From Branchiostoma floridae (lineage: Eukaryota > Chordata > Leptocardii > Amphioxiformes > Branchiostomatidae): a stretch of 64,000 nucleotides of DNA. Below are positions 1 to 64,000 of the stretch, piece by piece. The DNA lies in the NCBI RefSeq assembly GCF_000003815.2, contig NC_049995.1, positions 15,018,976 to 15,082,975 of the forward strand. Direction: 5' to 3'. How positions within the stretch are numbered: position 1 is the stretch's first letter; each line of letters starts with the position of its first letter. The translations under genes were made by a program, and so were the position numbers. Below the pieces are notes generated by a model. That model searched no databases. It was not told the DNA's origin and worked only from the letters and a program-made list of their open reading frames with translations.

Positions 1-1030
1 TAACATTCAAAGGACAGAGGGAAAAACTAAGATATCCCAACAGTGCATAATTGAAATGACACAAGGCAATATACAGCAATCTAGTGGGTGAATCATTCAA
101 ATGATACAAGAATCCTGAAGGTGTAACATTCGTTCATATAAATTGACAGTTGTCCTCCCGTCGAAACTTGAAGGAGGTAATACGGATAAAACATCGCCTT
201 TCTACAACCGTGTCTTATAAATTGACACAGTTGTCCTCCCGCCAGTCGAAACTTTCTGTTATTAAAGGAGGTTAATATGGATGGAACAGCGCCTTTCTAC
301 AACTGTATCATATATAATAGTCTTTCCCGGGGAGTTTGTCCTTTGAATGTTGCACCAGTTGGGATTCTTGTATCTTATCCTGTATCATTTGAATGATACA
401 CCCTTTAGATCGCTGTATATTACCCTGTATCATTTGAATGATACACTGTCGGAATAGCTTAGTCTTTCCCTTTGTCCTTTGTCCTTTGAATGTTGCACCA
501 GTCGGGATACTTGTATCATATCCTGTATTATTTGAATGATACACCCTTTAGATCGCTTAAACCTGTATCATTTGAATGATACACTGTCGGAATAGCTTAG
601 TCTTTCCCATGGAGTTTGTCCTTTGAATGTTTAACCAGTTGGGATTATTGTATCTTAACCTGTATCATTTGAATGATACACCCCCTAGATCGCTGTATAT
701 TGCCCTGTATCATTTGGATGATACACTGTCAGAATAGCTTAGTCTTTCCCATGGAGTTTGTCCTTTGAATGTTGCACCAGTTGGGATTATTGTATCTTAA
801 CCTGTATCATTTGAATGATACACCCTCTAGATCGCTGTATACCTATTTAATTTGAATGATACACTGCCGGAATAGCTTAGTCTTTCCCTTTGTCCTTTGA
901 ATGTTGCACCAGTTGGGATTCTTGTATCTTAACCTGTATCATTTGAATGATACACCCCATAGATCGCTGTATGCACATTGTGTATTACCCTGTATCATTT
1001 GAATGATACAGTGTCGTCGGAATAGCTTTA
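1..1030. repeat. Satellite built on a near-palindromic 20-mer, with inverted first unit
   Basis: The 20-mer TGTATCATTTGAATGATACA (9-bp inverted arms around TG) recurs with small changes at about 381, 430, 565, 660, 705, 805, 930 and 990. It is embedded in a longer unit that also carries GGAATAGCTTAGTCTTTCCC and GTCCTTTGAATGTT. Positions 1-125 read as the reverse complement of this unit, so the array changes orientation across a spacer at about 130-310. The spacer itself holds two copies of a roughly 80-bp block (about 138-215 and 218-300). No coding potential is evident; short ORFs here are by-products of the repeat. Confidence 0.85.
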
Positions 1031-1074
1031 AGGCTTTTCCAGAATTCTGGTTCAAATACAGTTAAGTTATATGA

Positions 1075-1076
<2 letters not shown>

Positions 1077-1109
<33 letters not shown>

Positions 1110-1156
1110 GTAGATCTGTGGAACTTCTTGTATATATATATATATATATATATATG
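1077..1156. repeat. Paired (TA)n microsatellites
   Basis: Two TA runs, about 1077-1106 and 1131-1154, flank a short unique spacer. Their complementarity would allow a hairpin. No gene overlaps them. Confidence 0.85.
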
Positions 1157-1199
1157 GCAATATGACAGATAATATTCAGAGGTAAAACTTTCATTCGGT

Positions 1200-2330
1200 C
1201 ATTTGTAGTGCAAAGTCTCGGGTCAGTTGGGATGAACCAATAAGGTTTAATAAGATAACTGATAAAACCTAGATCTGGTCTGTTTAATTAAGCTGTCTAA
1301 AGTGTTTTGACTGAGATACATACGATTCTCCAAACTGAGGGTACTCAATCGGTAATCCCTGGTAGAGTATTGCGTGTTTTGTTTTGGGTAGTTGGTTTGA
1401 TCCGGAAGTATCACATCGGTCACGTGGAAACCCCCATGCAGACCGTAAAACACGAGGTACGCTCGCCAAAATGAGTACTTAGAAGGTCAACTTTGACGAA
1501 ACGAATCTCGTCTTGAACTACTTTTTGAAATCTCAACTGACCTACACACGGTTGCCTGACTCTTTTAGATCACGGGGACACATATAATAGCTCGATTTGA
1601 CGTATCGTGACTGTGCTACGACTTATTGAATGGAGTCTTCTATGTACTCAAAATGGCGCGCCACACCTCCCCTTCTCCAAAGATCGCTCTTTGTTTATCA
1701 ACAAAATATTTCAGTTTTGGTCGCTTAAAATGGTAATATTAGCTTTACAGAAGTCCGATGTACTAGACTAAGTTATGGTGTAAAGTTTGGGATAAATCTC
1801 ACAACACATACCTTATACAAAGCCAAGCTTTGCCGCATGAAAAACTCAATAAAGTGAGAAATGAGCATGATGTTGTGGACTTCTCAGGCGAGTCCACATA
1901 TTTGAAGATAGGTATATCGATGTTATAAAATATATAGTTAAATATAACATTTGACTCTTACCATGCCTGATGCTACCTTTTTCTTGTTTAAATCATATTA
2001 TAATGTAAAACAAATATATAAAATTACTTTATTAACATTTAGGGCTTTGCATTTTATACCTGCTGTCCAATTTTGTTCCCTTACTAAAAAGTGGTATGAC
2101 TTAAAGGTCATCCAAAAATGACCTTTTGACAAGACCATTACTGAAATAAGGGAGATTCAGTAACAAATAAAATTTGAAAGCCGTCCTATTTCCAAACAAA
2201 AATAATCAATAAAAGCCATATAGTTACTAAAAGTAACATTTATTTCAGTTGTTTTGTTTTAGATATAATAGATTTAGAATAGATACTGTATATAATAATT
2301 TAGAACCCTGTGTAATAATGGACTCGTCCT
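1200..2330. other. Intergenic stretch with nothing recognised
   Basis: AT-rich sequence without a convincing ORF, splice-compatible exon or RNA gene on either strand. The end of an upstream neighbouring gene is not visible. Confidence 0.5.
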
Positions 2331-2342
2331 TCACGTGTTCAG

Positions 2343-2392
2343 CCTCTTTCGCAAGTGCCAGCCATCTTGGAAGTCGTGGTCAGCTGTGCCAG
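2343..2392 (+). promoter_or_regulatory. EEF1D: Candidate 5' UTR exon of EEF1D with TOP-like start and YY1-like motif
   Basis: A pyrimidine-rich start (CCTCTTTC at about 2343) is followed by GCCATCTTGG and then a GT donor (CCAG|GTAAAA at 2393). Translation-factor mRNAs in animals commonly begin with a 5' terminal oligopyrimidine tract and often carry a YY1-type CCATCTTG element just downstream of the start. The next acceptor would be at 3899, thirteen bases before the EEF1D ATG. The exact transcription start is inferred, with no transcript evidence. Confidence 0.45.
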
Positions 2393-3376
2393 GTAAAAAT
2401 TTCCTTCTTTTCTGCAAGATTCCTGGTGACAAGATACTCTCTGTGTGTCTTAGAATTTAGGAGACATGTCTTAGAATATGTCTGTGTCCTTCGTTTGAAT
2501 ATGTGATGCATGAAAGTCATTTTAATAGCAGTATTTGTTCCGCCGACTTGCTGAAAAATTATGTTCCATATCCACTTTGCTGACGACATGCTTTGCAATC
2601 TGCTGGGTTCTAAAAAAACTCAATTTATTTTACTTTAATATATGATCAAGAAAACTACTATTTGTAGAATTAATTATTTTCTTAAGATAATATAGCTTAT
2701 ATAGCTACATACATCTATAGATACGATATGGACTTTTTTATAAATTTATTTATCAAATTATGATAGTTACTTAATGTCTTAAACTAGTATCAAATCAAAG
2801 ATATTTTAAAAAAATGCGAAATTTTCCAGTCCACTCCTAATGTTTATACGTTTTTTGTATATCTCTCTTTGTTGTATTTCCAGAAAGATTACATGAATGT
2901 CCCGTCAGTTCTATAGAACAGAGCTCGTTTTCCAAATAAGGTCTCGTAAACTCATGACACTTGTCTTTCAGAAAAAAAGCCCAGGCATGTTGGTTTATTT
3001 CGATTTTTTGTCTATGAACGTTCAAAATACTGTAAAATATGGCATTTTGCGGGGAAACGATCAATTCTAACGGATAAATTTATTTGTAATCAATTTGCAT
3101 GTGCAAGCGTGTAGTTCCTTAATCCAAGTGGATTGTACCAGGTGCATGCTCAGAAAGGAAGTTTGATTTTGTGTGGCATTTATCCAGTATGAACAGTGAA
3201 ATAATCTATTCTAACGGAGAACTAGATATGTGATTGATTGATAAATTGATTGATTGATTGATTGATTGAAAAGTTGAAGTGAGAACCAAGCAACTGTGGT
3301 CTTGGAAAGTTATCAGGTATTTTCCTTCACTTATACCCTAAATCTTACGATACACACAACACAAGTAGATTGTGTA

Positions 3377-3651
3377 AGGCAACACTGACTTCATCTTATG
3401 GCTGACATCTGCGAGCACATTGCTTTAATACTGGCCACATGTCCCCGAATAGTATCCCTCGTCAATCAGACTTTGATGCAAGCTCTCAAGGATAAGGGGG
3501 CACATGGTAAGAGCCTTGGGCCAGAGCGCCCCTGTTCCCTTTTGAAACAGGTTGTGGAACTGTAATTTTTCCTGGATTTTCTTTCCAGCCTTCACACAAA
3601 AGTTTGGGAGTCTCCAGAGGATCCATCCATAAAATTAAGTCAGTGTGACCT
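3377..3651. mobile_element. MITE, ~275 bp, AGGCAACACTGACTT-type terminal inverted repeats
   Basis: The left end AGGCAACACTGACTTCATCT mirrors the right end ...AAGTCAGTGTGACCT, with about 25 bp of imperfect inverted termini. No transposase ORF. Related elements lie at 30129-30511 and, more distantly, 41448-41815. Confidence 0.7.
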
Positions 3652-3696
3652 AAAAAAAAGAAAAGTAGTTTATACATTAATCTACTGTTCCATTTG

Positions 3697-3851
3697 CCAA
3701 AAAGCAGTTACTCGAGCAGTTGGATATGATTTTAGAAACGGTCAGACCTTTCAGATAGTCAGTGACACTGATGAAAGATAGTGGATACTATCTGAAACAT
3801 CTAACTGTTTCCAAAATCATATCCAACTGCTTGAGTAACTGCTTTTTGACC
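3697..3851. mobile_element. Foldback MITE in EEF1D intron 1
   Basis: About 60-bp arms (3697-3760 and 3787-3851) are reverse complements built around CAACTGGATATGATTTT-like sequence. Fragments of the same family occur at about 12230-12350, 18265-18320, 22365-22400 and repeatedly at 56540-58800, making it one of the commonest repeats in the window. Confidence 0.75.
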
Positions 3852-3912
3852 TATCTTATTGCCTGGATGTCTAATCATGACGTACTGTTCCATCCTCAGC
3901 TCAACTCCCAAC

Positions 3913-6900
3913 ATGACGGTACCGAACACCCTCACCCCGGCGACCCTCGACAGCGTGGAGCCTGTCTGGTTCGACAGGTTCCGTGTGGAGGAGGCGGAGG
4001 TCAGGTACCAGCAGCACCTGGCTGACCAGCACTCCGGACTCGTGGTCAAGGTCAGTGGGTCAAACAGCACAGTGGGGTCAAACAGCACAGTGGGGTCAAA
4101 CAGCACAGTGGGGTCAAACAGCACAGTGGGGTCAAACAGCACTCAAGGTCACAATAATACCATGATGATAAAGTCATATTTGTTCTTGATTAAAGACTTC
4201 TGGCATCCTCTGCCCTTGAAGTCTTGTGAAATGCTTAGGCCAAAGATGTATGTCAAGGTTAAAAACAGGTTGAAGGAGAAAAAAAGTGGAAAAAATAAGC
4301 ACCTTCACTGTTTTCGAATGTGCATGTGCAACGACAGGAATTATGGGTAATATGTCAAAGGTAAAGGCCCCTGAGACATTAACAAATCACGTACTGACAT
4401 TGCTATGCAAATTGAAAATAATGGTTGAGACAAGAACTGTTTACAATTGCAAGTCAGGGGCCTTAACCTTTGACATATAACCCACAATTCCTGTCACTGC
4501 ATATTTGTACTTGAAACAGTGAACATGCTTATTGGACTTACCAAGAGAGTGTAGTATGATTTTTGGTTTGTCTGTCCACGTGTGTTTTCATTCTGCCATC
4601 ACTGCCTTGTAGAAATGGTTGGGTTCTTTTTATTCATGTGTATGTGTATTTGTGTACATGTAAATGTGTTTGTTAAAATGAGTGTATATCATCAAGTTCA
4701 CTGCCTTTATATGTAGTATTATGCAATGATAAAGGCAATGAATATGATGATGCCTTCGCTGCATGTTGCATGTTGTATGCTTTGGATTTTTTTTATGGCA
4801 ACATATACTAAAATGAATGTTTGAATTTGTGTCTCTGACTCTTAAATCATAACTTTTGTTACTCATGATCATTAATAAGAATAGAATTTGGCTCAGACAA
4901 AAAGATGAATTATATGCTTTACACGTACTGATTAGATGTAGCTTGGTTTAAGTATATTGTACAACTACAAGTGATACAAGTTTGTTTAATGCCTCTTTCA
5001 TACTATAGTTTAGATAAGGTCTATGTATTTAAGAAGACAAGAAGATGCCAGTAGTACATATATATAGCATGCAGTTTGTTCTGTACGTAAAAAAGCTGCA
5101 CTCCTGATTCTGACTCTGCCTGTTTCCTTGCTACCCTCTGCTTACTAGAAGCGGAAAAATAGAAGTCGGGTGAGTAGCCTATCTTTGGAGCTGTGAAGTT
5201 GTGAAGTTGTAAAGAGTATCCGTACAATGCACACTGTTACTTTTCTCTTGTATAAATTTATACAAAAAAATGCACTTTCCTGTGAGTATAGTAAGAAACT
5301 AGCAAAATGTACATCAATTTGCCATTAGTAACATTGTCTGCACATTGCTCTTGATTTGTCCATGCAAATAAAGATGCACATAAGTCTAATCAATATAAAT
5401 CAACTATTAGGCCACACCGATTTAATTTCTTGGTTCACGGATTCGCTCGCTCCTATTTTTTGGGAAAAAAAATAAAAATAAAAATTACCACTCAGCAAAT
5501 TTTCACCATTAATGAAACCATTCACCAACTTTCTGGTGTAGCAAATTGGCCTTTATATTATAAGCTCCTTAAAGTGTGGGTACAGGTGCCGTTACTGTAC
5601 AAAAATAGTGTTTTTGTACTTTTTTCAAGCTGAAAACTTTTTTCTTTATGTTTTGGATTAGTCGTTACCTTTACCCCAACCATTTTACAATTCTTATTTT
5701 TATTTTTATTTCGCCCTCTCGCTCCTTATTTTTTATGAAAAAATCCGTGAACCAAGAAATTAAATTGGTGTGGCCTTAAATTGATTAAGCAACAATAATA
5801 TTACACTGTCTGGAACAAGTTAGAAATGAGCAACATGCAGTTAATATATGAAAATAAGGCTGAAAACTATTTCTACCCTTTGTCTCTTCTATGCTTCTAA
5901 GTGGTTGCCTGAATACACAATATGTAGTTCTCCATTGCATTACTAACAACCTTCTCATATTGGTGGCTCTTTCGCTCTTCACATAGCTTGTATAGTTGTA
6001 ACTACTTACTACTAACCCTTCACTCTACTCCTCCTTGTCTTCTGTCTTTCCTTCTCTCACTCTGCTGCTTGAAATTTGGACCGTGAAGAAGAAGAAAAAC
6101 AAATCTGACAGCAGTCCCTCCAATGCTGAGGTAGAGGTAACCACTCCTGGAGAGGAAACTGTGCAAAACAAGAAGGCGGAAAAGCCGGAGAAGTCCGGTG
6201 AAAAGAAGGGAGGGCGGGGCAAACAGGCGCAGAACGCCAGAACACCCCCAGCGGAATCAAACAACAAGAAGAAGGGTGGAAAATCTGTCTCTGTAAGCCT
6301 CTTATGGTTACAGTATACATGTGGTTGGGAAGTGATAGTAGTCGTACAAACATAGACATGTTATATAAAATGTACCTCAGACTATATAAGGTAGTACTAC
6401 CATCCTAGTTAGTGTTCCATGGGCTCCCATATATCACTACAGCTAAATGTACATGTTGAAACTACATGTAGTTAGTTTTCCTTTACTCCCACAGTCTCAA
6501 CTACCGGTAGTAGTATTGGAGAGTAGGGGTGAGTACCGGTACAGAAAATTCAGGTACAGGTCCGGTTTAGGTCTAGAGGCTCAGGTACAGGTCCGGACCT
6601 GAACCTGATATTTCATGAATGGGCGATACGTAGTCATCGAAAGAGATGATATTGCATATCAAACGTTTATGCAAATCTTTTTTTCCAAATGTTTCCCCGT
6701 ATGCCCATGTTGACATACAAGTGATGTAAATGCCCATACATTTTTGTCCATTGTGTATACTGCTTACTACATTGTGCATTGTATCATGTCCTATATGAGA
6801 ATGCTTGCATGTGTTGTGACTTGAATGCCTGTGCTGTGGGTGGCAATGTTATGCTGCTAATGAACAAGGCCACACCAATTTCATTCATTGGTTCTCAGGT

Positions 6901-9900
6901 TTAAAGGAACAAACTACTGAACTGACACTCCAAAAAACAACATGAAAACATAGTCCTACTCTAAGCTTCAAGTAAAGTGTATACCTTAGTACACACATTT
7001 TCAGAAAGCGAATAAAGTTATAGTCAGGGTCACGTTTTTCTCCCATGTTTCTCCCATGCTTAAATTTTGCTTGAACTGCCTGGGAACCAAGACAATGGAA
7101 ATGTGTGGCCCCAGCATGTGAGTGTGTGCTGCATTTGTGACATTGTGAAGGCATGACGTGTGTGCTTCCCTCTCTTACTCTGACAATGACTCAGAGCTCT
7201 GGTGAACTTACTGTAGTGTGGCAGGAAATAAGGTTTATGTTTTGTAGTTGGCTTCAAATTTGGTAGCTTGAAAAATAAGGGGAGTGCACAAACTCAAGAT
7301 CAGGTGTTGACAAGTTTCAATTTTATGTCCATTTCTGTTACAATTCAAATTAACAAGATTTGATTTTAAAAAGGGTTGAAAAAAGCACAGCACAAATGCA
7401 TGTAAGTGTACATACGATGTATACATATGTTTGCAATATTCAGAAATCTGTTATACAATTTACACATACAAGAATTACACGGAAAATTGCAAAAGTATGT
7501 TACAAAATGTACCAATGTAATTATTGAGGTACTACCACTGGGCACTACACTGAAAGTATGCTAAAAAAAATCAATGTGTCATTTACAAGAAATCTCATAT
7601 AAAAATCTCATGACATTAAACTTGAATGTGAAATATTTGGAAATATTATTTGGAAATACTTATGGCCTTGCCTCCTGTGTTTCCCTTGTAGGAGGGCACC
7701 AGTAGCATTCTAAATGAGATTGCACGGGCACGCCAGAACATTCAAAACTCCCTCAGTATACCTGTGAGTAGAACAACACCTTTTCTACTAACCTCGCACA
7801 ACCACACCCAACCCCACCCATCCGCACTACTGATCTCTGGTAACGCACTTAGAACCTGCCAGAATCGCATTGATCTGCGTACTAGTACTTGTAGTGTGGC
7901 ACAGCTCCATCTGATTTCTTTTACCAGAAGTCTTGACAGAGTTTTGATGTGTTCTCAAAGCTGGTCCAGAATGTGCAATGAAGGACTAGGCATCCCTAAA
8001 TACTTCTTTTACGAACAACGAATATAGGTAAAACCATGGAGAATGGTGAACTATCCTTACAGATATTAGTAATTCGCTGTGAAAATTTGATGGTATTTCT
8101 CAATATCTTCTACTTTGGAAGCAGTAACAAAGCCAGTCTTCCATTGCACATTCTTGACCACCACATCTGCCCAAATCCCACTCATTGTTGAGAACACCTC
8201 AGTACCTTGCCATGATTTCTGTGTGATAGTTGTTAGATGGAGGTATTGCAGTAGAGACTTCTAGCTTTAATGTTATGATCACTGCATGTGCTTCTCTACT
8301 TCAGCATTAGAACCAAATCTGCATGTCGGTATTGTGACTTTGTGATGTCTCTGATCATGATTCCATAGTTAACACAGCTACGAACTACATGTAGCACCTG
8401 TATTTAGTTATAGAAGGTTTTAGAAGTATCATCAAAATTCATGTCCATTTAGATACAATGATGTACAATTTCTCATGTCCAGGTAGAACTTGTTTATCGC
8501 TTAAGTTTTGATTATTTAGATTGAGACAATTGTCTATTGTGCTTGGTTAACATAAGTCTAGCTTTAATATGTATTATGATCATAGTAAATAGCACTGTAG
8601 CCTTATACCAGTACAGTGTAAATGAAATTTAATGTACGATGTGTAGAGGTACAAATATTTGTTGTATATTATTTATAACCTTTTCTTTTTTTTGACAGTC
8701 AAGTATTAAATTTTGTACCAAACTTTTAAATATTTCTTCAAGATCAGCATTGCAAGGCTGGTGGCAACACTATGGAAACGTACTGCTGTAATTCACATAT
8801 CTGGCTTTATACACTATTTCCACACACAGATAAGGACTCACCAACAAGCTTTCATTCCTCTGGACTTTCTCAGGTTGATAACCTGATGGCAAGAGCTTTA
8901 CTAAATCATAAATGTGTGCAAAAGAAGCCAGTCAGATGGAATCTTCATAATGTCTTTCATTTGAATGTGATATGGCTGCATATTTTCATGATCGAATTTT
9001 AACATACACACAGCCTTGCAATGCTGATGAATTTCTCAGACGTCTTGAAGAGTGTTTGATGTTTCCTAAGTTGCTGTCCTGTTCTGTACCTGTAGGGAGA
9101 AGGGCTGCAGGTAGGCACCAGTGTGGGACACGCCGAGGTGTTCGCTCGACTCTCAACTCTGGAGCAGGAGAACAAGGACCTGAGGAAAGGTGAAGTATAA
9201 AAAAAGTTTGTGAAAAACCACCACGAAAAGTCGTTTTTCCCACTACTCAAGACAATGGTCCAATTTGCTACAAAGGAATATTTGGTGGAGTATCCGACTT
9301 CCATGTGCACTTAAGTCCTATCTTCATGTGAACGTTTGACTAAAGTCTTGGTAGAAATGGCTATAGATTCTTCTCTACTTTGCTTTTGTTATTTTTTGAA
9401 CCTGTAAGCACCAAAACGTATAAACCCATGCTGATGAAATATGGTCATTTTCTACTCGGTCCAAAATCCGGTTAAGAAAATTAAGTTAGAAAGACGGAAC
9501 TGAGACCTTGAAAAACGGGTTTTTAATGAGATTATCATATGCGAAAGGGCGCCGACACACTAAGTCAACAATCATAACAATAGCAAGACAAACAGTGTGT
9601 GGCTTTCCGACCGTGGACAGCGTCCCCAAGCTGCCTGTAGCTTCTACCAAGAATTTTTGTCCATCAAGGTTGACGGATTGGTTTAAAAACTTTTCCGTCA
9701 CACGCAGCAAATTTCCGTCAATTGACGGAAAAACGGACGCTGGCTAGAGCCCTGACAGATACAGAAACTGGTATGTTCAAAGCTGGTTGTTCTGGGGTAA
9801 ATTCTGATGCAAATATGCAAATCGTTGTTGTTTGTTCCACCCCTGCAGTAACCAATGACCTGAAGGCACTTGTGTTAAAACTGGAGTCCCGGGTGGTCTC

Positions 9901-12900
9901 CCTGGAGAAGGGCGGGGCAGCGCCCTCCAACTCACCTGCCAAACCGGTCCAGAAGGTGGAGGAGGAGGATGATGATGATGACGATGATGATGATGATGAC
10001 ATCGACCTGTTTGGAAGTGACGACGTAAGAGGATATTTTTCTCTAATGTTATCAACTTTGTTCCTAAACCTTCAGATTTGTAACCCTACAAGAACTATCT
10101 ACAACCAAAAGTTGTCCCCATAACTTGCCAAGAAAACAGTTATCAAAACTGAAAGTTCCACTGCAATATCATTAAACAAGCCACTAGGGGATCTTATGAA
10201 AACCTACGGGGGCCACATACCAAATATACATGTACAATCCATCTTTGCATTCTCAAGCTATTGTGTTGACACACATACACAATTGCAGGAACACTCATGA
10301 AAATGCAGATATCTGTCTATACTTTACGTGTAGTTTAGTAGGCAGACAGAGAACTGATGTGACGAAGTTTTCATCATCATGTTGACTTGAGGACAACATT
10401 ATGAATACGAGAAATATAAAACAGTTCACTCTGGTTGACCATCACAAAGCATGTATTACACAATAATGAATCAGGGTACTGTATTTGCTCCATGTCACAC
10501 ATTACTGAGGCTGTTAATTCCTTCTCGCAGGAAGCAGATGCTGCAGCAGAGAAACTTAAAGAAGAAAGACTGAAGAAATATCAGGAAAAGAAGTCCAAAA
10601 GTGAGTCTGCCCAATTTGTAAATTTCAATCTTGATTTGACGACCTTCGTGACTATTAGAATCTGATAAGTATAATTGTTGATCTAATACAAAGGTAGATC
10701 TAAGGATTGAAATAACAATGTGTTTGTGCACTTATTACAGATAGTTGATTTTTTTGTTGTCTTGTTTTCAGAGCCAGCTCTTGTAGCAAAGTCTATGATC
10801 ATCCTGGACATCAAACCGGTGAGTTTTGGTTCACTTGATACTGTAATTCACTTTGTCTTCTCGGTACCAAACTTTCACGGTCTGAGAAAATTTAACTTGT
10901 TCTCGGAACTAAATGTTCACGGTGGCGGCAAGTGCACATGAAAAAGTATCTTGTATTATTTGTTATCAGTAATGATGCAGTCATCACATTGAAAACCGTG
11001 AACATAACAGTACAGTCAAACCTGTCTATAGCGGCCACTCAAGGGACCGGACAAATTTGGCCACTATAGACAGGTGGCCTCTGTATAGAGGTGGCAACTT
11101 GTAGATAAAATACCCAAGGGACCGACAAAAAGTGGCCACTATGGACAGGTGGCCCCTCTGTAGAGGTGGCCCCTAATACAGGTTTGACTGTACATTGAAA
11201 AAATCAGGAATAACAGTATGTAATTATTGTCAGTTTTGGTTCTCTTGATATGTAATTGTTGTTACTATCTCAGACACCTCTTTTTACATGTGATAATACA
11301 TTTGAATATTACACTAATGTTACAGCAATTTAATGATAAGTTCAACTTGCGAAATATTGTTGTCTTTATATGTACTGCAAGTATTTACTATTATTAATAT
11401 TGTCTTAATATATTACTCAATGTTAATGTGCAATTATAGTATACTCAAATAACAGGTTGTTTTTCTTCTTTTTCCCCCTGTACTGTTTCTTTCAATATGA
11501 TAGTGGGACGATGAAACAGGTCGGTTCTTTGGATTTTTTTATTGCTTTTGATAAAATAAACTCTTGTTCACAACCTCAATAAGACATGAAAAAAATGTGA
11601 ACATTTTCTTTGAATTGTGTTGGTTAACATAATGCTGAGCTTATCTGTGGAACCACAGTTTGTTATTGATGCAAACTTACAAGTTCTATATTTTGTTTTT
11701 TTACAGACATGGCTGAGGTTGAGAAGTGTGTTCGGTCAATAGCAACAGACGGACTCACATGGGGACAATGTAAGTACTCAGGATATCTGGATATATGCTG
11801 TATTGATGTAGCCTGTGTACCATCCGGATAGTAGTTCACTCCTATGTTTGCTTCTGCTATCCGAGTGGAGACTTGCGCCTTCAAACCGTTTTGTGGTAAC
11901 GTCAGTTAATGAGAAAATTAAGGAATGGGTTCTAGAGCGCTTGTTCGATGACAACAGGCCAAGCAAGCTTACGGAGGGCGCTTTGGGTGTTGGAACGCCA
12001 GTTTGAACGAGCTCATTCCTTACTTCGCTCATTTGTAGGGACCAATCAGCGCCTGCGTCCAAAATTTGGACGATTCCGGACGTTAAGATTATCCGCGTTC
12101 CCAGACGGAAACACAGAGAAGCGACTGCATATAGTGTATAATGAACGTCAGAGCTAGAAGCGACTGTATATAGTATATAATGAATGCCAGGGCGAACTAC
12201 TTTCCGGATGGTACCCAGGCTAGTATTTAAATGGCAATGAAGGTTAGACATCCAGGTAATAAGATACACCAAATAGCAATTGTTTACTAGCAGTTTTTTA
12301 AGCAACTGGATATGATTTTGGAAATGGTCAGACGTTTCAGACAACAGCTGTTATCTTTGGTCAGTGACATAATCACACCCACAACAGGTTAACTTGTCTT
12401 CCCTTTGCTTCCTATTGTACTACACTAGAAATTAGATGTTAGCTGCATTTTTTCTCCTTTTTTCTTGCAACCAAATTTGTCCCCCTGGCCTACAGCATTA
12501 AGAAATTCTAGGTCAGCTTTGTTATTATTGTAATAGAGCTTATTGTCATAGAGTTGGGATTTTTATGAATTGTTTGTTATTTTTGCTTTGTTGCAGCCAA
12601 ACTTGTACCTCTGGCTTATGGCATTAAAAAGCTCCAGATCAGCAGTGTGGTAGAAGATGAAAAAGTTGGAACAGACTTTCTGGAGGAGAAAATCACAGAG
12701 TTTGAAGACTATGTAAGTATAAGTAAAAGTTTGAGTAGAAAGGCTATTCAAGAAGAAGTGCCATTGGTTTTGTTTCTGACAGACTTTCAGTTACCTGAAA
12801 ATAACATAACTAATAAAAATCTAAGCAACAAATAGAAGATGACAAAGTGGGAACAGACTTCCTTGAGGAAAAGATCACAGAGTTTGAAGACTACGTAAGT

Positions 12901-13399
12901 TTATGCACATAGAGTCCGACAAAAAAATCAGACTACTGGAAGGAACCTTGAATATGACTGTATACAGTACATGTAACTGTTTGTTAGCCATTTATCCACC
13001 AGGTACATATTATATGTCCCCTCTACTGTGAAACTGAGTCAAGTTCTCTTGAAAAAGGTGGCATTCTGCCTCGACAAAAAGGAGCATTAATTGGTGGATA
13101 GTTAACCAGTGCTTAATAACTGCATCTCATGTATTCCATATCTGCCTTTTTTAGATTCAGGAATCCTAAGCAAATAATGATGTTTCCCAGTTTATAACTC
13201 TTTTAGCTTGAAGGCACCAAACAAAAACAAAGACTCGTTCATATCTACTCGAGATAGATCAGAGACTTATATATTTGTTTAGTGTGACAGCCAATATTTG
13301 TTTAACTTTTTCGTAACTTTAGTGCCCATGTTAAGATTTTAATATTGTTTTTGTTTATAGGTCCAAAGTGTTGACATCGCTGCCTTCAACAAGCTGTAA
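3913..13399 (+). CDS. EEF1D: Elongation factor 1-delta (eEF1B guanine-exchange subunit)
   Basis: Nucleotide-exchange subunit of the eEF1B complex, which recharges eEF1A with GTP in the cytoplasm. Eleven coding exons join in phase: 3913-4050, 6089-6292, 7692-7763, 9096-9189, 9849-10024, 10531-10600, 10772-10818, 11504-11519, 11707-11769, 12597-12712, 13361-13399. The order matches the family: N-terminal [24 protein letters not shown], heptad leucine-zipper segment, an acidic run of eleven Asp leading into IDLFGSDD, a Lys/Glu helix, then the GEF domain ([48 protein letters not shown]) ending [12 protein letters not shown]. Total is 344 aa, or 276 aa if the lysine-rich second exon is skipped, close to the roughly 280 aa of vertebrate eEF1-delta. 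A 16-nt microexon encodes WDDET. The start is the first ATG after the acceptor at 3899. Confidence 0.95.
4066..4142. repeat. 18-bp tandem repeat at the start of EEF1D intron 2
   Basis: About four and a half copies of GGGGTCAAACAGCACAGT follow the donor at 4051. The period of 18 keeps a frame open, but this is intronic. Confidence 0.85.
4292..4534. mobile_element. Foldback MITE, ~243 bp
   Basis: Inverted arms: AATAAGCACCTTCACTGTTTT at the left mirrors AAACAGTGAACATGCTTATT at the right, and CAAAGGTAAAGGCCCCTGA mirrors TCAGGGGCCTTAACCTTTG. No internal ORF. Confidence 0.7.
5409..5776. mobile_element. MITE, ~368 bp, with ~60-bp inverted termini
   Basis: Left AGGCCACACCGATTTAATTT and right AAATTAAATTGGTGTGGCCT are reverse complements, continuing inward through TTCTTGGTTCACGGATT and its complement. 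A related left-end fragment is at about 6869-6900. It lies in an EEF1D intron. Confidence 0.8.
6089..6292 (+). other. EEF1D: Lysine-rich cassette exon of EEF1D
   Basis: This 204-nt exon (68 codons, phase 0 at both ends) encodes a Lys/Glu/Ser-rich segment starting [20 protein letters not shown] and ending [12 protein letters not shown], before a GTAAGC donor. The standard vertebrate eEF1-delta short form has nothing like it at this place. Because both ends are phase 0 it could be skipped or included without a frame change. Inclusion in mRNA is inferred from the open frame and splice sites only. Confidence 0.6.
11011..11192. mobile_element. MITE, 182 bp, TACAGTCAAACCTGT termini
   Basis: Left TACAGTCAAACCTGT mirrors right ACAGGTTTGACTGTA. 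The body repeats GTGGCCACTAT-type blocks. A second, diverged element with the same ends is at 31511-31671. Confidence 0.8.
12471..12517 (+). pseudogene. Decayed copy of first half of EEF1D exon 10
   Basis: The sequence resembles the start of the true exon at 12597 ([15 protein letters not shown]). Here the acceptor TTGCAG has become TTGCAA and an in-frame TAG follows AAGAAATTC. It lies 126 bp upstream of the working exon and looks non-functional. Confidence 0.75.
12834..12894 (+). pseudogene. Copy of second half of EEF1D exon 10
   Basis: Encodes [20 protein letters not shown] with an intact GTAAGT donor, nearly identical to the end of the true exon (12651-12712). There is no pyrimidine tract upstream. 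The nearest AG (12833-12835), joined to the preceding exon, would create TAA immediately, so use as an alternative exon is unlikely. Confidence 0.75.
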
Positions 13400-13535
13400 A
13401 CAAGATCACCGCAGAAGAACAACAACAAACCATCTCCAAACTAAACAACAACAACAACAACAACCACCTTAAACAAACAAAGGAGAAGATATCTAAAAAC
13501 TTTCACTGGTCACCAACACCCATGAAATGTAGCCA

Positions 13536-13541
13536 ATTAAA
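13536..13541 (+). terminator. EEF1D: Candidate EEF1D polyadenylation signal (ATTAAA)
   Basis: ATTAAA, the common variant hexamer, lies 137 bases after the EEF1D stop codon, before the minisatellite begins. Confidence 0.45.
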
Positions 13542-13712
13542 GCTTTCATCCAAACACAGTCAGTTGTGATTATATTGCCAAATTTCAGCCGTCAAAATGG
13601 CCATACACAAATGAATTTGTCCATGAATTATTGTCTGGCAGACCTAAGGAAATGACCAACAAGAAAACAGGAATAGATTTTATAATTGTGTCATGTGCAG
13701 ACTGCATTACTT

Positions 13713-14316
13713 AAAGTTACGTCTATGTGTCCACATTAGGTTACGTCTATGTGTCCACATTAGGTTACGTCTATGTGACCATGTGTCCACATTAGGTTAC
13801 GTCTATGTGTCCACATTAGGTTACGTCTATGTGACCATGTGTCCACATTAGGTTACGTCTATGTGTCCACATTAGGTTACGTCTATGTGACCATGTGTCC
13901 ACATTAGGTTACGTCTATGTGACCATGTGTCCACATTAGGTTACATCTATGTGTCCACATTAGGTTACGTCTATGTGACCATGTGTCCACATTAGGTTAC
14001 GTCTATGTGACCATGTGTCCACATTAGGTTACGTCTATGTGACCATGTGTCCACATTAGGTTACGTCTATGTGACCATGTGTCCACATGTGACATTGTGT
14101 CCACATTAGGTTACATCTATGTGACCATGTGCCCACGTTAGGTTGTGACCATGTGCCCACGTTAGGTTACATCTATGTGACCATGTGCCCACGTTAGGTT
14201 ACATCTATGTGACCATGTGCCCAAATTAGGTTGTGACCATGTGCCCACGTTAGGTTACATCTATGTGACCATGTGCCCACGTTAGGTTACATCTATATGA
14301 CCATGTGTCCACATCA
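13713..14316. repeat. Minisatellite of interleaved 24- and 32-bp units
   Basis: Tandem copies of TTACGTCTATGTGTCCACAT+TAGG (24 bp) alternate with a 32-bp version that adds GACCATGT. The 3' part shifts to variants with CCCACGTTAGG. About 20 units follow directly after the EEF1D 3' end. Confidence 0.9.
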
Positions 14317-14557
14317 AGAACAACTGTCAAAAAATGAAAGATACATATTAGACACATAACGTTAAATGATTATGACACACATTGTCTCTTCTCCATTTAA
14401 ATAGTTCCAATACATCACTCTTCAGTCTTTCTGTTTCTCTCCTGTACCTGATCAACTCTCTCCAGTGTTTCTGTTGCTTGTTGATTACCATTGGCATTAA
14501 ACAGACCACCAACTGCTGCATTATATTTGTTGTCTTTACTTTGTTTAGGTTATGAAA

Positions 14558-15160
14558 TACTGTAAATGCATTTAATTTCGCGGGGATTTAATTTCGCGGT
14601 AGCGGCAAAATGGACATTTCGCGGTGGATTTAATTTCGCGGTAGCGCCATCCCGCGAAATTCAATGCATTTTCAGCACTGCACTGTAGTCACGAACTGCC
14701 GTGTAAAACCCGGCGCCTCTACAAACCGCCAGTCGGAAAACACTTGCTGGTTACCCGGTAAGGGTCCTATACAGACGGATAGAACAGTTTCCATGCTTTT
14801 GACTTGTTCTTGCGTGAGCCACTGTTACTGATCTAATCGTATCTACCCTCTCAATACGTAATAGTGTACAGTAGTACGACCTTTGTATCATGGTGAACAT
14901 ACTGTACAGTACTGTAATACAGTTGGTCGTATGAAAAAAATACATGTGTGTCTTCAGTCAAGACTTCACCGTAGTAAGTATGTCAAACATTTCATTATAC
15001 AGTGACAAAGACAGTAGTAGTATGTACATGGAGTGGAAAAGGGGCACCTTAGGCGGCGCCAGCAGACGAAATATTCGCGGTGGATTTAATTTCGCGGTGA
15101 AGCGGCCGCCGCGAAAACCGCGAATATTAATCCATCGCGAATATTTCTGCATTTACAGTA
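14558..15160. mobile_element. Non-autonomous DNA element, 603 bp, TACTGTAAATGCA termini
   Basis: The left end TACTGTAAATGCA is the exact complement of the right end TGCATTTACAGTA. Subterminal AATTTCGCGG / CCGCGAA repeats occur on both sides. No transposase is seen. A shorter relative with the same ends is at 58853-59076. Confidence 0.8.
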
Positions 15161-15639
15161 GTGGTTACGGACATAAGTAGAATAGAGAAAACAAGAACAA
15201 CGACATTGTGTGTATAATTTCATTTGTATGGTTGTGGAAGATAAGTATCGGATACAAGTAGTTGTTTCAAGGGTCTAACCCTCTGACCAAGGAGGTTGAA
15301 CCTTTTTTTAACCTCCTTGCTCTGATGGACAATCCAGGATGTGCAGCTGGTCCAGGAATAAATTTAAGTCTATGCCACAGACTATGCATGCAACATACAC
15401 CTAAAAGTCTCAAGAGTAATTAAACAGGGTCAGTGTGTAGCACCCTCTTGTCAGTGATTTTCATGTGAATTGTTTGGGATATGGGGGGGGGGTATGGATT
15501 TACAAGTGATTTGGCGACATGGAGTGAAAGTGTTCAATTCAAAGGCCCGTCTGACATAACTAAGTTGCATGTTTCCACATAATTATAATTTTAATCTACA
15601 AATACAAGTATATCTGGTTGGTTAAGCTTTTCGATAAGT

Positions 15640-15850
15640 GTGGTGGGGGTCTTAAACGTGATTGAGGTGTGGCTCTCCTCAAACACGGGACCTCTATTTA
15701 ACGTCCTATCGAAGGGACAGCCCTGTGCTCGTTTTCACCTGAGTGAAGTGAGCAAAGGCGTGTCAAGTGCCTTTTCCAAGAGCACAAGATCGGTGGCACA
15801 TCAACGGATTCGAACCTCCTGCCGATTCCCCTAACCTCCACCAAGCCTTC
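15640..15850 (-). repeat. SINE-like, tRNA-related repeat
   Basis: On the minus strand the region holds a B-box-like GGTTCGAATCC (complement at about 15808-15820) and an A-box-like GTGGAGGTTA near 15840, as expected for a tRNA-derived SINE. No clear tail is visible, so the family assignment is tentative. Confidence 0.4.
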
Positions 15851-15919
15851 CTATGGGGTGTGTGGAGATCGCAGAATTCGGGGGGATCGCAGAAATAGGG
15901 AAATTGGCCATGCAGGGGA

Positions 15920-16076
15920 TAGTCTCCAAGCAGACCCTACGGTGCCTTAGAAATAGCTGGCAAGGCACCGGTGTCCGTTTGACTCCCTTAGCTGGCTATC
16001 TCCCTTTGGCCGGCTATACTCCTTTGCCAGCTTTGATACTATCTCTAAGGCACCGTTGGGTCTGCTTGGAGACTAG
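15920..16076. mobile_element. Foldback MITE with TCTCCAAGCAGACCCTAC arms
   Basis: TAGTCTCCAAGCAGACCCTA at the left mirrors the GGGTCTGCTTGGAGACTA right end, with further pairing through GGTGCCTTAG. A second member is at 27566-27716 inside the TRPV gene. Confidence 0.75.
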
Positions 16077-16109
16077 CCAGGGGAGTCACTCCATGCTAGG
16101 GTAAATGTT

Positions 16110-17530
16110 TCCCCTCCGGCTGACCAACTCTTCTGTTTGCAAAAACTCCCCTGGCAAATATTCTCCCTACAATAGCCAGCGTAGCCAGTCTGGTAGAGAC
16201 TAGATTTTACCATGCCGTTTTATGGAGCTACGCCAGCAAGGTATTGACATTCAAGTTAAACTTTACACAACGCTACTCGACAAGCGCGCGTTATCAGAAG
16301 CAAAGATCACATTGATTGATATTAATAACCCTTTATAAAACGGGGGCGAAAGTTCGGGTGCGGTTACGCCCTTATTCAACACTTGTTTTGACGTTTCACA
16401 CCTAACAAAATCACCAAGAAGACTGGACAAGTTTTAGCATAGGACAGTCTAATGATATTAGCCCTTGGGCCTCTTAATTGTGTTCAGAACACTTCTAAAT
16501 TCGTTGGAAGAGTTCGGGGTCAGTCCAATCGTTTGTAGGAACACTCGTAGCCGGTGACTTATATGCAGTCTACACAATTGCAAGGGCATAAACGGGTGAG
16601 TATGTTGTTGTTTTTTTGCTGTGTGCGAAGACTAATACAAATGCAGTATCAACGATATCGATACCGTTTGCAAGATTTATTGCATGATATTTTACTAGTT
16701 CTGTTTCTGTACAATTTGGTTAGTGGAAAGAATTAGTATTTCGGTGGCAATTCTACGCCCACAACCTCAAATTAGGAAGCAATACTACTGCATTTGAACG
16801 TAAAATAAAAGCAAATTATTCAACCAAAGAAAAAAAGCCATTTCAAAAGATTTTTGTTTGACCTAATAGCGGATTTGCATAATCTAAGTCTACCACCTGC
16901 CAAAATAAGGGCGTAGAAGTACATAAGTGCATGATATATGACCTCGGGTACCTAGCAACGCAAGAACCCCGGCACAAGGAACATGGTAAACAAATATTTA
17001 CTAACGTGGCTACAGGTGTGGTGGGGCAAAATATTACGTATCCTACACATGGGCATTTCAAACGGTGAAAACGTCGTCAAATAATTACTTTTTTAACAAT
17101 AGATAATTGCAAATTCTTGCACGAAGGCTACTTACAAGTGACAAAAATGGCAAACAATCGTAAACAAGCGACTATTCCAGTCTAACGCTAAACTGTAACT
17201 TATTGGGTTTGACTTCTTTGATAAACGTGCTCTGATTTCTATTTGGTTTCTTCTGTCTCCTTGTTGAATACGTATACGTTGGTACTTCACGCCGAGGTAC
17301 TTTTTATTGGCGACAGTAAAACTTACACTCTCACTGCATGGTGACTAGCATAGGTAACCTATTGTGAGTAGGAAGGGACTTTGGTCAGACGAAAACATGG
17401 TTACGTATCGTTGTATACACATCGTATATTTTGCATATAGTAGCAATAAACTCTCTATACACTTCTATATGGTGATCTACATAATTTTGCATGGACTCTG
17501 TGATGTGTAGAGAAACAGTTTTTTTAAAGC
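16110..17530. other. Intergenic stretch upstream of the TRPV gene
   Basis: No coding exon is recognised. The TRPV promoter and any 5' UTR exon must lie here or just before 17540, but no convincing TATA/initiator pair stands out. Confidence 0.4.
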
Positions 17531-17539
17531 AATAAAAGC

Positions 17540-20500
17540 ATGAGAATATCTTCTGTAGTTCTAATGGAGAAAGAAAACACCCACTCTGTGGTAGAGGTTG
17601 GTGAAGGCCAATCGAACCCGGCCTTCGAAACGGACGATACCAACAGTCGCGAGGGGAGCGCTGTTCTGAGACGAAACAGTTCAAAAGTGAAAAGGTAAAA
17701 CCATGTTGTGATCAATTAAATAGGAGAAAAAAATTAACAGTTTTGTTTTTTCTAATGACTTAGGCGAAGTGAATGGCATGTACGTATTTTGTTCATACAT
17801 AAGTGTACACTGTAAACAGTATCACGTACGTTTTCTCAATTGATGGCGTTTCAGTACTATGTATTTCGTGGAAAATAAAATGGTGATTTTGCAAAATATT
17901 TCTTACAGTCAAAAAGGCCTCTCCAATGAAAGCGTTGGGCCGAGTGAAATCGAGATGCAGCCACAAGGTGTGCAGAAAGAAGATGGTAAACTTCAGTTTC
18001 CTACCTTAATTTTGATGCTATTTTAGTATAAGGTTTTGCATAGTCTGGTTTGACTGTCGAATCTTAAAATTTTGTATTCATTTTTTTCAGCGGGAAATTG
18101 TTTTCTAGCCTTAAAGAAGATTCGTGTTTGATGATATGGAATTGTAACAATATTGATGTTGATAATACAGTAATTACCTATAGTATACCTCAATTATACT
18201 ACATTTATCATATGATCAGCCAATGGCATAGACATATGAATGTGTTTACGTCTATTAAGTCCCGGTAATGAGATACGCCAAAAAGAAGAAGCTACTCAAG
18301 TAGTTGGACATGATTTAGGAAAATGTGGCTAGTTATCTTATACAAGATGTACCCGACGTGTCCCCCAGACCACGCAGGTTACCACCAGTCCCTCCACCTG
18401 GCCCTGCTGCGGGACAATGAGAAACTGGCTTTGGAGATTCTGGACCAACACGTGGACTGTGCTAACATGGTCTGCTGTGATAGGAACCACGACGGTAAAT
18501 ATGCCATTTTCGTAATTGTATGCATCCTATTTGTACTGTTAAGTTGTCAGTACATTTAAAACTCGTAAAGTGATGAGTGCCATTGGGAAATGCACATTAC
18601 ACGACTTTCCTCAAAATTGTAAAAATTGTAAAAATTGTAAAAATTCGGTTTGGGAGGTAAAAGGCAATGAAAGGAGGGGATTGGGCTCCGGTTCCCAATA
18701 CCGTGCAATGGATAACCACCCTCATGGTCTCACATTTATACTTCTAGCTCCAAAGAGCTTTGAAAGAGTTAATTTGATGGAAGTCATTGTGTATAATATA
18801 ACCATTGACAATGCAAGTCAAGTACACATTTACTTTGTTCATATCATAGGAGAGTCTCCGCTGCATCTGGCTATCTTTAACGGAAACTTCCGGCTGGTGC
18901 GAGAGTTGGTGAGCCGCGGAGCCGACCCGAACGCGCGCTGTACCGGGACAAGCTTCTCACAGGCACAGGGTGGGGAGGGGGGCGTGCTGTTCTACTACGG
19001 TAAGAAGGCATCGCTAACTACCTTAAAGATGTTTTCTTGTGTTGTTTTTCTACTTGTTACTGCATTGTATAAAAAGAAAATGCCCTTCAATGCGGGGATC
19101 GCTGAAGTTCAAAACATTCTAATGAACATATATAAAACCCCTTTTTGCAAGGTAGGTACAGTCGCTTACGTTACAGGTACTATTGAGAAAACCATAATTG
19201 AAGACAGAATTGACGGCTACTTCTACACACTCAGGTTATTGAAATTTCTAACATTTCCCCTTAGCTATATGGTAAAACAACATAACATTTCAACACTTTA
19301 ATTTACAGGAGAGTACGCCCTCTCTCTCGCTGCCCGACTCGGTATGGAACATATCGTCCGGTACCTGGTTGAAAATGGCGCGGAGTTGGACAACCAGGAC
19401 TCAAAAGGTAAGAATTTGCAAAAAGAACCATGTCCGTTTACCACTGTTTTCTAGCATTGTCCTAGAGCTCCGGATCAAACGATTTTCTTCATTTTGCATC
19501 TGCTCTTTTATCTGTTACAAGTCATTAAGAAATGTAGAAGAATATTCGAAGCCAACTTGGTTATTGCATGCAGTATATATTCTTAAGATATACATATGCA
19601 TGTGTGTAGATAACGTATCACATTCTATGTACTTACTTAAAATACGAAAGAACATGAGACTTAATCTTTGTTGATAGAAACAATAAAAATTAAAAACACG
19701 CAACAATAAAATACAAGTGATAATATTTACAGAACATGCCTGTAAATCACTGAACTATCCTGTATAAAGAAAACGGAAATGACTGAATAACTTTGGGATG
19801 GGGCCTTCTTTGCTTACATAACACAGGAAACACCGTTCTACACGTCTTGTCCATCATGGAACACGCGGACGCGGCCTGCTCCATGGCCAGGCTGGTGCTG
19901 AAGCTGGTGGAGGAACAACTGGAAATACTCAAGACGCAATACGACAACCAACAACTCAGTCTGGTACTAATCAAGTCTCATGTGCAATTGTTTGTTGCTC
20001 TTGGAGAAGAAATCTCTTTAATTTTTGCCCGGCGATCAGAATTCCAATGGTTAAGATTACTCCTGCCCTTCTTTATTTGTCCTAGATAAATCCACTGAAG
20101 TGATTATTGCAGGTACAAAAAACTTATGTCAGTGAAAGATTTCATCAGGTTGGAACAAACATAAGAGAACAAGGATTTGTTTAAACGCACAATCAAAATA
20201 TAAAATCATAGTCTACTACCAGTTAATATTGCTCCAAGGAAGGTGACAAGCAGTCGGCGAAACGTCGGTGGTGACTTTATGTTTTGGTTGTGAAGAAAGA
20301 ACCATATGGTAGTAGACTATGATTTTATATTTTGATTGTATGTTTCTGTTCAGGAGGAGTTTGTCCAGATTAGAGAGAACCTTGATCTGGAGAAGATCAC
20401 CAACAACGCTGGGCTCACTCCGGTCAAGCTGGCGGCGGATAGTGGCAATCTGGAGGTAGAGACATTCACACAGTAATTTTCTGTCACTACCTTCACAGAG

Positions 20501-23500
20501 GGTTTCGTGGTTATTAGCAAAGTACGTACTATGCCTGTCTGTCTGTCTGTCAGTCTGAGCCTGAAATAGAAATGGTGAGAACACTGTTGTTCTCGCCTGT
20601 CATATTATGAGCCATGAGTTTCATTTCAAAGCTAAGGAATGTGCCATTTGATGTAAGGGAAGCCTAGGCCAATTGATCATTGCAATTTATTCAATATTTA
20701 CAATATGGAGCCATTTCAAAGATTCTCCGACCTGCATTCCCTCGGATATGCAATGTCTTGTTATCCTCTCTTTTCTTTTTCATTGTGGAAATATGTTAAA
20801 TGGTTTCTATGCCACGCGAGGGAGGCTTGTCCTTGGCATCCTCACAACATCCTACTATTTGTCTTCAGATGTTCCAGGTTCTTCTTGACCCTAGCCGCAA
20901 GCAACACGTTCTGTGGAAGTACGGCCCCGTGTCCGAGTGTCTGTACGATCTGACCGACATCGACAGTACGCAGCGCGGGGCGTGTAACGGGTTACTGGAG
21001 ATTGTGGTCTACAGTAACGTCCGGAGATTCTACACTAACATCAAGGTAACTATGCAAAGTAAAAGGTACTAAAGAAACTGGTGATTATAGTGTACAGTAA
21101 CGTGCACAGGCTCTGCACTAACGCCAAGATAAAGAGCTCAAATTATAACTCAAGCAGCTAGCGATCGTGGTGTACAACAATGTACGGAGGTTCTACACTG
21201 ATATCAGGGTAAATATGCCAAATAATACTTTCTCAAGTAACTGGAGATTGTAGGGTGCAGCAGCGTGCACAGGTTCTGCACTAACGCCAAGGTAAAGAGC
21301 CCAAATTACAACTCAAGCAGCTAGAGATCGTGGTCTACAGTAATGTACGGAGGTTCTACACTAACATCAAGGTAACTATGCAAAGTAAAAGGTACTAAAG
21401 AAACTGGAGATTATAGTGTACAGTAACGTGCACAGGCTCTGCACTAACGCCAAGATAAAGAGCCCAAATTATAACTCAAGCAGCTAGAGATCGTGGTGTA
21501 CAACAATGTCCGGAGGTTCTACACTAACATCAAGGTAAGTACGCCAAATGTATGGTCAATACGCCAATGTACGGCTCGGTGTCCGAGTGTCTGTGCGACC
21601 TGACCGACATCGACAGTACTCAGCACGGGGCGCGTAACGGGCTACTGGAGATCGTGGTGTACAGCAACGTCCGGAGGTTCTACACTAACATCAAGGTAAC
21701 TATGCAAAGTAAAAGGTACTAAAGAAACTGGAGATTATAGTGTACAGTAACGTGCACAGGCTCTGCACTAACGCCAAGGTAAAGAGCCCAAATTATAACT
21801 CAAGCAGCTAGAGATCGTGGTGTACAACAATGTCCGGAGGGTCTACAGTAACATCAAGGTAAATATGCCAAATAATAGTTTCTCAAGTAACTGAAGATTG
21901 TAGTGTACAGCAACGTGCAAAGGTTCTGCACTAACATTAAGGTAAAGAGCTCAAATTATAACTCAAGCAGCTAGAGATCGTGGTCTACAGTAATGTACGG
22001 AGGTTCTACACTAACATCAAGGTAACTATGCAAAGTAAAAGGTACTAAAGAAACTGGAGATTATAGTGTACAGTAACGTGAACAGGCTCTGCACTAGCGC
22101 CAAGGTAAAGAGCCCAAATTATAACTCAAGCAGCTAGAGATCGTGGTGTACAACAATGTCCGGAGATTCTAGACTAACATCAAGGTAAGTACGCCATATG
22201 TACGGTCAATACGCCAAATGTACGGCCCCGTGTCCGAGTGTCTGTGCGACCTAACCGACATCGACAGTACACAGCGTGGGGCGTGTAACGGGCTACTGGA
22301 GATTGTGGTGCACAGTAATGTACGGAGGTTCTACACTAACATTAAGGTAAATACGGCAAACAACAGTTATTAAGCAACTGGACATCATTTTGAAAATAGC
22401 AAAGAATTTTAAGTAGCATCTACAAACTTTCGTCAGTATCCATGAGCAGATGTGTTGAAGAGCAGGTTTTATATCTTACCAATGAAGGTAAGTAGATGGA
22501 GACTAGATATAGCTGTTTGGTTAATCATTTTTTAAGTTATTTTTCTAGCAGAACTATTGGACTAGTTGCGGGTCACATTCGTCTTTGTTTGTGGCGACGT
22601 TAAGCCGGCGGTCCTTCAATCTTCATTCGGATTTCAAAGATTTTCAATGATTCAACCGAGGTGGGAGCGCTATAGGTTTCATGGGACCTTTGACCCATTA
22701 CTGACGTCCGTGCCCATTCGATCAAGCGCCGAATGTAGCGGGCCATTATACCTAAAGAACGCCTTAGAATTGGTCGAAAATGCACTTTTTATATTCAAAG
22801 TTTAACAAAAGTTGGATACTGTAATTATAAACTACCACGATGTTTGGACTCTTAATCTAAATTTGTTACTGTTGTACTTTCAGGCAGCAAAAATGGTCCA
22901 AACCACGCCTATTAAACAGCTGCTCAACAAGAAGTGGACGAGTTTCGTGCGCGGCTGGTTCCTGGCCTTCGCGCTGGCTTACCTCGTTCACATCATCGTC
23001 TTTACCATCTGCTGCTGGTACCGACCACTGCGGACTGTGGTAAGGGTGGTGAGCAACGGAACTGACAACGTCACGGTCACAGTGGTGGAGAAAGTACCTG
23101 TGTTTGTAAGTTTTACTAATTATTTCTGTCTGGTAGAAAGAGACAATGGTGTACTTAGGAGTTAGTTCACAGATAACGACATTCCTCATCACCGTTCCTC
23201 ATCATACATTTGGAAAAAGGCAACATTTTCCAGCAAATGTTTTTAATCACATTTTCCTGCCTTAGATACTATTGCTGTATGTATTGCTACTAGGACATAT
23301 TCATATACGTGGTGACCAGCCCCTACAGCCCTGTCCTACCATTTGCTACATTTATGTAATCAGACACCAAAGGGGGGTCTGATGACGACCGTATAGTCCA
23401 GGTCATTGGCCGTATTTCTTTAGAATAGAAAAAGAGGACAAGACAGGGCAAAAAAAATATGTTGCACTTCCTTGAATGTAAATATAGATAGTTACATTAT

Positions 23501-26500
23501 ACAAAACATTGTTGTCCTTTTAAGGGCCATATCATAGCGTAGATATTACCAGTAATCTCTGCGCTATTGTCGGGACTTTCTAGATAATATTAAAGTATGT
23601 TTCCCAGTCTGAAATGCAACGGTTTATCCGTGCAGGAGTCGTACAACACCCCGTGGCACCAGGCACGGCTTGCCGGGGAGATGTTCACTCTGTTGGTCGT
23701 ACTGCTCATCCTCTACGTCGAGGTATAACAATAATTTCCCTAGACTTTGTCCTGTATTGAGTACGGATAGTTTTCTTAACATTCTTCTTTACTCCGTAAA
23801 TAGTTTCATCAGGTTAATAAATACTAATATATTTAAGGCCTCGAAACACAACCAAAGTAGTACTCACTTCCAACGTTGCAATATCTGTCAGACACCATCA
23901 TCAGGGTCAGAATGGCTGGATCTCTTGAAACGTTGAAAGTGAGTACTACTCTTAATGTGTTTGAAGAACTTAACTGTACGATTCTTCTTTCCTTTTTATC
24001 ATATGATGCTAGCAATATTAGAAACCTTTTCGTACGTATGTCGACCGTCAATAGGCCGGTCTGGTTCATGTATCATTATCATCAGAACGCTACAGTGGCG
24101 TAGTGACGATCGACTACAAGTCTTATACAGGGATTTCTAATCGGCCGTCACGGTCTGATATACGTCTTCGTCATACTAACTCGGGTGCTGTGGATTTTAT
24201 TGATAGCTTATTCATATTATATATCTGACATAGGAGAATTCTTGTACACAACCAAAATTAAACTTACTTGCTTACGTTTCGGTGTCTATCAGACACCTTT
24301 CTCAGAGCTTCTGACTGGAGTTCTGCTTCTCGTCGCTATATGTAGCCGATGTAGGTGGCGCTTTTGCGACGAGAAGATTATCCCAAATGTGTCCAAGTTT
24401 GTATCCCCCCTTGTCCCGATTCATCACTGGGGCTGACTTTCTTATCCATACCGCCTCTTTAATTCACCTGAGTCGTCTGTTGTCTACCCTGTCTATGACT
24501 ATGGTCCCCTCCCAATCAATCTTGAATTTCAATTTTTTAAAAAGCTGTGAAAACCAAGTTTTACGTAAGTTTAATTTTGGTTGTGTACAAGAATCCTCCT
24601 ATATCCTATATTCTACCAACCTGATGAAATTATTTTCGGCATATTATATATCTGTTTTCAGATATCTGACATTATCCACGTGAAACCACAAGCTTTCGGG
24701 ATTCTCAACGGAGTCGGGAACGGACCTTTCCGTTTTCTGAGGTACTTGAAAATTATTTATTATTTGTTTGGAACTTGCCACTGCGGAGACCTTTTTCAGG
24801 CAGCTTCTACAAGTTTGCCTTCAAACGTTTTGAAATTTAGCATTTATCATCTTGAATCATAATTCAGCTGTATTTTCTGTAGTCTCTAATGGGTTTTCTA
24901 CTTCTCACAAACATTGTCAGATTCAGATTACCTAGAATTGTACAAATCTTTTGTCATAAGCGTAAGACATATTGCATGTAGTGCATAAAAGCTTCTTTGT
25001 GTTTGTACAACCCGTGTTGAAACTTATAACTTTCATTACAGCAGTTTGAAGTGAGCATATTGCTTTTGTGGTGGATTTTGTGTGTCTTTCAGACTAAGAC
25101 CCTTCTAGCGTTGAGTAAAAGGAAAGTGAGAGAGAAACGTTTTCTTCTATCCCAGCCTGTTATACAGTTGTGCGGTGCTGATTCTACTGGTATTCCGGTT
25201 GACGGACCACCCCCGGGAAGACGTGGTCATGTCCCTAGCCCTGGTGTTCGGCTGGATGTTACTGCTCTACTTCTCACGGGGCAGCGAAGCTCTGGGGCCG
25301 TTCACTGTCATTATCCAACAGGTACGCACATACATAACAAGCGTTTTCAGCTAGTGTAGACATAAGGACGTTGTCATGTCCCTGGCGTTGGTGTTCGGTT
25401 GGATATTATTCCTTTACTTCTCACTGGGTAGCGAAGCTCTGGGGTCGTACACTGTTATTATCCAACAGGTAAATATACCTTGCACGATAAGATAATGTAG
25501 TTGTGGACATAACAATACTCCTTGTCCTGGTGTTCAACGGGATGTAGAATTGACAAGGATGTGGCGATGCCCTTGGTGCTGAAGTTCAGCTTGATGTTTC
25601 TGTTGTGGTTTTCATGGGAAGGTAAACCTAGAAGAAGTACTCTCGTCTGACCCCCTTAACTCATCTGACAATACCTAATGCACCCTTCTCACTATGGGCA
25701 GCCCTTTCCTCCCACACTCGATAAATTGTAATATCTTTGACTATGTTTTCAATTTTATTAAAATGACCGGAAGATTTACTTAATCTGATTTGATTGGTAA
25801 TGCCAGCCTTTATGCGCTCTAGCCCGTTTATGTCGTTATTATTCTTGTTATTCTTATGTTGCCAAATGACTTAGTTTATGTTCATGTCATCTTAAGTTAT
25901 ACGTCTCGTTATAATCTCAATTTTGTTACTTTTGATTGTCATTGTATGTGATATACAGAGCAGAAGACCTCCATAAGCTCATTGTGAGCTTCTTGTCCCA
26001 TGCTCAAAAAAATGAATGCGAATAAAATAAAATAAGATAAATAATAAAGTCCTCTAATCATTCACTGTTATCACAGTACCCAACGGCTGTAGAAAAGGGA
26101 GTGGGTGGGTAGGTGGGGGGCTCTTGCTCTTCCATCGCTTCTAAAACAGGAGTCAAACTGAACCTGTAGATATAGCCAACACAGGTATTTAAGTACTTGT
26201 ACAATAATAGTAATTGCAGTTCATTGCACATGTGTCTGATGTTTCTACTATTTACTTCCTCTAGATCCTGGCCGGGGATATCGTTCGCTTCTTTGCCGTC
26301 TACCTTGTCTGTCTGCTGGGATACACGGCAGGTAGGTGATCGGATTATTCAACTGACTTATGTTGGTACCTTCCGATTGTATGATTGTATTGTACAATTC
26401 GTTATATCTGGTTTGGTTATGGCCGTATCTAATGAGAGTTTTGTCTTTCAGTCGGTCTCTCCCTTTCCAATGTTTTTACTTCCTAAAATAAAAGAAGCCT

Positions 26501-28633
26501 TAGTCAAACAGATTTACATTTAGGTACTCATTATCCCAAGGATACAACTGGAACATTGCATTTAGAAAGCAAACACGTTTCTTCTCAACTCCACGTTTCT
26601 AGCCTAACCACTAGGCCATCGACGCTCAAATATAACAGTAAAGGTACGGGTTTAGTGTTAAAATTAACGTTGTTCCTCTGTTTTTCTACAGCTTTTTATA
26701 TCACATATGAGCAAACGGAAGAATACATCGAAAAGTTCTGTGACTTTGAGCACACGATGCTGACCCTGTTCAAACTCACATTTGGGCATGTTATATTTCC
26801 TTTTCTATCTTTTCATCGTCTTGTTTTGCATTTCAGCGTTCTATATCACGTTTGAGCAGGCGGACGAGTACCTGGAGCAGTTCCGTGACTTTGAGCACAC
26901 GATGCTGACCCTCTTCAAGCTCACATTTGGGCATGTTATCTTTCCTTTTCGATCTTTTCATCGTCTTGTCTTGTTCTTCAGCGTTCTACATCACATTTGA
27001 GCAGGCTGACGAGTACCTCGAACAGTTCCGAGACTTTGAGCACACCATGCTGACCCTATTCAAACTGACCCTCGGCGTTGAAGACGTCACGGTTCTGGAC
27101 AAGGCCCCCAACCCCGCCATGGCGGTTGCCTTGTTTGTCAGCTTTCTCATCTTCTCCTTCCTCCTGATGACCAACCTGCTAATTGGCATGATGGGAGAGA
27201 CGCTGTCCAGGGTGTCCGAGGAGAAAAGGGATCTTTGGAAACTGCAAGTAGGTATTGGTTGCTTATTTAGCACAAGCACATGAATTTGATAAGCGCACCG
27301 TGTCGCCTATACTCTTCTCCATAACCCTTTTTCTTTTTCTTCCTTGCACGGGCTTGGTGGCCAAATTACATCTACTAAACTTAAGGCATATAATTTTCTA
27401 TTTCAAATTCATCTAATTTTTTTCACATTTTTCCTCAGCGTGCCTGCCTGATCCTCCTTTTCGAGCGGCGGCTGCCCAGCTGCCTGCGGAGGCCGGCAGG
27501 AGAGTACGTGGACGTGCCGGGGTTCGACCCTAACACCAGATACCTCAGGTAAGGGCTGGTACGTGCTAATCTCCAAGCAGATCCTACAGTCGCATAAGAT
27601 AGCTATCAAAAGCTGGCAGAGGAGTAAAACCGGCCTAGGAGTGTGTTTCGCTACTACAAGGCAAATGGATAGTTGGGCAGTATCTTATGCCATCGTAGGA
27701 TCTGCTTGGGGATCAGGTACATGCATTAGTTTGACCTTGCTCGTCAGTATCGTCAGTGGGTATTCTGAAAGACACAAAGAAAACATGATTCAGGAATTTG
27801 CACTTCAGTAAGATGTTGGATAAAGCCACTGGCAACTAGTACTATTAAAACAGTACTGATTAGATGTTTTGTTCCCATATCTAATTATTAAGACTTTGCG
27901 TAGTTTGTTCATTTTACCGATCAGTTTTATGTTTCTGTTTATTTTTATCTCAAACACATTATCTTAATACTAATCGACCTGTTGACTTGATTTCACCCAT
28001 TGTATATGAACAAATACGAATTGTGTTGGTGGTGGTAAAGATAACACGTCAATGCAGTCAATAAAAAAGGCATAGTATTACAACAAATCAATCAGTCAGT
28101 AGATTTATCCATATTTTTATCCCATGAATTATAGGGTAAAGATCCTGGGGGAGCTGGAGGCCCGCAGTGAGGTGAAGTTTAAGCGGGCTCCAGCCAGACA
28201 GGGGCCAAATAGTGGAACACTTATGTGATGCTAGAATCCACCAGTCAAATTAGTCTATCTATCAATATATCTGTTTATCTATAATCAATCTATTTTGATT
28301 TATTATTTAGGGTAAAGATCCTGGGGCGAACTGGAGGCGCGGAGTGAGGTGAAAATTAAGCGGGCCCCGGCCAGACAGCGCCCGTCTGATGGAACACTTA
28401 ATATGTGATGTCAGAACCTATCAATATATCTATTTACCTATAATCAATCTTGTGTTTATTCAACATATAGGGTGAAGATCCTGGGCGAGCTGGAGGCCCG
28501 CAGTGAGGTGAAGTTTAAACGGGCCCCGGCCAGACAGCGCCCGTCCTTCCAGCGGTCCGTAGTCGGCTCAACCAAATCAGCCAAGATGCGCGCCATGGTG
28601 GACTACTGGCGCAAACAAACTACCAGTCTATAA
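17540..28633 (+). CDS. TRPV-family cation channel
   Basis: Membrane cation channel with ankyrin repeats and six membrane segments. Sixteen exons join in phase: 17540-17694, 17909-17985, 18369-18494, 18850-18999, 19309-19407, 19827-19963, 20354-20455, 20869-21045, 22884-23105, 23636-23722, 24662-24741, 25168-25321, 26265-26331, 26982-27247, 27439-27548, 28471-28633 (723 aa). Exons 3-7 carry ankyrin motifs (YHQSLHLALLRDNEKLAL, SPLHLAIFNGNFRLVRELV, YALSLAARLGMEHIVRYLV). Exon 8 has the TRPV hallmark WKYGPVSECLYDLTDID. S1 is FVRGWFLAFALAYLVHIIVF; S5 is in exon 13. The pore helix is MLTLFKLTLGVEDVTVLD, and S6 leads to LLIGMMGETLSRVSEEKRDL with WKLQ, the TRP-box region. Start: first ATG of a 51-codon exon. 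The vanilloid subfamily is clear; which vertebrate TRPV it matches is not. Confidence 0.92.
18640..18725. repeat. Dispersed repeat fragment (GTTTGGGAGGTAAAAGGC type)
   Basis: Shares the block GTTTGGGAGGTAAAAGGCA with 52270-52290, where it follows a tRNA-like B box. Probably a SINE fragment in a TRPV intron. Confidence 0.45.
20189..20339. mobile_element. MITE, 151 bp, with ~33-bp near-perfect inverted termini
   Basis: ACAATCAAAATATAAAATCA at the left mirrors TGATTTTATATTTTGATTGT at the right, and pairing continues through AGTCTACTACC. It sits just before TRPV exon 7. Confidence 0.85.
21078..22346 (+). repeat. Array of 14 in-frame copies of the TRPV exon-8 tail
   Basis: Twelve 51-bp copies (17 codons, LEIVVYNNVRRFYTNIK or LEIIVYSNVHRLCTNAK type) start at 21078, 21158, 21241, 21321, 21404, 21484, 21728, 21808, 21891, 21971, 22054 and 22134. 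Two 126-bp copies (42 codons, from YGPVSEC/YGSVSEC) are at 21570-21695 and 22221-22346. Starts alternate 80 and 83 bp apart, and the long copies lie 650 and 651 bp after the matching point of true exon 8 (20920). Thirteen of 14 frames are open (the one at 22134 has TAG); 12 keep a GT donor, while those at 21078 and 21404 have AT. The copies beginning CTA are preceded by CAG, but pyrimidine tracts are absent, so splicing in is uncertain. Confidence 0.9.
23838..24620. mobile_element. Composite repeat with ACACAACCAAA termini
   Basis: The left end ACACAACCAAAGTAGTACTC and right end AATTTTGGTTGTGT are inverted. Inside are GTCAGACACCATCATCAGGG and TAGCCGATGTAGGTGGCGC, both shared with the shorter element at 34848-35066. 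It lies within a TRPV intron; short ORFs here are repeat by-products. Confidence 0.6.
25368..25469 (+). pseudogene. Partial copy of TRPV exon 12
   Basis: Repeats the second part of exon 12 (VVMSLALVFGW, then YFS.GSEALG and TVIIQQ) with an intact GTAAAT donor, but lacks the exon's first part and a convincing acceptor. A further decayed fragment follows at about 25525-25615. Confidence 0.75.
26692..26981 (+). repeat. Two extra copies of the TRPV pore-exon start (145-bp tandem units)
   Basis: Copies beginning at 26692 and 26837 precede the working exon at 26982, exactly 145 bp apart. Each includes a pyrimidine-rich tract, an AG acceptor and about 95 bp encoding AFYIT(Y/F)EQ...DFEHTMLTLFKLTFG. 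After that they return to intron-like sequence with no GT donor. Using either upstream acceptor would read into a stop (about 26853 or 26998), removing the selectivity filter and S6. Confidence 0.85.
27566..27716. mobile_element. Foldback MITE, second member of the TCTCCAAGCAG family
   Basis: TAATCTCCAAGCAGATCCTA mirrors TAGGATCTGCTTGGGGA at the right. It begins a few bases after the TRPV exon-15 donor. Confidence 0.75.
28135..28402 (+). repeat. Two upstream copies of the TRPV terminal exon
   Basis: Copies start after TAG acceptors at 28135 and 28311; the working exon is at 28471. The first is in frame (VKILGELEARSEVKFKRAPA) and ends at a TGA at 28226-28228, giving a 31-residue alternative C-terminus. 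The second carries a one-base insertion near its start and hits TGA early. Introns between copies share AATATATCTGTTTATCTATA-type sequence. Confidence 0.8.
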
Positions 28634-28985
28634 AAAAAAGTAGTATTCACCTGCAGTTCCAGAGCAAGCTGCTAGGGGGCCCAAACATACATCACCTCTT
28701 CCTTACATCACTACTGGCGCAAACAGACTACCAGTCTATAAAAAATTATTCCCCTGCAGTTCCAGAGCAAGCTGCTAGGGGGGCAAAACATCACATCTTC
28801 TTTACATCAATCCTGGCGCAAACAGACTACCAGTCTATAAAAAATTATTCACCTGCAGTTCCATAGCAAGCTGCTAGGGGCCCAAACATACATCACTTCT
28901 TCCTTACATCACCTCTGGCGCAAACAGACTACCAGTCTATAAAAATCCCCTGCAGTTCCAGAGCAAGCTGCTAGGGGGCCCAAAC
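28604..28985 (+). repeat. Tandem ~102-bp repeat that includes the TRPV stop-codon region
   Basis: TACTGGCGCAAACAAACTAC and the following CAGTCTATAA, the last codons of the channel, recur at about 28711, 28812 and 28914. Each is followed by CTGCAGTTCCAGAGCAAGCT. Only the first is in the reading frame; the rest are 3' UTR. Confidence 0.85.
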
Positions 28986-29240
28986 ATACACCAAGTCTTC
29001 CTTATATCACAAGCTACCTGCCACCAAAAAAAATCAAGACCATGGCATGTCTAGGTCAAAAGATACAAAAATAGAATGTCTGCTGCAGTACTAAGGTCAC
29101 ATACCAGGGGGCCCAAAATTGACATTGACCTACCCACATACCAAACATCATCGTAATCCATCCAGAGGTTCTAGCGTTGTGCTGACTACAAATATCCGGA
29201 AACACAAACACACAGACAGACACACCTAAAAAACTATACA
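28960..29240. repeat. Dispersed repeat (GCAGTTCCAGAGCAAGCTGC family)
   Basis: Shares blocks with 44757-44892 plus 45648-45830: GCAGTTCCAGA, AGGTCAAAA, CAGGGGGCCCAAAATTGAC, ATCATCGTAATC and CTACAAATATC followed by GGAAACACAAACAC. A weaker match is at about 10140-10235. Family unknown. It lies in the presumed TRPV 3' UTR; an AATAAA follows at 29347. Confidence 0.7.
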
Positions 29241-29349
29241 TGCATTTTCATGCTGGTAAATAAGGATGTGAAATTGATAAAAGTCACAATTTTAGATAGT
29301 TAGCTGCCCAGTGACTCAAATGCATGGTTCGTTGATAAGATCATCCAAT

Positions 29350-30125
29350 AAACAAAGACGTTTAAAGAACTAGAAAGGTCTATACTAAATCTTCCGTTAT
29401 TGAAAATATGACTTTTTTATGGTTTATTAGAGGAATCTTGGAAAAAAATACGCGTATTCCATATTTCACGTTTCAGAGGGAAGTCCCACATACACGCTAA
29501 AAGCGTCTTTCTTTTAGTTAGAACATCATTCTTAACGGAGAAAGCTTCCTCATGATTGCTTTCCTGATGGGTATGATCTATACAAACATTTCAAGGATAA
29601 ATTAAACAGACATCTGTATTATTAACTGTTTTTGTGGTTGGCTTCTAAGTAGATAAATAGATTGAATGAAAGACCTTTATTATACATTTATGCTCCAACA
29701 AGCTAAGTACAGGTCGTAGCGATAAGGCACAAATTCATTTACAGAGACTACTATGTGCTAGTATGTAACGTTACAGGTTCAACTTCTTCTCGCTTCTTAA
29801 GACAGTTGTAAACATAATAAGGGCAGATGTAATCAATAATACAGGATTGATCTAGTTGCATATATATATACCATGTTATATATATATATATATGCAAGTA
29901 TATCCTTCAATGGATGCTATCGACGCTTCCGTTTTCAATCCCATACAGCGAGAGTACCCTTTGGAACTGAAAGGCTTTTCAATTATGCATCAACAGATGA
30001 GCACGTCTACGTGCCATTTCACGAGTAGCGCAAACCACTTTGCTAATATCCCGGGACCTTCACACTACTGTGTGGCATGCGAGCACTCCTGCGTGTTATT
30101 AGGGCCTTATTTTCAACAGTTAAAG
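29350..30125. other. Intergenic stretch between the TRPV gene and GBD gene A
   Basis: Contains a short TA microsatellite (about 29866-29893) and otherwise nothing recognised. Confidence 0.5.
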
Positions 30126-30128
30126 TTA

Positions 30129-30511
30129 AGGCAACACTGACTTAGTTTAATGGATGACATCCTTTGGCAAAATTCAGTAAAAAATTGCTACTAAACCACA
30201 GTCCATTCTTTTCCAAGCTTGATTTGTCCTGTGTTCACCACTAGTAAGACTGTAATAGACAATCAACATCATTTCAATCATGTTTATATTTCCCTTCTTG
30301 TTCAAAGAGGGAACAAGGGCGCTTTGGCCACATGCCCTGACCATGTGCCCCTTCCCTGGAGAGCAGATCCTCTGGGAAGCATAGAATTCTGATTGATCAG
30401 GGATGCTATTGGGTGACAAGATGCCACAGTTTTTTTTTTTTTTTTTTTTTTTTTTAGAACAGGGGAACTCAATGCGCGGTTGCCATCCATAAAGTTAAGT
30501 CCGTGTGGCCT
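30129..30511. mobile_element. MITE, ~383 bp, AGGCAACACTGACTT family, with internal poly-T
   Basis: AGGCAACACTGACTTAGTTT at the left mirrors AAAGTTAAGTCCGTGTGGCCT at the right. An internal GGGAACAAGGGCGCTTTGGC block is present in reverse orientation in the copy at 3377-3651. A run of nearly 30 T lies at about 30429-30455. Confidence 0.75.
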
Positions 30512-30589
30512 GAGGCTTATTAGTTGTCCAGTTATACATCAGCAGCGTTGTTTGACGAGTACGCCCACCTTGTGACCTTCTCGCCATTC

Positions 30590-30747
30590 TGCGACATACG
30601 TGGCGAACTTTACGGGCCATCGTGACGTCACGCGTCGGCAGTATGCACCAGTCACGTGATCAGACCCGGTAGATAGTGTCTGACTCCGTTCGTGAAGGAT
30701 CGTGTTTTGCGCGGGACTCTGAGGATTGCCGGCCGAATCTGCTCATG
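30590..30747 (+). promoter_or_regulatory. Candidate promoter and 5' exon of GBD gene A
   Basis: A locally GC-richer block holds a palindromic cAMP-response-type site (TGACGTCA, about 30623) and an E-box (CACGTG, about 30652). It is followed by sequence ending CTCATG|GTAGGT at 30747/30748, a strong donor. Joined to the acceptor at 34323 it gives ATG-ATGGCAGAC, placing an extra in-frame start codon at the exon end. No TATA box is seen. Inferred from motifs alone. Confidence 0.4.
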
Positions 30748-31510
30748 GTAGGTCTCAGGGCTTATTCATTACGAGATGTTTCCTTGTACACAGCTTGTTG
30801 ATCGGATGCTTTGCTAATGGTTAATATTAATATTGCGTAGACGTTGCCCAGTCCATAGGTGTAACTATATTTGACAGAGATATTATTTAGCTCAATGGTA
30901 TGCCTAACGAAACTACTTATGGATCAAGACATGTTTACTAGGTGTTTCCCTTTAGATGCTTTTCATAATCGGGTTGTTGAATGAATGCATTGCTAGTGGT
31001 AATGTTATTAGCATAGATTTTATTTATTACACTAATGCCATCACCTTTGTTTACACCAGACTAAATGTAACTTCTAAAGGGGTAATCTATTTGTATTGAG
31101 ATGAGAAGAATACTATATAAATAGACATTCATTGCTCAATTCATAGGTGTGATGATATTCGGCGTAGAGACATTATTTCTCACTCAATGCGTCAAGCAGT
31201 TAGCACCCTAGATGTTTAAACAATGATACTCCGTTATGGTTGATGACATGACATACTATGTGGAGAAGAAAAAAAGGACTGCCTGCTGGTATATGGTTTT
31301 GTAAGTGCATTTTAAGGTTTAAGATAGTCGGGTGTGCCTATTCAGTACGCAAAAAAAGGTCACAGACAGTCATTGGCCCAAATTCTAGACCAAGGATGAT
31401 CGAGTTTTCCCAGCGTTATATAGACTGTTGTGACCTACTTACGAATATAGCGTGTCCAGAACTGGTAGTTTGTCGTATAATTGAAAATCACAGGACTTTG
31501 GGTCTAACAT

Positions 31511-31671
31511 TACAGTCAAACCTTCACATAGAGACTAAGTGGACTGGAATGAAATGTTTTAACTAGCCAGGGAGATCCCTGACGCCTGGCTCAATGGAAA
31601 ACAAACTAAGGGACCACCAAAAATTGGTCACAGACTCACAGCACAATATGGCTGCTGCATATTTGACTGTA
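31511..31671. mobile_element. MITE, ~161 bp, TACAGTCAAAC termini
   Basis: TACAGTCAAAC at the left mirrors TTTGACTGTA at the right; diverged relative of 11011-11192. Confidence 0.6.
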
Positions 31672-32837
31672 TCAAGATTCTACCTTTGTAGCATTTTAAG
31701 AATCTAAAAATGCAAGATTGATGTTTTGCCAGCTGCACTACTAGTATAGAAGTATACATTATTAATGTTTTAAGCCTTTACATGAACGTCATGTTGCGCG
31801 GCCTATGGGATTAGAATTTATTGCTCTGACAGTGAAATGTCTGCATCAATGGTATTCGTCTTATCACGCGAGCTTCATTTATTTTATTGTTAGGGCACAG
31901 GCTCGGCATCCAGCTCTATTGTTCTTTTTTCTTGGATCGTTGTATAAAAGAGAATACGTTTTATGCAGAAAAAAATACTAGCAATATCAAGGCGTTTTGT
32001 AAAAATGAGTATTTTAGATGTTATTGATATCTGCAACTCTTATGATAACGTGCCAACGTGTAGCTTATAGCCATCATGGGTAATTTGTGGGCAGCTAATC
32101 TTCTTGGACTTCGGAACATACAAAGATGCAAGTCGTACAAATTACAGAAAATTTCAATAACCGGTCAAAAATTTAAACAACCAGTTTAAATGAGATGCAG
32201 ATAAAGGTGAACTTTATTGGCAACATCTTTGCATTAAGACTTTAACATTTGAATCCCGCCATACGTGAATGGCCGCTAGATAATCGTGTCATGTAAAAAG
32301 CATGTAACAGCAAGAGTAATGTAAGTCGTATTCACGTGCGACAGTGCTGTACACTGTCCTGGCCTACGTGCAATAGGAACATTAATAATTCATCAGTTTT
32401 GACTAGATACAAACTTTCCCTGCCCGTTGTTATCATAAAGGTACAAGTAACCTTTTCTCTGGACGTTAACTACTATCACAATTTTGCTCATTTGTACCTC
32501 AAAGTTGTTAAGTGCATATATTTTACAATCATATTGCTGCTTCAAAGTAATAGGATCTTTTCTTGACACTTAGTGTATTTTTGTCCACATTCACACCACT
32601 TATTAATTATATTTTGTTTATAAAATATCATTAATGATTATTAAAATCAAATTATTTTTAGTACATGCATTAAGTTTTACATATTACGTTAAGATACATT
32701 AGGTCACTGGACATCGAATTTTATTCAGTGCAGTTATTTTATAATCACTTTTCCAAAGGGCGACAACATTCCCTTGGCCTTGATATTGAGTACATTTCCC
32801 ATTCTCCTCACGTGTACGTTTATCGGATTTGTGCCTA

Positions 32838-33473
32838 CGTGCGCTCAGACGCTTTGTGGCCTACATTTACACCGAGTCAATGACCGGGAGGTCGTTCTCG
32901 ACTATATAACACAGTCAAATGATTTTATTGACCTTTAGTCTGATTAGGGTTATTTTAGACAAAAGTATGTGATGTCTGCAAGCGTTGTCTGTTTTAAGTA
33001 GCCAACTTTAGCCCCCAGATTCAACGAAGACAGACGCACAGAGAGATCACTTTGACTTTATTAGAATTGTATAGAGGGCAATATGTGAAATCTAGGCATA
33101 TATATATAGAGAGAGAGACACACACAGAGAGAGAGACACAGAGAGGGAGAGACGGATAGGTAGGTAGATATACATGAACTTGATGAAGATACAGATATAG
33201 ATATATACACAGTTATCCGAGATCTTTTTCCCAAGTTCACTTAAAAAGATCCTTGAAACATGTATGTTTTCAATTATCAAGTTAGATATTACATAACACA
33301 AAACAACAAGTCAAAGTCAACGGCCCGACATTGATTTTTACATGAGTTTGATTTCCCTTCAACGTGCGCCCAGACGCTTTGTAGCCCACATTTACGCCGA
33401 GTCAATGACCGGAGGGTCGTTCCCGACTATATAATACGGACAAACGATTTTATTGACCTTCTGTCTGTCTAGA
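32838..33473. repeat. Direct repeat pair, each with a TATATAA motif
   Basis: About 107 bp at 32838-32944 recurs at 33363-33473 with substitutions. Both contain AGACGCTTTGT, CGAGTCAATGACCGG, CGACTATATAA and GATTTTATTGACC. They lie in the long first intron of GBD gene A, 525 bp apart. Between them is a GA/CA simple repeat (about 33108-33150). Confidence 0.7.
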
Positions 33474-34323
33474 GTTTATTCCTAGCATTGGTATGTGATT
33501 AAAGAAAAAAGGTGGTTGTTTATACCATCACTAGATTTTTACAATATTATTCTCACTTAAAGTCACTTGTGTTGGGTGTAAAATGTAAACTACAGGAAAT
33601 GTGTAGGTCCTTTGAAATTATGTCATTTAGAAAAGATCATAAAACTCTGATATTGTCTTCTAAAAATACATTAGAGTACATGTATTCTGTTTCTAATTTA
33701 CGTAGTATTGCAATTATTCTCACTAAAAGCCATTCTTGTTGGGTGTAAACTAAAGACAATGTGTATGACATTCGAAATCATTTTTATTTCTTTCCCACGG
33801 TCAGTTAGAAAAGATCATAAAAATCCGATTTGATCTTTTAACAATACATCAAGTTACATGTATTATGTTGATAATTTTAATATTCTAAGTTTGATATATA
33901 TTCCATCCAATAAAACGGATTCAAGCCAAAGTCAAAGTAGGACGATTCGATATCGGAATCTGGCTACCTAACATGCATTTGATTGAAAACATTGATTTTC
34001 TTTTAACGGTCACACAGGGACTTTACACAATCTGCTGGGATTCAAAATCAATTACGTGATATCGGGCTATTCCATTGCTCAAGCTGTAGGGAGAGGGGGT
34101 CTTAATCTGTGTATAATCAGTGGCATTCGACATCGTAATAACGACATTAAAGATCGATGATGATAATGATGATGACAATGGTTGCTACAATAAAAGCTTG
34201 TTGGAAAAAAAGTAAAAAAACACACATTTCAGTCAACGTTCAAAAAGCATCACTGTAGAATTTTCACCAAAATTTACATATTCTTTGCACCTCTTTTTAT
34301 TGTATGTTTATCATCAATTACAG

Positions 34324-37300
34324 ATGGCAGACATGGCAAGAGCGCCACTTCCGTCAGCGAACGGAGAGCGAACTACAGTCAACTGGCACGACCATCAGGT
34401 CACAGCGCTGAAGGTAAGACGAGAGAAGAGAAATGCGAGCCACATGATATGTATGCCGAAAGAGAAATTTATGATTCACGTTTCAAATTAGCTTATTGGA
34501 TTAAAATGTTTTTGTTTTATTCTCACATTTCTAAACCACTTGCAGTTAGCCTTCAGTCTTGACCTTGCATTAATGATTTTAAAAAAAAAGTTTCCGTAAT
34601 CAAACTGTACATGTGAAGTACGGTGTGGTGATTTTCATCTTCGTCCCATATTGTTCTATGACATGATTGTTTACGTAGTTTTGGAGCTACTTTCTATATT
34701 CCAGGTTGTTTTGTAGACTTGTAAACTAACCAATTATGATAGGTTAACTTTTTCTTTGCCATCTTTGACATCATCGAGGAGGAAAAAGGGGGAAATATAT
34801 ATGTGTACATGGGCGCTGCCCTTGTCAAAATGCTACTTATCCTAATGGCACAACCAGAGAGTACTTACTCCCAACGTTTCAGTGTCCGTCAGACACCATC
34901 ATCAGGGTTAGAATGGCTGGATACGATTCTCGCTGCTACTTATAGCCGATGTAGGTGGCGCTGCAGCAGTTAGGATGCTGTCCCAAATGTGACTCAGTTT
35001 GTATCCCCCCTCGCCTCTGTCTGACAGACACCGAAACGTTAGTAGTAAGTACTTCCTGGTTGTGCCTAAAGAACCTTACTATATGAATAAAATTGCTACT
35101 TATCCTAATGATTAATACGGTGACTTTTTGCTTTCCCCACAGCCGGACCCGCCCGAGTGCCCGCCCGTGAAGCTGGTGTGGTGTGGGGACATCAGTGGGG
35201 AGGTGGGCGTGATGGGCTCATGGGACGGCTGGAGCAAAGTCTGGAAACTTAACAGAAGGTTAGAGGAGTAAAGTAGACCCTTGTCTACTGTATATAGCTT
35301 ATAGACAAAACTTGTTCAGCTCTTGGAATAAGCCTTCCTCATGCGAAAACGGTGAAAGTCAGCACATAGCAAATATTTCCTTTAACTAGTCGAATTGCCA
35401 AAAAAGGAATGGAGTTTGTGGTGTCTTGTAGAAGTTTTCTCTATGGATGGATGGAATAAGGAAGTAACGGAAGATTCTGTTGTTCCAGTGAGAAGGGAGA
35501 GTACAGCGTGGCGCTGAAGATCCCCTGTGGTCAGCACGAGTACAAGTTCCTGGTCAACAACACCTGGTTTCACGACGAGACCAAGGTAAAGATATCAATA
35601 GCATTGAGTCACGATAAGTTGTTTTCTTGTATTTCTCGTGGAAACTAGACAAATTGTTGTTGACATCGGGTAATATCTATGATAACTGGCTTCCTACCCT
35701 CTTATACTTAGATAGTGATAAAAGATTATATTAGTGATATTTATTACGGAAACTGATTTTAGAGTTAAATCAGAATAATCCAGCTACCGTGAGAACTACT
35801 ACCTGTCAGAACCGTAAGAGAAGAATGCATGTAAAGCTATTTTAAGGGAAATAAAATATATCATAATTATGCAAATGAAAGAATAAAATCCAAAGATTCT
35901 CACTCCCTTTCTTGGCCCGCTCTCCTCCATAGCCGACTGTATCCAACTCGTTTGGGACCCTGAACAACCTCGTCAACGTAGTCAAACTTTCCAATGGTCA
36001 AGCGAAAGCCGGCATCAATGGGGCCCATAAGAAGTCTATCCCCGACGATATCCCAAACAAAACGAACAAGCCCCTTAAACCATCCGAACCGACTCTTCCA
36101 AACAAAACAGCCAACGAAAGCTTAGATGGTTACAAACAGAAGGCAACAACCGCCACCACCGCTACCACCACAACGCCCCAAATCCAGGAAATTTGCAAGC
36201 TTGAGACAGCCAAATTAAAAGAAAGCTGCAAAACGAAGACGACAACCGTCACCAGCAACAACGTGACAGGCCCCCAAATCCCCCAGGAGATTCGCAAGCC
36301 TGAGGAGGTTAGCTTTGGTGATACTGGATTCGGTCAGCACGCCAAGCCTACAAGCAATGGTCCGGCCGACAGCGTTCAGGGGAAAGGAGAAGTCTCCAAT
36401 AAAGAGCCCATGCTACAGACGTGCCCAGTGCCGAAGACCACCGCCAGCCGAGCTTCTCGTCCAGTAGTCCCACCCAAACCTGGGAATTCGACGACAGCCA
36501 CTCCTTCATCAGCAGTTAATCCAGACCCGCTACTCACCACTAAGGCGACATCTAAAGATGTCTGTGTTGTGGAACCAGTGCAACAGAAGTGTCCGCAGTC
36601 ACAGACGACCGCTTACCGGGTTCCTCCAGCTAAATCCCTACCTAAAGCTCCGACGAAGGCAACAACCACAGCTCCTCCACAGAACGCCAGAGCTCGTCCC
36701 GAGGTCCCACCAAAGCGTACAGCAGATAAAACAGGCAGGCCTGAAGTTGGAACTGTTGGAGGTACAAGAAATCCCGAAGCAGCACCGCCAACAGCAAGAA
36801 ATACATTTAAACAGCCTCCCGCGACGAAGCCAAAACCCACCCAGAAACGTGTGGTGACTTCACAAGCTGCATCCAGGACGGCGGCTAAAACTGTGGACGG
36901 CAAGGGGCCCTCCTCACAGTCTGGCCAGGCAGAGACTCGGTATTGTACCCTTAGTCCTTTGATATTAGTGGGATCGTCTTTTAATCAAGAAGTTCAGTAG
37001 AAGCCGTTTAATCGCACACCCAATCTACCAGCGTATTTCGTGCAATTGTCCGACGTGTGCAATAGTGCGACGTTGCCCAGTTGGACTTTTCGTCGTGCAG
37101 ATAAGCTACGAGGGGCATTCAATAAGTAATGCCCCTGACCCACTGCCAGTTGTCTGATCTAGATGAAATGTTGCATGTGTAATGAGTCATATCTCTATGG
37201 ATTATGTTGCAAAAAAACAGCTCTGAACTAATTGTGGTTACTGATTTACTGGTGTTTGAACTGAGTCAGGTGCGAAATGGACCAGGTGTGAAATGGAGCA

Positions 37301-38067
37301 AGTTGAGTGTCGCGCAGTGATCCGGTTTTTGTATTTGAAAGGACGCACACCAAAAGGGACTTTTGATGAAATGAAAAAAACTTATGGTGATGATGCCCCA
37401 TCATATGACCTTGTAAAACGCTGGCATCCTGAATTCAAACAAGGCCGGAAGTCTGTGGAAACAGCTCCCAGACCTGGTCGTCCCTCTTCTGCCATTGATG
37501 AGGCACCTGTCGGAGGACCAACCTGGGATGTCCTACAAGAACGGTGTCCAGAGCTACATCAAATGATGGGAGAAATGTGGGTGGTTCCTATGTAGAGAAA
37601 GACTAATAACTGTGCCAAGTTTCATTAATCTCCTGCTATGGGAAATGGGTCAGGGACATTACTTATTGAATGCCCCTCGTAACAATAGAGTGAATGGGAG
37701 CCGGTTTGGGACCTGGGGAATCCGTTCAATTGACAGAAGTGTGCGTTTATCTGCAATTTACTGGCTTCTAATGCACTGCATAGGTATCACTTGCACAGAC
37801 CGTCATATTTACTAACCGTAGCTGTATCAACATAAGCTTTCAGTGTTACCATAGCAAAGTTCTTTTTTGGGAATTTCCTAGTGCCGTTGGTGACTGTAGT
37901 TTTACTTCTCGTCGCTAGGCAGAGCTGCAATAATAGGAATGCAGCATCGCATATTACCTAACTAAAGAAAGTTTCATCGTACTTTGGCAACTAATGGAAT
38001 GTTTATCATCTTCTTTCTTTGTAGCCACAAGACGTTTGCTGGAAGAAAGGCCAAGACGAACAACTGA
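34324..38067 (+). CDS. GBD gene A: single AMPK-type glycogen-binding domain with Pro/Thr/Lys-rich tail
   Basis: Five exons join in phase: 34324-34413, 35143-35258, 35489-35585, 35933-36939, 38025-38067 (450 aa). Residues about 40-110 form a CBM48/AMPK-beta-like domain: VKLVWCGDISGEVGVMGSWD, GWSKVWKLNR, HEYKFLVNNTWFHDETK, SNSFGTLNNLVNVV. The positions that bind sugar in rat AMPK beta1 (W100, K126, W133, T148, N150) have counterparts in DGW, YKF, NTW, GT and NN; the L146 equivalent is Phe. The rest is Thr/Pro/Lys-rich with possible SH3 ligands (VVPPKPG, EVPPKRTA), and a small last exon ends GRKAKTNN. There is no AMPK-beta C-terminal domain. Probably a cytosolic glycogen-binding adaptor; function unproven. 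Confidence 0.85.
34848..35066. mobile_element. Repeat with GGCACAACCAG ends and flanking ~17-bp direct repeats
   Basis: GGCACAACCAG at the left mirrors CCTGGTTGTGCC at the right, with AACGTTTC and GAAACGTT inside. TGCTACTTATCCTAATG occurs just before (34831-34847) and again at about 35092-35108. The same family is at 23838-24620. Confidence 0.65.
37109..37680 (+). mobile_element. Mariner/Tc1-like element with truncated transposase
   Basis: The perfect terminal inverted repeat ACGAGGGGCATTCAATAAGT...AATG is flanked by TA, as in the Tc1/mariner superfamily. It is inserted in the last intron of GBD gene A. Length is about 572 bp, well short of the roughly 1.3 kb of a full element. Confidence 0.85.
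37293..37595 (+). pseudogene. Mariner transposase N-terminal HTH fragment
   Basis: 100 codons encoding the first helix-turn-helix region typical of mariner transposases (CRAVIRFLYLKGRTPKGTFD, APSYDLVKRWHPEFKQGRKS, PRPGRPSSAIDEA). The second HTH and the DDE/D catalytic domain are missing, so it cannot encode an active transposase. It probably survives as part of a non-autonomous element. The ATG at 37293 is the first in frame. Confidence 0.75.
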
Positions 38068-38269
38068 AGGTTTAATATAGGATATAGAGGTAGGAACAGA
38101 TGATAATATAATATTTCTTCTGACTGACTTTTTAACAATTAGTCATTCTTAGATAACTTTGCTATATGAACAATAGAACATGATTGACTCATCTCTTGTT
38201 TCATGTCTTTTTCTCCAGATCTGGAAAAACATGATGCAACGGAGACTTCGACAATGACCTAAGAAGATG

Positions 38270-40040
38270 CATGTAAATGCTCTATTACCATTGGTCATGG
38301 TGTCACGGTCGATCCTAATATTAAGAAGCTATGGATCGTACCAAAAAAACGAACAAACTAAAAAGAAACAGAAATTAAATGGAAAAGTTTATGAAAGCAA
38401 CCGTTACAATATCATTAATGACAGACAATTTCATGATCAATTGAAGTGCACAATTTGCCACACTTAGAATACTTTAAATGAAATAGAAGTCTTAAATAAT
38501 CTATTATTTGCTGCTTAAGAGCAGGTAGTTGTTGATTGTGGTTTAAACAGTATGTATGATAATTCTTAAGCATCTAGATGATACAAAATCAGACATCAGA
38601 TAAGTCAAAGCTATGCATAAATACATGCTGCAATGAAATAGGATGTTGTAGATGATGATACGCTGCTACGTGTAAATATGCTGCTACTACGTATGATTGT
38701 AACTATGACATTGATAGTATAGCTACTTTAAGCTGCTATAAATGATATATCATAATAACTGCCACGACCGATTCCCTTAGAGTTGTTGCTTGTATTTAAA
38801 ATATAAGGGATGAACAAAATGCTTGTAGCTGAACGTTCTAAACATTGTAGACGACAATCAAAGCAGGTAACTTGTTCAGTACATAATCACATGGGGTATA
38901 AGAGAGACTTCACCATTGAAAAGGGTTGCCCTATATGTGTGTTTTTTTGTGTACTTCTGTGTGGCTGCCATTTCCAACATACACCAAGATTAATGTGCCA
39001 ATTCACATAAGTCACCTTAGCTCAGAGGAACTGTCTCGTAAACCGGGGGTCGTGAGTTCAAACCTCACAGGTGGATGAAGTCGGTTTCTTGATCACTCTT
39101 CTTCTTCTAAACAAGAAAAGTTTGCACTAATATCTTACTTCTTTCTTATCGGAGAAAGGAGTACGTGTCCTTGTCTGTACAGCGATAGCCTGTATGCTAG
39201 ACTGTTCACAGGGCCAATACAGCCCAACTACAGCAGACCTCCGATACTCTGATAAACACGATAGATATTACTGAGATCCGGCTGGAGTCTGGTATCCGGG
39301 CTATTAGAGCGTTATCAGCCGCATAAATTCCACGTTATTTACCCTAGCTACTTCACAGATGTGCAAGCTGTTAGCCTGTGTTTACAACGACAATCTTTAT
39401 TGACACGACAAAAGTACAGCGACTTTCGTAAGGTCTACATGTATAACAACTACTTACAGTACAACTAAACACAAGCTCTCGTTGGCTGGGCTTAATGACC
39501 CCCTCCCCGGCGGCAATCGTAGGACCGGCCGCTAGGGGCGCAGTTTTAGTCAGGCTATGCAAGCTGTGATGTTTATCAAATCTAACATGTCAGAGTTGAA
39601 GCTTTGACATTTCGCTAGATCAGATCACACACCTCTCAGTATACAGTAACCTTAAAGTGAACAAACAGGTTTAGTCTCCGTCAGCTTGAAGACAAATACG
39701 TTTGTGGCGGACAAGCTCTGAAGTATCTAAGTCTATCATTGTCGTCCGATTTTTCCTCACAGGTAGGAATATATCCATTGTTCAAATTAATGATCTCTGA
39801 GGTAGGTTTGCTACGCTCCGTAGAAAGTTATAACATGGTCTTTTGAAACTAGAAAAAATTACAGTCTTTCCTCCTGGCTGGCTGTTGAAAAAGACCAGAA
39901 CAGTTTTCTTTGCGTAGTTACAAAGGATTTCTGCTTCTTCGTGGTTTCAACTGCAACACGTTGTGCTCGAAAGTTGCTAACATTTTGTTCAGAAAGTAGT
40001 TTATTAGGGTAGAGAAATATATTTACGTGACGAAGACAGG
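38270..40040. other. Intergenic stretch between GBD genes A and B (first part)
   Basis: AT-rich, no convincing exon. Contains the tRNA-like sequence listed separately at 39011-39074. An intron-like acceptor (CTCCAG at about 38219) may begin a further 3' UTR exon of gene A. Confidence 0.4.
39011..39074 (+). pseudogene. Degenerate tRNA-Thr(CGU)-like sequence
   Basis: A-box-like TTAGCTCAGAGG, anticodon loop CTCGTAA (anticodon CGT), variable loop, perfect T arm GTGAG-TTCAAAC-CTCAC and a partial acceptor stem (CACCT with AGGTG). The D arm and anticodon stem are shortened and mispaired, so this looks like a tRNA pseudogene or the head of a tRNA-derived SINE. Confidence 0.55.
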
Positions 40041-40079
40041 ATCATTGTTTGTTTGTTTGTTGTGCACTCGTGCAAATAT

Positions 40080-41055
40080 AATTCTATGTCATCCTGACCT
40101 TGCCGAGCGCGTTCGTAAAAGAGACATACAACATTGAAGAAAAGGCACACACAGAAAAAAACTAATATCTTTAGAAAATAGTTGTGAGATACCTATACAA
40201 GATAAGGTGGGATAATTGGTGGAGTGCTGGACGTGACCAGATAAGCAACTACAGTCGGTGTATTTGTGGTGCATCCAGGTAAACATAATTCCATGTCATC
40301 CTGACCTTACCGGTCAATGACGCGTTTGTAAGAGAGACGTACAATCTAAAGAAAAATCACATACAGAAAAGAATCAATAGCTTTTAAAAGGTGTCTATGG
40401 AGGCAGACGTGTCAAATGGATGATAGAAGAGAAGAATTTTTCCAAATAGGGACAAATAAGCAATGCCATGTGAAGTCAGTCTTTTTCAGTCCCCACTCAA
40501 AATTGGGCAAATTAAAGCGTATCTGAAACCATAGGTCCCTCTATAACGTCAGGTTACTTTGTCTTAATGCACGAAGAGGAGTGTGCACAATTGAAGACCA
40601 CATGACACTGTCGGCTTCATTCGTAAGCAAGCGTGACCAGATTAGCAACTACATACGGTGCTTTTGTTCTCCACTCAGGTGAACATAATTCCACTGTGTC
40701 ATGCTGACCTTACCTGTTCCGGACGCGTTTGTAATGGAGGCACACAAAATTGAAGACAGGTCACACACAGAACGTCTTTAAAAAAACGCTCCTGCTAGGG
40801 CAACCTCACTCCCCTGGGCACAAAGCAACGTGCGGGGCATTGTCCAGTAAAGTCTAGACGTAGAAAAAACGCTCGTTATGTTGTCATGTCGTAGTTGGGA
40901 TGAGACCATATTTCATATTTCATCTAAGCATATCGCAGTAGAGCGAAGGAAAGCGTACCTCGTCTTCACGTTACTTTCAAATTGTCTAAATACACAAAAA
41001 TAGGAGTGTGCACTTTTAAAGACCACATGACACTGTTGGCTTCATTCATAAGCAA
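40080..41055. repeat. Diverged direct repeats
   Basis: A ~90-bp block with GTCATCCTGACCTTACC, GACGCGTTTGTAA, GAGAC and CACACAGAA recurs at about 40088, 40295 and 40697. A second block, GACCACATGACACTGT-(C/T)GGCTTCATTC, recurs at about 40596 and 41022. No coding potential is evident. Confidence 0.65.
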
Positions 41056-41447
41056 GTAGTGATGTTTATCGGGGTTAGATATGACCTCCCATGTCAGATG
41101 TGAAAGTGCATAGTTCACTAGTGCTTCATCGGATGTAAACATACAGATTAGACTTTATGTCATGCAGAAGTAATTGTGTATATGTAAGCTCAAATATGGG
41201 TTCTCGCGCCATTATCATTCATATCTTTAATGTCTATTTTTTTTTAATTGATCAAGACGCTTGGTCACCTCTATAATTAAAAAATGATAATATTTTCTTT
41301 TATGCAAATGTTGAGATGGATGGGAATAATTGGTAAAAGAACGGTCGAGCAGACAGCTAAACCACAGAAAGTGGACGCATCAGAAGAGGAAATTCGTGGG
41401 AGGGTCATCTATGTGTGACAGAGGCCTTGCCCCATGTTGCGTCACTT

Positions 41448-41815
41448 AGGTCATGTTGATTGATTTTATGGATGGCATCCCGGCACGCATCAACAAACAA
41501 ACAAACTGTAAATCGTATACGTACAAAGCAGCTACAAAATGAGCAAATATATAACGTAGATTGCAAAGAAATGCCATAGAATGCCAACGTCAATTCCAAG
41601 GTCAAAAAAGAAGATGTGAAAGAACAAAAATGAAGTGATTATTGTTCGGTATACCATACCCCGTGTGTGTGCTCAGTCATTTGTTCAACCTTCCTGACCA
41701 CTCGTATTTAATAATAAAGGCAACTTGCGTAACCAATTCTATTTCATTCGCACTCTCGCATCAGTTTTGGGGTTTCCAAAAGGATGTCATCCATATGATC
41801 AAATCAACATGGCCA
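41448..41815. mobile_element. MITE, ~368 bp, related to the AGGCAACACTGACTT family
   Basis: AGGTCATGTTGATTGATTTT followed by ATGGATGGCATCC mirrors GGATGTCATCCATATGATCA followed by AATCAACATGGCC. It ends about 120 bp upstream of the proposed GBD gene B TATA box. Confidence 0.65.
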
Positions 41816-41936
41816 TAAGGATATTGCAGTAATAAACACGCCAGGAATTTTGCGGGAACCACGTCGGGCTTTGACAATGCGAGGTGCCAAGTGACCCTCA
41901 TACGTGCCTCTGGACGTCGTGACGTCTGTACGAAGT

Positions 41937-42052
41937 AAATATATATTTTCATCATGTATCTTGGCTTCAGTCCCAGCCTGGCCAGTTCACTCCGGGCTAC
42001 TCCAGTAGACCATCTTCGCTGTTCAGCGCGGTAGAGTTTACAGATTATACAG
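41937..42052 (+). promoter_or_regulatory. Candidate core promoter and 5' exon of GBD gene B
   Basis: AAATATATATT (41937-41947) lies about 30 bp upstream of an initiator-like TCAGTCC (41967), followed by an exon ending ACAG|GTGAGC at 42052/42053. A GTGACGTC site lies at about 41918. The block GGCTTCAGTCCCAGCCTG matches GGCTCAGTCCCAGCCTG at 55191-55207 upstream of the paralogous gene C. Confidence 0.5.
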
Positions 42053-43835
42053 GTGAGCATTCATCTAACGTTTTCCTATCGCAACCATATATTTATAAGT
42101 ACTGAATAGAGGTACTATTGCTGTAGATGTATAACACATATTTCAATACGAAATATATAACGTAAATCTGGTATTAGAGGTCACAAGTGGTTACAGTAAA
42201 CTATAACAGGTTGGATATTATCATCGTTGGTGAATCGTGATGATGGAATAAGATTTATATGAGTAACCGGTTACCAGTTTGTAGAAAACGATTTCCTGAC
42301 CATAGTATTTGTTTATGGTTTAAGGATTTTACAGTTCGCACTTGATTGTTATTACTGGGGTGCGTACGTGCTAGGGCGACCTTAGAAGGTCAGTGACAAT
42401 TATTAAACAGGTTTTAAATTGATATTTATCAATTTTGAGATACAAATGAGTAACCAGCTACCAGTTTGTAAAAAGCTGCTGGTTTACCATAACGTTAAAC
42501 TTTGTTTACTGGCTGAAGAGATTTAGAGTTCCTACTTGGGTGTTATTGCTGGTATATGGACGTGTTTGGACGAACTCAGAGGGTCAACTACAGTTGATGG
42601 GTTAGGTTACAGTGTAAACATTACAGCCGGGTAATTCTGGTTGGAGCTGGGGTTTACTAAATAAGTAGCCAGATGGCCAACAGATTATCTGATTGTTACA
42701 CGTATTACAAATATGAATTTAGTGGTACAATTATAGGGATACTTTATGGTTAACAGTGTAGTTTAGTACCCAAGACATAAGGCATAGCCCATCGATAACA
42801 AGTTCTCGTTCAATGGTGTTTACGTAATAATCAATATAGATAAAAATGGTGAGCCATAGGGAAATATTGAGGGTTTCCAGATTGTGCAGTTTTGCAATAA
42901 TGTGGGCAAATGGCCAGCGGATAGACGTACTATGTTATATTGGGCAAATAATTTAAACAGACAAGATGCATTTCTACACATATTACGGTTGGGAACTATA
43001 CGAGTGATTGCTTTGGATAAACTTGCAGCAAACACAACACATCGCAAATGATACTCGAACTAAGACATCTAAAACGAAATAAAAGTATTTCACTCACACA
43101 AAAATGCTAGTCAAATTGATGAAAGATGATACACATATTGGAGGATATCTATTTATCAAAAGTATCGATGATAAAGTAAACTTGACAAATGCAAGTTTAG
43201 GGAAGTTTGTGTCAATGTCAATGGCATTACTCGGATTCCACAGGAAGTCATAATAACAAAGTAGTCGCATACATTTTGGACAGTCATCTAATTTGTGCAT
43301 TGTTTTCTTTTATTTGCAACGATTTCTGAAAAAAGTTTGGGGAATCTTACTCCTCCTTTGTACTAAAGAATACCGATATGTATTTGTTAGTCTTGAAAAG
43401 TGAAATACGATCGATTGGCTGTTAGTGATGCTACATACAATAAATCTCAGTCATGTCGTCTGTCATGGTTGAATTATTGGTTTGGTTATGATGCATCTGG
43501 GGGCATCTTCTGTAACAGGGGTCAGATTGTATCTATAGAGGCCATTGAATTACATCCAAGTCTTTCCACGCTAACATACAGAAAGAAATACTGAAAACCA
43601 TTCTCCTCTTAACATCACCAAACCCACAAATTACAGAAAAGATAGGATACTTCGTGTTCTACTGTCTCAGAAAAAAAATCCAATAAGATACAGTTTAACG
43701 TTTGACAAAGACTAGAGTAGTTGCTTACTGTACTGTTGTTCCATTGTTCGCTGCTAATCTGAGTACACGGTCCTTGTTAGAAAAAATACGATAAAATAAA
43801 AATAAAGGTATTTATTTGTCTTGTGTCCTCTACAG
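42053..43835. other. Presumed first intron of GBD gene B
   Basis: AT-rich, with GTTACCAGTTTGTA-type short repeats near 42260 and 42455. No exon recognised. Confidence 0.4.
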
Positions 43836-43857
43836 TAGCAAAAGGTCACGAGCCAAG

Positions 43858-44300
43858 ATGGCGGACCGAACAAAGGAATGTAGCCCTCTGACGGCCGAGA
43901 GGTCAAGTACAGCTGTCAAGGTAGGACTGAAATAGAAGAGTTATTCTATGTATGTAAATAAACGACTTAACTGCCATGTTTCCCCTTTCCCCTGCATTGC
44001 ATCACATGTACATAAGGTACTCTGTCATTGTCAAATATACATGCATTACCAGTTACAATCGTTGCGCAATAAACTTGACTTGACTTAACTATGAGGTCAA
44101 ATACGCAGTATGATTTTTATCAGTATTCTTTAAAAGCATGTGTCCAAAGTTAAAATCTTAAAGCTTGAAAAAGAGATGAAAACAAATATGATAACTTTAA
44201 TCACTCCACCCCAAGGGATTGATGTCCTGTTTTGTATTCTCTCTCTGTCTCCCCTCTCTCTCTCTATTTATCTCCCTCGCTGTCTCTCTCTCTCTCTGTA

Positions 44301-44337
<37 letters not shown>

Positions 44338-47300
44338 TTGTGTGTGTGTTGTGTGTGTGTGTGTGTGTGTGTGCTGTGTGTGTGCGCGTATGTGTTTGTG
44401 TCTGAGTTTGTGTATTTTTGCCTTGTAGTTTTGTACGTTCTGTCAGATGGCGCTTACTGTAGGAATTGGTGAAGTCTGTAATCTCAGATCGCCTTGTCGT
44501 CTAGATGCTGGCATAGTACGCTAAAGAAAACCTTAATAATTGCTTTTGTCCATAGGCCGGGGCAGAGGACAGCGTGCCTGTGACCTTTGTGCTGAGTTCG
44601 AAAGGAAGGACCAGCGGTGACGTGGTCATTCTGGGGTCATGGGACGACTGGAGTCAGGCACGGAAACTAGAAAATAAGTAAGTAGGACTCTAGTCTAGGG
44701 CTAAGCGAGTTTATCAAGCAAGCTTTTGTAAGCCAAGATTTTGACAAAATCGCCTCTGCAGTTCCAGAACAAGTCGCTAGGGGTCCAAACCATATTTGCT
44801 ATATCACAAGGCCACAGCATGCCCAGGTCAAAATATACCAAAAATAAGACTTAAAGTTCTGTTGCAATATCAAGGTCGCATGTCTGGTATTTTAAAATCT
44901 TTTGATTTTGTTGCAATTATGGGAATGTTTGTCTGAGTAATATTTATGTAAATTTCTGATATGTGTAAAATTGAAACCCGGAAAACCCTGCACAAAAATC
45001 CACGGATGATCATATATGTGAATGAGCTTTTTGATGTTTGTATGTTGTATTTAATGCTTTTATGTTTAGTTTGGTATGTGTTAGTTTAATATTGTATATG
45101 TAAACATTGTCATTGCAAGTTCTGATGTTTTTGTGAGTTTGTTAGTGCTTAGATTGTGGTATCTTTATGTATATGTGATGTGTTTATACTTGTGATTTCT
45201 TGTCTTGTATTTTTATATTTGTCCTTTTGTTGCAAATGGGAATGTTTGAGTAATATTTCTGTAAATTTGTGATATGTGTAAAATTGAAACCAGGGAAGGA
45301 AAACCCTGCACAGAAACCCAGGGATGACACCCCTGCACAGAAGTCCTGGGGAAGAAACCCCAGCACAAAAAATCCAGGGGGGATAAAACACCCCTGTAAA
45401 AAAAGTCCTAGGGAGCAAACCCTAGCCAAAAAAAGCCAGTGGGAATGGCCCCTGCAACAATATGTAAATGTGTTATAGTATATAGTACTGCATATGTCTA
45501 GATGATGGAGTAAATAGTAAGACACTAGTGTGTAAAATATGGTAAGGGAATGCTCGTGTAAATATTCTATAATGATTGTGTTTAGTTTTAAGTGATTATC
45601 TTTGAATGTTTTGTAATTTATAACTTGTGAATAAAATGTGAGAAAAAAAATATCAAGGTCGCATACCAGGGGGCCCAAAATTGACTTTGCCCTTTGTCTT
45701 CCCAACAGCTACTCACATACCTGATATCATCGTAATCTATTTAGAGGTTTTTGAGTTCTGCTAACTACAAATATCGGGAAACACAAACACAAAACACACA
45801 CAGACACCCACACACACAGCCTCACCCCAAACAATATCTCCATATTTCAGACATATAATCAGACTGATTGATCCTTACTATTATCTTGCAGGGAGGACAC
45901 GTTGGAAGCGTGTCTTGACTTACCCAGTGGAGACTATGAGTATAAATTCAAGATGGGCAAAACCTGGTTCTGCGACACGACAAAGGTATAGTGCACAGAA
46001 AGTTAACTTTCTCAACTAGAGTGCTATCCTTCTCTACGAAGGAAAAAGTCAATGCAATCTGTTTCATCTTAGCTTTGGCACAACCTATAAAGCTAAAAGC
46101 ATAGGCAGTTTACATGCCGGAACAAGACATGACTATAGTAGCCTTTAACAGGGGGCAGAGGCTGAATATTGAAGATGCCAACACTGATGTTTGAGAGACT
46201 TGTGCGCATTATAATGGACCCCAAACCAGTGTTTTTTTAACGAAGGGATTTGTGTTCTTTAGTTTCACCGTATCTATCCCCCACCTCCGTGTTCTACATT
46301 ATTCATTCACTCTAGAATATCCCATATCAAAGTATTATTTTCTATACAAAATTCACCTATTGAGAAGTTCCTCTTTACCTCCCTCCCCCACAGCCAGTAG
46401 TGCCGAACGTGTTTGGAACACTCAACAACTACATTGAAGTAGTCAAAGAGACGGATGGAGGCTCAGCTACAAGTTTTCCCGAGACGGTTCAAGTCACGCA
46501 TCTTGACCCTGAAATACTGCAGCAGGCACTTGCCAAAGTCTCGGAGGAGACACAAACGAGTGAGGTTGAAATTGAGAAAACTGACGAACGCAGCACTGCA
46601 GGAGGAGACGACAAGAATTCAACAACTTTTGTTGAAGAGCAGACGCCGATCCAAGAAGACAAGGTCTCGGAGGAGAAAGAAACGAGCAAAGATGGAGTTG
46701 AGAAAACTGATGAAAGCACTATTGCAGAATGTGTCAGGATCTCAGCAACATGTGTTGAAGAGAAGACGATCCAAGAAAACAAGGTCTCGGAAGAAAAAGA
46801 AGCGCCAGAAGATAAAATTGAGACAACTGATGAAAGTGGCATTGCAGAAAAAGACGACAAGATCTCTCCAACATGTTCTGAAGAGCAGACGATCCAAGAA
46901 GACACGGAGCCAACAGCGACAGTCGCACCACAGCAGTTTGTCATACAAGATTCACTGATGAGCATTTGTATGACGCCTGACATGCCTCCTCCAGTCATTT
47001 CAAAGCAGGCGACACATGAAGACAAGGATTTCTCCGAGGAAACAGTTTCACAGGGACGAAAAAGAGACGAGCCTACTGTCTGTGTCTGTAGAAAGCCAGT
47101 GCCGATTCCGGTCAGACCAGTTCCACAGGAGACTACTTCAAATGATGTCATCGAGTCTGAATCCGAGGCCATCACTGAAACAGCGTCACAAGATGAAACA
47201 GCTGCAGAGGGTTCTGAAGACACGAGTCAAAAGTCAAACGAAACAGCACAACAACATGAAGAAGTAGTAAAGGAAGAACAACCCGAGTTGACTATGGAAA

Positions 47301-50300
47301 CAAGAGTTGAGAACTTTGATCAAACTGCTGTTAGCGTGGTCGAAAGGCTTGAAGAAAAGGATGACATTAAAACAACAGCCCAAGAGACAACCCAAATGGT
47401 TGAAACAATCACTCCAGATGTCGAAAAGGAGTCGAAAGAAAGGGTTACACCAGATAGCGTTGAGAAAGAAGAGGACAATACTGTGCCGGAGGCAATTATG
47501 ATAAAAGACACAACAGGGAAAGGAGTTGCCTTTGTGGAAAAGGAGGCAAAACCAGACGAAAGAGCTGAAGATGAGGAAACTGTTTCACGGGAAGGAAAAA
47601 CAGACGAGCCTGTGATCTGTATCTGTTATAAACCAACTCCAGTCACACTAGTTCTATCACCAGAGACTACATCAGAAGATGCCATCGAGCCCAAATCCGT
47701 GGCCACCACTGACACAACATCACCAGATAAAACAGTAGGAGATATTGCTGAAGGCACTGATAAAAAGCCAGACGAAACAGCACAACAACAAGAAGTAAAG
47801 GTGGTGGAAGAACAACCTGAGTCGTCTGTGGACGAAGAAGATGGGAAGCCAGTTGAACAGGCTGCAGATGACAATGTTCAGAAGGTAGAAAGCGTAGAAG
47901 TTTCCATGGAAACACCATTACGAGATGAAGAGGTTGAAATAATTGATGAGAAAAGAGAAGAAGTTGTCCAAGACATCAAAGAGAAGCCAGATCAGAAGGT
48001 TTCCAATGAGGAAACACCTCAGAACGAAGCAACTGAGAGGCCTGACCTGGACGTTAGTGACAAATCAGAGGAAAAGACTTCTTCTCAGACAACACATCCA
48101 GACCAAGCAGCTGACGAGGACGTCATAGACATTGTAGTGCAGTCGGTAGACGAAACAGTTGTTAAAGCTGCCCCAGCCGCGGGTGAGACGTTTGAAGAGA
48201 ATATTCATACCGAAGTCACACTACCAGATGAAACGATTAAAACAACTGTGCCATGTACTGTGGCTGCACCGGAAGAGATAGATGAAACAAATGTTTGGCC
48301 ACCACAAGAGATAACTATTCAAGAAGCTGTCACGAATCTTGAAACTGCAGTCATAACAGAATCGCCTACACAAGACAAAGACGATACTGCAGCAGACTTT
48401 GTCGCTGCAACAGACGAATTGGCTGCGTCCGAAATCCAGCGACGAGTGACAGATTCAGTTCAAGAAGTTTCCCCACAAATCGCTGAAAAGGTAGAAGATC
48501 AGGACGCTACAGCTACAAAAAAAGATGAGGAATCCTCCGAAATACCTCAGTCAGAGGGAACCACTCATGACACTGTGTTGGTAACGTCTGAAGACGTATA
48601 TGAGAAAGGTCATTCTGAAATATCTCCAACTAAGGAACCAGTTGAAGTAATTGTCTTAGACACTGTTGAAAAATTGGACGACACTACCCAGACGGAAACC
48701 CCACCGGCACTGCCAACTGGAGTAGCAGACACTGCTGAGAAAGTTACCTCCAAAACAGCACCAACGTTTGAACCTACACAGAAGGATGCCCCTGACATAG
48801 CTGAAGAGGTGAAGGTTATAACGGTAAAGATTACGAAGGAACCACAGACAGGCAAACCATTTAAGGCGGCTGCTTTACAAAGCAAAACGTATGCTCAGGC
48901 TGTCAAGGACAGTTTCCCCAAAGTTGAGAAGACCGTACAGGAAAACGGAGACATGTCAGATGTGGGCGAAACTCACAAGGAGACACCACCAAAAGACAAG
49001 TCGGTCGATGAGACTGTGCCAGAAAATGTGGAACTACCAAAAGAGGAAGTTACTGAAATGCTGCCATCAGAAAAAGTCGAGGAGAAAGTGTCAGAAAAGG
49101 AGGAGCTAACAAAAGAAGAAATCCACATCGATGCACCATCCGAAGACATAATCATTAAGACGATAGTAGAGCCACAAAGCGTGGAGTTTGGAGAAGAGAA
49201 AGTTCACACAGAAACTCCACCACCAGACAAGCCAGTTGAGAGGGTAGTATCAGAAAAGACGGAAGAACCTAAAATGGAAATCCACACTGAAACTCCACCA
49301 GAAGACAAAACGCCTGAAAACACTGTACAACAGCAACAAGTAGAAGTGGTGGAAGAAGAGAAAGAGGAGGTACAAGTCGTAGTACAAGAGAAAGTACAAA
49401 CAGAAACACTATCACCAGACAAGACAGTTGAGACGAAAGTATCAGAAAAGATGGAAGGACTGGAAGAGGAAGTCAGCATTGAAACGCCACCAGAAGACAA
49501 AACGGTAAAAGAGACTGTAAAGCCACAAGTATCAGAAGTGGTAGAAGAGACAATTCAGACAGAAGCTCCAGATAAGCCAGTTGACGAGAAAGTATCAGAA
49601 AAGGTTGAGGAAGCAAAAGAGGAAATCCACACTGAAGCACCACCAGAAGACAAAATAATTATGACGACTGTACAGCCACAAAACGTGGAAGTGGTAAAAG
49701 AGACAATTCACACAGAAACTCCACCACCAGACAAACCAGTTGACGAGAAAGTATCAGAAAAGGTGGAGGTACCAAAAGAGGAAATCCACACTGAAACACC
49801 ACCAGAAGACAAAACGGTGGAAACGACTGTACAGACACATAAGGTGGAGGTGTCAGAAGATACAGTTCACACAAAAACACAACCACCAGACAAGCCAGTT
49901 GAGAAGGTGTCAGAAACGGTGGAAGTAACAAAAGAGGAAGTCCACATTGAAGCGTCAACAGAAAACGACAAACCAGTTGAAAAGATTGTACAACCACAAC
50001 AAGTATCAGAAGTGTCAGAGAGGCAAGTTCATACAGAAACTACACAACCAGACAAACCAGTTGACGATAAAGTATCAGAAAAGGTGGAGATACCAAAAGA
50101 GGAAATCCACACTGAAACACCACCAGAAGACAAAACGGTGGAAACGACTGTACAGACACAAGAGGTGGAGGTGTCAGAAGATACAGTTCACACAGAAACT
50201 TCACCGCCCAAAAAAACAGTTGAGATAATAGTATCAGAAAAGAAGAAGGTAGTAAAAGAGGAAGTCCACACTGAAACGCCACTAGAAGACAGATCCGTTA

Positions 50301-53026
50301 AAGAGACTGTGCAACCACAAAAGGTGAAAGTGGTAGAAGATAAAGTTCAACCAGAAACTCCACCATCAGACAAGCCAGTTGAGATAATAGTATCAGAAAA
50401 GACGGAGGTAGTAAAAGAGGAAGTCCACACTGAAACACCACCAGAAGACAAGACGGTTGAAAAGACCATACAACATATAACAGTAGAAGTGTCAAAAGAG
50501 GAAAGTCACACAGAGACTCCACCAACAGACAAGCCAGTCGAAAAGAAAGTATTAGAAAAGGTTGAAGTACCGAAAGAAAAACTCCACATTGAAGCAAAAT
50601 CAACAGTTGAGGAAACAGCCCCACACATAGTGGAGTGTTACAAAACTATTCACGAAATACTGACAGAGACAGAACCAACAGACAAAACAGTCGAAATAAA
50701 AGTATCTGACAAGGTGGAAGTACCAACAGAAAAACTCCACACTGAAGCAGAATCAATAGTTGAGAAAACAGCCCCTCCCAAAGTGGAGCCATGTTACAAA
50801 ACCATTCACGAAATCCTGATGGAAGATACTACAGAGAAGATCCCACTGTTTGAGTATACCCAGTTCACACTTGTATGTAAGGAGGAGACCAGTGGTGACG
50901 TGTTCGTTCAAGGATCATGGGACGGATGGAAGGAGTCATTCAAACTCAACAAAAGGTAACGTTAAATCTACTAAATGACTGGTAGATTACTTTGCCTTTC
51001 TCATGTAGTTTTAAACGTTGAAGTTGTAAACGTTGCTCCTATATGTTATTGATTGTTATTCTAGATCTTTCCTTGTCAAATTTAAATCAATTTGTATTGT
51101 CTGTCAGCAGCGCTAGCCCGTTGTAATAGCCACAGGCGGCTAGTTGGGCAGCCCTGGATATGCGAGCTGAATAGCCAAACCTATAAGTGAATAGATGGCT
51201 ACACAACGAGATTTGTGATGCCACGCTGTTAGCGGTAGACGTAATTTTGGGCCGTTGCCACTTTCTCGCCACTTTTGTTCTCTTCAATTCTTTGAAACTC
51301 GTTTCTTCAAATTCTTTTTGTAGTGAAGACGGAAGCTACAGCGAATCTGTGATGCTGCCATACGGTCTACATGAGTATAAGTACCGAGTTGGAAACAGTT
51401 GGATCCACGACGACACAAAGGTACATAGACATAGGTGAAACATATAGACACTGCATATTGTACTGAGGAAGACGTATGAAAGGCATTGAAAAGCCAGTAC
51501 GAGAGTAACTGGTTGGGAAAAGAAACGATCCAGTATAAATTGCACTCCTCATTTCCTTACCACAGTCGGCAGTTCGCAACGCGTTCGGTACGATAAACAA
51601 CGTGCTGAGGGTCCCCGCTGAGGCCGGAGGGAGCGAGTCTGTGGAGATACCGCCTGAAGAAGATAACTTAATAACTAAATTTAAGTCTCTGGTAATTTCT
51701 AAACAGCTGTTACGCTTCTACTCCACAGGCCGCGGTACGTAATGCCTTTGGTACGATAAACAACGTGCTGAGAGTCCCCGCAGAGGCCGGAGGGAAGGAT
51801 TCATTAGAGATCCCACCAGAAGAAGACTCTGACCTGGAGGAGTGTATGAGGGTCCGGCTGGACTGGACAGGAGAGGCGACCGGAGACGTGTTCGTGTCGG
51901 GGTCTTGGGACGGCTGGACACGCAGCTGGAAACTAAAGAGGAGGTAAGTTCTGTTCTGTCTCGTTCTGTTAAGCTAAGGTCACAAACCGCCGTGCGTGCA
52001 GTTGCATGGTGTCTACGTACTACGAGGAGTGTAGTAGGGTCAGGCTGGACTGGACGAGGCGAGCGGGAACGTGTTCGTGTCCTGGTCCTGGGATGGATGG
52101 ACGCGATCCTGGAAACTCAAGAAGAGGTGAGAAAAACTAGCCTGGGTACGGATTAACCTTTGGATCAATCACACGCGTGGCTGTGTGTAAGTTCGTGTGG
52201 TCGAACTGCAGGGTGTTCGATCAGAATTCGAAGCCAAAGGCCCTGGGTTCAAATCGCAATATGCTACTGGTCTTGCGTTTGGGAGGTAAAAGGCAGTGGA
52301 AGGAGAGGGACGGGCAATACGTGTCTCCATACATACTATTACTATTTAAGTAAAGTTCGGTCGACAATACATCTTCAGAGGTTTCGGTTTGTGGATTAAA
52401 AATTAGAGATGAACATTCGAAAGGTGGCTTTTGTACATCTTTTTCAAAAGTTGATGCCTTTTTCTTTCTTCTGTTTTGCAGGAATGACAATGAGTACAGC
52501 GTGTCCCTGACTCTACCCTGCCGCCAACACCAGTACAAGCTCAGGGCCGGAGACACATGGTTCTACGACCAGACAAAGGTAAACGCAGGTGTAAATAGCC
52601 TCTACCAGGCTCCGCGGTTTGCGGTCAAATAATGCACATTCAATGCACATCCTGTACGGTACAAATAGTACGCTAAGGGAGTCGATCGGCCATTGGAGTC
52701 AGTATGTCAGCCACTTACTAAGATGGCACCAATGACTACTTTTACAGGTTACAGCGTGAAGAACCATGGTCTATTTAATATGTTTTATTTATATAGGCTC
52801 TACCAGGCTCCATGGGTCGCATACTGATGGCCGGCAGACTGCCCTAGCGCACTATTGTTGACTCTATTGGCTTTTATCATGTCACTGGATTCTCATTGAT
52901 TTTTGCATCTCTTTTCAGCCGACTGTTCCCAACAGTTTTGGAACCTTTAACAACACCATTGAAGTCGCCGCGCCGCCCGCAAATGTGGCAAAACCCTGGG
53001 GCAAGAGAAAACTGACGGACTTCTGA
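43858..53026 (+). CDS. GBD gene B: large protein with three AMPK-type glycogen-binding domains and a 1.5-kaa repetitive linker
   Basis: Eight coding exons join in phase: 43858-43920, 44556-44677, 45892-45985, 46394-50955, 51324-51420, 51729-51943, 52482-52578, 52919-53026 (1785 aa). GBD1: GDVVILGSWDDW, YEYKFKMGKTWFCDTTK, NVFGTLNNYIEVV. GBD2: GDVFVQGSWDGW, HEYKYRVGNSWIHDDTK, NAFGTINNVLRV. GBD3: GDVFVSGSWDGW, HQYKLRAGDTWFYDQTK, NSFGTFNNTIEV. Each GBD is split by a phase-2 intron after its first half. The 4.56-kb exon between GBD1 and GBD2 encodes Glu/Lys/Thr/Pro/Val-rich tandem repeats with no fold I recognise, likely disordered. It ends GKRKLTDF. There are no signal peptide or membrane segments. 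A glycogen- or starch-like-polymer binding scaffold is the natural inference; the N-terminus MADRTKECSPL parallels gene C. Confidence 0.9.
44235..44405. repeat. Compound TC/TG microsatellite
   Basis: A CTCTCT-rich stretch runs into a long (TG)n with interruptions, in intron 2 of gene B. Frames open across it are artefacts. Confidence 0.9.
44757..45830. repeat. Dispersed repeat split by a nested insertion
   Basis: 44757-44892 and 45648-45830 together match the continuous repeat at 28960-29240; ATATCAAGGTCGCAT is present at both break edges (about 44868 and 45650). The inserted ~755 bp contains two diverged copies of GTAAATTTCTGATATGTGTA, followed by AAATTGAAACC (about 44950 and 45260). A string of CCCTGCACAGAAACCCAGGG-like units follows at 45300-45440. 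Confidence 0.65.
46535..50850 (+). repeat. Three tiers of coding repeats in the giant exon of GBD gene B
   Basis: Tier 1 (about 46535-46905): three ~43-residue units with VSEEKE..., KTDES, IA.., CVEE and TIQE. Tier 2: a ~179-residue duplication, its halves marked by EPTVCVCRKPVPIPV (about 47070) and EPVICICYKPTPVTLV (about 47607), the only cysteine-rich spots in the linker. Tier 3 (about 48990-50850): a ~60-residue unit of the form PPPDKPV..KVSEKVEVPKEE, then IHTETPPEDKTVETTVQ, in roughly ten degenerate copies, ending in two YKTIHEIL motifs. Confidence 0.85.
51566..51672 (+). pseudogene. Truncated duplicate of GBD gene B exon 6
   Basis: Encodes AVRNAFGTINNVLRVPAEAG and on to EIPPEED after a good acceptor (TTACCACAG). 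It closely repeats the start of the working exon at 51729, then diverges into intron-like sequence before the next GBD half. If its acceptor were used without further splicing, translation would stop at about 51741, giving a protein that ends after GBD2. Confidence 0.75.
52021..52129 (+). pseudogene. Frameshifted extra copy of the GBD3 first half
   Basis: Resembles 51836-51943 (ECMRVRLDWTGEATGDVFV, GSWDGWTRSWKLK). A small deletion after LDWT breaks the frame, after which NVFVSWSWDGWTRSWKLKK is readable in another frame up to a GTGAGA donor. It lies between the two exons of GBD3. Confidence 0.75.
52176..52330 (+). repeat. SINE-like repeat with tRNA B-box
   Basis: GGGTGTTCGATCAGAATTCG and a B-box-like GGGTTCAAATC are followed by GTTTGGGAGGTAAAAGGCA, shared with 18650. 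Orientation is taken from the B box. Confidence 0.45.
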
Positions 53027-53241
53027 GTAGATTAGAGTCTAAGTGTAGTTTTGCCTTTATATAGGAAAGGCTTTGGTACAATATTGAAGAGAGACGTACA
53101 TAGGTTGATTGTACTTCATTTTAATTCATTTTAAATGAACATTGCATATCCGTTGATGGATGTCTTAATTTGCTATGCCTGCTTAAAGTTAAAAATGATG
53201 GTGTTTTCAAACCAGTTTAGCTCACATAAAATCAATGAACA

Positions 53242-53247
53242 AATAAA
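53242..53247 (+). terminator. Polyadenylation signal of GBD gene B
   Basis: AATAAA lies 216 bases after the gene B stop codon. Confidence 0.6.
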
Positions 53248-53249
53248 AT

Positions 53250-55030
53250 TAATGTTCCACTGGTTGTAGAGAACGTAATGCGCAGTTCAGTATTAAAAGG
53301 TTTGTTATACCTGGGAAATCCCCAAAGCTGCTTTCGACAAGCACAGTGAACAGTGGTTCACGGCTTACCGTCCTATTTTAAGGACTGCAGCCCTTTAGCG
53401 TGCATGTCGAGTGAGCGACTCAACCGGTATTCAATATAGAACTCTTGACTTCTTGGTCCAAAAACAGGGTCCCTCGTTACAGGACTGCGCATGTGTAACG
53501 AGATGCTTTACAGCTCTTGTTAACTTGCAATAAAAATAAATCAATAGCAAGAATATGAATTTCAGTGCATTTATGTATTCGTAAAAAGGCGGACGACTTT
53601 GTGCCAGTGGTTGGTGAAATGTGTGTTATGCATTTACTAAGAAATATGAATAAACGTGGTGGAATTATGGTGTCTCATTTCTATGTGTTTCCTCCCTTTT
53701 AAAGGTAGTATGTCACTGCACTTGGGGCACCAGTGCGGTACTGCGGGGTTCGTAGATGACCCAACGAATTGTAGAGACAAATGAACGGATTATCTTACGT
53801 TTCATGTTTTTTGTTATCTTTTAAGTCAGACTTTTTCGTATCACGCAATATATCTTAATTATAAAAAATCGGCGAAAATAACACAACAGTGCTGCGGTGA
53901 ACGAACCCCAAAGTGCTGCACCGGTGCCCCAAGTGCAGTGAGATACCACCTTTACAGTCATCATCATGTTACATTCGAACAACCTTGTATGGACCTGTCT
54001 GTTACCCTCCTTCCCATGCATGCCCATATGTTTATTTATTTGTCTATTTTTACTTCAGCATGGCATAAATCACAGAAGCTGGCAGGTCAATGACCTCTCA
54101 GTATTTGGAACTATCATTAGTGACGTAGGAGTCATGTCCATATTTGGCGCGCTCGGTATGTGTCTCTAAACTGTATCTAGAACGTACGGTGTGTATGTGC
54201 AAGCTATGGATGATGTATTTCTTTTATTAATCAATCAATCAATGATCAGTTACAACGTCAACTGTGAATAACATCAATGTAGTCTAATAATCAGTGACAT
54301 AGGAGTCTGTATTTGGTGCGCTCGGTATGTGTCTGTTAACTGTATCTAGAACGTACTGTGTGTGTGTGCGAACTGCAAGCTATTACTATCATCATCTGTT
54401 ACTCTAAGACTTTTTTTCTTTATTGATCAATGATCAGTGACAAAGACAACTGTGAATAACATCAATGTCGTCTAACTGTATGACGACACGGTACTTAGTT
54501 GGGATCTGTCATATCGATGAGTTGTTGCCTTGTAGTAAAAAAAAAACATCACGGTTTCTGATGAATGTTCTACCAGCATTGCATGAGAATCCCGTGCATT
54601 ACATGCAATATATCTGGAGGCACAACTACATGGACACTCACATCTCATCCATCTCCACGTCTAACTATATATCACCGTTTGGGGCAATATAGAAGATCTT
54701 GCGAACAGTTATCTCTACCCTTCTAGTTTTTCTGTTCTTCCTAATGTTTCACTTAATGGCATGCCTTTCTATTCATTGATATTACCCCCCCCCCATCTTT
54801 TCCATTGAAAACTTTTCCGTTGAGAACTACAGAAGATATGACAACCAGCTTTCTCAACACTTCTTGATTTACTGTTTTTCCTAATGTTTCCCTTAGTGTC
54901 ACGCCTGTCCATTCTCTAATGTTACTCTTTTTTATTGTCTAGCCCTCTTACTTTCTCCCTGGACGGTTCCCTGCATGATAATTCTGTCTGGCTGGTCCCG
55001 ATGACCGTGAAAACTACACACGGATTACCG
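53250..55030. other. Intergenic stretch between GBD genes B and C
   Basis: No exon recognised. Holds a direct repeat around CGCTCGGTATGTGTCT (about 54149 and 54319), with flanking GTATCTAGAACGTAC, and a C-run near 54786. Confidence 0.5.
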
Positions 55031-55257
55031 TCCTTATATATAAGTGCACCATATACAGGCCGGTTTACATACGTTCCAGTGACGTGTTAATAGCATTGGC
55101 TCCCGGTGCCAAACGGACTCCGCGTAAGCTGGCGAACTCGTGGGCTACGTGCCGCTGAAATGAGATAAATGTGTTTAATGATGCGACCTGGCTCAGTCCC
55201 AGCCTGTTCTGTTCATGGGTAGGAAGCAGTGTGCTTCGCGCCGTGGACATGAAAAAG
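55030..55257 (+). promoter_or_regulatory. Candidate promoter and 5' exon of GBD gene C
   Basis: GATAAATG (about 55164) lies about 30 bp upstream of an initiator-like TCAGTCC (55193) in GGCTCAGTCCCAGCCTG, matching the gene B promoter at 41961-41980. The exon ends GAAAAAG|GTAAGC at 55257/55258. A stronger TATATATAA-type box farther up (about 55036) could serve an alternative start near 55066. Confidence 0.45.
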
Positions 55258-55904
55258 GTAAGCATGTAATTTCTCGATATACATATACAAATACATTGCA
55301 TTCCGATTTAATGACGAGTAATGAAGATGCAAGGGAAGGTTTCTCAGAGAGAGTGACAATACCCTGCTATGAGAGAGAGAATGAAGATTGCATTCAGTAG
55401 ACATAACAATTGGTTTCTTTAGAGGCACAAACATCATGGTCTTACTATAAGGCTGTTGCGAGTAAGACATTGTTACCTTTTACACTACTTGACAACGTGG
55501 AAAGAATCGTAAATTTAATTTACTACCTCTCTATATATATGAGAATGTATTTTCTCACTACAACGCTTGTCGGGTCTTTGTATTTGGTTGTTAATATCCA
55601 AACAGATTTAGGGGTGAAAGATCGTAACGTTTTATATGGGCCAACCTCTTACGGTGCCCACTGTCTGCCGATGACCGAATAGGCGTCATGATCAGAGAAA
55701 CTTGGCGATCAGAAACGTTATTATCCGCAAGCATTTAGCAGCTGCTTTTTTCACAAAGACCTCATTCCGCTATGGAGAGTTCTAGCTGAGGCTAAATTGG
55801 ATCTGTGTAACCTGCACTTTATAATACGAATACCATACAAACTGCCTGAAAAGATACACGCCATATAAAGTGTAGAAATATTCATCTTTATGTGTAGAAT
55901 TTTG

Positions 55905-56450
55905 TCAAGTCGCTAGGTCGCAGGGTTGACGCAGTGAGGTCGCGGCAAGATCGCAGAGTAAACGCAGTAAGGTCGCCGCCCTTGTGGAATAGGACTGCTA
56001 TCAATACGAGACATACGTGACCAGCAGCCATTGTAAAGGTTCGCAGACTTGTCGCAGTGAGATCGCAGGCTGGTCTTATCAAGGTCGTAGAGTAGTCAAA
56101 GCAAGGTTTCCGCCTTTGTGGAATGGGGCTGCTATTAGTACGAGTTGCATGTAACGTCCTCGTAAAAGGTCGCATACTGTTCGCGTAGTGAGGTCGCAGG
56201 CTGATCGTAGCAAGGTCGCAAATTAGTCGCACCAAGGTTTCCGCCTTTGTGGAATGGGGCTGCTATTAGTACGAGTTGGATGTGACCTGCCGTCCTCGTA
56301 AAAGGTCGCATACTGTTCGTAGTGAGGTCGCAGGCTGATCGTAGCAAGGTCACAGATTAGTCGCAGCAAGGTTTCCGCCTTTGTAGAATAGGACTGGTAT
56401 CAGTACGAGGTGCACGTGACCAGACGTCCTTGTATAAGGTCGCAAACGGT
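55905..56450. repeat. ~132-bp tandem repeat, about four copies
   Basis: The anchor CCGCC(C)TTTGTGGAAT recurs at about 55977, 56109, 56240 and 56374, together with AGGTCGCA and CAGTACGAG-type blocks. It lies in the presumed first intron of gene C. Confidence 0.85.
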
Positions 56451-56519
56451 GTATAGATCACGAGCTGAGTGGTTATCCACACATTAACGTCACATGCGCG
56501 GGCTCTATGGCACGTAGTC

Positions 56520-58830
56520 AGATGACAGACAGATGATACAAAAAGGAGTTACTCGATCAACTAAATGTAAATTTAGAAAATTTTCTAAAACCTCAAAAAA
56601 ATTCCAAAATCATATTCAGTCGCTTGACTTTGAAAAATGAAATAAAAAAGAAACTTTTCAGATTATTTGTAGTAAAGTGAGTGGTTAAACACACATTAAC
56701 GTCACATGCGCGGGCTCTATGGCACGTAGTCGGATGATAAACCTACCTACCTAGTCCCATGACCTCCATTTCTTTGGGGGGGGGGGGGGGGGTGGCAAGG
56801 CAGCCATGAAGATAGAGTTACTACGGCAAATAGCAGTTACTAAGCAACGGACTTTGATTTTAGAAAATATTCTAAAACCTCTAAAATTTGTCAAAATCAT
56901 ATCTAGTCGCTTGACATGACTTTGAAAAATAAAATAAAAATGAAAATTTGGAGAAATTTTCAAATTATTTGTTGTTAAGTGAGTGATTACCACACATTAA
57001 GGTCACATGCGCGGGCTCTACGGCAAATAGTCGGATGACATACGGATGATACAATAAGAAGTTACTCAAAGACAAGCAACTAGACATGGTTTTGGTAAGT
57101 ATTCCTAAACCTCTAATATATATATATTTAAACCATGTCTATTCGCGATGATTTCTTTAAATTTTCAAAAAGTCAATTTTGGAAAATTTTCGAATAATTT
57201 GTAGTTAAGTGTTAAGTGAGTGCTCACGATAGACAGATGGTACGAAAAGGAGTTACTTAGGCAAATGGATATGATTTTGGAAAATTTCCAAACTTCAAAA
57301 ATCATATCCAAACATATAATCCAAAATACAGTCACTCAAGCAACTCGACACGATTTTGGAAAAGTTCCAAAATGTTTCAAATTCCATATCCAAACATATC
57401 ATCCAAAAAGCAGTTCCTCAAACAACTGGATATAAGTTTAGAAAATTACCAAAATTTCCAAAAAATCATACAGTTGCTTGAGTAACTGTTTTCTGGCGTA
57501 TCTTATTACCCGGATGTCTAACCTTCAGGTCGATTTATCCTCTTAAGAGAGGTGACACTGACCTTCATCGACGAGACAGCTTACAATGTATTACCGCGGA
57601 TACGTTTGAACTAGAATAATGGAGCTGACTTAACTCCTTTACCAAGGGGTATTTTTATCCAAGACAATGACATTATAAACGGTCATTCACTCAGACACAC
57701 TGAAAGGTTATTTTTTGGTACTATATAATAGCGTTTGGGGGTGGTGTTCGTCGGAGAGTCGGGCAAATTTTTTCCAAGGCCCTCCCCTCCTATCAACTTT
57801 GAAATATATTCAAGACGTCAATACAATGTAGATCACTGCGCCCCCGTTTGGAAATGTCCTTTGCACCATACATACGTACCTTTGATACTGTTTTCTTTTT
57901 ATCACGAAGCAGATATGTCTAACCTTCATCGACGAAGCAGATAATCATTTATTACTGCGCAAATGCTTGAAGCCAGAAGAATTGAGTTAGCTCACTCACT
58001 TAGCAATGCATCATTATCATCCCAGACAATGTTTGGCGTACTCTTATTACCTGGATGTCTAACCTTCATCGACAAAACAATTAATCATTATTACCATGGT
58101 TACATTTGAACTAGAAAAATGGTGTTAGCTTGCGTCTTTGCCAATTGCATTGTCACCCCAGACAATGGCATCATGAAAGCCTCTATACACAGAAACGTCT
58201 TGCAGCAATGCACCAGTCTGAGTTATCACTAGCTTCGTATACATAGTTGACTGTCTGCTTATTAGACAAACAGCCAATACAATAAGCAGTAAGTCAAATA
58301 TATGAAAAAAATGTTTCCAAAATTTTCAAAAATCATATCTTATAGCGTATCTTATTACCTGCATAGACGTTATTTGACCTTCATTGACGAAACAGATCAT
58401 CGTGTATTACCGTGGTTACGTTTGACACAAGAAGAATTGAGTTAGCTCACTCCTTTACCAAGGGCATTGTCGCCCCAGACAATGACATTACAAACGGTCA
58501 ATCACTCAGACTAACTTTCATCACCGAAAGGATAACCGTTAATCACCTTGGATACGCTTGACGCCAGAAGAATGGGTTTAGCTCACTCATTTGCCAAGGG
58601 TATTGTGATCCCAGACAACGGCATTATAATCGGTCAATCACTCAAACACCTTCATAAACATAACGTCTGGCAGCAATACAACAGTCTGATTTTTTACTAG
58701 CTTGGTATACTTAGTCAGCTGACAAACGGATAATACAAAATGAGTTACTCAAGCAACTGGATATGATCTTGGAAATTTTCCAACTTTTACCAACACCATA
58801 ATTTAGTTGCTTAAAGCCAAAAGAATAGAG
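56520..58830. repeat. Repeat-dense intron: CAACTGGATATGATTTTGG family and a second ~200-bp repeat
   Basis: Many partial copies of the foldback family seen at 3697-3851 (about 56545, 56845, 57255, 57340, 57420, 57470, 58745). A second block, GGATGTCTAACCTTCATCGA...GACAATGGCATTATAAACGGTC, recurs about five times from 57500 on. A G-run of about 16 is at 56777. No coding exon recognised. Confidence 0.7.
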
Positions 58831-58852
58831 ACAGCTCATTCCCCTTCCCAAA

Positions 58853-59076
58853 TACTGTAAATCTGTAAGTTCGCGGGGATCTAATTTCGTAATTTCGCGG
58901 TAGCGGGGAAAAGGACTTTTCGCGGTGGATTTAAGTTCGCTGTAACACCATAGACTGCAATCTACTAGTAATATCATAATAGAAAAATGTTCGCGGTGGT
59001 TTTAAATTCGCGGTGAAGTGATCACCGCGAAAACCGCGAACATTAATCAACCGCGAACACTTTTACATTTACAGTA
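58853..59076. mobile_element. Non-autonomous DNA element, 224 bp, TACTGTAAAT termini
   Basis: TACTGTAAAT at the left mirrors ATTTACAGTA at the right. Internal TTCGCGGTGG and CCGCGAA blocks are shared with the 603-bp element at 14558-15160. Confidence 0.8.
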
Positions 59077-59786
59077 CATCGTCGTCGACGTCCCAGACAA
59101 CGGCATTATAAACGGTCCATCACTCAGACACCTTCCTACAAAATAACGCCTGGGACTAATACATCAGTCTGGTTTATAACTAGCTTGGTATAAATTAATT
59201 ATGAATTAGTTGTAAATTATCTATGAATTTTCTATTAATTCTAATGCACGGTCACGACCTACTGCCGATGATAACACTCGTGTATGTATCTTATTTATTT
59301 GTTGCTATGGAACATGACCATGTTCTTAAGATCAATGAATCGAGAAAGACATCTAGACATAACAATTTTATGTATGGCAATATAAAATAGATCTATGTAG
59401 AAATTTAGTCAAATATATTCTTTTGTTACTTAGCTTGTTATGAGAAGTTGATTTTATTATAGGGGAGGAGGTCTTAGCTCAAAAGCTACATTACACTTTT
59501 CCCCCCTCATGCACCTTTTAATGTATGCATTATGTTTTATGTATAATAAAGTTATCCCTGTACAAATAAATAAGAATAGAAAAATATCCAGCTGTTTTTC
59601 CAGGTCTGGAGACTTGTACGTGCTGTACGTGTGCTTACCGATGAATAAGGCTTTACCCAATAAGGTCAGTATAACCCATTTATTATTGTTAAATAAGGTC
59701 AGTATAACCTATCTATCGTTGTTCTGCTGTAAGAAGACAGATGGTGAATCGGTTAATAGTGCTTTGGTAACTGTTACGCTAGTTCA

Positions 59787-59984
59787 CCTTTATCCGAGGG
59801 GTCACCCTTTTCCGTTGTTTTGAAAAAACAGGGGATAAGGGATATCAAGCCGACGAACAGTGGTTTCAACTTGCAATATTTTCAAAATACTGCAGTTTGA
59901 ATCCACCGTCCGTGGACTTGATATCCCTAAAGGCCCCTATTTTTTAAGCAACGAATATCTATTAGGTTACCCCGCGGATAAAGG
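59787..59984. mobile_element. Foldback element upstream of GBD gene C coding exon 1
   Basis: CCTTTATCCGAGGGGTCACC mirrors the right end GGTTACCCCGCGGATAAAGG, and GGGATATCAAG mirrors CTTGATATCCC nearer the centre. Confidence 0.7.
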
Positions 59985-60111
59985 TTTTTTACTGTTATAC
60001 CAATTGTGCAGACGATATTCTTTGGTCATTTTAGAGACAGTATAAACGTATTATGGGTTTTACAATACGGTGATTCTTTTTCCCCACAGTGACAAAACGT
60101 CACAAATCAAG

Positions 60112-63100
60112 ATGGCGGAAGCAACAGAAAAATCACGCCCTCTACCGGGTGGAGCGCCGAGTGCAGTAAAGGTGAGACGGTCTTGACGGAAATAGAAGTA
60201 TGGCAAAGCCACAAAATATATGAATGATCAATGATTTTTTACCTTAATAATATATACTAAGGGTGTTATTATCTGCTCTTCTATCATCCAAACCATTACC
60301 ACAACGTGTGTACATATGTGTGTGTGCGCGCTTGATAGTGTGAGATACGAAGTAAGCATGAGGAAAAACTGACATCTTTTTCGTCCTACTTTCTTCTGTT
60401 CTAACTGCTTTATAAAGAAGAGAATATTTGTGTCCAGTTAGACATTTGTTTGTACCATATAAATAATTGATTTTTTGTGAAACGGACAGGACAAGTCGAT
60501 TACGTTTGGTAATAATACATGTATTGACAACACATACATGCTTTTGTCACCAATATTTATCCACAGTCGGAGGAAACCGACACCGTTGCCGTGAAGCTGG
60601 TGTTGGATGGGGAGATTGCGGACGATGTGGTGATCCGCGGGTCATGGGACGACTGGAGCAGAGACTGGCAGCTAGAAAGGAAGTAACGTATTAAATCACG
60701 TAAAAGACGTTTAGATATACTAGTGTGAATCATATGTGGTATAGAGGACAATGTTTCAAATACTAGTATAACAGCAAATTGTTATGCGTGAAAGCTTTTG
60801 CATGTCAATACTTCAAGCAGTGAGATTGCTTGGTAGGGAAACTCGTATTGACTAAATGCATAGTTGCTCAATTTGAGTGACACAAGCACTCACCATGAGT
60901 TTTCAGTCTCTTCGACGTTAATTAGATTTCTCCTTCAAAGCGCTGAGTTTCATGGAAACCGGAAGTACAATGACGTCAGGAGTGAATCAAAAGTGGCGGA
61001 CGTGCTTTCTTTGTATTGACACATATTTCAAATTGTGGGAGATTTCTTCTGTAGATTGCAACTTCTCCCGACTTTTACACGTTTCTATCATTCAAGATAT
61101 GCATCTAATATCGTCATATGTCTTAACGTTCCGTGTTATCATTATTTTCCCTTTCAGCAAGAAAACGTTAGAGAACCGTTTTTGCCTTGACCTGCCCTGT
61201 GGCTACTATGAGTACAAGTACAGAGGAGGAAGGAGATGGTTCTGCGACAAGTCTAAGGTATCATATAACTATTTATCGTTAGATGTCTGATGTTAGATTG
61301 CTGACGAAGAATCAGTATTTATAATCACACCGATACAAATTACTTCAAATTATTTTCAATTCACCAGTTGAAATCCCAGTCAGCCTTTGTGACAAGTAGT
61401 AAAAACCTTTCTCAGCGACTGAAAAACATGTACACGTACAACAACATTAAAAATCTCCCATTTTCACTCTCCAAGGTATATATAAGTGATAGATAATGCA
61501 AATATGTTTTAAGTGCATAATGTAGACTATAACAAATACATGAAAAAATATGATGTGGCTTTCAAACGAGTGTTATCTTCACTGTTATCTGTGAATTATG
61601 AAGCAAACACATAGAGAAATTCACACTAGTGACTTCAATTCTTGTCTCCGTTTGATTTCAAAATCTTGTTTTTCAGCCGATGGTACGAAACGCGTTCGGA
61701 ACGCATAACAATTACATGGAAGTAAAGAAAGTGCCTGAGAGTGCCAGCCCTCTCGTTCAAGGCCTGCGATCCAAAGTGGCTCATGCCAATATGAAGATAC
61801 AGAAAAAGGTGGATCTAGAAATCCTTCCTTCGGGAAAGGATAAAAAACAGGAAGAGATCGCTGTTATGGATGTAGAAAAGCAATTCCAAGATACCGACGA
61901 GTTCGAAACCCTAGAAAACGACCTAGAAGTAAAGAAAGTTTCTGACGACGTGTCTACCAATAAGGTTGCTCATGTCAGTGTAAGGATAGAAAAGAAAATT
62001 GATCTAGAAACCGTTGATATTGAAGAGCCTGGATCGAAATTAGAGTATGAAACGAAAAGGCAGGATGAAACATCTCAAGACAAAAAGAAGACACAAGAGA
62101 GCGTTGACGTAGAAATCCTTAAAGCGTCAGAATGCAGTGCACAAACCGGACAAGAAACAGAGGCCACAAAGCCTGTCCATGGTACTAAAGAGGGGTCCAC
62201 AGTCAGCGATCCAAGTCTTGCGTTAGTGCAAACGGAAAAGGATGATATTGTTTTTATCAGCAACGATAGAAAGTCTGATATCAAAGCTCTAATAGAAACA
62301 GCAAAACAAGATGTTAATGAAATGGAGGCTGCGTTATACAACATGGCGGTTCTACACGCTGACATGGTCGAATATAAAAGCGTTCTACAAACTGTCGAGA
62401 AATCAGAGGAAGAGGGTGATCTCGATGCAACAGGAAAAATTGTATCTGCTGGACGTATCCATCAAGATTTAAAGAAGAATTTGGAAGAAGAAGCTTCCAA
62501 AGAAAAAGTGCCACTATCAGAAAATGAAGGACAAACGTCAGTCACAGATTCTACCGAAAGGACTGAACAGAAAGCCTACACCGAGACATCAGAACTAGAC
62601 AAGATAACTGAAAAGCCTGTGCATCCGAGAGAAGACCTAGATTTCGCAATAATACCGCTACCGGATGAGAAAGATGATGCAACCGTACAAGACATCTGTG
62701 GAGGGTTAGACGAGAGGGTTTGCCCTGAGATGACCTCCCCGACGTCAGCAACAAGCAGCAGCAATGGTTGGATCGTTGTTGACGAGTTAGAAGACGAAGC
62801 CACACCTCATGCATCAGTACAACATGAAAGCGTTGAGGAGGTTATCCAACACGCGGATGAAATATTGGAAGAGATTTCCATAACAGAGACAACGACAGAC
62901 GAAACAATTGTGGCTACCCAAGGCATTGCTTATAAGGTTCAAGACACATGCGTTATCGAAACAACTCCGTCAGACAAAACGACTGAGAATGGTAATGAAA
63001 TGTTGAAAGAGAGTTCTACTACAGAAGCGCCATTAGACGAAACAGTTATGACTACCGAGGATGTAGTTGACAATCTTCAAGACACAGCAACCGGTGAAGC

Positions 63101-64000
63101 ACCATCTTCAGAGAACACAGTGAAGATTGCCGACATAAAGATGGTGGAGCAGATGGAAGATATGACCGCTACTGAAGCATCATCAACACTAGAGGAAAGA
63201 GTGAAAGACGTTGCTCCAGCGGTTGGAGGTACTGAAGTGAAGCTGGTGTGGAAGGGAGAGAGCAGAGGAGTTCTGTATGTACAGGGTTCATGGGACGGAT
63301 GGAGACAAGCTCATAAACTTACCAAGAGGTGAGGCCTTGTCTATATTGTAAGGCTTCTCTCTCTCCCTCTTCCCATCTCTCCTCCCTCTCTCTCCCTATC
63401 TCTTTCTCTGTATCTACATGTATCTCTATGTTACAAAATGATATAGATAGACAGATAGCTCATCCTGGACAATCAAAACAAAAATGCATGCAATGTGTTT
63501 TGTTTTTTCTTTTGCAGTGAAGGAGAGGTGCAGAGTGTTACCCTGACGTTGCCGGTGGGTCTCCACGAGTATAAGTTCCGAACTGGGAACAACTGGTTCC
63601 ATGACGAGACAAAGGTACATGTAACTTGTTCTAGTAAAGACTAGTCTTAATTGAGAAAATTTTCATTTTGAATCTGTTAATTATTCCTTTCTAAGTAAAA
63701 AAATGACACATTAAAGCTTATTAATTCAAGATTGTTTCTTACAGCCAACCATGCTGAACGCGTTTCGCACGCTCAACAACATACTTCAAGTGTCGGGAGA
63801 AACTTCTGAAGAGACTATCTCCTTAGAAGTGACCATGCCAGACGATACACTGGAAGCAACCGATCTGTGTACGAAAGAGAACAACGATTTCACAAAAGCT
63901 CCAACGTTAGCTGAAACAACAGGGGACGTTGTCTCGGCTATGGTCGTCATGGAAGACAAAATGTCCTCTCAAAAGCCTGTTTCAGACGGTGTGCATCAGA
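60112..64000 (+). CDS. GBD gene C: multi-GBD protein, 3' end outside the window
   Basis: Exons join in phase: 60112-60171, 60567-60682, 61158-61257, 61677-63328, 63518-63614, and 63745 onward, still open at the window end. Starts MAEATEKSRPLPGGAPSAVK. GBD1: DDVVIRGSWDDW, YEYKYRGGRRWFCDKSK, NAFGTHNNYMEVK. GBD2: GVLYVQGSWDGW, HEYKFRTGNNWFHDETK, NAFRTLNNILQV. Between them is a ~535-residue Glu/Lys/Thr-rich linker with weak repeats (TETTTDETIVAT, TEAPLDETVMTT). Exon boundaries and phases match gene B one for one up to the fifth exon. In GBD2 the usual FGT reads FRT: an Arg replaces Gly beside the Thr that contacts sugar in AMPK. Probably a glycogen-binding scaffold. Confidence 0.88.

Follow-up and report, generated by a model that had tools for sequence, protein, structure and literature searches.

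A nested exon-boundary repeat in an amphioxus TRPV5/6-like gene, probably an elaborate mirage

Introduction

In the window, by which we mean the whole 64-kb stretch of Branchiostoma floridae DNA analysed here, the 3' end of one coding exon of a channel gene recurs time and again within the intron that follows it. This raises the question of how a satellite-like hierarchy can grow out of a coding exon, and of whether its copies are of any use to the gene that carries them. In amphioxus, tandem repeats across exon-intron boundaries are known as 'mirages' (PMC3087553; PMC3902484), which the parts of these accounts drawn upon here portray as harmless to splicing and as possible intron seeds. With a probability of roughly 85%, we take the array to be one of them: a minisatellite that arose in a TRPV5/6-like gene when the 3' end of an exon was duplicated in tandem together with its splice donor and ~30 bp of intron.

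Results

The host gene

Fourteen exons with GT/AG borders are recognised from 18378 to 28633; joined in phase, they amount to 646 codons with no internal stop, and the reading frame stays open if the outer copies described below are used as exons. TRPV6 and TRPV5 are the best PDB matches for the surrounding ORF pieces (phmmer, with queries partly typed by hand), in agreement with the TRPV host that an earlier note on this DNA had recognised. The array exon, numbered 8 in the earlier note, is the sixth of the 14, the N-terminal exons lying outside the gene model; its last 126 nt constitute the first exon tail, and the array is contained entirely in the intron between this exon and the one encoding S1 (Table 1). 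A Pfam search with the array exon alone gave no match, and Rfam and tRNA scans of the window returned nothing. The pore exon (26982-27247) encodes FKLTLGVED, a pore that presumably looks less like the TRPV5/6 filters, though the whole protein is nearest to TRPV5/6.

Table 1. Coordinates of the array, its host gene and further boundary duplications in the window
Feature	Position	Strand	Remarks
eEF1B-like exon, donor-side copy	tail 12651-12721, copy 12833-12903	+	182 bp apart; mostly third-position differences; picked by skew
Real array exon (end of ankyrin domain / pre-S1)	20869-21045	+	177 nt, phase 0-0; TRPV6 match runs through
Donor-side exon-boundary array	20995-22381	+	15 cores of exon end, splice donor and ~30 bp intron
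First 650-bp higher-order block	20920-21569	+	93.8% identity with second block
Second higher-order block	21570-22220	+	opens with exon-tail copy 21570-21695; 12/126 nt unlike real tail
Third exon-tail copy	22221-22346	+	followed by donor GTAAAT and array end
Next exon (S1)	22884-23105	+	acceptor CTTTCAG; gene model
Real S3-S4 exon	25156-25321	+	gene model
Donor-side copy of S4 exon tail	25367-25471	+	147 bp downstream; decayed third copy ~25540-25620
Two acceptor-side copies, pore exon 5' part	26689-26978	+	145-bp unit; acceptors before 26692, 26837; real exon 26982-27247
Two acceptor-side copies, C-terminal exon start	28130-28383	+	acceptors before 28135, 28311; real exon 28471-28633
Four ~99-bp copies of last codons, stop codon and 3' flank start	28606-29010	+	first copy is real
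AMPK-CBM-like gene, acceptor-side copy	51560-51663 and 51723-51826	+	163 bp apart; picked by skew

Nested organisation of the array

Scanning both strands of the 64-kb window with a 52-nt probe of the exon end plus GTAA, with up to 18 mismatches allowed, recovers 15 copies with starts from 20998 to 22299, no match outside the array on the plus strand and 0 on the minus strand; the ~81-bp unit of exon 3' end and ~30 bp of intron that had been proposed is thus present 15 times. Start-to-start steps between cores alternate between 83 and 80 bp, with steps of 161 and 162 bp before the two long copies (21648, 22299), because the slot between is filled by the exon's own 5' part. The 80/83-bp alternation read earlier is confirmed by probe spacing, and the 163-bp dimer by TRF (163 bp, 7.3 copies; 326 bp, 3.7 copies); self-similarity of the array likewise returns spacings of 163, 324-326 and 650 bp. 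The 126-bp exon tails begin exactly where the earlier note had placed them, at 20920, 21570 and 22221, and the longer tail at every eighth step is real in that sense, the eighth slot holding exon sequence and not another 81-bp unit. Also upheld is the ~650-bp higher-order repeat of two periods plus a tail: the two blocks agree at 610 of 650 positions with 1 gap, and the three 126-nt tails (20920-21045, which is real, 21570-21695 and 22221-22346) are pairwise 90-91% identical. The limits claimed for the repeat were essentially right, and required only the small corrections to exon and array boundaries entered in Table 1.

Two diverged types of the basic ~81-bp monomer, A and B, make up the 163-bp dimer and then the 326- and 650-bp levels, with cores falling into the classes alpha (A1, A3, a1, a3), A2/a2, A4/a4, B1/B3/b1/b3, B2/b2 and the terminal T1. 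Mean identity climbs from 66% between adjacent A and B monomers to 83% between 163-bp neighbours, 89% at 326 bp and 94% between 650-bp partners, these being means copied by hand from the unit identity matrix, with ranges that overlap between levels. In a tree of the units, of whose 11 inner branches 3 have good support and 4 are open, the split of A from B is well supported and matching slots of the two blocks tend to cluster. The donor GT is retained in 13 of the 15 units, B1 and B3 reading ATAAAG; A3 and a3 are identical, and T1 shares no more than 83% identity with any of the other units.

Five boundary arrays in one gene

The same gene carries five boundary arrays, of which two are donor-side, two acceptor-side and one lies over the stop codon. 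Self-comparison at E 1e-6, with matches of 50 bp or more lying within 5 kb of each other, yields 4 clusters of local duplication within 18378-29010, all touching exon boundaries, and the modelled exon is the first copy in donor-side arrays and the last in acceptor-side ones. Computed on a hand-collapsed gene, the chance of such boundary placement at random is P ~0.0016 for five units, or 0.0075 with the C-terminal cluster counted once. Satellite-like order growing from a coding exon had been called unusual: the nested 81/163/326/650-bp order is real, but it is not unique, mirages being known and four more arrays occurring here.

Elsewhere in the window, two further boundary copies were picked by their skew (Table 1); the exon at 12651 is one that we take to be eEF1B-like. 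The region 35933-63332 contains several long paralogous exons starting near an NxFGTxNNYxEV-like motif, with AMPK1_CBM matches under the Pfam cut-off at two exon ends, and coding repeats of 153/159 bp occupy 48920-50838. Tandem or diverged local repeats are also found at 318-1041, 13674-14314 and 55915-59192, and two inverted repeats, each possibly a small transposon, at 24221-24267 / 24565-24611 (47 nt, 91% complementary) and 15917-15956 / 16039-16078 (40 nt, 93% complementary).

Boundary repeats elsewhere in the assembly

Genome-wide searches covered the window's own assembly (513,431,437 bases in 431 contigs). A globin search of it gave nine matches, among which one locus (L029) has its exon 3' end copied at 157-bp spacing, comparable to the duplicated exon 2 3' boundary, likewise 157 bp, described for B. 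floridae BflGb9, and another (L033) has 158-bp acceptor-side units, comparable to the 150-160-bp units of 3' intron end and 5' exon 2 of BflGb6, both as given in the portion of PMC3087553 used here. Since globin repeats of the published lengths occur in the same assembly, the TRPV array is filed as a mirage. Copies of the matched exon were found in 2 of 42 loci scanned (9 globin, 30 Ion_trans, 3 TRP-like), both globin; the Ion_trans matches have long open frames and hence probably few introns. At a third globin locus (L032) a duplication (1725-1830 / 1842-1947, 117 bp apart) lies just 3' of the exon match, with GTAAGT in both copies.

That haplotypes or noisy reads were stacked tandemly during assembly seems to us very improbable. 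Lancelets are highly heterozygous, and the part of PMC12373286 consulted names overestimated duplication as a concern; yet the array has several classes among its 15 units, three exon tails and a nested spacing, and the assembly that holds it also holds the globin mirages. Further evidence against an artefact is that divergence between units reaches 46%, that the array maps to a single location in the assembly (1 candidate scored), and that three tails ~90% identical pairwise exceed what two haplotypes alone would give.

The mirage assignment itself agrees with what is seen at the locus: a tandem repeat over an exon-intron boundary, an amphioxus host, and splice signals in many, not all, of the units. 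As expected of boundary units that escape homogenisation, T1 is divergent, though the first unit, A1, is unlike it in being 95% identical to A3, a1 and a3. In place of the long homogeneous array of a higher-order satellite, there are two 650-bp blocks and a tail.

Splicing potential of the copies

Scored with donor and acceptor matrices built from the gene's own few sites, the first donor reaches 8.9, and of the 14 others 11 reach at least 8.8. For the 12 short units, the best in-frame, stop-free AG within 40 bp upstream scores -0.3, as against 2.4-9.0 for real acceptors, and with such poor acceptors mini-exons of 51/54 nt from these units are not supported. An internal AG scores 6.2 and 5.8 in exon tails 2 and 3 (5.2 for the same AG in the real exon) and would yield 72-nt in-frame exons, so that splicing into the array is possible.

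These scores bear on an explanation that we regard as unlikely, namely that copies are used, either spliced in as 72-nt or 51/54-nt in-frame mini-exons or activated by somatic or germline deletion within the array, with selection keeping the protein. The acceptors of the short units are poor, and the acceptor-side copies, inspected by eye, show no donor on their inner edge. In the cited part of PMC3087553, somatic instability reported at the Adh3 mirage lends this explanation some support; RT-PCR there suggested regular splicing, which tells against use.

Codon-position skew of the copies

Nine intronic copies, drawn from three genes and six arrays and none of them chosen by skew, show 93 differences from the real exon, 67 of them at third codon positions (P 6e-7), relative to an expected share of 47% that is our own estimate for a neutral copy beside a real exon changing only synonymously, with a quarter of sites synonymous. 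Copies within one array are non-independent; with one copy per array, the count is 42 of 56 (P 1.5e-5). The nine-copy test sets aside the 12 short units, S4 copy 3, C-terminal copy 2, three 27-nt stop-side copies and globin copy L033-2, together with the arrays at 12651 and 51560, which were picked by skew among 173 dependent tandem pairs; counting all 29, with the two skew-picked copies among them, gives 175 of 263. Third positions account for 63 of 109 differences in the 12 short units, 33 of 70 in the six B units and 8 of 19 in S4 copy 3. CpG decay was rejected as the cause of the skew, 62 of 86 differences still being third-position once those touching CpG are removed (two skew-picked arrays included). 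Judged from the sequences, the excess appears to surpass expectation for a free copy, and other copies are broken (a4 by a stop, C-terminal copy 2 by a 1-nt frameshift, S4 copy 3 by decay) or near neutral.

Use of the copies would fit those in which the exon side is kept and the intron side is not. In the S4 copy 20 of 30 ungapped intron-side bases are changed and most of the protein is kept, as in both skew-picked cases (14 of 27 for the eEF1-like and 18 of 30 for the AMPK-CBM-like one), and copies with such near-random intron sides look old and constrained. Pore copy 2 has 9 differences in 81 nt, all third-position and synonymous with uncertain junction codons dropped, or 13 synonymous and 1 nonsynonymous with these counted; the respective numbers are 5 and 0 in 66 nt (6 and 1 in 69 nt) for C-terminal copy 1 and 10 and 2 for tail 3 compared with the real tail. 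Other comparisons speak against use, beginning with the broken copies: B1 and B2 are separated by 1 synonymous and 6 nonsynonymous differences, and A2 and a2 by 2 and 5. Moreover, when the null model is a copy evolving neutrally next to a constrained exon, the S4 copy by itself (9 synonymous, 5 nonsynonymous) gives a non-significant P of 0.061 and tail 2 a weak P of 0.043. If many boundary copies were under protein-level selection while lying in introns, they would have to be translated at least sometimes, through splicing or once a somatic deletion in the array had brought a copy into the functional position, with the arrays acting as spare or alternative ends of exons; this broader proposal, too, we hold to be improbable.

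A second pattern is found where intron sides match or nearly do. Tail 2 and the L033 copy show 0 of 30 intron-side differences and pore copy 2 shows 5 of 30; units A1, A3 and a1 vary at 6 third positions and at 0 of 35 intron positions; and the nearest copy at L033 has 4 third-position differences in 99 nt with 0 of 70 in the intron. Such an excess of synonymous over intron differences suggests that diverged functional sequences have exchanged parts of exons. It is possible, if doubtful, that unequal crossing-over or conversion between diverged functional haplotypes joined alleles, so that copies were born with mostly synonymous allelic differences, and violations of the four-gamete test, in 13 of 21 site pairs across nine A-type units, are consistent with this. 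However, 0.27-0.68 of synonymous sites differ in the tails and in the pore, S4 and C-terminal copies, a level higher than we would expect between alleles, and no paralogue was seen that could have been the donor. Conversion from a close TRPV paralogue within this assembly was likewise rejected, because 20 of 23 genome matches fall in this gene and the remaining three reach 31-44% identity (of 84 candidates, 68 were scored). Use of the copies is compatible with a mirage origin and competes with haplotype exchange over the skew, and no single model considered accounts for both the old, constrained copies and the exchange-like ones.

Discussion

Under the mirage reading, the first duplication may have been seeded where a short exon stretch, ACTGGAGAT (at 22295 in the last unit), resembles ACTGGACAT in the intron, 82 bp away at 22377; a decayed partial unit would look the same. 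Unequal exchange would then have expanded the array, and at the 650-bp level a junction at a shared GTACGG could have fused the A4 intron tail to mid-exon, which would be why each block has a longer exon tail. The array would be excised from the RNA along with the intron, because the short units are without a good acceptor and only the exon of the first donor has a real one.

The array is probably a by-product of repeat turnover. The coding parts of several copies nonetheless drift unlike free intron DNA, with a third-position skew that does not fit a purely neutral by-product. If this skew is general, either the copies are in use or they record functional alleles that had diverged. What deserves pursuit is that some copies conserve their protein. 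One gene with five mirages, one of them nested, also provides a natural series from duplication to higher-order repeat.

In higher-order repeats of the alpha-satellite type, diverged monomers lie within a more alike higher-order unit, an arrangement shared by the TRPV array, which differs from them in having just two blocks and in being intragenic and exon-derived. Intron gain by tandem duplication, as described for potato RdRp in the part of PMC4974935 consulted, also involves tandem duplication inside a gene; here, by contrast, copies remain in an existing intron and no new intron is demonstrated. A unique satellite-like invention is ruled out by the mirages already described in PMC3087553. 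A literature search with little coverage of subscription journals turned up neither a description of a mirage in a TRPV gene nor a study of selection acting on mirage copies. As presented in the portions of PMC3087553 and PMC3902484 drawn upon, the mirages of Adh3, Gb6 and Gb9, and the further ones in TnC and PGBD5 (PMC3902484), are like the TRPV array minisatellite-like boundary duplications with splice signals in an otherwise intact gene. The TRPV case differs from them in its 15 units, its nested 81/163/326/650-bp order and its five arrays per gene, one over the stop codon, and neither higher-order structure nor third-position skew is mentioned in those portions. In summary, the kind is already known and the array is an unusually elaborate member of it, the less ordinary feature being that several such boundary copies keep protein-coding sequence.
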